Below are positions 1 through 39,634 of a DNA stretch of 39,634 nt, one piece after another. The DNA is taken from contig BOJX01000020.1 of the NCBI GenBank assembly GCA_016860685.1, forward strand, positions 1-39,634, given 5' to 3'. Under the pieces are notes generated by a model. That model did not search any database. It saw only the letters and a program-made list of their open reading frames with translations, and was not told where the DNA came from. The position numbers and the translations under genes are program-made. The first letter of the stretch is position 1; every line of letters starts with the position of its first letter. Origin of the DNA: Planctomycetota bacterium (GTDB lineage Bacteria; Planctomycetota; Phycisphaerae; UBA1845).

Positions 1-1
1 C

Positions 2-1048
2 GTGGCCGACACGGCGTTGCGGCAGCACGATCCGTCCATCGACATCCCGATCCGCGCGCTGTCGAACGTCGCGTTCAACGAGAAGTCGCGCACGATCGAG
101 ATGGGTGACAACAAGCAGCAGCGCAACTTCTTCAACTACGGGCAGGCGAAGCGCTTCATGCAGACGATGCTGGTGGCCAGCAAGTGCAAGGATCTCATCG
201 ACGCCGACAAGACCGCCAGCATCCGCCAGATCTACTACATGGCGAAGCACACCATCCGGGGCACGAGCGAGAAGACGTTCGACGATCAGTCCGAGTCCGA
301 CCCGATTCTCGAAGACCTCGAAGTGGCGATCAACTCCCTGCGCGAGGAACTGCACATCTTCGCCAGCAACCGCGGCAACCTCGTCGGACCGATCACGCTG
401 GTCGACGACGGCAACACGCTCGACTGCGCCCGGATGGGCAGCGCGGGGTACGCCGTGCCGAGCATCGTCGAGCCGGACGTCGTGCAGTTCAAGAAGTGCG
501 ACGCGAAGTTCATTCTCCACGTCGAAAAGGACACCGTCTGGCGGCGATTTCACGAGGACCGTTTCTGGGAGAAGCACCGATGCATCGTTTCGCACGGCGG
601 CGGGCAGCCGGCGCGCGGGATGCGCCGGCTCCTGTTCCGGATGCATCATGAACTGAAGCTGCCGGTCTACGTTCTGCTCGATAACGATCCGTGGGGGTAC
701 TACATCTACTCCGTCATCAAGCAGGGATCGATCAACCTGGCGTACGAGTCGAAGCGGATGGCCGTGCCCGAGGCGAAGTTCCTCGGCGTCTCGAGTTTCG
801 ACTACGAGCGGTGCGGACTGTCGGACGACGTGAAGCTGGAGCTGGACGCCAACGACGTCAAGCGGGCGAAGCAGATCCTCGATTACCCGTGGTTCGCGGG
901 GAAAAAACCGTGGGAGAAGGAAATCCGCAAGATGATCGCCAACGGCTTCAAGATGGAGGTCGAGGCGATGATCAACAAGCGGCTGACGTACCTGACGGAG
1001 GAGTACGTGCCGATGAAGCTGGCGGACCGGAAGCAGTGGTTGGATTGA
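2..1048 (+). CDS. top6A: DNA topoisomerase VI subunit A (Spo11/Top6A family)
   Basis: Subunit A of type IIB topoisomerase VI, which with subunit B (an ATPase) passes one duplex through a double-strand break to relax or decatenate DNA. The winged-helix catalytic motif RQIYYM is visible, with the probable nucleophile being the second Tyr (about residue 79). The Toprim acidic residues follow: Glu in HVEKDT (about 175) and the pair in LLDNDPWG (Asp227 and Asp229). The C-terminal half matches the family throughout. The reading frame is open to the left edge and starts with GTG at base 2; archaeal homologues carry roughly 20 more residues before the Tyr, so the N-terminus may lie outside the window. 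The TopVI-B gene would be expected just upstream. Topo VI is archaeal and plant-type, and sporadic in bacteria. The family call is very firm; only the start is uncertain. Confidence 0.93.
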   Translation: MADTALRQHDPSIDIPIRALSNVAFNEKSRTIEMGDNKQQRNFFNYGQAKRFMQTMLVASKCKDLIDADKTASIRQIYYMAKHTIRGTSEKTFDDQSESDPILEDLEVAINSLREELHIFASNRGNLVGPITLVDDGNTLDCARMGSAGYAVPSIVEPDVVQFKKCDAKFILHVEKDTVWRRFHEDRFWEKHRCIVSHGGGQPARGMRRLLFRMHHELKLPVYVLLDNDPWGYYIYSVIKQGSINLAYESKRMAVPEAKFLGVSSFDYERCGLSDDVKLELDANDVKRAKQILDYPWFAGKKPWEKEIRKMIANGFKMEVEAMINKRLTYLTEEYVPMKLADRKQWLD

Positions 1049-1094
1049 TCGGGGGAGTTCGTCAGCGCCCGGATCGCGCGCCCCCGGTCCACCC

Positions 1095-1171
1095 CCGAGC
1101 CGCGCTCGTAAGCAAGCGAGTTCAACCGCATCCCATGCGGCCATGTTCGCTCCCTGACGGTCGCGGCTCGG
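1095..1171. repeat. Nested inverted repeats between convergent genes
   Basis: A perfect 10-bp outer inverted repeat (CCGAGCCGCG at 1095-1104, CGCGGCTCGG at 1162-1171) encloses a small hairpin, CCGCAT-ccc-ATGCGG (1126-1140). It lies in the 162-bp gap between convergent genes (topo VI-A and the kelch protein), so it could work as a bidirectional terminator. It could also be a REP-like intergenic element. It is followed by a short direct repeat (CCTATTG twice, near 1196-1209). Confidence 0.45.
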
Positions 1172-1210
1172 TTGCCTGTTACCTCTTCCCTGTCGCCTAT
1201 TGCCTATTGC

Positions 1211-3295
1211 CTACGGATCACACACGACCGTCTGCGTCATGCGCGGGCAGTCGGCCAGCGTGATGGCGTGCTCGCCGTGCTGCTCGGGCCACTTGTGCTT
1301 CGCCTTGCCGCGGGCGTTGACCGTGGCGCGCTGGCGGTCGGTGGTGTTGTTTGCAACATCGGTGTTGTCGATGGGGACGGTCGAGCCTTCGGGCAGCGAC
1401 GTACCCACCGTCGCTTTGATCACACCGCCCCCGCCGCCGTCGGCCTTGCAGCGGGCCTTGAGCTTCTCCAGCCCCACGCAGGGATCGAACTCCCACGTGT
1501 CGCCCAGGCGCTCGTTGTGCTCGCCCCATCCGCCGAACAGGACTACACGCTGGCGACCGCTGTCGTAGGACATGGCGTGCTCGAATCTCGACGGCTGGAT
1601 GCCATCCACTTGGCGCTGCCGCCATTCGATTCCGTCCCATTCCCACAAGTCGGAGAACAGCTCGTCGCCCGCCCTTCCCCCGTAGAGGACGGTCAACTTC
1701 CGAGCTTCGTCGTAGACGATGGTGTGATCGTAGCGCGGTTCGGGGCCGGTGTCCGACACGAGCGTCCAGCCACGGCCGTCCCATTCCCAGGTCTCGCCAT
1801 TTGCCGTGCTCCGGGAGACCCCGCCAAAGAGCATCGTCACTTCGCGGGCGGTGTCGTAGGCCATGGCGTGCTTGAATCGCTTCGACGGACCGCGAGAACT
1901 CGCCAGACTCCACGCGCCGCCATCCCATTCCCAAGTTTCGTCGCTGAGGCCAAACTCTCCATCTTCTCGCCTAGCGTATCCGCCGAAAAGGACGACAGCG
2001 TCGCGCGCTTGATCGTACGACATCGCATGAAGTATACGCGACGAAGGGCCGAAATCCGTCAGCCAGGTCCATTCCGCCCCGTCCCATTCCCAGGTGCTTA
2101 CGTCGTCCTCGCCCGGAAACAACAGCGTCGTATTTGAACGGTTGTTGTATGCCATCGCGAAATAGGAAAGGTTCCTGCCGGGTCCGTCTGTGGCCAGCAG
2201 TGACCACTGGCTCCCGTCCCAGGCAAACGTCTGGCCGTCTTCCTTCGACGGCGGGTGATGAAATCCGCCGAACAGCACCGTGTGTTCACGAGCGGCATCA
2301 TAAACCATCTCGGCATCGGGTCGGCCCAATGGTCCTGTCGTCCGATGCACCCACGTCTGCCCGTCCCATTCCCACGTCGTATCTCCCGCGACAGAGCTTC
2401 CTGAAAGGAATCCGCCGAACAAAAGTATGACATCGCGGTTGAAATCAAACACCATTCCCTGGGCGTAGATGTCGCCAACTCCGTCTCGGGACGCAACGAT
2501 CCACGACTTCCCGTCCCATTTCCAGGTCGTGTCCCCCCCCCAATAGTCACCGTATCTAATCGTCACACCGCGGAGTGAATCATAAGCCAGCGACGCGGCG
2601 GTCGTAATGCCAATCTCCTCATGCCGCTTGACCCACGCGCCGCCGTCGAACTCCCAAGTTTGCTCCCGGCCGCTGAGGCCGAAGAGCACCATCACGCGCC
2701 GCGCGCTGTCGTAGGCCATGCTGGGGGTGGTCAGCGACGGGGGCGAATCAAGCTTGCGCCGGATCCACGCCGCCCCATCCCACTCCCATGTATCATTCTG
2801 GTATTCCCCGTCATAACCGCCATGCAGAACGACCATGCCTCGGTGCTCATCATAGGCCAGCGCCGGCCACCAGCGCGGACTCGGCCCCTCTGTGCTTCGC
2901 AGCGTCCACCTCACACCATCCCATTCCCAGGTGTCACCATAACGTCTCTCGGCGTCCCGTCCCCCGAACAACACAACGACGCCGCGCCGACTGTCATACG
3001 CCAACCTGTGCCGCGACCTGGGGGCCGGACCGTTCGTGCTCTTGCGTGTCCAACGCTGTCCGTTGTATTCCCACGTGTCGCCGAGGTAGACGTCGTCGTC
3101 CTCGTGGAATCCCCCGAACATCACGGTCACGCTTCGGCGAGTGTCGTAGGCCATCGCCAGGTCGCCGCGCGGCCGAAGCCAAGGATCAACCAAGGTCCAT
3201 GCGCCGCTATCCTCGCCGAGCGCCCAATGAACGGAAAGAAATCCGGCAACGAGGGCGAGGAGCGGCAGGCGAGTGTTTCGCAAGAACCTGGACAT
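1211..3295 (-). CDS. Secreted kelch-repeat beta-propeller protein, 12 repeats
   Basis: Predicted exported protein of about 694 residues with no assignable enzymatic role. The N-terminus has a signal peptide: basic SRFLRNTR, then a hydrophobic stretch ending near WALGED. The body is built from about 12 galactose-oxidase/kelch-type repeats of 45-60 residues, each with the pattern AMAYD..R..VVLFGG....DTWEWDG..W. Each unit supplies one propeller blade, so one or two propellers are likely. After the last blade comes a Gly-rich, two- or four-Cys tail of about 90 residues ending in VVCDP. An AAGGAG at 3305-3310 sits 9 nt before the ATG at 3295 and only 3 nt before an alternative ATG at 3301, so 3295 is preferred. 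The gene is divergent from the broken sulfatase, suggesting a shared extracellular theme. Such proteins are common in planctomycete genomes; ligand unknown. Confidence 0.85.
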   Translation of the reverse strand: MSRFLRNTRLPLLALVAGFLSVHWALGEDSGAWTLVDPWLRPRGDLAMAYDTRRSVTVMFGGFHEDDDVYLGDTWEYNGQRWTRKSTNGPAPRSRHRLAYDSRRGVVVLFGGRDAERRYGDTWEWDGVRWTLRSTEGPSPRWWPALAYDEHRGMVVLHGGYDGEYQNDTWEWDGAAWIRRKLDSPPSLTTPSMAYDSARRVMVLFGLSGREQTWEFDGGAWVKRHEEIGITTAASLAYDSLRGVTIRYGDYWGGDTTWKWDGKSWIVASRDGVGDIYAQGMVFDFNRDVILLFGGFLSGSSVAGDTTWEWDGQTWVHRTTGPLGRPDAEMVYDAAREHTVLFGGFHHPPSKEDGQTFAWDGSQWSLLATDGPGRNLSYFAMAYNNRSNTTLLFPGEDDVSTWEWDGAEWTWLTDFGPSSRILHAMSYDQARDAVVLFGGYARREDGEFGLSDETWEWDGGAWSLASSRGPSKRFKHAMAYDTAREVTMLFGGVSRSTANGETWEWDGRGWTLVSDTGPEPRYDHTIVYDEARKLTVLYGGRAGDELFSDLWEWDGIEWRQRQVDGIQPSRFEHAMSYDSGRQRVVLFGGWGEHNERLGDTWEFDPCVGLEKLKARCKADGGGGGVIKATVGTSLPEGSTVPIDNTDVANNTTDRQRATVNARGKAKHKWPEQHGEHAITLADCPRMTQTVVCDP

Positions 3296-3575
3296 GGCCA
3301 TGGTCTCCTTCGGGCAATCGGTTTCCGGACTCTCGCCGACGGCGAAGCCGTCGAGGCGCTGCCCTAAATTCTACGTCAATCGGGCGTCGGCTTCAATCGT
3401 GCCATGTGCTCCGCAATTCCCGCGGTTTTCAGCCCGTCCTGTCCGCGCTCCAGAGAGTCTCGGACAAAAAGCTCGTGTTGGAGAAACGGGCAAACTCATG
3501 TCACACCGGCAGATGACCGACGAGCCGACGAATCTATTCCGTTTCCGCAAGCTCTGGTATCAAGGAGATGTTCGT

Positions 3576-6500
3576 ATGAGTCGCATCGCTCCCACGTCCC
3601 GTACCTTCCTGATCGCGTGCGCTATCGTCCTCGCGGGCGCTGCAACATGGCGGCTCCTGGCGCCGAAAACCGTGCAGGGGCCAGCGCCGGTATCCGCCCA
3701 GAGCGGTCCGCCCCAGACGCCGGTCTCGCGCAACATCATCGTCTTCGAGACCGACGACCAGCGCTGGGATACCATCAACCTCGACCTGGACGACCCGAAC
3801 GAGCAATGGGTCATGCCCAACGTTTATGACTTCTTCATCACGAACGGAGTGTATTTCCCCAACGCCTTCGTGACCAACCCCACCTGCTGCCCATCGCGCG
3901 CCAGCCAGCTTGCCGGAGGGTTCTACTCACACAACACGGGGGTCTTGACCAACACCTGGCCTAACGGCGGGGCGCTGCGCTTCGACGACGAGAATGCCCT
4001 GGCGGTGCGGATGAAGGACACCAACTACACACCAACTACATACCTGAAGCATACTACACCGTGCTGATCGGGAAGTACATGAATGGGTAGGAGGAGCTCA
4101 TTGCACCGGGGCAGAGCGAGAAGGCACGATATATTCCACCCGGCTGGGACGTGTTCATCGTGGCGTCCGACTCCAAGGACTGGGACCGCGGCTACAAGAT
4201 TACCGTGGGCGGCAATGGTGCAGAGGATCCCATCGGCGTCATACTCCCGGAGGACACTCGCATAAAGGTGCAAGACAACTGGGAGGAGAATTGGGAACGG
4301 CAGGACGGTTGCCGAGACAAGTTGGAGGACATGGGCATACCGGACCGTGTCATCGATTTACTGGAATTGGGATTCCCCTTCGAGTCCAACGAAACCCTAC
4401 GAGACTGGCCCTATCTTCCGGCACTGGAGCGCGATCTTGCCGTGAAGGTGTTGGAGAATCTCCCCGATCCAGAGAATCAACCAACGTTCATGATGCTGAC
4501 CATGGCACCGCCGCACGGCCCGACGCAACTCAGTGCGGACTACTGCACCGATGAAGATCCGCTGATCGAGGCGTTCGAGTACGATGACGATCCTCGCGGC
4601 GGTTACGGAGAAGGCGTGCCGGGGTACGACGACAATGACATTTCGGACAAACCGTCGTGGATGCAGGGGAACCCTGATGCGTTCGTTGCTCAGGTTGAAT
4701 GCGAGAGGTTCCTGCTGCACTGCTACAGGGGCGACGGTTGCGACACTGTCGACTGCTCCGGCGACCAGGGCGACTGTGACCCTGAAGAGGAAGAAGGCAA
4801 GCTCGAATACCGGGCGCTCCTGCAGGTATTCAGCGACGAACTGGCGTCTTTGCGCATCGTTGATGATTACATTTTTGACATCAAAACAACGGCGGACTCG
4901 GAGCTGGGCGAAAACACGGTCTTCTTCTTTACCTCCGACCATGGCACGATGTGGGGTGAGCATGGGTCGTTCCAGAAAGGCATCCCGTATGAGGAGGCCA
5001 TCCGCGTGCCGTTCGCGGTGGCGGGCGAAGGCATCCGCACTGGCGTCGAGGTCAGCGCCATGATCGCCATGGACCTCGACATGCCGGCGACGATCCTCGA
5101 AATCGCAGGGTACACGAGGAACGAGATCAGCAATCCTGGTACCGTGGTTCCGGGATTGATCAAAAGCGACGGGTGCAGCCTGCTCGGGATTCTGGAACCC
5201 GGCGCCTCCTGGGGCGACTGCTATACCAGCGCTCCATCAGGTTTGTTGCCGCGCTCGCAGGTGCTGATCCAGTCCATGCGGAACCTCGCTCCGAACGCGA
5301 CGCCGACCTTCGCCGGCCTGCGGCTTGAGGCCGTCGGCTCCGTGGCACAAAGAAAGTTCGTGCTGACGGACACGCTGGAGGAGGAATACTATGATCTGAA
5401 TGAAGACGATTTCGAGTTGGCGAACCTCATGCACTCGGACCCGCCGAGCGACCTTGGCGACCTGCGCGAAGAGCTAACCGACAGCATGGGTCTGGCCATC
5501 GTCCCAAACCCTCGGACTGCCGATTGGAACCTGCCGATCGCGATCCCCGGTCAACCCTACGAGGTTCAGTTTTCGACGATCGGCGGCAGCGGGACCGTCA
5601 CTTGGTGTCTTTGGGACTTCCATGCCAACCCTGATCCGTGCGATAGTTGCTCCGGCGACCTCAATGAACTCGGCTGCCTGGTCAAGGACTTTGACCCCAA
5701 TGGAGACAAAGATTGCGACTGTTACCAGCCCTCCGACCCCGATGATGCATGCACTTGTGATTGCGGGCTTCTGGATTGGATGTCCTGGGACGAGCAAACC
5801 GCTACGCTCTCGTGTGCGAGCGTCCCCAACAATCTGACCGCAGCGTGTTACCAATTCGTGGTCGCGGCCAAGGACAGCTCTGAGTCTCCCTACGACCTGC
5901 GCGCTCAGAGGGTCGTGCGACTCTTCCGTATTTCCGTTGGCGAAGGCTATGGACCCACGACGCCGCCCAGCGCCCTGGGCTACGACACGTACGTCTCGCA
6001 GGGCGAGCCGAACAGCACTTTCTGTACCGCGACAACCCTCCAGGTCAGAAAAGCTGCAAACGCCGACAAGGTCGCGCTGCTCCGCTTCGATCGGGCGCAG
6101 GGGGTCGTTGACCACAAGCTCCTGGGCGGCGAGATCATCCTTCATGCTGCGACTTCGCTGACTGACGCCACGCTGTACTACCTGGAAGACGACAAGTGTC
6201 CGGCCTGGCTGCCGACGTGCGGCAGTCTGAACTGGAGCGCCTGGAGTACCTTTGAAGGGAACTACTCCCTTGTGCCGGTCGCAACGGTCTGGAACATCCA
6301 GGCGGGCGATCTGGTCCGATTTGACATCTCTGAGACCCTGAAGTTGAAGCGCTACAAGTGCGGCTGGGACTCGCACCCGTACTTCGAGTTCGCCATCAAG
6401 TCGAACGACTCGAACTCCGCAGGAGGATTCTATTCCAGCGAGGACACTGACCCGGACCATCATGCGCCGCGCCTGGCCTTCACGCACCGGACCTTCGCGG

Positions 6501-6595
6501 CGGGGGAGCATTCCGCCGAAAGCGCGAAGTGCAACGATTGCAGCGACAACGACTGCGACGGGTTGGTTGATGATGACGACCCGGATTGCGACTGA
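3576..6595 (+). pseudogene. Secreted sulfatase with DNRLRE-type C-terminal domain, broken by an 11-bp duplication and a nonsense codon
   Basis: Type I (formylglycine) sulfatase, alkaline-phosphatase superfamily. The start ATG at 3576 follows AAGGAG at 3562-3567; a hydrophobic export segment (FLIACAIVLAGAA) follows. The metal-binding FETDD and the sulfatase signature CCPSR (Cys104, the residue normally oxidised to formylglycine) are intact. A perfect tandem copy of ACACCAACTAC (4018-4028 and 4029-4039) shifts the frame. With one copy removed the protein reads TNYIPEAYYTVLIGKYMNG, then meets TAG at 4088-4090 where sulfatases usually have Tyr (TAC), then continues EELIAPGQ in frame to 6595. The metal site SDHGTMWGEHG, a Cys-rich insert, a putative Ig-like segment (PGQPYEVQFSTIGG), a DNRLRE/CBM96-like domain (about 5970-6490) and an acidic Cys tail follow. 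Repaired length is 1002 residues. Two independent lesions argue for a true pseudogene, although base-calling errors cannot be excluded. Confidence 0.88.
4018..4039 (+). repeat. Perfect 11-bp tandem duplication causing the sulfatase frameshift
   Basis: ACACCAACTAC occurs twice head to tail (4018-4028, 4029-4039). Eleven bases is not a multiple of three, so the duplication moves the reading frame. Deleting either copy joins the upstream and downstream sulfatase frames exactly, so this is the frame-breaking event. Confidence 0.93.
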
Positions 6596-7209
6596 TTCAA
6601 GTTCATACACCGGCGCCAAAGGCGCGAACTGAAACCTCATCCAGCGGATCGAGAAGCAGAAGGCGGCCCGCGTCGAGCGGCTGAAAAAGCCTGATCGCCG
6701 AAGAGAAAAAAGGCGACGGCTGACTGCCGTCGGCGCGCGAGAGTTACCGCGAAGCTCGAAGAGCAGTACCGGGAGCAACTCGCCCGCGAAAGGCGGTCGG
6801 CGCACCACCGCCTTGCCGACCCGGCGCTTCGGCGTTGACTTGAGCCCGCCGGCGATTGGCTTGTCTGACGGCTTTCAGTCGCGCCGCTTAGGCCGGCGTC
6901 CCGGGCGGCGGGCGCCGCGTCATCCGCGGCTGCGGCGGCGCCGACGTTTTCCTCCGCGGGCAAAGCCGCGTCCGGTGGGGCGTCCCCTTTCCTTGCGCGT
7001 ATCCGCCGCATTTGACGCCGGGCCGCGATTCGCCGATAAAAAAGCGTGGATCACCGGCCTGCGGCGTCGTCGAGGCGGCGGCATCGAGCGGTTCTTCCGG
7101 TCGAATCAAGACCGCGCGGCGGGTCGAGCGGTTCCCGGGGTTGGGTCAAGGCCGTCGGGCGGTCAAGGTCGCGCGGGGCAGTGCCGTGCGTATTTTCGGA
7201 GTCATCAGC
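6596..7209. other. 614-bp stretch without a convincing gene
   Basis: No intact gene is recognised between the sulfatase stop and the next start. Around 6642-6838 the plus strand carries charged, coiled-coil-like peptide fragments in two frames (for example QRIEKQKAARVERLKK, then AKLEEQYREQLARERRSAHH ending in TGA at 6836-6838). They could be the remains of a frameshifted small gene, but the support is weak. The rest is GC-rich sequence with open frames of the kind expected by chance. The ribosome-binding site of the next gene (GGAG, 7198-7201) lies at the right end. Confidence 0.4.
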
Positions 7210-8346
7210 GTGAAGACCTATCAGGCGTTCGTCGGAGGCATCATCACGGTCGGTCTTTTTGCGTTCGCCGCTCCCGCGGTCGCGCAGGAGTTTTCCGAAG
7301 TCACCGTTACGGGGGAAGGCATCTCGAAGGACGCCGCGAAGAAGGACGCGATGCGGCGGGCGATGGAGGAGGGGGGGAAGGTCGAGATCAGCTCGCACAG
7401 CCAGGCGGAGAACTTCGTCCTGGTCCGCGACACGATCTACGCCCGGGCCGAGGGCTTCATCGCCGAGCACAAGGTGCTCGAAGAGAAGGAAGGGGTGGGG
7501 GGGACGTTCATCTGCAAGCTGTGGGCGAAGGTGAACCGCAGCGCGATCGCCACGAGCTGGGGCGAGGTGCAGGGCATCCTCGACCAGATCGGACGTCCCG
7601 GGATCGCCATCTACATCAAGGAGACGATCGACCACCAGGTGCAGGACAGCAGCATCCTCGAATCCAAGCTGGAGGAGCGGCTGATCAAGAGCGGGTTCGA
7701 CGTTTACAGCGGCGCGCAGCTTCAGGCGATCGCCGAAAAGGAAAGCGCCGATGCGCTGGCGGAGGACAACATCGCCAAGCTTCAGGCCATCGCCAAGAGT
7801 TTCAGCACGCAAATTTTCATTACGGGTCACGCGAACGCCAACGCGGCGGGGGTGCAGAACCTCTTCGGGCAGGAAGTGGCGATGTATAACGGGGACGCGG
7901 TGGCGAAGATGTATTACACGGACACGGGCCGGCTGCTCGCCAGCGAGTCGATCCCGAACTGGCGCGGCGGAGCGCGCGGCGTCTTCACGCACTCTCCGCA
8001 GGCGGGGAAGAAGGCGCTGGAAAACGCGGGCGCGGACCTGATCGAGAAGATCTACGCCACGGTGATGCAGCAGTGGTGTACGCAGATTTCGGCGGGGGGC
8101 GAGATTCGCCTCGAGATCGAGGGCATGTCGATGGGCGACGCCGTGAAGCTGAAGAAGAAGCTCGCGGAGATTCCGAACGTCGAGAAGATCAACGGACCGT
8201 CGCTGGACAAGGGCATCGCCACGTTCCGCATCGTCGCCAAAATGACCGCCGAACAGATGGTCGAGCACCTCGTGGAGGGCGAGTTCGAGTCGATGATGGA
8301 GGTCGTCGACGCGAAGCTGAACCGCATCCAGGCGAAGAAGAAGTAG
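7210..8346 (+). CDS. Secreted FlgT/LPP20-like protein of unknown function
   Basis: Predicted exported protein of 378 residues. The GTG start at 7210 is chosen because GGAG lies 8 nt upstream and a clean signal peptide follows (hydrophobic GGIITVGLFAFAAP, cleavage after AVAQ). An in-frame GTG at 7186 is the alternative. After the signal, roughly residues 28-115 (EVTVTGEGISKDAAKKDAMR, then VRDTIYARAEGFI and an alternating strand ending LWAKVN) resemble the FlgT N-terminal/LPP20 fold found in periplasmic and surface-associated proteins. The middle (ESKLEERLIKSGFDVYS) looks like the oligomer-forming periplasmic domains of CsgG-type proteins, but this is only an impression. The C-terminus ends in a basic QAKKK. 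No flagellar gene lies nearby, so a flagellar role should not be assumed. It is convergent with the glycosyltransferase. Confidence 0.75.
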   Translation: MKTYQAFVGGIITVGLFAFAAPAVAQEFSEVTVTGEGISKDAAKKDAMRRAMEEGGKVEISSHSQAENFVLVRDTIYARAEGFIAEHKVLEEKEGVGGTFICKLWAKVNRSAIATSWGEVQGILDQIGRPGIAIYIKETIDHQVQDSSILESKLEERLIKSGFDVYSGAQLQAIAEKESADALAEDNIAKLQAIAKSFSTQIFITGHANANAAGVQNLFGQEVAMYNGDAVAKMYYTDTGRLLASESIPNWRGGARGVFTHSPQAGKKALENAGADLIEKIYATVMQQWCTQISAGGEIRLEIEGMSMGDAVKLKKKLAEIPNVEKINGPSLDKGIATFRIVAKMTAEQMVEHLVEGEFESMMEVVDAKLNRIQAKKK

Positions 8347-8422
8347 GGCCGCCTGACCCGTCGCACGGCGGGTTTTGAAAGTCCGCGCGAACTGAAGTTG
8401 GCGGTTCGCGAAGATTGCGGGC

Positions 8423-8472
8423 CGGAGGTCCGCGATCCGGATTCAAGACACATGCGGACCGGAGGTGCGCGC
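8423..8472. repeat. Two copies of a REP-like palindromic repeat
   Basis: CCGGAGGTCCGCGATCCG (8423-8440) is followed 14 bp later by GCGGACCGGAGGTGCGCG (8455-8472). Both are parts of a consensus GCGGACC-gga-GGTCCGC, a 7-bp stem with a 3-nt loop. The same 18-base string recurs, reverse-complemented, at 37378-37395, and a diverged copy lies at 17784-17808. The pair sits between convergent genes, the usual place for REP elements and terminators. Confidence 0.65.
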
Positions 8473-8501
8473 TCCTTGCTCACGGCGCGTGCGGCCGGGC
8501 A

Positions 8502-10055
8502 TCAGGATTTCCTTGAGCGTCGCGGCGTCTGCGTCTGAGGAGCGGTGACGGTCGGTGCGGTGGACTTCGTGGTTGGCGCGGTTGACTTTGCGGTTGATGC
8601 GGTTGACTTTGCGGTCGGCGGGCCGTTGGACGCCGCGGATGGGGATTCCGTCGAGGGCGCGGCAGGTGACGTCGTCGGCGCGGTCTCCGGGCGAAACTCC
8701 GCGAGCAGTTCGCGCTCGGCCTGGAGCCAGTCGGCGACCGGATTGCCCGGCGCGCCGCCGCGAGCGAGATAGATTCCGTAAGCGCGACGGCGAATCTGCT
8801 CAACCGTGGGCGCGCCCGGTTTCGCCTTGAAGGCGACGGCGGAACGCGCGGCGTCGGGGGTTGCGGAGTCGGAACTCTTCAGCGCGCCGTTCAGCGTCTC
8901 GTAAACGTTCTCGGTGGCCAGGGCGGCGTGGTCCCAGGTGAAGCGGGACTCGGCTTCGCGGCGTCCGTTCTCGCCCATCCAGCGGGCGCGCTGCTTGTCC
9001 TCGAGCACGTGGTGCAAGGCTTCTCCGATCGGGACGATCTCGGCTTCGACGGTCAGCCCGGTCCGGTGATTCTCGACGAATTCGGCCGGACCGCCGATGC
9101 GCGTGGCGACGACGGGTTTGCTGGCGCTCCAGGCTTCGAGGATGACGATGCCGAAAGGCTCATTGCGGCTGGGGACGCAGACGAGGTCCGCGCTCTTGAA
9201 CAAACCGACCAGGTCTCCGGACGTTCGGTGCCCGAGGAAGCGCACGGTGCTGGACAATCCGAGTTTTGCAGCGCGGTCCTGAAGGCGTGGGCGCATGTCG
9301 CCTTCGCCGGCGAAGAGCACCTTCGCCCGGGGGTGCTGCTTCAGGACGCTCGGCACGGCCTCGACGAGCAGGTCCGGACCTTTCTGCCAGGTGATGCGTC
9401 CGGCGAACAAGACGCAGGGATCCTCTGCGCCGATCTCGAACCTGCGTCGGACGGCGGCGACGTCGACATGCGCGTTGTACTTGGCGACGTCGACGCCGTT
9501 GTACACGGAGAAGAGTTTGTCTGCGGGAACCTGATACTGCTCATGCACCTCGCGCGTGAGGGTTCGGGAGACGCAGATGACGCGGTCGGCGAGGTAGGTA
9601 ACCTCCCACTCCAGGTCGCGGATGCGCCGGGACATGACGTCGTCCCAGAGGCAGTTCCCGCAGCGTCCGAACTCGGTCGAGTGCATCGTCAGGATGACCG
9701 GTCGGCCCCACTCATTTTTGATCTGACGCAGGGCGCGGCACGCCAGCCAGTCATGCCCGTGGATAACGTCAAAGCGCGAGCCGAGGAAATGTTCGGTTTC
9801 GCCGAGGCGCCAGACGAAGCTGTCGCACATGCGGTCGGTATACGTGAGGAAGTCCGGATGCGGCTCGAAGGGGCAGCGGTGATAGTGGACCCCGTCGACG
9901 CGGTCGTAACCGGTCTGACCCTTTCCGACCCGGGTGAAGACATGCACCTCATGCCCGAGGCGGGCGAGCGCGGCGGACAATTCCGTCACGTGCGGCGCCA
10001 ATCCGCCCACGGCGATGGAGTGCATCGACTCCCACGAGAGCATTGCAATTCGCAT
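8502..10055 (-). CDS. GT4-family glycosyltransferase with C-terminal DUF2934 domain
   Basis: Retaining GT-B glycosyltransferase (glycogen/starch synthase-like, GT4) of 517 residues, cytosolic, presumably using a nucleotide-sugar. Residues about 15-190 form the N-terminal Rossmann domain (GGLAPHVTELSAALARLGH; DVIHGHDWLA), and 205-365 form the donor-binding domain (VLFAGRITWQKGPDLLVEA). The EX7E motif is complete in NEPFGIVILEAW. Near residues 420-460, RRRAYGIYLARGGAPGNPV plus DWLQAERELL matches DUF2934, a short domain common in planctomycetes and acidobacteria. The tail is Thr/Ala/Ser/Pro-rich with three copies of T-A/T-K-S-T-A-P/S and a basic end (RRSRKS). The start ATG at 10055 has GAGG 9 nt upstream. 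The sugar made is unknown; glycogen synthesis is possible but unproven, since no glg neighbours are present. Confidence 0.9.
   Translation of the reverse strand: MRIAMLSWESMHSIAVGGLAPHVTELSAALARLGHEVHVFTRVGKGQTGYDRVDGVHYHRCPFEPHPDFLTYTDRMCDSFVWRLGETEHFLGSRFDVIHGHDWLACRALRQIKNEWGRPVILTMHSTEFGRCGNCLWDDVMSRRIRDLEWEVTYLADRVICVSRTLTREVHEQYQVPADKLFSVYNGVDVAKYNAHVDVAAVRRRFEIGAEDPCVLFAGRITWQKGPDLLVEAVPSVLKQHPRAKVLFAGEGDMRPRLQDRAAKLGLSSTVRFLGHRTSGDLVGLFKSADLVCVPSRNEPFGIVILEAWSASKPVVATRIGGPAEFVENHRTGLTVEAEIVPIGEALHHVLEDKQRARWMGENGRREAESRFTWDHAALATENVYETLNGALKSSDSATPDAARSAVAFKAKPGAPTVEQIRRRAYGIYLARGGAPGNPVADWLQAERELLAEFRPETAPTTSPAAPSTESPSAASNGPPTAKSTASTAKSTAPTTKSTAPTVTAPQTQTPRRSRKS
8554..8616 (-). repeat. 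Three 21-bp tandem repeats in the glycosyltransferase tail
   Basis: Three 21-bp units (8554-8574, 8575-8595, 8596-8616), each containing GCGGTKGACTT on the plus strand, encode a 7-residue repeat K-S-T-A-P/S-T-A/T. Unit length is a multiple of three, so copy-number change would keep the frame. It codes for a flexible, probably disordered tail. Confidence 0.75.
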
Positions 10056-10230
10056 AAATCGAGGCCTCTTCCCCCGTGGGCGGACGTTGGTGTCGCCCTT
10101 CGTTCACCTTCACTGGTTCCCCGGTCAGAGTAACGTATTCCGGCGGCGCGCCGAACGAGCAGCGTGGTGCTCCTGACGGGACGTTCATCGACGATCGGCA
10201 GGGTAACCGGGCGGATCCGAACCGTCAACG

Positions 10231-10443
10231 TCACCCGACAAAAACCGAAGTCTCCTCCCGCGATGCGTCGATCGGCGTCCACCAGTGGGGGTGAGATCGC
10301 CTCGCGGCGCAGAGGAGAAACTCGAGGTCGGCGTCGTCGGGGCGGGCCAGGAACAAGTCGCCCGTCGGCCGGTTCGCGGTACGGATCATGTCCACGGCCG
10401 CGCCAATTTCTTCAGGGGCGGACTGGGAATCAGTGTCGATCAT
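10231..10443 (-). CDS. Small hypothetical protein, about 70 residues
   Basis: Short open frame starting MIDTDSQSAPEEIGAAVDM and ending EETSVFVG. The start is chosen because AGGTGA lies 4 nt before the ATG at 10443; ATGs 7 and 11 codons upstream (at 10464 and 10476) are alternatives. The predicted peptide is acidic in the first half, with a helix-like EEIGAAVDMIRTAN and a Trp pair (HWWTPI). It has no membrane segment or known motif that I can name. It lies between the glycosyltransferase and the MFS gene, on the same strand as both. It may be a real small gene or chance in GC-rich sequence. Confidence 0.4.
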   Translation of the reverse strand: MIDTDSQSAPEEIGAAVDMIRTANRPTGDLFLARPDDADLEFLLCAARRSHPHWWTPIDASREETSVFVG

Positions 10444-10732
10444 CGGGTCACCTGGTCCTTTCATGAGTGTCGCACGCATTTTGAGACGCGTCGTCAAAGC
10501 GAAAAACGGCGCGCCCCCCGGCGACGACCAGGATCGGGCGCGGCGCATCCGCGTGACGGTTTATCGGCAGAAAGCGGCGATCAACATGTCCCGGAGAGAG
10601 CGGATCTGTCTTAGAACAAGAAGATCGGATGATCCTGGCGGCGGGGACGGATTATTGAACGTGGTGGGGGAGCGAGCGAGGCAAGGATCCCGACGCCGCT
10701 TAGCCGATTCTTCACGTTTTGCGCGAATTCGC

Positions 10733-12124
10733 TCATGCTCCCAATCCGGGGTCCGGAGGCGAGAGATCGGCCCGCTTACGATCCTCGTACGTCGAATCCG
10801 CAGATTCGTCGGGCAGCGTTGACAGAATCGGACGGTTGATCGATCCGAGGGCCGGTCGCACCGCGATCGTCTGCTCGATCATCGGTTTGATGCGGACGTT
10901 CACCGCCAGCACGCGAGACTGGAGGACGATCGTACCGGCGCGGGCGACGGTCGAGATCAAGAAGAGTGTGTGATAAGCGTCACGAGTCTCGCCGAAGCGC
11001 TTCAGCAGGACCGCGCCGATCGACGCGCCGATGACCGTGGCGACGGCGTTGAGGAGGTTGAAGACGGTCAGGACGCTCGTCCGCTCGTGTTCGTGGATCG
11101 TTTCGAAGAACATCAGCAGGTTGGCCAGCTCCAGCGCCCCCCACGCCAGACCGGACACGATCTGAATGACCAGCAACAGGCGCCAGTCCGACGTCACCGT
11201 CCAGAACCACGCCAGCGGGATGATCCCCGTGCCGCCGACGCGCAGCAGCGTCCTCGCGCCGAAACGCGCCGCGAACCGTCCGAGCCACGGCGACGCGATC
11301 ACTTTCGTCAGGTAGGACGTCGCGACGATCGTCATATACAGGGCGTACGACAGGTCGAGTTTCTCGAGCATGTAAGGATTGAAGAAGGGGCTGGCGATCT
11401 GCGCGGCGATCTGAAGCCCCAGGAGATAGGCGACCAGCCTTCCGTCCGCTCCGTGGGCGAAACGGCGAAACAACTGCGGAAGCGGCACGGTGCGATGCTT
11501 CGTCACGTCCACCGGGGCGTCGCTCTGCGCGGCGAGAAACCGCGCTGAAACCAGCCGCGCGACCACGCCCGTGCAGAACAGCAGGGCGAAGGCGGATATC
11601 TCGCGACGCCCCTCCGCGAAGTGATGGAGGATCAGCCCGCCGGAGATCAGCCCCGTCAGGAGGCATCCCTGAGTCACGCGGACGCGGCGTCCGAAGAAAT
11701 GCGCGCGCAGGCGTCGCGGAACGAGCGAGCCGATCCACGTGTTCCACGCCGGCGACAGGGCCATCCCGCTCGCCCAGTAAAGCGTCGCGGCGGCGAAAAT
11801 GAGCGCGGCCGGAGCGCCTCCGCTGAGGGCGAAATACACCAGGGGCGTCAGGCTCAGGGTCTGCACGACCGCGCAGAACACGACCCAGCGGCGCAGCGAC
11901 CGCATCCACTGCACGCCCCACGGCGAGATCATCTGAATTACCGCCCCGCCGAGCATCGGCGCGGCCGCGATCATGCCGGCCGTCGTTTCCCCCAGTCCCA
12001 CCGCGAGCACGAACGCGGGGAGATACGTCTCGCCGGTCCCCACCATGAAAGAGAAGGCGCCGCCGTCGAGGACGCTGGCGCGAAGGTTGGATCGAAGTCG
12101 GGTTGCCCGGCGGTCGGTCCGCAT
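10733..12124 (-). CDS. Major facilitator superfamily permease
   Basis: Inner-membrane transporter of about 463 residues with roughly 12 hydrophobic segments. Early signature-like parts are FMVGTGETYLPAFVLAVGLG and GMIAAAPMLGGAVIQMI; a basic inter-helix loop (MRSLRRW) follows. Later helices include WNTWIGSLVPRRLRAHFFGR and LLVIQIVSGLAWGALELANL, and the last helix pair is followed by a cytosolic charged tail (YEDRKRADLSPP). The overall layout fits an MFS exporter or sugar-type permease; substrate unknown. The start at 12124 is chosen because the frame upstream runs into the divergent HDOD gene and contains no membrane-like sequence; no good ribosome-binding site is visible, so a somewhat earlier TTG is possible. 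The 286-bp divergent spacer with the HDOD gene probably holds both promoters. Confidence 0.8.
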   Translation of the reverse strand: MRTDRRATRLRSNLRASVLDGGAFSFMVGTGETYLPAFVLAVGLGETTAGMIAAAPMLGGAVIQMISPWGVQWMRSLRRWVVFCAVVQTLSLTPLVYFALSGGAPAALIFAAATLYWASGMALSPAWNTWIGSLVPRRLRAHFFGRRVRVTQGCLLTGLISGGLILHHFAEGRREISAFALLFCTGVVARLVSARFLAAQSDAPVDVTKHRTVPLPQLFRRFAHGADGRLVAYLLGLQIAAQIASPFFNPYMLEKLDLSYALYMTIVATSYLTKVIASPWLGRFAARFGARTLLRVGGTGIIPLAWFWTVTSDWRLLLVIQIVSGLAWGALELANLLMFFETIHEHERTSVLTVFNLLNAVATVIGASIGAVLLKRFGETRDAYHTLFLISTVARAGTIVLQSRVLAVNVRIKPMIEQTIAVRPALGSINRPILSTLPDESADSTYEDRKRADLSPPDPGLGA

Positions 12125-12410
12125 GAAGGCGTCGAAGGATAGACCTCGTTGCGCACGCGTCAAACGGATGAGGCGAGACGCAAGTCCGGCGATCGCGCCC
12201 CCCCGGTTTCCGCGTTCCGCCGTCGTTGCAGTCTGCAAGGAGGTACGTCCCAGAACCTGAGATCTTTCGGATGCGAAAGAGCACGGTTTGCCGCTCGGCA
12301 CGGTCCGCGCAGGCGATGCACGGTCAAGGGGTTGGCCTATCGAACCGAAGATCAGGAACGATCTTTCTTTCGTTGGAGGCAGCGCCGCCGGGTGCCGGAG
12401 CAACATTATC

Positions 12411-13403
12411 ATGACCCAACTCGTGTACACCCAGGTGAAGAACCATCCGAACCTGCCGTCGCCGCGCGGCGTGGTGCTGGAAGTGCTACGGCTGGCGCAG
12501 AGCGACGAGACGGGGCTGAACGATATCGCGCGGGTGATTGAAACGGACCCGGCGCTGGCTGGCCGACTGCTGAAGGTCGTCAACAGCGCGGCGCTGAATC
12601 CCGGGCATTCGATCGCGTCGATCCGACAGGCTGCGGCGATGCTGGGGCTTCGCACGGTGACGCATCTGGCGCTGGCGTTCACGTTGCTGGAGGACTACCG
12701 CAAAGGCGCCGGTCCGCTCGATCTTTCCCCGTACTGGTCGTCGAGTCTGGGACGGGCGGCGGCGATGCGCCGGCTGGCGATGCGGCTTGCGGACTGCGGA
12801 CCGGAGGAGGCGTTCACCTGCGGCTTGCTCAGCGGGATCGGCTGGCTGGCGCTGGCCTGCGTGTTTCCGGATCGCTACCCGCTTCGCGACGTGGCTTCGG
12901 AGAACGAGACGCTTGCGACGCATCTGGAGCGAGAGCGGCGCGTGCTGGGGATCGATCACGTGGCGTTGACGGCGGAATTGATGGACGACTGGCGCCTTCC
13001 GCCGACGTTTGCGGCGGCGGTTCGGTTCCTTCCGGGCGGACCGGAGGGTGACGGCGGCAAAGGGAAGGGCGCCGCCGGTTACGGTCCGATGCTGCGGGTG
13101 GCGTTCGATGTCGCGGACGTCCTCGTTTCCAAGACGGTCGGCCAGGAGTTTCTGACGGTGCTGATGCACCGCGCGCAGGCCCTGGGGATCGAGCCGCTGG
13201 ATTTCATCGAGATGTTCGATCAGATCGGCGAGGACTGGCGGACGGCGGGGCGCATTTTCGCGGTGCAGACCCGGAACACGATGTCGCTCCCCGAACTGTA
13301 TGCGCTCGCCCAGCGCCGGCAGCAGCGGCTGGTCGATCGTGATTCACGAATTTCTGCGGAATCCGGGGCGGGGGGGCAACTCGCCGGCGCCGGCCTGCGT
13401 TGA
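12411..13403 (+). CDS. HDOD-domain signalling protein
   Basis: Cytosolic protein of 330 residues made almost entirely of an HDOD domain, a relative of HD hydrolases that usually lacks the metal-binding His/Asp set and acts in signalling or stress control. The ATG at 12411 has GGAG 10 nt upstream. The HDOD signature runs from about residue 10 to 210: LPSPRGVVLEVLRLAQ, then DIARVIETDPALAGRLLKVV, NSAALNPG and SIRQAAAMLGLRTV. GLLSGIGWLALA corresponds to the weak HD-like helix. The C-terminal third (LPGGPEGDGGKGKG and on) continues with a helical segment also seen in longer HDOD proteins. It is a single-gene unit divergent from the MFS permease and 200 bp before the LOG gene; its partner is unknown. 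Confidence 0.87.
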   Translation: MTQLVYTQVKNHPNLPSPRGVVLEVLRLAQSDETGLNDIARVIETDPALAGRLLKVVNSAALNPGHSIASIRQAAAMLGLRTVTHLALAFTLLEDYRKGAGPLDLSPYWSSSLGRAAAMRRLAMRLADCGPEEAFTCGLLSGIGWLALACVFPDRYPLRDVASENETLATHLERERRVLGIDHVALTAELMDDWRLPPTFAAAVRFLPGGPEGDGGKGKGAAGYGPMLRVAFDVADVLVSKTVGQEFLTVLMHRAQALGIEPLDFIEMFDQIGEDWRTAGRIFAVQTRNTMSLPELYALAQRRQQRLVDRDSRISAESGAGGQLAGAGLR

Positions 13404-13604
13404 ATCCACGCTTTGCCCGCCGCCGGGCGCCGTCCGGGTAAGGCAGCCTGTCCTCGGCGTTGCGGCGCCGGAGACGTGATCTCTCCGTCAGACGTTAGAC
13501 GCCTGTCCCCGACGGCGCGGGCGCTGTAGAATCGTGCCTTTTCGATTTCCGACGGTGCGGCTGCGGCGCACAGCGCGGGCTCAGGGACACGGGGGAGGCA
13601 CGGC

Positions 13605-14453
13605 GTGGAGCGGGATCTGACGCAACTTCTGGATGCGATCTGTTCATCTTCGTCATACCGGCTCGCGGAGGAGGATCTGGCCTTTCTGGCCCGCCCGGAG
13701 CTGCGGCCGGTGCGCTTGCAGCTTGAGGCGCTCAAGCCGGAGATGATCCAGCAGGAGCACGGGATTCACTCGACGATCGTGGTCTTCGGGTCGACGCGCA
13801 TCGGTCCGGCGGACGCGGCGCGTCGCCGGCTCGCCCAGGCCGAGGAAGCGCTGTCCCGCGAACCGGAAAACCTCGATCGTCAACGTGACGTGCGGGTCGC
13901 CAGGAGCCTCCTGGAGAAAAGCCGGAATTACGACGCAGCGCGGCGCTTCGCGCAGATCGTGTCAGGTTCCTGCCAGGTTCAGGGTCGGCGGGAATTCGTG
14001 GTCGTCACCGGCGGCGGACCGGGCATCATGGAGGGTGCGAACCGCGGCGCCTTCGACGTTGGGGCGAAGTCGATCGGGCTGAACATCACGCTGCCGCACG
14101 AGCAGCGTCCCAACCCTTATATCACGCCGGAGCTTTGCTTCCTGTTTCATTACTTCGCGATGCGGAAGATGCACTTCCTGCTTAAGGCGAAGGCGCTCGT
14201 GGCGTTTCCGGGAGGTTTCGGGACGCTGGACGAGTTGTTCGAGACGCTGACGCTCATTCAGACGGGGAAGTCGCCGCGTGTGCCTGTAATCCTCTTCGGG
14301 CGCGGGTATTGGGAGCGGATCATCAACTGGACCGCGCTGGTGGAGGAAGGCGTGATCGACCCGGGCGACCTGGGTTTGTTCGAGTTCGCGGAAAGCCCCG
14401 AGGAAGCGTGGGAGCGCATCTGCGCGTTTTACGGGTTGGAATCGCGCCGGTGA
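13605..14453 (+). CDS. LOG-family protein (TIGR00730-like nucleotide phosphoribohydrolase)
   Basis: Rossmann-fold LOG family member of 282 residues. The family hydrolyses nucleoside 5'-monophosphates to base plus ribose-5-phosphate; plant and some bacterial members activate cytokinins. Both hallmark motifs are intact: GGGPGIMEGANRG (residues 136-148) and PGGFGTLDE (202-210, with the catalytic Arg/Glu region in AMRKMHF just before). An N-terminal extension of about 55 residues precedes the fold, as in the larger bacterial LOG class; these are usually annotated as nucleosidases of uncertain substrate. The GTG start at 13605 is supported by GGGGGAGG 6 nt upstream. The stop overlaps the GTG start of the SNF2 gene (GTGA), so the two are translationally coupled. 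A role in purine or damaged-nucleotide salvage is inference. Confidence 0.9.
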   Translation: MERDLTQLLDAICSSSSYRLAEEDLAFLARPELRPVRLQLEALKPEMIQQEHGIHSTIVVFGSTRIGPADAARRRLAQAEEALSREPENLDRQRDVRVARSLLEKSRNYDAARRFAQIVSGSCQVQGRREFVVVTGGGPGIMEGANRGAFDVGAKSIGLNITLPHEQRPNPYITPELCFLFHYFAMRKMHFLLKAKALVAFPGGFGTLDELFETLTLIQTGKSPRVPVILFGRGYWERIINWTALVEEGVIDPGDLGLFEFAESPEEAWERICAFYGLESRR

Positions 14454-17400
14454 TCGAGGTTCGACTTCATGCGATCTGGACGCGCGACGCACTTCAGGTC
14501 TGGGGTGAGGACTTCCAGACTTTGCGGGCGCGCGCGGCATCGCCTGCGGGCGCGGCGGATTCCGCTGCGCCGCATCCCTTCGCCCTGCCGCACGAGGCGC
14601 TGCGCGACGTGCTGGGGGATGCGGGAGCGCCTTTGCTGGCCGGCGAGGCTCCCGCGGCGCATCTGACGCTCCGACTGCCTTCCGACGAACGTGGACCTCA
14701 TCCGAGCGTCGCAACCGTGCCGGCGCCCGGCTTGATTGACGGCGGGGGGTTGCCGCGGGACTGGGTCGTTCCGACGCTGGTGCTGGGGCCGCTGGATGCG
14801 TTGGACTGGTTGACGAATACGTCGCCGTCCGCGGTCAACGCCGTGTTCAGCGCTGCGTCGGTTCAGTTCTGGCGGCGATGTGCGCGGCTCGTTCTGGAGC
14901 GCGTGGCGCGGCAGCGGTTCGTTCCCGACCTGACGGAAACCGCGCCAGGGCGGATCGAAGCGCTCTGGCGGTGCGTGGTCGACCCGGAGCTGATGCGGAC
15001 GCAGGTCGGTCCGCTGGCGGCGGCGATTCCGGTGGTCTGCCGGAGCGTCGCCGGAATGACGGGGGGCGGCGAAGTCGGGATCGAACTCGTCGAGTCCTTC
15101 CTCCGCGTCGTGACCGACGCTTTCATCCGGCGCTGCCTCGCCGAGGATGATCTGGCGGAAACCGTGCGGGACCGGTCGCGCGGCGCCATGTCAGCCGAGT
15201 TGCGCTGGCTGACGGCGCTGGTGGACGGCGCCAACGTCGTGCAAGGCACGTCGGAGGAGCAGCGCGACCTGCTGGAGCGGGTGCGCGGCTGGGTGTCGCG
15301 CGTGGATCCGGCGTGGGGGCGCTCGCCGTTCCGCACGCTGCTGCGGTTGCATGCGCCCTCCGATGACGGAGACGGCGCGGACTCGGAAGAACCTGCGGCC
15401 CGGGACTGGCGGTTGACGATCCACCTTCAATCGCTTGAGGCGCCTTCGCTGGTGCTGGACGCTGGCGGTGTGCCGGACTACGAGCAGCGCACCGGTCGCC
15501 TCCTGCGGCGCTCGGGGGAAAGTCTGCTGGAACGCCTTCGGTCCGATGTCCGGATCGCGGCGAGACATTTTCCGCCCTTGTCGGCGCTGGTCGACGCGCC
15601 GCTGCCGGAGTCGTGTGCGCTGGATGTTCACGAGGCGCATCAATTCCTGCGCCGGGCGATGCCGATGCTCGCGCTCGAAGGAATCGGGGTTGAAGTTCCC
15701 TCTTGGTGGACGGCGCGGCGCCCCCAGGTCGGATTGAGCGTCAATCTTCGTCCGGCGTCGCCGGAAGCGGGCGCCGCGTTCCGCGTCGGAATCGAAAGCC
15801 TGGTCAGTTTTGACTGGCGCCTCGCCGTCGGCGATCGGGAACTCGGGGCCGACGACGTGCGGGATCTGATCCGTCGTGGTCAGCCGCTGACGCGCGTCGG
15901 CGGAGCGTGGATCGAAGTCGAACCGGATGCCCTCGAGCAGGCCCTGGACCTGCTCTCCCGTCCTCACACCGAGAGCGCCACCCTCGCTGACGTGCTGCGG
16001 CATACGTTTTACGAGGAGCGCGGACCGAGCGGTCTGCCCGTCCTGGATGTTCGCGCGACGGGCTGGCTGAGCGGATTGTTCGCCGAGGGGTCGGCGACGT
16101 TCGAGTTGATGCCCCCCCCGGAGTCCTTTTCGGGGACGCTGCGACCCTACCAGGTCCGAGGGCTTTCCTGGCTTGCGTTTCTGGATCGGCACGGTCTGGG
16201 AGCGTGTCTTGCGGATGACATGGGCCTGGGCAAGACGATCCAGCTCATCGCCTTGCTGCTGCACGAGCGCACCGCGGCGGCGCCGGGCGATGCCGGAGCC
16301 GCCGACGCCGCGCCGGTCGGTCCGACGCTGATCATCGTGCCGATGTCCGTCGTCGGAAACTGGCAGCATGAATTGCGCCGGTTTGCACCCTCGCTGCGCG
16401 TGCTCGTGCATCACGGGCTGGAGCGCCTGACCGGCGAGGCGTTCGCGCAGGAAGTGGCGCAGCACGACGTCGTCATCAGCACATACGGCCTGGCGCATCG
16501 TGACTTCGAGCATCTCGACCGGGTAGCGTGGCGACGGATCGTGCTGGACGAGGCGCAGAACATCAAGAATCCGGGCGCGAAGCAGTCGGTGGCGGTGCGG
16601 CGTCTGCGCGGCGAGCGGCGCGTCGCGCTGACCGGAACGCCGATTGAGAACCGCCTCGGTGAGCTTTGGTCGATCTTCGACTTCCTGAACCCGTCGCTGC
16701 TGGGCACGATCGGCGAGTTCCGCCGCGTCTTCGCCAGTCCGATCGAGCGTCAGGCCGACGCCCGACGCTCCGCGCGTCTTCGGCGGCTGATCCGGCCTTT
16801 TCTCCTGCGGCGAGGCAAAACCGACCCCGACGTGGACGTGGACCTTCCCGAGAAGCTCGAGATGACCGTCTTCTGCAATCTGACGCGAGAGCAGGCGCAG
16901 CTTTATGAGCGCGTCACCTCACAGATGCTCGGACAGATCGACGAAGCCGGAGGCATTCGCCGCAAAGGCCTGATCCTCACCGCGATCCTCAAGCTCAAGC
17001 AGGTCTGCAATCACCCGGCGCAGTTCCTCGGGGAGACCCGCGGAGAATCGGAGCGCAGCGGCAAGTGCCGGCGGATCGTCGAGATGGTCGAGGAGGTTGT
17101 CGCGGAAGGGGAGCGGGCGCTGATCTTCACCCAGTTCCGCAGGATGGGCGATCTGCTGGAGCGCATGCTCGCCGCCGCGCTCGACCGGCCGATCCTTTTC
17201 CTCCACGGCGGAACGCCCGAACCGCGCCGCCGCGAACTCGTCGACCGATTCCAGCAGGAACGCGAGGACTCGCCGGTCCTCCTCCTGTCGCTCAAGGCCG
17301 GAGGCGTCGGGCTGAACCTCACCGCCGCCAGCCACGTCTTTCACTTCGACCGCTGGTGGAACCCGGCGGTCGAGAATCAGGCGACCGACCGGGCGCACCG

Positions 17401-17599
17401 CATCGGCCAGCACCGCAAGGTCCAGGTGCATAAGTTCATCTGCGTCGGCACCCTTGAAGAACGCATTGACGCGATGCTGCGCCACAAGAAAGACCTCGCC
17501 GACGCGATCATCGGCTCCGGGGAGGACTGGCTCACCGAGCTTTCAACCGAGGGCCTGCGAGACCTCTTCCGCCTCTCCCGAGAAGCCGTGTCGGATTAA
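14450..17599 (+). CDS. SNF2-family DEAD/DEAQ helicase with DUF3670 N-terminal domain
   Basis: Bacterial SNF2/RapA-like ATP-dependent DNA translocase of 1049 residues, cytosolic, expected to remodel protein-DNA complexes rather than unwind DNA. The first 560 residues match the SNF2-helicase-associated region (DUF3670; for example HEAHQFLRRAMPMLALEGIG). Motif I is DDMGLGKT (about residue 591), motif II is LDEAQN (DEAQ at about 700), motif III is LTGTPIENRL, and motifs V-VI are SLKAGGVGLNL and RAHRIGQ (about 981). All helicase motifs are intact. The GTG start at 14450 overlaps the LOG stop, so translation is coupled. The C-terminus (STEGLRDLFRLSREAV) is typical of the family. The stop TAA (17597-17599) coincides with the first bases of the adjacent inverted-repeat element. 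Such genes often sit in operons with DNA repair or defence functions; none is visible here. Confidence 0.95.
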   Translation: MIEVRLHAIWTRDALQVWGEDFQTLRARAASPAGAADSAAPHPFALPHEALRDVLGDAGAPLLAGEAPAAHLTLRLPSDERGPHPSVATVPAPGLIDGGGLPRDWVVPTLVLGPLDALDWLTNTSPSAVNAVFSAASVQFWRRCARLVLERVARQRFVPDLTETAPGRIEALWRCVVDPELMRTQVGPLAAAIPVVCRSVAGMTGGGEVGIELVESFLRVVTDAFIRRCLAEDDLAETVRDRSRGAMSAELRWLTALVDGANVVQGTSEEQRDLLERVRGWVSRVDPAWGRSPFRTLLRLHAPSDDGDGADSEEPAARDWRLTIHLQSLEAPSLVLDAGGVPDYEQRTGRLLRRSGESLLERLRSDVRIAARHFPPLSALVDAPLPESCALDVHEAHQFLRRAMPMLALEGIGVEVPSWWTARRPQVGLSVNLRPASPEAGAAFRVGIESLVSFDWRLAVGDRELGADDVRDLIRRGQPLTRVGGAWIEVEPDALEQALDLLSRPHTESATLADVLRHTFYEERGPSGLPVLDVRATGWLSGLFAEGSATFELMPPPESFSGTLRPYQVRGLSWLAFLDRHGLGACLADDMGLGKTIQLIALLLHERTAAAPGDAGAADAAPVGPTLIIVPMSVVGNWQHELRRFAPSLRVLVHHGLERLTGEAFAQEVAQHDVVISTYGLAHRDFEHLDRVAWRRIVLDEAQNIKNPGAKQSVAVRRLRGERRVALTGTPIENRLGELWSIFDFLNPSLLGTIGEFRRVFASPIERQADARRSARLRRLIRPFLLRRGKTDPDVDVDLPEKLEMTVFCNLTREQAQLYERVTSQMLGQIDEAGGIRRKGLILTAILKLKQVCNHPAQFLGETRGESERSGKCRRIVEMVEEVVAEGERALIFTQFRRMGDLLERMLAAALDRPILFLHGGTPEPRRRELVDRFQQEREDSPVLLLSLKAGGVGLNLTAASHVFHFDRWWNPAVENQATDRAHRIGQHRKVQVHKFICVGTLEERIDAMLRHKKDLADAIIGSGEDWLTELSTEGLRDLFRLSREAVSD

Positions 17600-17701
17600 C
17601 AGCCTCGTTGAAAAAGGGGTGCGCCGCCCTCCGGGGGGCGAATTTCATCGAGAAAAACCGGCATCACAAAGACCGATCCTGGGTTCTTCAACGGGCTGTT
17701 A
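17597..17701. mobile_element. MITE-like 105-bp element with terminal inverted repeats
   Basis: TAACAGCCTCGTTGAA (17597-17612) and TTCAACGGGCTGTTA (17687-17701) are inverted repeats that match over 15 positions with a single-base gap. Between them are about 74 bp without an ORF but with a short GC hairpin (about 17625-17640). No transposase is in the window. The size and ends fit a miniature inverted-repeat transposable element; a long terminator-like hairpin is the alternative. A target duplication is not clear. Confidence 0.5.
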
Positions 17702-18316
17702 TGCCGGGGTTCGGCACGATACATGAATGCTGAGGCGCCACATTGCACCATCGCCTCGAGTTGCAGGTTCGTGGCACAAGAAACGGATCATGGATCTCCG
17801 GTCCGCACGGACACAACAGAACGCCTCAGTCCGCTTCTGCTTGGAGGAAGAACAAAGAGAAGTCCCGAGATACGCGAAAGAGGACCCCCGAGTCTCCCTC
17901 TGGCTTCGGTTGCGGGGTGTTGGATTCGCTGAACGTACCTGGCGCGATCCTGCGGGGAGGGAGCGACGGGACGTGTTGTGCCCTGGAGGATCGCCCCGGA
18001 AGTCGTAGCCCGGAGAATCATCCGAAGGTCTCAGCCTCTTCCGGACCTACGACAATCGGATGATCTTCCGGAAGACGTCAGGTCACGGTGACTCCAGCGA
18101 GGCGGAACCTCTCGCAACGATGCCCCGCCGCAAAACCGGAAACTTCTGAAGAAGTCGGCGTCCGGCAAGGGAAGCAGGCGGAAACACAAGCCCGACCTCG
18201 CCGAGAACTCACGATATAACCTTATGTATTTTAATATTTTAAGACGCTGCCCCCTTCGGGATCGCCGGATCGAACTCGGCGCCCGGCTCGCCTGAAAAAA
18301 GAATCCTTTTTCGCTC
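17702..18316. other. Intergenic stretch before the 23S promoter, no gene seen
   Basis: No supportable coding region. It holds a diverged REP-like copy (17784-17808, ending CTCCGGTCCGCAC), an imperfect hairpin pairing GTCGTAG..CCGGA with TCCGG..CTACGAC (about 18002-18055), and a strikingly AT-rich block (about 18211-18244, unlike the surrounding GC-rich DNA) about 75 bp upstream of the 23S promoter. The AT block could act as an UP-like or bent activating site; that is inference. Confidence 0.5.
17784..17808. repeat. Diverged REP-like repeat copy
   Basis: CGGATCATGGATCTCCGGTC continues into CGCAC. Over 27 bases (from 17782) it matches the copy at about 37376-37402 with three mismatches. The central palindrome is damaged in the left arm (GGAT in place of GGAC), while the right arm, GGTCCGC, is intact. 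Confidence 0.55.
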
Positions 18317-18344
18317 TTGACGCCGGGGCACGGGGCTGTACTAT
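18317..18344 (+). promoter_or_regulatory. Strong sigma70-type promoter of the 23S rRNA
   Basis: TTGACG (18317-18322) and TACTAT (18339-18344) with a 16-bp spacer sit about 300 bp before the mature 23S 5' end, and there is no other gene between. The position and near-consensus boxes suggest this drives the rRNA. Confidence 0.7.
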
Positions 18345-18400
18345 CCACGACCCGTCGGTTGAGACGGCTTTCGCAAGAGAGCTGGATCGAGCGGCGGGAC

Positions 18401-18410
18401 GCTCTTTGAA
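18401..18410 (+). promoter_or_regulatory. boxA-like antitermination element in the 23S leader
   Basis: GCTCTTTGAA resembles the rRNA boxA core (TGCTCTTTAACA in E. coli), bound by NusB/S10 to prevent premature termination. It lies about 57 bp downstream of the -10 box, where a leader boxA is expected. Confidence 0.6.
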
Positions 18411-18640
18411 AAGTGAAGATGTGAAGCGTGGAAGCTTGTCGTAAAGACGGCGGAGCCCGGGTTTCTTTCGGGTTCCGACGAAATTGCGGCAAGCGGATGG
18501 TTTAAGCGCCGAAAGAGGTGTGCGGAGGTCGGCGGCGGCTGAAAGGCGGCCGGCGATCGAAGCACGATCTGAAGAATCGAAAACTCAAAAGTGGCTTGGT
18601 GCGAAGGTGGATGTTGTCCGGGGACGGACAGCCCCTCACC

Positions 18641-18653
18641 AATGCGGTCAAGC
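18641..18653 (+). other. 5' arm of the 23S processing stem
   Basis: AATGCGGTCAAGC pairs perfectly over 13 bp with GCTTGACCGCATT at 22024-22036. It joins the two ends of the 23S rRNA, so it includes the terminal helix H1 and the precursor stem that RNase III would cut. Confidence 0.85.
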
Positions 18654-19870
18654 TACTAAGGGTGTGCGGTGGATGCCTAGGCGTTAAGAGGCGAAGAAGG
18701 ACGTGGTAGGCTGCGATAAGCCCCGGGGAGCTGTCAAACGAGCTTTGATCCGGGGATTTCCGAATGGGGCAACCCACCGACAGCGGGCAACCGTCTGTCG
18801 GTATCGGCGGGTGAATGTATAGTCCGTCGAAGCGAACGCAGGGAACTGAAACATCTCAGTACCTGTAGGAGAAGAAATCAACCGAGACTCCGTCAGTAGC
18901 GGCGAGCGAAGGCGGATCAGCCCAAACCGTGGTGCTTGCACCGCGGGGTTGCGGACCCTCGAGGGGTTACAAAAGTCGTGTTAGTCGAACGATCTGGAAA
19001 GGTCGAGCACAGAAGGTGACACTCCTGTAGACGAAAACACAGACTCCCCGTTGAGAGGGTATCCAGAGTAGCGTCGGGCTCGTGGAACCCGGCGTGAAGC
19101 TGGGGGGACCACCCTCCAAGGCTAAGTACTCCTTAACGACCGATAGTGCACAAGTAGGGTGACTGAAAGGTGAAAAGAACCGCTACAAGCGGAGTCCAAA
19201 GAACCTGAAACCGCATACTTACAAGCAGTGGGAGCACGATGCCGCTTGCGGCGCGTGTGACCGCGTGCCTTTTGCATAATGAACCGGCGAGTCAAGGTGT
19301 GCAGCAAGGTTAACCCGTTCCGCGGGGTAGCCGAAGCGAAAGCGAGTCTGAACAGGGCGACTAGTTGCATGCTTTGGACGCGAACCCAGTTGATCTACCC
19401 ATGGCCAGGCTGAAGTGCCCTTAACCGGGCACGGAGGGCCGAACTCATTAACGTTGAAAAGTTATGGGATGAGCTGTGGGGGGGAGTAAAAGTCTAATCA
19501 AAACTGGAGATATCTCGTTCTCCCCGAAATCGCTTTTGGGCTAGCCTCGGGGCAACTACATCATGGGGGTAGAGCTACTGAATGAGACGAGGGGGCCACC
19601 AGCCTACCTCCCTCAACCAAACTCCGAATACCATGATGACTATCCCGGGAGTCAGTCTGCGGGGGCTAACCTTCGTGGACAAAAGGGAAACAACCCAGAT
19701 CGTCGGCTAAGGTCCCAAATCCATGCTAAGTGCGTAAGGAAGTCCTTTCTCTGAGACAGCGGGGATGTTAGCTTAGAAGCAGCTACCATTTAAAAAGTGC
19801 GTAATAGCTTACCCGTCGAGAGATTGGGCGCCGATAATGAACGGGACTAAGCATGGAACCGAAGCCACGG

Positions 19871-20393
19871 GACTAGAAACTAGAAACTAGACACTGGCGA
19901 CTAGAAAGGCAGGAGATGCCTTTTCATAACCTCGAGGTGTACCGCAAGGCGTACGATCTGTCGCTTGTGGTACATCGGCGCACACTTTCCTTTCCGAAGT
20001 TCGAGCAATATGAGCTTGCGTCGCAGTTGCGACGGTCTACCAAGTCCATCGGCTCCAACATCGCGGAGGGCATGGGAAAGCAGTCGTCCCCGCAGGACGT
20101 CATCCATTAACCTGAGAGTTTCGCTCGGATCCTGTGATGAGACTCGAGTCTGGCTTGAATATAGCCGGGATCTCGATTACATCCGGATCGAGGAATTCAA
20201 ACAGTGGTGCGATGGCTACTGTGAAGTGGGACGGATGATCAATGGCTTAATCGTCAGTTGGTCTTCCCGTCGCAAGTAAATCTCAGTCTGGATGCCGCCT
20301 TTTTGGAGGCGCTGCGGAATGAGAATGGCGTGCGAGTTCAGGTGTGTGGTCCGGGTTATCTAGTTTCCAGTTTCCAGTTTCTAGTTTCTGGTC
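19871..20393 (+). other. Intervening sequence (IVS) in 23S helix 45
   Basis: A 523-nt insertion interrupts conserved 23S sequence between CCGAAGCCACGG and GGTAGGGGAGCGTT, the helix 45 position (about E. coli 1170). Its ends form a long imperfect stem: GACTAGAAACTAGAAACTAG onward (19871-19906) against TCTAGTTTCCAG onward (20359-20393), with about 35 bp pairing. Both arms are built of 8-bp tandem units (ACTAGAAA / AGTTTCCA). IVSs of this kind are normally excised by RNase III without religation, leaving a fragmented 23S rRNA. It is not an intron in the splicing sense. Confidence 0.9.
19916..20279 (+). pseudogene. IVS-encoded four-helix-bundle (S23) protein, frameshifted
   Basis: The ORF in the intervening sequence encodes the 23S-IVS protein family (four helix bundle, PF05635), whose role is unclear, though members form pentamers and are typical of such insertions. 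It begins [20 protein letters not shown] and keeps the hallmark helix ([20 protein letters not shown]). At 20105-20110 the frame runs CAT TAA. Dropping one A (20109 or 20110) gives CAT TAC CTG, reading HYLRVSLGSCDETRVWLEY and continuing to ...INGLIVSWSSRRK with a stop at 20279, about 120 residues, the family length. So a single-base insertion breaks it. A sequencing error is possible. Its location inside rRNA means any translation would depend on the cut-out fragment. Confidence 0.88.
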
Positions 20394-21056
20394 GGTAGGG
20401 GAGCGTTGATAGGCAGATACAGGCCATACCGTAAGGAGTGGTGGCGGGCCTATCAAGTGATTATGCCGGTTTGAGTAACGATAAACAGGGTGAAAATCCC
20501 TGTCGCCGTAAGCCCAAGGGTTCCTGGGGAAGGGAAATCCGCCCAGGGTTAGTCGGAACCTAAGGCGAGGCCGAAAGGCGTAGTCGATGGACAGCAGGTT
20601 AATATTCCTGCACTCCGTGGTGCGATCAAACCGCCGTGCGCTTTTTCAAGATGCAGCCCACGACAAGAGGCGAGGGTGCCCGCAAGGGCGAGGCCAATTT
20701 GTTGTCGAAGTGCGTGGAGAAAGAGCCAAGAAAAGCGGCGGGGGCAATCCGCGGATCCGTACCAAAACTGACACAGGTGGGCGAGGCGAGTAGCCTCAGG
20801 CGCTCGAGAGAACGGTCCTTAAGGAACTAGGCAATTTGACCCCGTAACTTCGGGAAAAGGGGTCCCTACCCCTTCGGGGGAGGGCACAGAGAATCGGCTC
20901 TGGCGACTGTTTATCAAAAACACAGGTCTCTGCCAACACGAATAGTGGACGTATAGAGACTGACGCCTGCTCGGTGTGGGAATGTTAAGGAAGCCGGTCA
21001 GCCGCAAGGTGAAGCTGGCAACCGAAGCACCCATAAACGGCGGCCCTAACTATGAG

Positions 21057-21097
<41 letters not shown>

Positions 21098-21099
21098 GC

Positions 21100-21134
<35 letters not shown>

Positions 21135-21188
21135 GGACCGACTCGGTGAAATAGTAGTCGTGGTGAAGATACCACGTACCCGCGGCAA

Positions 21189-21224
<36 letters not shown>

Positions 21225-21373
21225 TATTGGCCGCAGGCTGCAAATGCGTAGGATAGGTGGGAGGCGATGATCCAGCCGTTCCGGCGGTTGGGAAGCCAAC
21301 GTTGAAATACCACCCTTTTGTTGCTTGTTTCCTCACCCTGCACCGTGAATCCGGGCAGGGGACAGTGCTAGGC

Positions 21374-21419
<46 letters not shown>

Positions 21420-21563
21420 TGCAAAGGTCGGCTCAGCACGGTTGGCAATCGTGCGTCGAGTGCAAAGGCACAAGCCGGCTTAACTGCGAGATATACCCAT
21501 CGAGCAGATGCGAAAGCAGGCCTTAGTGATCCGGTGGTCCTGTGTGGAAGGGCCATCGCTCAT

Positions 21564-21594
<31 letters not shown>

Positions 21595-21670
21595 AATGAC
21601 TCCCGAGCGTTCATAGCGGCGGAGTCGTTTGGCACCTCGATGTCGGCCCATCGCATCCTGGGGCTGAAGG

Positions 21671-21726
<56 letters not shown>

Positions 21727-22036
21727 CCGGCGCGAGCCAGGTCGGTCCCTATCTGCCGTGGGCGTACGAGACTTGCGAGTATGTCTCTTTAGTACGAGAG
21801 GATTAAGAGGCACGTGCCTCTAGTGTACCAGCTGTCCCGCTCGGGGCATCGCTGGGTAGCTACGCACGGAAAGGATAACCGCTGAATGCATCTAAGTGGG
21901 AAGCCCCACTCAAGATCAGGTCTCGGCAGCGCAAGCTGGAAGGCTCCTGGAAGACCACCAGGTCGATAGGCGGGAGGTGTAAGCGTAGAGATACGTTAAG
22001 CTGACCCGTACTAATAGCCTATCGCTTGACCGCATT

Positions 22037-22057
22037 TGTGAGCGGCTGTCGCTCACA
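22037..22057 (+). other. Hairpin just after the 23S
   Basis: TGTGAGCG-gctgt-CGCTCACA, an 8-bp perfect stem, starts directly after the 23S processing stem. It may be an RNase III or processing signal; it has no U tract of its own. Confidence 0.55.
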
Positions 22058-22116
22058 AGCCACCAAGAGTTTCTCGATTCGGCGCTCATCACCGTGCTTC
22101 ACATCGACACGATTCC

Positions 22117-22155
22117 CCGCCCGTCGGCGCATCTGCACCGGCGGGCGGTTTTCTT
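22117..22155 (+). terminator. Rho-independent terminator of the 23S unit
   Basis: CCGCCCGTCGG (22117-22127) pairs with CCGGCGGGCGG (22138-22148), an 11-bp stem with one wobble, followed by TTTTCTT. The distance from the 23S end (about 85 bp) is too short for a 5S gene, so the transcript ends without one. Confidence 0.85.
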
Positions 22156-22473
22156 GGGCGACCCGCTCGTACCGCCGTCAGCTGGAGAGACAAGGCATCG
22201 GGGGCTGCACTGTAAGTTGCAAAGCGATGATCGTGAGCGGATGGTACAGAGGGCCCGAGGATTGGGGGCATTTCGGCATCAAGCTTGACCTGCCGAACGA
22301 TGGGTAGCCGCGATGTTGGCACAGGATGGCTGGGCTACTCCGATAAATGCAATGGGCATGGAGTGCTCCCCGATCAGGCACGCGGTTCAATTGAAGTGCG
22401 GGATCGCCTCCGAGCGAACGTGGACGTTTCCTCCGCCCGGGAATGGCTGTGCGACCACGGACAGCAAAGCGTA
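22156..22473. other. 318-bp intergenic stretch, no gene seen
   Basis: Between the 23S terminator and the end of the MHS transporter gene. I looked for 5S rRNA and tRNA and found neither, and no coding region is supportable. It is the 3' flank of the minus-strand transporter. Confidence 0.5.
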
Positions 22474-23853
22474 TCAGGCTCCGGACCGTTCCGCCTCCCC
22501 ATGCGCCACCTGCGCCAGATCCACGCCCCTTCGCTCGCGGATGAATATCATTCCAACAACAAACGTCACCGCCGCCACGGCCATCGGGTAATACAATCCC
22601 GCAACCCTATTTCCGGTTCTCGCCACCACCGCCGTGCCGATCAGCGGAACCAGTCCGCCGAAGACGCCGTTGCCGATGTGGTAGGGGAGCGACATCGATG
22701 TGTAGCGGATCCGCGTCGGGAACAGCTCGACGAGAAACGCCGCGATCGGGCCGTACACCATCGTCACATACACCACCTGCACCAGCACCAGAAGTGTCAG
22801 CATCACGACATTCGGGTTCGGCGACGAGTTCGTGGCGAGGTCATACCCCGAGGCTGCCGTCATCGCGCGGTAGATCGGAATGTACGTCAGCACGCCGAGC
22901 AGGCAGCCGGTCATCATGATCGGCTTTCGCCCGATGCGGTCGGACAACGCGCCGAACCCAATGAACAGCGGCGTGCCGAGGATGAGTGCTGCCGCAATGA
23001 TGTACGTCGCGGTGATGAAGTTCACCTTGAGCACGGTCTGTAAATAATACAAGGCGTAGAACTGGCCGGTGTACCAGACGACGCCCTGACCGGCCGTCGC
23101 GCCGAACAGCGCCAGCAGAACAAGTCGCCGGTTCTCCGGATGCAGGAAGCTGTCGCGGATCGGGCTTCGAGAGGCCTTTCCGGACGACTTCATCTCGACA
23201 TACACCGGCGATTCCTGCAACCGCGCCCGCACGAGGTAAGAGAACACGACCAGGACGATCGACAGCAGAAACGGGGCGCGCCAACCCCACGCCGAGAACG
23301 CCTCTTCTCCAAGTCCTTGTCGCAGGGCGAGTATGACGCCCAGCGAGACGAAGAGTCCCAACGTTGCGGTGGTCTGAATGAAGCTGGTGTAGAACCCGCG
23401 ATGGTGGGCCGGCGCGTGCTCCGCGACGTAGGTGGTGGCCCCGCCGTACTCCCCGCCGAGCGCCAGCCCCTGCAACAAGCGCAGCAGCAGCAGCGCGAGC
23501 GGGGCGAGCACGCCGATGGATTCATAACCGGGGAGCAGGCCGATCGCGAAGGTGGACAGCCCCATGATGAGAAGCGTGACGAGGAACGCGTATTTGCGGC
23601 CGACAAGGTCGCCGATCCGCCCGAAGAAGAGCGCGCCGAACGGTCGAACGACAAACCCCGTGGCGAATGTCGCCAGCGTGGAAAGGAGGGCGACGGTCTC
23701 ATTTCCTTTCGGAAAGAACTTCGCGGAGATGATTGTCGCGAGGCTTCCGAAGATGTAGAAGTCGTACCACTCGATCAGCGTTCCGGCCGAAGAAGCGGCG
23801 ATGACTTTCCGAAGCGCAGATTTCTCGACGACAGGATCGTTCGGTTGGCCCAT
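22474..23853 (-). CDS. MFS transporter, metabolite:H+ symporter (MHS) family
   Basis: Inner-membrane transporter of 459 residues with 12 predicted helices, closest in pattern to the MHS group (ProP, ShiA and KgtP types) that imports organic acids or osmolytes with protons. Diagnostic parts: ASSAGTLIEWYDFYIFGSLA in the first helix, GRIGDLVGRKYAFLVTLLIM (the conserved GDxxGRK loop), LLLRLLQGLALGGEYGGA, and in the second half GALSDRIGRKPIMMTGCLLG. LFPTRIRYTSMSLPYHIGNG is the characteristic MHS segment. The short cytosolic tail (HGEAERSGA) has no coiled coil, unlike ProP. The ATG at 23853 lacks an obvious ribosome-binding site. It lies 104 bp downstream of the oxidoreductase on the same strand, so they may share a transcript; the substrate could then be an amino-acid derivative (inference). 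Confidence 0.92.
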   Translation of the reverse strand: MGQPNDPVVEKSALRKVIAASSAGTLIEWYDFYIFGSLATIISAKFFPKGNETVALLSTLATFATGFVVRPFGALFFGRIGDLVGRKYAFLVTLLIMGLSTFAIGLLPGYESIGVLAPLALLLLRLLQGLALGGEYGGATTYVAEHAPAHHRGFYTSFIQTTATLGLFVSLGVILALRQGLGEEAFSAWGWRAPFLLSIVLVVFSYLVRARLQESPVYVEMKSSGKASRSPIRDSFLHPENRRLVLLALFGATAGQGVVWYTGQFYALYYLQTVLKVNFITATYIIAAALILGTPLFIGFGALSDRIGRKPIMMTGCLLGVLTYIPIYRAMTAASGYDLATNSSPNPNVVMLTLLVLVQVVYVTMVYGPIAAFLVELFPTRIRYTSMSLPYHIGNGVFGGLVPLIGTAVVARTGNRVAGLYYPMAVAAVTFVVGMIFIRERRGVDLAQVAHGEAERSGA

Positions 23854-23957
23854 CGGGCCATCTTATCATGCGGCGTCGGCGGGAGCAGTCCGGCATGCGG
23901 TGAGGGTCGTGTTTTCGTTCGAACCCTCTGTAACGGTCGCATCCGCTGCGCCGATGC

Positions 23958-25010
23958 TCATCCAACCAGGCGCGAAGGGGAGAAGGGGTTGTCGGGCGGT
24001 TCGCTGTTGCTGAGGATCATGCGCGCGGCGAGGCGCCCCACCGCGTACGACGTCGTGACGCCGTGCCCGCCCAGTCCGGCGACGTGAAAGAGACGCGGCT
24101 GCCGCGGGTCGAAGCCGATGACGAAGCGGCGGTCCGGGGCGAAGGTGCGCTGTCCCGCCCAGGATCGCAGGATCGACAGTTCGCCCAGCTCGGGCTGGAG
24201 TCGCGCGACTTTCTCGGCGAGATCCTCGATCGCCGCGGCGTCCTCCGCGTAGTCGCCCGGTTCCGAAGGCGTTTGATCACAGGGGGACAGCAGCAGACCG
24301 CCGGACTCCGGGCGGAAGTACAAGCCGTCCCGCGCATGCCAGACAAAGGGCCAGTCGGCACGGATGCCGGGCATCGGCGGGGTCTGGACAAGGTGTCGCT
24401 TCAGCGGCGTCAGGGGAAGGCCGCCGACGCGCCCCGCCCAGGGACCGCAGGCGTTGACAAGAATTCGACAGGTAAACTCTCCGCAACTGGTGGCGACGCG
24501 AAGGCGGTCACCGTCCGGGCGCCAGTTCTGAACGTGGGTCTGACACCGAAGATCCTGGTCTGCCAGATAGGTTTGCAGGAGCGCGGCGACGTCGGCGATG
24601 CCGTCCTGCGGGTTCCACAGTCCGCGCCCGCGCGCCACCGGGAAATGCGCCGCGACCTCTTCCTCGCCCATCCCGACGAGCATCAGCCCGCAACGGCGGA
24701 AATCACACAACTCGCCGCGACGCAGAACCTCCGCGCCCTCGGTCCCGAGCGGCTGCATCGCACGATCGTCCATCAACTCCCGGATAAAGGCGGCGTTGCG
24801 TCCGGAAGAGTGCATGCCGGGCAGGGGTTCCTTCTCCAGAAGGATGACGCGCGGCGCGGGCGCAAGCCGCTGGCTGCCGGAGGGTGCAAGGGACTTCGAC
24901 GCCGGTAAGTTAGAGGCGGTTTGAAGATGCGGCCGTGCCAGGTGGTACGCCGTGGCGGCGCCCGCCAGCCCCGCTCCGATGATCACGATGTCCGCCGCTT
25001 CCGCCGACAT
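23958..25010 (-). CDS. FAD-dependent oxidoreductase, DAO family (DadA/glycine oxidase-like)
   Basis: Flavoenzyme of 350 residues in the D-amino-acid/glycine oxidase superfamily, expected to oxidise a D-amino acid, sarcosine-like or glycerol-type substrate. The dinucleotide-binding motif IVIIGAGLAGAATAYHLA is at the N-terminus (about residues 8-25). LVNACGPWAGRVGGLPLTPL (core) and a C-terminal FAD loop GLGGHGVTTSYAVGRLAARM are typical. Between the first beta-alpha unit and the acidic end of the second strand (ILLEKE) an extra stretch of about 25 Ala/Ser/Leu/Pro-rich residues is present (residues 27-52, PHLQTASNLP and on), which is unusual for this fold. No signal peptide, so cytosolic. The length is near the family norm of 350-420. 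The upstream gene is a broken Asp-box protein; the downstream gene is an MHS transporter. Confidence 0.88.
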   Translation of the reverse strand: MSAEAADIVIIGAGLAGAATAYHLARPHLQTASNLPASKSLAPSGSQRLAPAPRVILLEKEPLPGMHSSGRNAAFIRELMDDRAMQPLGTEGAEVLRRGELCDFRRCGLMLVGMGEEEVAAHFPVARGRGLWNPQDGIADVAALLQTYLADQDLRCQTHVQNWRPDGDRLRVATSCGEFTCRILVNACGPWAGRVGGLPLTPLKRHLVQTPPMPGIRADWPFVWHARDGLYFRPESGGLLLSPCDQTPSEPGDYAEDAAAIEDLAEKVARLQPELGELSILRSWAGQRTFAPDRRFVIGFDPRQPRLFHVAGLGGHGVTTSYAVGRLAARMILSNSEPPDNPFSPSRLVG

Positions 25011-25337
25011 GAGTTATTCCGCAGGGGAGCATGTCATCGCGGAGGATGAGGGTCAAGCACCGACGGAGATGGCCGCGCTGAGCGTCGGAAACCGCGGAGC
25101 CTGACCCACGAAACATGCCCCATCATTCCGCTGCAAGGCGTCGGATCGCACCGGACATTCGTCCGTGTCATCCTTACGTTCGACGGGGCACACGGGAGAG
25201 GGTTCGAGATCGGCTGGAAACAGGAGGACGATCGGATGCGCGGCAACAATCGGTGGGGACGAACAACGTGGTGATGCCGGGTCTGGCGGCGACGGACGCC
25301 AGGGCGGACTGGGCGCGGACGGTGGGGCCGGACGGAA
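25011..25337. other. Intergenic stretch upstream of the oxidoreductase, no intact gene
   Basis: About 327 bp between the oxidoreductase start (minus strand) and the Asp-box fragment (plus strand). It should hold the oxidoreductase promoter, but no clear -35/-10 pair is seen. A short frame at 25274-25351 (MPGLAATDARADWARTVGPD) ends just upstream of the fragment and may belong to the same decayed gene in another frame; this is weak. Confidence 0.4.
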
Positions 25338-25784
25338 GTCGCACTGCTTGAAGAAATTGCCACGCGGGGAGAACCGGCGCTCGCGGGCGGCGCGGGAAGT
25401 TTATTCGAATCGGAGTTCGGCGGCTTCGTCAAGACCGAGGGTGACATCCTCGGCGCGGCGATATCGTTCGCGTTCGACAGCGGTGGTGAGGGCGTCTTCC
25501 GCTCCAGCGACCGCGGCCTGTCCTGGACGCGAAGCGACTCGGGCATCCCGGCGGGACGGTCGGGGCTCTCGATCGCCGCGCATGCCGGACGCCTTTACAC
25601 CACGGTCTGGTCCGTCCGCGAACCGCAAAGGCTCAACGGCGTGTACGTATCGGAGGACGGCGGATTCACGTGGGCTCGCACCGCCGGTCTGGACGGCGTC
25701 GTGCTGAACGATATCGCGTCCAACCGTCGTGGGTTGTTCGTCGGCATGCGCGCCGCCGGCGTCTGGCGCTTTGCGGGTCCGTAA
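25338..25784 (+). pseudogene. Decayed fragment of an Asp-box (BNR/sialidase-like) beta-propeller protein
   Basis: The plus-strand frame ending at TAA 25782-25784 is open from 25275 but has no ATG, GTG or TTG for most of its length. Its convincing part, from about 25480, reads GGEGVFRSSDRGLSWTRSDS and later GVYVSEDGGFTWARTAGLDG, ending GMRAAGVWRFAGP. Two Asp-boxes (S-x-D-x-G-x-x-W: SSDRGLSW at 25503-25526, SEDGGFTW at 25650-25673) are spaced as in BNR-repeat propellers such as glycoside hydrolase or photosystem-stability-type proteins. About 130 residues survive, too few for a propeller, so this is probably a 3' remnant of a larger exported protein, with the 5' part lost or shifted. Coding status is supported by the repeat spacing; the family beyond BNR is unknown. 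Confidence 0.7.
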
Positions 25785-25856
25785 CGTACTCCCGGGCGGG
25801 AGTCGACGACAATTCGATCCGGGCGCCGGCAGCTAGCGCTTCCGGTAAAGGGTTCG

Positions 25857-26483
25857 TCATTCATCGGTCGAGCCTGGCGCGGTGCCCTTGGCGTCGCTCT
25901 TGGTCGGCCAGCCCGTCGCCTGATTGCCCTTCCAGACGCCCGCGTCATAGATGTCGCCGGACTCGATCACGCCGGATGCGGCGGTCACCTTCACGTCCAC
26001 GCGCAGCGTGCCGAGCGACAGCGTGATCGTCAGATCCTTCGCGGGCAGTCCGTACCGGTCGAACTCGATGAACTTCGACCCGTCGCTGACCGTCTCGATT
26101 GCCACGCGGTAGTCCGGCTCGTATCCCAGACAGAACACCGCGGGAATCTCAGGTTCGTACGTGTTGAGGAACCGCCACTTGGAGGACGACGCGCGATACC
26201 ACCACAGCGCGTGGAACTCCCTCGCGGCGTCGATGCCCAGCGCCGTCGGTGTCCCGAGTCGCAGCGCTTCGCCCTGGAGCAGTTTCATGTCGAGTCGCAG
26301 CTTGTGCGCCGCCCGGCGCAGCTTCTCACGCTGCACGACCTCGACCACGCGCGGCTTCGCGGCGACGGCCACGATCGCCAGAATGATCATGACCATCACC
26401 AGCTCGAGGTAGGTGAACGCTCGCCGGAACGGGTCGTGAGCCGTCCATCTCCCCTTCGTTCGCCGTCCTTGGGCGCCGATCAT
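25857..26483 (-). CDS. Type II secretion/type IV pilus minor pseudopilin, GspH/FimT-like
   Basis: Minor pseudopilin of 208 residues, last gene of the machinery cluster. The prepilin-type N-terminus is RRA|FTYLELVMVMIILAIV, with Glu at +5 and Ala, not the usual Gly, at -1; a prepilin peptidase tolerates Ala here. The leader of 22 residues (from MIGAQGRRTK) is long. The rest is a beta-rich globular domain (LRLDMKLLQGEALRLGTPTA is the typical GspH/FimT helix-end, then strands to VWKGNQATGWP). The ATG at 26483 overlaps the stop of the PilX-like gene (ATGA), so they are coupled. Type by similarity of the helix and length: GspH; a FimT label is equally possible. Confidence 0.82.
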   Translation of the reverse strand: MIGAQGRRTKGRWTAHDPFRRAFTYLELVMVMIILAIVAVAAKPRVVEVVQREKLRRAAHKLRLDMKLLQGEALRLGTPTALGIDAAREFHALWWYRASSSKWRFLNTYEPEIPAVFCLGYEPDYRVAIETVSDGSKFIEFDRYGLPAKDLTITLSLGTLRVDVKVTAASGVIESGDIYDAGVWKGNQATGWPTKSDAKGTAPGSTDE

Positions 26484-27730
26484 GACCCGATCTCCTGCGT
26501 GGTTCCGCTGACGACGTGGAGCAGCTTGTCGGTGAAGCCCGGCGAGAGTTGCTCCGCAAGCGACGTCTTCCCGTCACCGAGCACCACCCCGCCTCCGATC
26601 GTCACCATCCCCGCCTGAAGACACCCCGTGAAAAGCCAACCCGAGCCTCCGAGCGTCGTCGTCGCGCCCGAGACATAGACCAGCCCTGAAACATAAGGCG
26701 TAAACGTATCCGTCTTGTCCCCGTCGCCGTTGAAATCCAGATTCGCGGAAACCTCACTGAGCGACTCATTCGGTATGTTGAGGTTCACGGACGAGCCGGC
26801 GCCCGCCACGATGATCAGGCTCGGGTACGGCTGAGTCCCGGGGCGGATGATTGACGCCTTGTCCACCGTGATGGCGTTGGCCCCGCTGCCGGTGATGATC
26901 AGCGTGCCCTCGATGAGGCACTCCCGGATGTCAAGGTTCTTCGTTCCGAGGTCGATCCAATACATGCCGTAAGCGTTCACCGTCCCCGTCGTCGCGTACG
27001 TCGAAGTAAACTTGGCCTTTTCCAGCTTCCAGTTGCCGCCGCCGCTGCCCGTCCTGGAGATGGCGTTCGCCCGGCTGGTGTAATACGAAAGGTCCGGCGC
27101 GGGCATCGCGTAGGACGGAGCGTTGAGATACTGCGGCGTCAGGGTCGGCGTCACGACCGAACCCGCCGGCACGTCGAACGCCGCCGCCGCGCCGAGATTC
27201 ACCGTCACGCCCGTCCCGATGATGTTGCCCTTCGCGTAGATCGGACCGTTCACGGTGGCGAGCGAGTTAAAGGTGACGTTTCCGGACGCCGCGACCGTGT
27301 ACGCCATCGTGGCGTGGGGATACGGCCGGGCCGTCAGCGAAATCGTGCGCGTCTGCGTGTCAAGCTGGGAGGCGACGGTGATCCGGGCCGCGTCCGTGTC
27401 GTCGTCGAGCAGGTTTCCGTCCTCGTCGGAAAGGGTGACGTCGATGCGCCCGCCGCCGTCAGGGCGGAGCGTCTGTGTCGGAGTGGTGGTGAACGCGCTG
27501 CGCCAGTTCGTCGTCGCGTGGACCGTGGCCAGCGCCCACTCCGTCCCGGCGCGCCCAAGCTGCTGCGCCTGTCGGCGCGTCGTCAGCGTGGACTGCACGC
27601 GGCGGTTGGCGAACTGAAGACTGATCAGAGTGACTCCGGCGCCGGCCACCAGGATCGAAATCATCATCGTCGTGGCGTAAAGCATGACGCCGCGCCGCCG
27701 CACCCTGTTGTACGTGGGTCGATCTTTCAT
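26480..27730 (-). CDS. PilX/GspK-type minor pilin-like protein
   Basis: Membrane-anchored protein of 416 residues. The N-terminus RRRGVMLYATTMMISILVAG forms a hydrophobic helix with a prepilin-like R-R-G start but has no Glu at +5, as in PilX and GspK minor pilins, which sit at the pilus tip. No other pilin motif is present. The extracytoplasmic domain is large and rich in T/S/G, with beta-helix-like strings (NVTFNSLATVNGPIYAKGNI; LIEGTLIITGSGANAITVDK), and could be a solenoid exposed on the surface. Gene order (GspH-type, this, PilV-type, PilW-type) fits a minor-pilin operon. Starts at ATG 27730 with AAGAGA just upstream. The PilX label is by position and missing Glu; the extended domain is unusual for the family. 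Confidence 0.72.
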   Translation of the reverse strand: MKDRPTYNRVRRRGVMLYATTMMISILVAGAGVTLISLQFANRRVQSTLTTRRQAQQLGRAGTEWALATVHATTNWRSAFTTTPTQTLRPDGGGRIDVTLSDEDGNLLDDDTDAARITVASQLDTQTRTISLTARPYPHATMAYTVAASGNVTFNSLATVNGPIYAKGNIIGTGVTVNLGAAAAFDVPAGSVVTPTLTPQYLNAPSYAMPAPDLSYYTSRANAISRTGSGGGNWKLEKAKFTSTYATTGTVNAYGMYWIDLGTKNLDIRECLIEGTLIITGSGANAITVDKASIIRPGTQPYPSLIIVAGAGSSVNLNIPNESLSEVSANLDFNGDGDKTDTFTPYVSGLVYVSGATTTLGGSGWLFTGCLQAGMVTIGGGVVLGDGKTSLAEQLSPGFTDKLLHVVSGTTQEIGS

Positions 27731-27756
27731 TGATCTCTTATCTGTTGCCTGTCCCC

Positions 27757-28383
27757 CTACTCATACCCTTCATGCCGCGTCCGGTATCCCACGGCCGTCG
27801 CTCGCAGCTTACCGCTCACCAGCACTCGGACCTCGATCGCCTTCGCTGGTGTGCTCCCGTTTGACGCCACCGTCTTCATGTCTGAAAGCTGAACGTTCCA
27901 GACCCGGACCTCACGGCGGGTGTTCGCATATCCCGTCATCACCGTCCCGTCGAGGTTCTGCGGCGGAGATTCGACCCATCCGTGATAGTCGTCCACGTCA
28001 TCGTAGTCCTTGCGCGAGACCTCGCCCGCCCCGGTGCCGAAGCTCCCGGGAGCCAATTCAGGATCCTCGAACCCCCGGGTGAGAATCTCAGCGAGCAGAT
28101 CGCCGGCCAGATCCATCGCGGCGTGCCGCTCCTTCTCCGCGGCCGCGCCGCGAACGAACGACCCGTAAAGGTTCATCGAAGCCGTGACGCCCAGCCCGAG
28201 AATCAACGCCGAGATCGACGCTTCCAGGTACGAGAATCCCCGCCGCCCCAGCCTGCGCCGCCCCGCGGCGGCCGTGGCGGATCCGCCGCCGCGCTGTCGC
28301 GCGCGGGCGCCCGACGACAACCCGCTTCGCGCAGATCGTCGCCGGCGATCCGAAGTCGAAGCGTCAGCGCAGCGGCATGTCAT
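27757..28383 (-). CDS. PilV/GspI-type minor pseudopilin
   Basis: Minor pseudopilin of up to 208 residues. The prepilin cleavage region is RRG|FSYLEASISALILGLG, with Gly at -1 and Glu at +5. The start shown (ATG at 28383) gives an unusually long basic leader of about 49 residues (MTCRCADASTSDRRRR and on) and overlaps the upstream gene by 20 bp; a later start is possible, so the N-terminus is uncertain. After the helix come KERHAAMDLAGDLLAEILTR, the typical PilV/GspI second part, then a short beta domain. Type by similarity of position and length: PilV (T4P) or GspI (T2S). Probably in the tip complex with the PilW-type protein next to it. Confidence 0.8.
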   Translation of the reverse strand: MTCRCADASTSDRRRRSARSGLSSGARARQRGGGSATAAAGRRRLGRRGFSYLEASISALILGLGVTASMNLYGSFVRGAAAEKERHAAMDLAGDLLAEILTRGFEDPELAPGSFGTGAGEVSRKDYDDVDDYHGWVESPPQNLDGTVMTGYANTRREVRVWNVQLSDMKTVASNGSTPAKAIEVRVLVSGKLRATAVGYRTRHEGYE

Positions 28384-29497
28384 CGACGCTCATCCCCGAA
28401 AGAAGCGGTCGGCTCAGAAGATTGACCGCGGTGTCCGTCATGATCGTTTCACCGTTGTAGGGCCGCTCCAGATGCACATGCACGCTGCCGATCGTTCCGC
28501 TCTCGTACTTGCCGGTGCTTGTCGATCCGGATAACGTGAAGAAGCCGTAGGCGTAGAAGCGCAGATCCTTGGTCTGCTGGAACAGCGTCGGGTACCAGTT
28601 CGTCCCGCTGTTTAACGTGTACCGCATCCGCTGCTGCCCGTCGTTCCAGTCGACCGACAGCGTGTCGTTGTACGCCACCTCGCCCGTGTAAGCGGCGGTC
28701 CCGCGGCACACCACGGCCGCGGATTCGTTGTTGTTCAGCGTCACGTTGCCGAACTTGAACTCGACCCAGCCCCACGCCGTCGGCAGATCCGTCGCGCGGA
28801 CCACGATTTCCCGAAGAACCGTGCCGTCGGGGTTGACCGTGCCCGAGGCGACGCGCTGAAGCGAGACCTTGAATTCCCCGCTCGGCGTCCCGCCCGTGGA
28901 CCGCCGCAGGTAAAGAAACACGCTCGACACCGTGTAACTCACGGCGTCGGTGTAGCTGGGCGTGAACGTCTGCGCATACCACGTCGTCGTGCTGATGTTC
29001 ACCGACCGCGCCGTGTACGCCAGCGGATACCCGTCGTGATATGCCATGACGATGACGTCCGTCGTCGGGGTCGTCATCTCCTCGACCGGGTTTTCCAGCA
29101 GCGCCGACAGGGCGAAATTGTTGCACGATTCCAGAACGTTCAAAGACGTGCCGTTGAGCGTTCGGACGAGAGGATATCCCGCCGTCCCGGACCAGGAGTA
29201 CCGGATCGTGTCCGCCATCGCGTCGCCGGTGATGTCCGGGCAGGACAGGGTGACCGACCGCGAGGTCAGCTCGGTGATCGACGTCGCCATTCCGATCTCG
29301 TCATGCAGGCGCTGGAGCGTCAGCGCCAGGTGATTGTTCGCGTCGCTGCGCGCGATCGTCCGGTCCCCCCCCGTTGTGACCAGATACACCGTGGACGTGG
29401 TCGCCGCCAGGCACATCCCGCCGATCATCACCGCCGCTGACGTCTCCACGAGACTGAAGCCTCTTCGTCCCCGTGTTGTTCTTCGCTTGCGGTTCAT
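28364..29497 (-). CDS. PilW/GspJ-type minor pseudopilin
   Basis: Minor pseudopilin of 377 residues. The prepilin region is GRRG|FSLVETSAAVMIGGMC, with Gly at -1, Glu at +5 and a membrane helix. LQRLHDEIGMATSITEL is the amphipathic continuation seen in PilW/GspJ. The rest is a large Thr/Ser-rich beta domain (about residues 80-360), longer than a standard GspJ (about 200) and nearer PilW (about 330). The start at 29497 is chosen because GAGAGG lies 6 nt upstream; an ATG 15 codons further up is less likely. It overlaps the PilV-type start. Length and large surface domain favour a planctomycete-specific tip adhesin or cargo-binding role, but this is inference. Confidence 0.78.
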   Translation of the reverse strand: MNRKRRTTRGRRGFSLVETSAAVMIGGMCLAATTSTVYLVTTGGDRTIARSDANNHLALTLQRLHDEIGMATSITELTSRSVTLSCPDITGDAMADTIRYSWSGTAGYPLVRTLNGTSLNVLESCNNFALSALLENPVEEMTTPTTDVIVMAYHDGYPLAYTARSVNISTTTWYAQTFTPSYTDAVSYTVSSVFLYLRRSTGGTPSGEFKVSLQRVASGTVNPDGTVLREIVVRATDLPTAWGWVEFKFGNVTLNNNESAAVVCRGTAAYTGEVAYNDTLSVDWNDGQQRMRYTLNSGTNWYPTLFQQTKDLRFYAYGFFTLSGSTSTGKYESGTIGSVHVHLERPYNGETIMTDTAVNLLSRPLLSGMSVDDMPLR

Positions 29498-29579
29498 CGT
29501 TCGCCTCTCGGACCTTTGCCGGAGCGCCCCCGGTTTCCTCACGCACCGCGCGGATGCGACCCGCCCCCGCTCCGCCCTG

Positions 29580-30140
29580 CTACGGCGTCAGGAGCATGTC
29601 GTCCCGCTTGCCCGGATCGCTCACTCCGCCCTTGCCCGACAATTCCGCATCCGTAGAGTTGACCTTGAAATCCCCCGTGCTCAACACCGCGATCCACCCC
29701 GTCGACCCCGGCGATGGCCTTGCCGACGCCAGAGTCTGAATGACGGCGACCGTCGAAAGCTGGTTGAACGGATTCGCCGGAAACGGTTCGCGCAGGTAAG
29801 GCCCGTATATCCAGGCGCCGCCGTAGGTCGCCCGCGGCGCGCCGATCTCGTCCGTGAACTGCGTCAACTGCCGAATGAAAGCGCTCCCGTTGGGCGTGCC
29901 GTCCGCGGGGTTGTACCCCGGGTAGCGCCCGTGCTCCGCGTAGTAGTGATCGATCGCCTTCCGCACGTTCGTCAACGTCGCCTCCAGGGCGTGTGTCGTC
30001 GCGCCTTTCGCGCCGCGGGAGACCTGCGGCGCCGCCAGCGCCGCCATGATCCCCAGGATCACGACCACCATCACCAGCTCGACCAGCGTGAACGCTGACC
30101 GAGGCGCGCCGCGTCGCGGTTGCCGTGTATCCTGGAACAT
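29580..30140 (-). CDS. GspG-type pseudopilin (second copy)
   Basis: Pseudopilin of 186 residues, GspG-like. The N-terminus RSA|FTLVELVMVVVILGIM has Ala at -1 and Glu at +5. The helix continues into AALAAPQVSRGAKGATTH, and then NVRKAIDHYYAEHGRYPGY is the conserved alpha-helix/loop of GspG (typical YYAEHG..PG motif). Asp/Thr-rich region and a YGPYLREPFPANPFN segment match the GspG Ca/loop region. It is longer than classical GspG (about 140) by an extra C-terminal 40 residues. It starts at ATG 30140 with GGGTGA 3 nt upstream. It is about 250 bp downstream of a closely similar GspG copy, with a terminator between, so the two may be expressed at different levels. Confidence 0.87.
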   Translation of the reverse strand: MFQDTRQPRRGAPRSAFTLVELVMVVVILGIMAALAAPQVSRGAKGATTHALEATLTNVRKAIDHYYAEHGRYPGYNPADGTPNGSAFIRQLTQFTDEIGAPRATYGGAWIYGPYLREPFPANPFNQLSTVAVIQTLASARPSPGSTGWIAVLSTGDFKVNSTDAELSGKGGVSDPGKRDDMLLTP

Positions 30141-30247
30141 GTGTCACCCGGCGAAAGCCTAGGATATCCGTGGAAGCGAGGCGGGGAGTGCAGGAGTGGA
30201 CGTCCGGCCCTCGCCGCCCGACGCCCTGGCGCCGCTCCGATAAGACA

Positions 30248-30285
30248 AAGGTTCCGAAGCGCTCTGCCGAGCGCTTCGGAACCTT
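30248..30285 (-). terminator. Long perfect hairpin between the two GspG-type genes
   Basis: AAGGTTCCGAAGCGCT pairs perfectly with AGCGCTTCGGAACCTT (16 bp) around a 6-nt loop. On the minus strand it is followed by TTGTCTTAT, a weak T tract. It sits about 110 bp after the first GspG stop, so it should cut or attenuate transcription between the two genes; with the T tract imperfect, read-through is likely. Confidence 0.8.
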
Positions 30286-30395
30286 GTGAATTCGGACGCA
30301 TGTCGGTTGCGCCGCTGAGGGGCGCTTGATCGGACGTAAGTCCGGGACAACCCGCCGCCGCGTGCAAGCGCGGTGAAGGACGCTCCCCGTCGCGA

Positions 30396-30899
30396 TCAGT
30401 ACGTGTTGTACTGCTTGCTGTTCTCGTCCGCGTCGTCGGTGTTGGCGATGAAGTCGCCGGTCGCGTAGTTGTAGACCCAGCCCTTCGTCGTCTGTGCCTC
30501 GTCCACCGTCGGACCCGTGTTCGCCAGGATCACGCCTGTTGCGGTCTTGTTCGGACCGACCTGCACTGGCGGAAACGACGTGCCGCGCAGATAGGGTCCG
30601 TAGATGTGGACGCCGGCCGTCGTGCCCACGTTGCCGTTGATGTCCGTGCGCTTCGTCAACTGATTGATTAGCGTCGCCTCGGTTCCGTCGGCGCCGGGAT
30701 ACGAGTTCCCGTGCTCCGCGTAGTAGAGGTCGATCGCGTTACGGATCGCCGCCAGGCTGCTTCGCAGCGCCGAGTCGCCGGCGCCACGCGATCCGCGGCT
30801 GATCCGCGGGACGGCGATGGCCGCGATGATCCCCAGAATCACCACCACGATCACAAGCTCGACCAGGCTGAACGCCTTACGATGGTTCCCGATCCTCAT
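30396..30899 (-). CDS. GspG-type pseudopilin (first copy, probable major)
   Basis: Major-type pseudopilin of 167 residues. The prepilin region is HRKA|FSLVELVIVVVILGII, with Ala at -1 and Glu at +5; the leader is short (MRIGNHRKA), as in major GspG. AVPRISRGSRGAGDSALRS, then AIRNAIDLYYAEHGNSYPG match GspG. A loop VHIYGPYLRGTSFPP and a C-terminal stretch ATGDFIANTDDADENS follow (acidic, maybe calcium-binding, as in GspG). The ATG at 30899 has AGGGA 7 nt upstream. Upstream genes encode the inner-membrane assembly platform; the strong hairpin after it favours this copy being the abundant subunit (inference). Confidence 0.88.
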   Translation of the reverse strand: MRIGNHRKAFSLVELVIVVVILGIIAAIAVPRISRGSRGAGDSALRSSLAAIRNAIDLYYAEHGNSYPGADGTEATLINQLTKRTDINGNVGTTAGVHIYGPYLRGTSFPPVQVGPNKTATGVILANTGPTVDEAQTTKGWVYNYATGDFIANTDDADENSKQYNTY

Positions 30900-31054
30900 G
30901 ATTCCCTGTCCCTTTTTGCGCCCGATGATCCGTGCCGCGACCGCGCGGCCCGCCTCTCCTGCATTGCTTGGGTATCGTCGCTTACCGACGACCAGTTAAA
31001 TTCTCAGCGTCCCGTAAACCCCTCATTTCGCTCGCCGAAGGACCGTTCCGCCGG

Positions 31055-31621
31055 TTACGGGGCGTCGCTCGAACCGTCCCGGACGTTCGCCAGCGGTTCC
31101 GGTCTCTTGAGCGTCACCACTTCCTCCCCGCGGCGGAAAAGCACGCCGTCCGGACCGATGAACGCCGCTTCGAATCCGTCCAGCTTCGCGCCGACGGTCA
31201 GCGTGCGTCCGCTGACAAACGCCGTCGCCTTGCCGATGCCTACCAGCGTCCCCTCGAGACGATGCTTCTTGATGAACTCCTCCACCGGCAACAGGGGCGT
31301 TCCGTCCTCGCCGATTTTCGGCGCCGTCGCGATCGGGGACGCAAGGCCGCGCTCCTCGGGACGGGCGAACATGTCCGACTGCGCATCGATCGACTCGTCA
31401 AACGGCGGCAGGCTGCGCGGAAAGGGGATCAGCAGAACCGCGGAGGATCCTGCAACTTGCGCCCGGACAGCGTCGGTTCGAGAACCATCGGCGCCCATCG
31501 CCGTGCCCGCCAACGCCAGTTCCGGGTTGGACGCGCCCCCGAGGAACCGGTCCGCCGCCAGCGCGACGACGCCGACCGCGATCACCGCGCCGTAAATCTT
31601 GTATTTGCGGTTTGCCGCCAT
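31055..31621 (-). CDS. GspC/PilP-like inner-membrane protein (tentative)
   Basis: Single-pass protein of 188 residues. A basic N-terminus (MAANRKYK) is followed by one membrane helix (IYGAVIAVGVVALAADRFL), then a periplasmic linker and a small beta domain (EGTLVGIGKATAFVSGRTLT, VGAKLDGFEAAFIGPDGVLF, RRGEEVVTLKR). The pattern, with the domain repeating strands as in the HR/PilP domain, and its place after PilM, PilN and PilO suggest the GspC/PilP function: linking the platform to the outer-membrane secretin. Sequence similarity is weak, so only position supports the label. It lies 52 bp downstream of PilO on the same strand. No secretin gene is in the window for it to bind. Confidence 0.55.
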   Translation of the reverse strand: MAANRKYKIYGAVIAVGVVALAADRFLGGASNPELALAGTAMGADGSRTDAVRAQVAGSSAVLLIPFPRSLPPFDESIDAQSDMFARPEERGLASPIATAPKIGEDGTPLLPVEEFIKKHRLEGTLVGIGKATAFVSGRTLTVGAKLDGFEAAFIGPDGVLFRRGEEVVTLKRPEPLANVRDGSSDAP

Positions 31622-31673
31622 GTTTCCAGCACTTGCGCCGTCTTACGCGCCGCCGCCTACCTGCCCACGCCGC

Positions 31674-32249
31674 TCATGCACCAGGGGGCTTCGGTGGCGC
31701 AACGCCCGGCGCCGCCGAATACATGCTGATTGCGAACGCCAGCGTCCGCCCCCGCGCATCCAGGTCCGGGCCCACCGGCCGCGCCAGCGACAGATATCCG
31801 ATGTCCAGCCAGTGTTCGTCCGACTCGATCCCCTTCAGAAACGTCAGCACGTCCTTCGTCGTCCCGCGCGCCTCGAACGTGAACCGCCGCTCAACGATCC
31901 CCGGATACTCCCGGTCCGGCAGCGGAAGAAAATTCGTGATGCGGACGCCGCTCGCCCGCGCAAGCTCCGCCAACCGGGCCTGACATTGCGGGATGGGCGC
32001 GTCCGCCGGAAGGCGCTCGGCCTGCGCCAGTGTCGCGCGCAGCGACTCCAGCACCCGTCGCTGCTCCTGAACCTGCGCCTCGACGGCGGCCGCGTCGCGG
32101 TGCATCTGACCGATCGAAGCCTTCAGCTCGTCCATCCGCGCGGCCTTGCCCATCGGTCCCTTCGAATACCAGATCAGCCCCGCAGCGAGCAGCAGGCAAA
32201 GTCCCGCGCCGCTGACATCGAGCCACATTGTCGGATGCTTCTGCCGCAT
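31674..32249 (-). CDS. pilO: PilO/GspM-like inner-membrane assembly protein
   Basis: Single-pass inner-membrane protein of 191 residues, PilO-type. TM helix WLDVSGAGLCLLLAAGLIWY near the N-terminus, then a coiled-coil segment (MDELKASIGQMHRDAAAVEA, VQEQRRVLESLR) and a ferredoxin-like periplasmic domain (LAELARASGVRITNFLPLPD; KDVLTFLKGIESDEHWLDIG; FAISMYSAAPG). It pairs with PilN and PilM in the inner-membrane alignment complex. The start at 32249 is chosen because GAGG lies 9 nt upstream; a GTG at 32285 would overlap the PilN stop by 11 nt. Length is near the family norm. Confidence 0.82.
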   Translation of the reverse strand: MRQKHPTMWLDVSGAGLCLLLAAGLIWYSKGPMGKAARMDELKASIGQMHRDAAAVEAQVQEQRRVLESLRATLAQAERLPADAPIPQCQARLAELARASGVRITNFLPLPDREYPGIVERRFTFEARGTTKDVLTFLKGIESDEHWLDIGYLSLARPVGPDLDARGRTLAFAISMYSAAPGVAPPKPPGA

Positions 32250-32274
32250 GCCTGTCCGCCTCGCGTCGCCGCGA

Positions 32275-32961
32275 CTACCACTCACACACGATCAGGAAGC
32301 GGTAAGCTTCGCCTGCCCCCGGCGCGCCGGACCCGGGCCCCGCGCTCCCCGACGTCGATCGTCCGAGCACGACCGAAGAAAACACGCCCGTGCCCGCCAG
32401 GTTCGCCGCGTAGACCTGGATCGACTCGTACGTCCGCGACATCCCCTGAAGGTTCAGCTTGCGCGGCGCCTCGATCGTCACCGCCCCGGACGCGCCCCCC
32501 GCCTGCGCCGGCAAGGATGACGCGCCTCCCGTCGCGGCCGAAGCGGGGGCCGGTGTCGCCGGAAACGCCGTCTTCGGAGCAGCCGTCGCGGTGGGGAGGG
32601 CGGGATCCGTCGCGATCGACTCGAGCCAGACGTCCTGCGGCATCGCGCGCCCGATCAGCGCCAGCAACGCCGACCACTCCCGCTTCTGACGGAAGGTCGT
32701 CGCACGCTCGATTTCGTTGTTGATCGCCTCGATCTGGGTCAGCGCTTCCGTGTGCTCGCGGCGCAGACGCGACAGCGCTCCCGATAGCGCCAACTGCTCT
32801 CCCTCCAGCGACGACAGACGCGCCGCCTGCACCGTCGCCAGCACGGCCGGAACGCTCCCCGCCCCCGCAACCCCCGAAACCGCCATCGCCCATGCCAGCA
32901 TGCGCCGCCGCACCGCCTGAGCCTGACGGATCGACATCGGAATCAGGTTCACGCCGATCAT
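32275..32961 (-). CDS. pilN: PilN/GspL C-terminal-type inner-membrane assembly protein
   Basis: Single-pass protein of 228 residues. The N-terminal VNLIP (residues 4-8) is the PilN motif that binds the PilM groove. Basic IRQAQAVRRRML precedes a membrane helix (AWAMAVSGVAGAGSVPAVLA), then a coiled-coil (LEGEQLALSGALSRLRREH, TEALTQIEAINNEIERAT) and a small periplasmic fold (LLALIGRAMPQDVWLESIAT). An Ala/Pro/Gly-rich insert, about residues 130-165 (PTATAAPKTAFPATPAPAS), interrupts it and looks disordered; this is unusual for PilN. It overlaps PilM by 4 nt (ATGA), so translational coupling fits the binding partners. Confidence 0.86.
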   Translation of the reverse strand: MIGVNLIPMSIRQAQAVRRRMLAWAMAVSGVAGAGSVPAVLATVQAARLSSLEGEQLALSGALSRLRREHTEALTQIEAINNEIERATTFRQKREWSALLALIGRAMPQDVWLESIATDPALPTATAAPKTAFPATPAPASAATGGASSLPAQAGGASGAVTIEAPRKLNLQGMSRTYESIQVYAANLAGTGVFSSVVLGRSTSGSAGPGSGAPGAGEAYRFLIVCEW

Positions 32962-34184
32962 GTCTCATCCCCCCGCAACGCCAGTCCGATCGCCGTCGCC
33001 AGCCGCTCGAGCGACGCGACCGACGTCGTGATGCGTGACGACGAGGCGCCGGACCGCTGGATCGGCTTAAGCCGCGACGCCGGCGCCCCCGCCGCATCCC
33101 CCAACCGTTGCACCGCGATCCCCAGTTGCGACGAGAGAAACTCGGGCAGACCCCGCATTCCCGCGCCGCCGCCGACCAGAATCACATCCCGCGCCTTCGA
33201 CGACGGGTAGCAGCTCAGCACATACGAGAAGGATCGCTCAATCTCCGTCACCAGCCGTGTCAGCGGCAGATGAAGCACGCCGAAGATTACCTCCGCAAGC
33301 TCCCGGCGACCTCCTTCGGATCCGGCGGGCGGCAGGACAGGCTCCCGCGGCGCAGCGCCGGGTTCGGAAGTCCCGGTGGCGCCGCTCCGCCGGACGCCTC
33401 GCCGACTTGGCTCGATCCCGACGTCGCACTTATGAATCTCTGCGGCTTCGGCGGAGATGCGCAGCTCTTCCGCGATCCGCTCCGTCCAGCCGCGACCGCC
33501 GTCGCTGACCGCCCGCGCAAGCACCGGCGTCTGATCCACGCAAAGCACGAGTCGCGTTTGCCTCGCGCCCAGATCCAGCACCCCCCAGATCGCGCCGGGA
33601 CGCGCCCCCACCACCAGCCCCGCCGTCCGCACGACGGCGCACGCAGACGCATCGACCGTCTCACAATCCAGGTGCGCCTCGCGGCAGACGCTCAGCAACC
33701 GATCGACCGTGGCGCGCGACGCCGCCACGCCGACCGCGGTCGGAGATCGTCCCACCCCTTTCGGCAACGCCCAGTAGGCTGTCTCCAGCTCACCGTGTTC
33801 CTTGCCGGCCAGGCGTTGAATCTCAACGTGCGCGATCTGCGCATACTCGTTCGCCGTGTCGGCGCTGAAGGGCGGAAGCTCCAGCGGGTGCAGCTCGACG
33901 TCCGGAGACGCCAGCCCGATCGCCACCCGTCGCCCGCGCGCCGCCGATCGCTCCAGGCATTCCTGAAGGTGCTCCGGCAGCGCGAGGTCCGTCACGGTCG
34001 GCTGCGTCGCCGCGCCGGGCTTCTTCGCTTCTCCGCTCGGCACAGATGCGGGCGCCGCATAACGCCCCTCGGTGAAGGCCCCCAGCCGGAAGTCCGCGCG
34101 CACGCGCTCCAGTTGCGCCACGCGCGTCCCATCCGCGCCGATGTCCAGCCCGACCCGCGTTGTCTTCGACCTCAGACCCAGCAC
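32958..34184 (-). CDS. pilM: PilM-type actin-like ATPase of the assembly platform
   Basis: Cytosolic actin/FtsA-fold ATPase of 408 residues, the PilM family (type IV pilus) equivalent to the cytosolic half of GspL. Phosphate loops: VGLDIGADGTRVAQLER (about residues 12-28) and GVLDLGARQTRLVL (about 210); ILVGGGAGMRGLPEFL near the C-terminus is the adenosine-binding loop. Asp in the first loop is kept. An insertion of about 45 residues of Gly/Arg/Pro-rich sequence (SRRGVRRSGATGTSEPGAAP) splits the second actin-like lobe around residue 250, which is unusual. It overlaps PilN by 4 nt. The gene lies 72 bp downstream of the PilC/GspF gene. Confidence 0.88.
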   Translation of the reverse strand: MLGLRSKTTRVGLDIGADGTRVAQLERVRADFRLGAFTEGRYAAPASVPSGEAKKPGAATQPTVTDLALPEHLQECLERSAARGRRVAIGLASPDVELHPLELPPFSADTANEYAQIAHVEIQRLAGKEHGELETAYWALPKGVGRSPTAVGVAASRATVDRLLSVCREAHLDCETVDASACAVVRTAGLVVGARPGAIWGVLDLGARQTRLVLCVDQTPVLARAVSDGGRGWTERIAEELRISAEAAEIHKCDVGIEPSRRGVRRSGATGTSEPGAAPREPVLPPAGSEGGRRELAEVIFGVLHLPLTRLVTEIERSFSYVLSCYPSSKARDVILVGGGAGMRGLPEFLSSQLGIAVQRLGDAAGAPASRLKPIQRSGASSSRITTSVASLERLATAIGLALRGDET

Positions 34185-34256
34185 GTTGATCTCTTCCGCC
34201 GCCGCAACTTGGACCCGCCCCGACGCGCCGCCGATCGTTCGGGTTGCGCCGTCTCG

Positions 34257-35465
34257 TCAGCCCAGCGCCGCCGTCACGTCGAACAACGGCAGGAACAACG
34301 AAATCGCCACGCCGCCGACCACCACCCCCATCACCACCAGAATCATCGGCTCAACCAGGCGCGTCATTGCGGCGATCAATTCGGCGTTTTCCTCCTCCAG
34401 AATGTCCGCGCAGTAGGAGATCGACGGTCCCAGCGCTCCGTTCTCCTCGCCGGTCTGGATCGAGTACGCCAGCGAAGGTTCGATAAAGTCGCTCCGCAGC
34501 AGCACCGAGCTGATCCGGTCGCCGGACGTCAACGCCTCGACGATGTCGTCGAAAAGGCGGCGGAATCTGCGGTTGCCGGTGATCTCGCGGCTCAGCTCCA
34601 GCGCATCCAGCACCCCGACGCGGCACTCGATCAACGTCCCCAGCGTCCGGTAAATCCGCGCCTGAATCAGCCGGCTCGTCAGACGCTTCATCAGCGGAAT
34701 CTCCGTCTGAACGTTGACCAGAACGCGCCGACCCGGCTTCGACCCCAGCAGCAGAAACAACCCGACTCCCAGCACGATCGCCGCGCCCGCCGGGATCGCC
34801 CAGTATTGCTCCAGCCATCCCGACACGTTCAGCAGAAACTGCGTGCTCCACGGAATCTCCACGCCGATCGTCTTGAACATCCCCGCGAAGCGCGGAACCA
34901 CGAACATCATCATCCCGCACACCACGTTGATCGACATGACAAGCAGCACCAGCGGATACGTCATCGCGCCGAGAATCTTGTTCCGCAGCGCCCGCCGACG
35001 CACCAGGATCGACGCCAGCCGGTCCATCATCGCCGGAAGCGTCGCGCTCGCCTCGCCCGCCGCCACCACCGCCCGGTACGCGGGGTCGAACGTCTCCGGA
35101 AACTTCCGCATCGCGTCCGCCAGCGGCAGACCGTCCTCCAGATCGTTGATGAGGGATCGGATCATCGCCTCATGCGCCGGCTTCTTGAGTTGGCGGCGGA
35201 TCACCTGCAGCGCGGGAACCAGCGCGCTGCCCGCCTTCAGCAGGATCGCCAGTTGCCGCGTGAGGAACACCAGCGGCTTCAGCGGCAGCTTCAGCGTCGC
35301 CGGCGCTCGCGCCGTCGTTGCCTTGGCCGCCTCAACTTCGCTGATCTTCTTCACGAACAATCCGCGACGCCGGAGACGCTCGATCGCCTCCGCAGGGTCC
35401 GTTGCGTCGATGACGTCCGCGACGGCGCTTCCCGCCGCGTCCACCGCTTCGTAACTGAGGTTCAT
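34257..35465 (-). CDS. pilC: PilC/GspF-type inner-membrane platform protein
   Basis: Polytopic inner-membrane protein of 402 residues at the core of the assembly platform. Two similar GspF domains are seen: the first from about residue 65 (FLTRQLAILLKAGSALVPAL, then LPLADAMRKFPETFDPAYRA), the second from about 265 (IPLMKRLTSRLIQARIYRTL; LSREITGNRRFRRLFDDIVE). Each is followed by a membrane region (GAMTYPLVLLVMSINVVCGM, TRLVEPMILVVMGVVVGGVA). An N-terminal cytosolic domain, YEAVDAAGSAVADVIDATDP, has the standard form. Length and layout match the family. It reads on from the assembly ATPase gene (106 bp gap) and towards PilM. Confidence 0.93.
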   Translation of the reverse strand: MNLSYEAVDAAGSAVADVIDATDPAEAIERLRRRGLFVKKISEVEAAKATTARAPATLKLPLKPLVFLTRQLAILLKAGSALVPALQVIRRQLKKPAHEAMIRSLINDLEDGLPLADAMRKFPETFDPAYRAVVAAGEASATLPAMMDRLASILVRRRALRNKILGAMTYPLVLLVMSINVVCGMMMFVVPRFAGMFKTIGVEIPWSTQFLLNVSGWLEQYWAIPAGAAIVLGVGLFLLLGSKPGRRVLVNVQTEIPLMKRLTSRLIQARIYRTLGTLIECRVGVLDALELSREITGNRRFRRLFDDIVEALTSGDRISSVLLRSDFIEPSLAYSIQTGEENGALGPSISYCADILEEENAELIAAMTRLVEPMILVVMGVVVGGVAISLFLPLFDVTAALG

Positions 35466-35571
35466 AACGTCGCCCTCGAACGACCTGAACTTCCCGCCAG
35501 GTCGCCTCCGAATCCGTGACGGCTTCGATCTCTCGCCTTCGCTTTCGGTCCGCCGTCTGTCGCTCGCTCAA

Positions 35572-37335
35572 CTACGCCGTCCCCACCGGTTCCTCCTGCT
35601 CCAGACCCGTCCCCGTCGGATCCCCCACCTCCACCGATTCCGATCGCGTGACCCGCAGCACTTCCTCCAGCGTCGACGAGCCGTCCTCCACCAGATCCAG
35701 CGCCTTCTGACGCAGCGACCGCCAGCCGGACTGCGCGAGATACTCGCGGATCTGGCCCTCATTCGCGCGCTCATGAACCAGTCGTCGAAGTTCCGGGTCC
35801 ATCAGCATGACTTCGTAGATGCCGACGCGCCCCTTGAAACCGGAGTTGTGGCACTCCCGGCATCCCTCCCCCTTCTGAAACAGCTCGCTCGTGCGATGCC
35901 CCCACCCCACGCTCGCCAGCAGCGGCGCCGGAGGGTAATACGACGTGCGGCAGGACGGGCAGATCTTCCGCGCCAGACGCTGCGCGATGAACCCCAGCAC
36001 CGACGACGCGATCAGGTAAGGCTCGATCTTCATGTCAAACAGACGCGCGATCCCGCCGGGACAGTCGTTCGTGTGCAGCGTCGAAAGCACAAGGTGCCCC
36101 GTCAGCGCGGACTGCACCGCCACCCGCGCCGTCTCCTCGTCGCGCATCTCGCCCACCATGATGATGTCCGGATCCTGACGCAGGATCGACCGGAGCGCCC
36201 GCGCAAACGTCAGCCCGACCTGGTCGTTCACCTGCACCTGATTGATCAGCGGAATCTGATACTCGACCGGATCCTCGATCGTAACGATGTTGTTCGCCTC
36301 CTCGCGCAGAAGATCGAGGCAGGAGTACAACGTCGTCGTCTTGCCGCTGCCCGTCGGTCCGGTGACCAGCATCAATCCGTAAGGACAGCGGATCATCGCC
36401 TCCACGGCGGCTCGGTCCTCCTCGCGCATGCCCAGCGCCCCGAGGTCGAAACTGAGGTTCCCCCGGTCCAGCAGGCGGATCACAATCTTCTCCCCCAGAA
36501 TCGTCGGCATGCTCGACACGCGCAGGTCGATCTCGCGCCCGTCCGCCATGATATGCACGCGCCCCTCCTGAGGCAGGCGCTTCTCCGAGATGTCCATCCG
36601 GCCGATGACCTTGATCCGCGAAACGATCGCCGCGTGCAGCCCCTTCGGCGGGCTCAGCAGCTCACGCAGCTTGCCGTCAATCCGGTACCGGATGTGCGTC
36701 GCGTTCCGGTCCGGCTCGATGTGAATGTCGCTCGCGCCGTCGCGCAGCGCCGTCAGCACCGCGAGATTCACGAGGTTCACCACCGGGCTGCCGTCCACCA
36801 TCCGGTCGAGATCCGTGACCGGACCCTCGTCGATCGCCTCGTGCTCCGTGATGAGGACTTCGCTCTCCTCGATCGACGCGAGGAACGTGTCCACCGTCAC
36901 CTCGCCCGTCAGGTACTTGTTCTGAAACTCCTCGAGGTTCTCCTCCAGCACGAGGATCGGGCGGATGTCGCACCGCGTCAGTTGCCGCAGGCGGTCCTGC
37001 GTCGGCAGCGACTGCGGCTCCACCATCGCCACCGTCAGCACGTCGCGCACCCGGAACATCGGAAGCACGCGCAGCCGCCGCGCCTCCTCCTTCGAGATGC
37101 ACTTCGCCGCCTTCGGATCGATCAGCCCGTGACGCAGCACGCACCCCTTCACCCCCAGCCGCCGCGAGAGCGTCGTCACCAACGCCGACGTCGAGATCGC
37201 TCCCGTCGACACCAGCGTGCTGCCCAGCCGTCCGCCCGAAGACGCCTGCTTCGCCAGTGCAGCCGCGAGTTGCTCAGAGGTAATCAACCCCTCCGCGATG
37301 AGCTGCTCGCCGAGTTTGAAGGCTTGTTCGATCAT
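35572..37335 (-). CDS. pilB: PilB/GspE assembly ATPase with MshEN-like N-terminal domain
   Basis: Hexameric secretion/pilus-extension ATPase of 587 residues. The N-terminus has two MshEN-type segments (KLGEQLIAEGLITSEQLAAA and RLGSTLVSTGAISTSALVTT, about residues 7-60), resembling the cyclic di-GMP-binding motif RLGxxLVxxG. The ATPase core has Walker A GPTGSGKT (326-333), the Asp box VTIEDPVEY (351-359), Walker B around 388-402 (DPDIIMVGEMRDEET), and the His box GHLVLSTLHTND. The tetracysteine zinc site is CPSC (459-462) and CREC (492-495). All catalytic elements are intact. The C-terminal tail (EVGDPTGTGLEQEEPVG) is an extension. First gene of the machinery cluster after STAS; the 183-bp upstream gap (with a REP-like hairpin) likely holds its promoter. 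Confidence 0.96.
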   Translation of the reverse strand: MIEQAFKLGEQLIAEGLITSEQLAAALAKQASSGGRLGSTLVSTGAISTSALVTTLSRRLGVKGCVLRHGLIDPKAAKCISKEEARRLRVLPMFRVRDVLTVAMVEPQSLPTQDRLRQLTRCDIRPILVLEENLEEFQNKYLTGEVTVDTFLASIEESEVLITEHEAIDEGPVTDLDRMVDGSPVVNLVNLAVLTALRDGASDIHIEPDRNATHIRYRIDGKLRELLSPPKGLHAAIVSRIKVIGRMDISEKRLPQEGRVHIMADGREIDLRVSSMPTILGEKIVIRLLDRGNLSFDLGALGMREEDRAAVEAMIRCPYGLMLVTGPTGSGKTTTLYSCLDLLREEANNIVTIEDPVEYQIPLINQVQVNDQVGLTFARALRSILRQDPDIIMVGEMRDEETARVAVQSALTGHLVLSTLHTNDCPGGIARLFDMKIEPYLIASSVLGFIAQRLARKICPSCRTSYYPPAPLLASVGWGHRTSELFQKGEGCRECHNSGFKGRVGIYEVMLMDPELRRLVHERANEGQIREYLAQSGWRSLRQKALDLVEDGSSTLEEVLRVTRSESVEVGDPTGTGLEQEEPVGTA

Positions 37336-37377
37336 GAGGTCGCTTACGTCTTCAGATGCGGATTCGTATCACCAGGA

Positions 37378-37400
37378 CGGATCGCGGACCTCCGGTCCGC
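37378..37400. repeat. REP-like palindromic repeat
   Basis: The palindrome GCGGACC-tcc-GGTCCGC (37384-37400) has a 7-bp stem and a 3-nt loop. The 18-base string CGGATCGCGGACCTCCGG (37378-37395) is the exact reverse complement of the copy at 8423-8440. It lies in the 183-bp gap between the STAS and PilB genes, so it could end the STAS transcript. Confidence 0.65.
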
Positions 37401-37518
37401 ACGTACGCGGCCAAGCTCCTTGCTCTGATTCAGATGCAACGAACTCGCAGCTCAACACACGAGTCGCCGAAAACGCGTGGCGGGCAGCCCACGACGCAAA
37501 GCCGGCAACCCTCGCTGC

Positions 37519-37854
37519 TCAAAGAAAGCTCTTCACCGCGTCCTCGACCTTCTCGAAGAACTCGAACCGCTCCGCCAGCTCCGTCAGTTGCAGCACTTCC
37601 CGCACCGTCGCCGGAACGCACGCCAGCCGAAGCCGAACGCTGCGGTCCTCGAGCACATCCGCCACGTCCACCAGCCCTTCCAGCGCCGCGCTGTCCACGT
37701 AAGGCACGTCCTGAAGGTTCAACACAAGACGAACGTTCGCGCTCTGCGCCGTGCGCTTCACATCAGCCGCGGCGCGCGCTGCGTCGTCCTCGATCAAGGC
37801 CCCCTTGACCGAAACTACCGTGACGCTTCCGACCTGTTGCTGCTCCAGTTTCAT
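37519..37854 (-). CDS. STAS-domain protein, anti-sigma-factor-antagonist type
   Basis: Cytosolic single STAS domain of 111 residues (SpoIIAA/RsbV fold). In this family a Ser is phosphorylated by a partner kinase to control binding of an anti-sigma factor or other regulator. The conserved site is visible: VPYVDSAALEGLVDVADVL, with Ser55 as the likely phosphosite. Flanking strands (VTVVSVKGALIEDDAARAAA; VRLVLNLQD) and the last helix (RFEFFEKVEDAVKSFL) match. Start ATG at 37854. No kinase or anti-sigma gene is near; instead the neighbours are a GAF/GGDEF-like protein and an HD-GYP protein, so it may act in a surface-signalling switch (inference). Confidence 0.93.
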   Translation of the reverse strand: MKLEQQQVGSVTVVSVKGALIEDDAARAAADVKRTAQSANVRLVLNLQDVPYVDSAALEGLVDVADVLEDRSVRLRLACVPATVREVLQLTELAERFEFFEKVEDAVKSFL

Positions 37855-37878
37855 GATGGACCACCACGCCGACGCGAC

Positions 37879-39234
37879 TCAGATCGCTCCACTCCCCACC
37901 AGCGCCTCCTCCCGCGATCGCAGGTCGCTGGCCAGGACCGACCCGCTCAGCCGCGCTTCCTGACACAGCGCCACCGCCTGCCGCAGCATGTCGGAGAACC
38001 GCGGCTGACCCGTCCCGCTCCCCACCACCCCGCAGCGCACCTGCACCTCTGTCCCCGACGTCCGCGCCTCGGCGCACGCCGCGCGCACCCGCTCCAGCAA
38101 CTGCTCAAGAATCAGCGACGCCAGAGAGGAATCCACCCGCCGCAGAAGAAGCATCATGCGGCCCTCGTCGAACCGCCCGAACCGGTCGTCGCCGCGCAAT
38201 CGTTCACGCACGACGTGGCTCACCGTCCGCACGACTTCGTCCGCAGCATCCCAGTCTCCGGCGTCGTTAAACTGCCGCAACGGCTCGATCGACAGCACCG
38301 CCAGCGCGCAAGGTTCTCCGTCGCGCTTCGCCGCATCGAGCGAACACTCCGCCTGCGTGAAGAAGGCCTCCCGCGTGAGCGCCCCGGAGACCGGATCATG
38401 CGTCGCCGCCGACCGCCCCCGACAAACTTCCAGCAACGTGATCCAGAAGTGTGCGATGAGCAGCTCCACCGCCCGGTAATGCTGAAAATCCTGACGCTCA
38501 TGCCCGTCAAACGCCCCGACGGTCACCAGTCCGATCTTCCGCGCGCCCTGCGTCACCGCGAAGCACCACGCCAGCGGCCGGCCCGAGCGACGCGCCAGGT
38601 CGTCCACCAGCGCCCCGTGCGTCGCGTCCCCTTCCAGATAGGAACGCCCGGTCGTCGCCACGTGCCCGACGATCCCCTCCCGCGCGCTGGGCGTCTCGTT
38701 CTCGACGAAGGGATGTTCCTCACGGATCGGCGCCAGCTCCGCCCCTTCGCTGAGAATGCGGTAAAACCGCACGTGCGACGTGCGGCAGCAGTCGTAAAGG
38801 ACGCCGCGCGCGAACTCCCCGAACCCGGGCCAGGGATCCGGGTCGTTGCGGTGCGCTTCCAGCCAGTCGTCAAACGTTTCCATCGCGCGAGTCAGAGCGG
38901 ATAACGCGCCGATCGACGAACCCCAGGAGGACAGCAGTTGCCCGGAAGAAACGCGCGCCGCAGGCGGCGCATCGCCCCGCCCGCCGCCGATCATCACCCG
39001 AACGTCCCCGCCCCACGCGCCAACCGCCGTGATCGCCAGCGCGCCGGTCAGAAGCGCCGTGACGTTCCACCCTCCCTGCCACGCCACGGCCCCCTCGCGC
39101 GCCTGCACCAGCACGATCCAGAACAAACCGCACAGGACGCCCAGCGCCGTTCCGCGCGCCCGACCCAGCAGGCGTCCGCCCAGCCCCGCGGCGAGTACGA
39201 TCGGCAACCAGAGTAACACCCACTCATGAATCAT
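37879..39234 (-). CDS. Membrane protein with GAF and degenerate GGDEF domains
   Basis: Signalling protein of 451 residues. Two or three N-terminal hydrophobic helices (WVLLWLPIVLAAGLGGRLLG; ALGVLCGLFWIVLV; LLTGALAITAVGAW) anchor it. A GAF-like sensor spans about residues 130-270 (YRILSEGAELAPIREEHPFV; AREGIVGHVATTGRSYLEGD). The C-terminus has the GGDEF fold (THDPVSGALTREAFFTQAEC, LAVLSIEPLRQFNDAGDWDA), but the signature GGDEF position reads RFDEGRMM and the first metal Asp is replaced (SIEPL). So it should not make cyclic di-GMP, although it may bind it or GTP. Start at 39234 is chosen because GAGGAG and AAGGTG lie upstream; an ATG 19 codons earlier is less likely. It lies 22 bp downstream of the HD-GYP gene, so it forms an operon with it. 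Confidence 0.85.
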   Translation of the reverse strand: MIHEWVLLWLPIVLAAGLGGRLLGRARGTALGVLCGLFWIVLVQAREGAVAWQGGWNVTALLTGALAITAVGAWGGDVRVMIGGGRGDAPPAARVSSGQLLSSWGSSIGALSALTRAMETFDDWLEAHRNDPDPWPGFGEFARGVLYDCCRTSHVRFYRILSEGAELAPIREEHPFVENETPSAREGIVGHVATTGRSYLEGDATHGALVDDLARRSGRPLAWCFAVTQGARKIGLVTVGAFDGHERQDFQHYRAVELLIAHFWITLLEVCRGRSAATHDPVSGALTREAFFTQAECSLDAAKRDGEPCALAVLSIEPLRQFNDAGDWDAADEVVRTVSHVVRERLRGDDRFGRFDEGRMMLLLRRVDSSLASLILEQLLERVRAACAEARTSGTEVQVRCGVVGSGTGQPRFSDMLRQAVALCQEARLSGSVLASDLRSREEALVGSGAI

Positions 39235-39256
39235 CGTCACCTTGCTCCTCGACCGC

Positions 39257-39634
39257 TCAGACGCCGCCGCCGGAGGGGGATCCCGGCGCAACCGCGCCGC
39301 TGGGGCCGCGGTCGCCGTCGACCCTCGACGGAACGTCTCCGCCGCCCTCCTGTGATCCGTAGCGCGTCATCGCCTCCCACGCTTCCGGCTTGCCCTGAAA
39401 CTCACGCCGGATCATCCGGATGAACACGCGCCCCAGCTCCGGGTCCACGACCGTCCCGGACTCCTCCGCGATGATCGACAGCGCCTTCTCCCAGTCGAAG
39501 GCCTTGCGGTAAGCGCGTGAACTCGTCAGCGCGTCGAAGATGTCCGCAACCTGGATGATCCGTGCCTGAAGCGGAATCCCCTCCCCCGCAAGCCCGTCGG
39601 GATAACCCTTCCCGTCGTAACGCTCGTGATGATG
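39257..39634 (-). CDS. HD-GYP-domain protein, C-terminal part (cut by window edge)
   Basis: The frame runs off the right edge; about 125 residues are visible. It contains the HD-GYP hallmark [20 protein letters not shown], then [20 protein letters not shown] and [20 protein letters not shown], the usual downstream helices. HD-GYP enzymes hydrolyse cyclic di-GMP to pGpG or GMP through a bimetal site; the HHE residues shown form part of it, but the N-terminal HD is outside. The C-terminus is an unrelated disordered Gly/Pro/Ser-rich tail ([17 protein letters not shown]). First gene seen of the STAS/GAF signalling set, on the same strand as the machinery, and probably co-transcribed with it. Confidence 0.93.

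What the first reader, a model, noticed from the sequence alone, without database searches (positions are those of the whole stretch)
25857..35465. Hybrid T2SS/T4P platform with enlarged minor pseudopilins and no secretin
PilM, N, O and C (T4P-type) sit beside two GspG-type pseudopilins and GspH/PilX/PilV/PilW minor ones. The PilW-type (377 residues) and PilX-type (416 residues) have long Thr/Ser-rich or beta-solenoid-like domains. Secretin, prepilin peptidase and PilT are missing here. This may be a planctomycete-specific surface or secretion machine with a large tip; function is unknown.
Basis: partly seen in the sequence, partly recalled or inferred. Interest (0 to 1): 0.6.

Follow-up and report, generated by a model that had tools for sequence, protein, structure and literature searches.

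The report
c-di-GMP-linked adhesive pilus gene cassette
This is one complete inner-membrane half of a type IV pilus-like machine, with sugar-binding-like modules on its presumed tip and its own signalling genes, found across one class of Planctomycetota; the outer-membrane pore and processing enzyme that looked missing are elsewhere in the genome.

Summary
The genes are real and largely as described, but the reading was too narrow and one half is wrong. In relatives a histidine kinase and response regulator head the same operon.

'No secretin, no peptidase' is mainly an assembly and linkage effect. The host genome carries the last 99 residues of a 619-aa secretin (98% identical to a congener) and the last 63 residues of PilD (97%), each cut by a contig end. 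In five other genomes (four genera) the same secretin sits beside the cassette. PilT-family ATPases are present.

The cassette appears restricted to one class (Phycisphaerae-like). X is a GspK-type tip pilin (large, no Glu5) with a solenoid-like domain. W carries a beta-sandwich related to a phage baseplate protein, replaced by PA14 in one relative. Best reading: a c-di-GMP-controlled adhesive T4P-like filament with a modular tip, using a secretin inherited from a second pilus locus. New variant of a known kind.

The parts
39257..39634 (-). 3' end of HD-GYP protein ([12 protein letters not shown] motif), cut by the contig end; 421-441 aa in congeners
   Evidence: Pfam HD_5 1.5e-21; complete orthologue in L055; synteny
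37879..39291 (-). membrane protein with degenerate GGDEF domain (RGDD-RFGRF-DEGRM): RxxD I-site kept, catalytic motif lost; likely c-di-GMP receptor, PelD-like in plan
   Evidence: Pfam GGDEF 4.2e-12; motif comparison in 15 cassettes
37519..37854 (-). STAS (anti-sigma-antagonist type) protein with conserved D-S motif
   Evidence: Pfam STAS 9.5e-17; Ser conserved in 12 of 12 aligned
35572..37335 (-). PilB/GspE extension ATPase with N-terminal MshEN c-di-GMP-type domain
   Evidence: Pfam T2SSE 1.2e-137, MshEN 2.3e-11; NF053729 above cut-off and PilB 583 vs GspE 571 bits; nearest solved structures are PilB
34257..35465 (-). PilC/GspF inner-membrane platform protein
   Evidence: Pfam T2SSF 1.7e-48; GspF 304 bits, PilC 243 bits
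32958..34184 (-). PilM
   Evidence: Pfam PilM_2 2.5e-13; TIGR01175 3.9e-18
32275..32961 (-). PilN
   Evidence: Pfam PilN 7.7e-08
31674..32285 (-). PilO/GspM-like
   Evidence: Pfam PilO 0.0067, below cut-off; GspM/XpsM 4.8e-06, below cut-off
31055..31621 (-). PilP/GspC/GspB-like periplasmic protein, expected to dock on the secretin
   Evidence: no family for the window copy; T2SSB (best 4e-05) in 5 of 13 family members, T2SSC weakly in 1; conserved position after PilO
30396..30899 (-). G1, GspG-like (major) prepilin, A|FSLVE cleavage site
   Evidence: N_methyl 2.5e-07; TIGR01710 7.3e-09, below cut-off
29580..30140 (-). G2, GspG-like prepilin, A|FTLVE cleavage site
   Evidence: N_methyl 2.3e-05; TIGR01710 5.5e-11, below cut-off
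28364..29497 (-). W, PilW/GspJ-type minor prepilin (377 aa) with an inserted beta-sandwich domain at about residues 160-280
   Evidence: N_methyl 0.0033; AF2 strands, pLDDT 62-80 in that block; family profile matches phage baseplate chain 9euf_0, 3.8e-06; PA14 in the relative L071
27757..28383 (-). V, PilV/GspI-type minor prepilin (start codon uncertain)
   Evidence: TIGR02523 0.0012, below cut-off; G|FSYLE site
26480..27730 (-). X, GspK/PilX-type prepilin (416 aa), RRRG|VMLYA site without Glu5, large C-terminal solenoid-like domain
   Evidence: no Pfam/NCBIfam hit itself; family alignment; hydrophobic or small residue at position 5 wherever the signature is readable; Bactofilin-type matches in 6 of 15 members
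25857..26483 (-). H, GspH/FimU-type minor prepilin, A|FTYLE site
   Evidence: Pfam GspH 0.013 and N_methyl 0.018, both below cut-off

Best explanation
The operon encodes the inner-membrane motor, alignment complex and pilins of a type IV pilus-like filament. PilB polymerises G1/G2 on the PilC platform. PilM/N/O and the PilP-like protein link the motor to a ~619-aa secretin encoded elsewhere, and PilD (also elsewhere) processes the prepilins. H, V, W and X form the tip, with GspK-like X (no Glu5) as the initiating subunit, so the large X and W domains are carried outward first. The W beta-sandwich (PA14 in one relative) is probably a glycan- or surface-binding module, making the filament an attachment organelle. 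The upstream kinase, response regulator, HD-GYP phosphodiesterase, degenerate GGDEF receptor and STAS protein, together with the MshEN domain of PilB, make extension depend on c-di-GMP. Shown: gene content, order, conservation, motifs, presence of secretin and PilD. Inferred: filament rather than secretion, adhesion, use of this secretin, direction of the c-di-GMP effect.
For: Gene order HK-RR-HDGYP-GGDEF-STAS-B-C-M-N-O-P-G-W-V-X conserved in 14 of 18 related genomes read, with the secretin + TPR lipoprotein pair beside it in five genomes of four genera. Own-genome secretin and PilD ends at contig edges. PilM and PilN are separate proteins, as in T4P. PilB is closest to solved PilBs. The MshEN region has two 24-residue motifs with the 5-residue spacer described for MshE. 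RxxD is kept in 14 of 15 and the catalytic GGDEF motif lost in 15 of 15, the arrangement that makes PelD a receptor. X lacks Glu5, is large and lies near the 3' end of the pilin cluster, as GspK-family tip pilins do. The W insert matches a phage baseplate protein by sequence profile and by fold search, and is PA14 in L071. Grafted lectin modules on tip pilins are a known device.
Against: PilC, PilO and the G pilins score as well or better with T2SS than with T4P models. No PilT gene lies in the cassette. A large pilin without Glu5 is also the mark of a T2SS pseudopilus that does not leave the cell. The W model is of modest confidence (mean pLDDT 53.8) and its other fold matches are to general jelly-roll folds. 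The X model (42.9) is not usable. Two contact residues of the MshEN motif differ in this PilB (Lys for Arg in motif I, Arg for Gln at the end of motif II). No expression or binding data exist.
Confidence: 0.62

Rival explanations
1. A type II secretion-like machine: a short pseudopilus with a bulky, non-exiting tip pushes folded proteins through the secretin.
For: PilC best matches GspF, PilO best matches GspM/XpsM, G1/G2 best match GspG. The PilP-like family matches T2SSB in 5 of 13 members. X has the GspK features: large, no Glu5.
Against: PilM and PilN are separate, not a GspL-type fusion. PilB is nearer to solved PilBs than to GspE. The genome already has a distinct T2SS-like locus with GspJ/K-like proteins and its own giant secretin on C51. 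A sandwich or PA14 module on W suits surface binding.
Confidence: 0.22
2. A competence-type (DNA-uptake) or other retractile uptake pilus, the large tip domains capturing DNA or polysaccharide.
For: PilT-family ATPases exist elsewhere in the genome. A role other than motility has been suggested for pilus-like structures of planctomycetes (PMC8303584).
Against: No competence gene in the cassette or conserved beside it. c-di-GMP control is more usual for attachment pili.
Confidence: 0.1
3. One reading: a machine that works without secretin and peptidase.
For: Neither gene lies on the window contig.
Against: Truncated secretin and PilD at contig ends in the same genome; complete copies in all three congeners; secretin adjacent to the cassette in four other genera.
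Confidence: 0.03

Closest known systems
Type IVa pilus (PilMNOP-B-C-Q, FimU/PilV/W/X)
   Same: Separate PilM and PilN, PilO- and PilP-like proteins, PilB-type ATPase, four minor pilins, secretin and PilD in the genome
   Different: Major pilins are GspG-like; X lacks Glu5 and W carries a grafted sandwich; no PilT or PilY1 found in the cassette; secretin shared with or taken from another locus; own kinase/HD-GYP/GGDEF/STAS genes
MSHA pilus (MshE)
   Same: ATPase with MshEN c-di-GMP-type domain; one large locus; peptidase supplied from elsewhere (PMC6668835)
   Different: No mshM-type gene in the cassette; PilM present; regulators are in the operon; tip proteins unrelated
Type II secretion system (GspG, H, I, J, K, F, M)
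   Same: GspG-like pilins, GspF-like PilC, GspM-like PilO, GspK-like X
   Different: No GspL-type fusion; GspG models not met at cut-off; a separate T2SS-like locus exists on C51
Modular tip pilins (Streptococcus sanguinis PilB, PilC; PMC9934059)
   Same: Extra adhesive domain grafted on a minor pilin at the tip
   Different: The graft here is a phage-baseplate-like sandwich (PA14 in one relative) on PilW/GspJ, with a solenoid-like domain on X; S. sanguinis is monoderm
PelD c-di-GMP receptor (PMC7112168)
   Same: Membrane protein with degenerate GGDEF and kept RxxD I-site
   Different: Sits in a pilus operon, not with Pel polysaccharide genes; only the generic GGDEF model matches

Membership tests
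Type IVa pilus | PilB, PilC, PilM, PilN, PilO set | tested here: met
   PilO below cut-off but conserved in position
Type IVa pilus | PilQ-type secretin with PilP | tested here: met
   secretin 3' end in own genome, complete in congeners; PilP-like by family and position
Type IVa pilus | prepilin peptidase with N-terminal CxxC domain | tested here: met
   own fragment on C84; complete PilD in congeners
Type IVa pilus | PilA-type major pilin by full-length model | tested here: not met
   G1 and G2 match GspG best, all below curated cut-offs
Type IVa pilus | retraction ATPase PilT | tested here: inconclusive
   PilT-family ATPases on C64, C23, C74, none in the cassette
Type II secretion system | GspG major pseudopilin at curated cut-off | tested here: not met
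   42.6 and 35.8 bits against 88.85
Type II secretion system | GspL-type fusion of PilM- and PilN-like parts | tested here: not met
   two separate ORFs
Type II secretion system | GspK-type pseudopilin: large, no Glu5 | tested here: met
   X alignment and N-termini; but no GspK profile match
MSHA pilus | mandatory mshA, E, G, L, M (Denise et al. 2019) | tested here: not met
   no mshM-type ORF among the cassette ORFs
MshEN c-di-GMP-binding ATPases | two 24-residue motifs with 5-residue spacer | tested here: met
   NF053729 58.4 bits against 38; motif with two changed contact residues
MshEN c-di-GMP-binding ATPases | measured c-di-GMP binding | not testable with these tools
   needs protein
PelD-like receptors | lost catalytic GGDEF motif with intact RxxD I-site | tested here: met
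   15 of 15 and 14 of 15 cassettes
PelD-like receptors | PelD-specific family model | tested here: not met
   only generic GGDEF and diguanylate-cyclase models matched
Modular (grafted-lectin) pilins | prepilin signature plus recognised carbohydrate-binding fold | tested here: inconclusive
   prepilin signature and sandwich in W; PA14 only in the relative L071

The most novel reading that the evidence does not exclude
The cassette is a distinct T4P-like lineage of one planctomycete class with a built-in c-di-GMP checkpoint (kinase, HD-GYP, PelD-like receptor and STAS feeding an MshEN-bearing PilB), exchangeable tip binding modules, and a secretin retained from a second pilus operon that has otherwise been lost.
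Probability: 0.4. Interest if true: 0.6.

Novelty: new variant of a known kind. Interest (0 to 1): 0.42.

Why it matters
If right, it names the likely attachment pilus of a large, mostly uncultured class of Planctomycetota and gives a testable regulatory wiring (c-di-GMP, STAS) and tip ligands. It also shows a secretin surviving the loss of its own pilus platform, which bears on how the parts of the type IV filament superfamily are shared and exchanged.

Tried and rejected
A conserved-block search with the X alignment failed for lack of conserved stretches; the PilB alignment was used instead. PF00263 and PF01478 searches of the own genome alone would have supported 'missing secretin and PilD'; congener proteins as queries found the truncated ends. 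The own-genome secretin of C51 was considered as partner and set aside: it is 1635 aa with 11 N-domains, has its own T2SS-like locus, and occurs together with the 619-aa class in relatives. The C4 secretin lies with Tad-type genes and the short A24 peptidase; that peptidase is not the PilD looked for. Structure of X: mean pLDDT 42.9 with three sequences, so no fold search was made. Only loci of the kinds named by the structure tool were used for folding, which kept the alignments shallow. Absence of a detectable X in 56 of 100 relatives is not absence of the cassette: PilB shows it in family-f1 genomes without a detectable X.

Full report
WHAT IS THERE. The window is an entire contig (C20, 39,634 b) of a 437-contig, 90%-complete draft genome. 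From the right end leftward, all on the minus strand, lie: the end of an HD-GYP gene, a degenerate GGDEF gene, STAS, PilB, PilC, PilM, PilN, PilO/GspM, a PilP/GspC-like gene, G1, G2, W, V, X, H. Third-position GC is 0.78-0.87 in the 14 cassette ORFs examined.

CONSERVATION. X has relatives in 44 of 100 genomes, most of the same family or order. Twenty-kb stretches around X were read in 18 of them; 14 show the same order from HD-GYP to X (a few small genes not called), preceded by a PAS/HisKA kinase and a one-domain response regulator where the stretch reaches that far. In G070, G037 and G044 only the pilin genes were seen at the X locus. PilB gives a cleaner marker: cassette PilBs score at least 996 bits with the family profile in 15 of 26 genomes tested, and one more (G013) is cut by a contig end; ten of ten genomes of family f8 have none above 633 bits. 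In a phylum-wide sample of 196 genomes, 8 of 14 from other orders of the same class score 856-951 bits, while none of 181 from other classes exceeds 753. The cassette therefore looks restricted to one class; named relatives include Phycisphaerales and Phycisphaeraceae.

THE 'MISSING' PARTS. A Pfam search of the own genome finds three secretins (C51, C4, C29) and one short A24 peptidase, none obviously of this system. The 19 relatives searched each show one more class, mostly in frames of 580-800 codons. With the congener's 619-aa secretin as query, the own genome shows its last 99 residues at 98% identity at base 1 of contig C69, within 5.3 kb of collinear DNA at 95%. With the congener's 475-aa PilD as query, the last 63 residues appear at 97% identity at base 3 of contig C84. 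Both genes are thus present and cut by contig ends. In five genomes of four other genera the secretin and a TPR lipoprotein lie beside the cassette (G055, G067, G079, G073, G087).

WHOSE SECRETIN. In congener G001 the same secretin lies inside a second pilus operon (pilin, M, N, O, P, secretin, TPR, STAS, B, T, C). In G002 and G003 the same locus keeps only a pilin piece, a 121-aa ORF, secretin and TPR. In f8, which lacks the cassette, the secretin is always within 10 kb of another PilB (10 of 10). In G002 and G003 (read directly), and by position in G012, G019, G022, G029, G033, G034, G039 and G045, no listed PilB lies on the secretin's contig although the cassette is present. The simplest reading is a secretin inherited from the second pilus and kept for the cassette. 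This is inference.

TIP PROTEINS. X has a prepilin cleavage site with no Glu at position 5 wherever the N-terminus is readable, is the largest pilin and lies near the 3' end of the cluster, as described for GspK-family first subunits (PMC5207764). Its C-terminal part matches Bactofilin-type models in 6 of 15 members (best 0.0014) and an ice-binding-like adhesive model in one, so 'beta-solenoid-like' is plausible but not shown; the AF2 model is too poor. The W insert is predicted as beta-strands with pLDDT 62-80. The family profile matches a phage phi812 baseplate chain at 3.8e-06, and the fold search independently puts the same baseplate first. In L071 the insert is PA14 at 3.7e-28. Different binding-type modules at one site suggest an exchangeable ligand-binding position, as in modular pilins (PMC9934059).

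REGULATION. PilB carries the MshEN motif pair with the 5-residue spacer (KLGEQLIAEGLITSEQLAAALAKQ-ASSGG-RLGSTLVSTGAISTSALVTTLSRR), with two changed contact residues. The GGDEF protein has lost the catalytic motif in 15 of 15 cassettes but keeps RxxD in 14 of 15, the arrangement by which PelD binds c-di-GMP (PMC7112168). The HD-GYP fragment in the window keeps [12 protein letters not shown], and 13 of 13 relatives keep the HD dyad. STAS keeps its serine in 12 of 12. The direction and wiring are not known.

LITERATURE. No paper in the held library describes this cassette. Planctopirus limnophila has three non-essential pilQ-like genes (PMC11958385). The library lacks most subscription journals, so prior description cannot be excluded.

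VERDICT. A T4P-like adhesive filament with c-di-GMP control is the best reading; a T2SS-like machine is the main rival because several parts score nearer to T2SS models. The finding's headline 'no secretin' is refuted in its plain form. What remains is a class-restricted variant of the type IV filament superfamily.

Noticed in passing
G000 C51 (L013:3239-19746, L052): Separate T2SS-like locus with GspJ/K/L-like genes, a 1635-aa secretin bearing 11 Secretin_N domains and a 3037-aa companion that reads as a string of similar repeats (by eye). Secretin frames of about 1250-1900 codons occur in most relatives and of about 4200-4900 codons in others. It could be a very long periplasmic channel.
   Followed up: partly
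L134:4780-16656 versus L132:8382-12128 and L133:7984-11715: Second pilus operon complete in one congener and reduced to pilin piece, 121-aa ORF, secretin and TPR lipoprotein in two others.
   Followed up: partly
L065:4513-7140: Two tandem X-type genes in the cassette of G072.
   Followed up: no
L147, L148, L151, L146 upstream of STAS or PilB: In more distant relatives a PAS/HisKA histidine kinase lies directly upstream of STAS or PilB, where HD-GYP and GGDEF sit in the window's order.
   Followed up: partly
window:3273-6595: Sulfatase-like reading frame split into two ORFs (3273-4067 and 4151-6595), possibly a frameshift or sequencing error; judged by eye only.
   Followed up: no
L135:8186-9613, L137:8359-9924: PilD of this group is unusually long (475-521 aa) and scores at or below the Pfam A24 cut-off, so routine searches can miss it.
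   Followed up: partly
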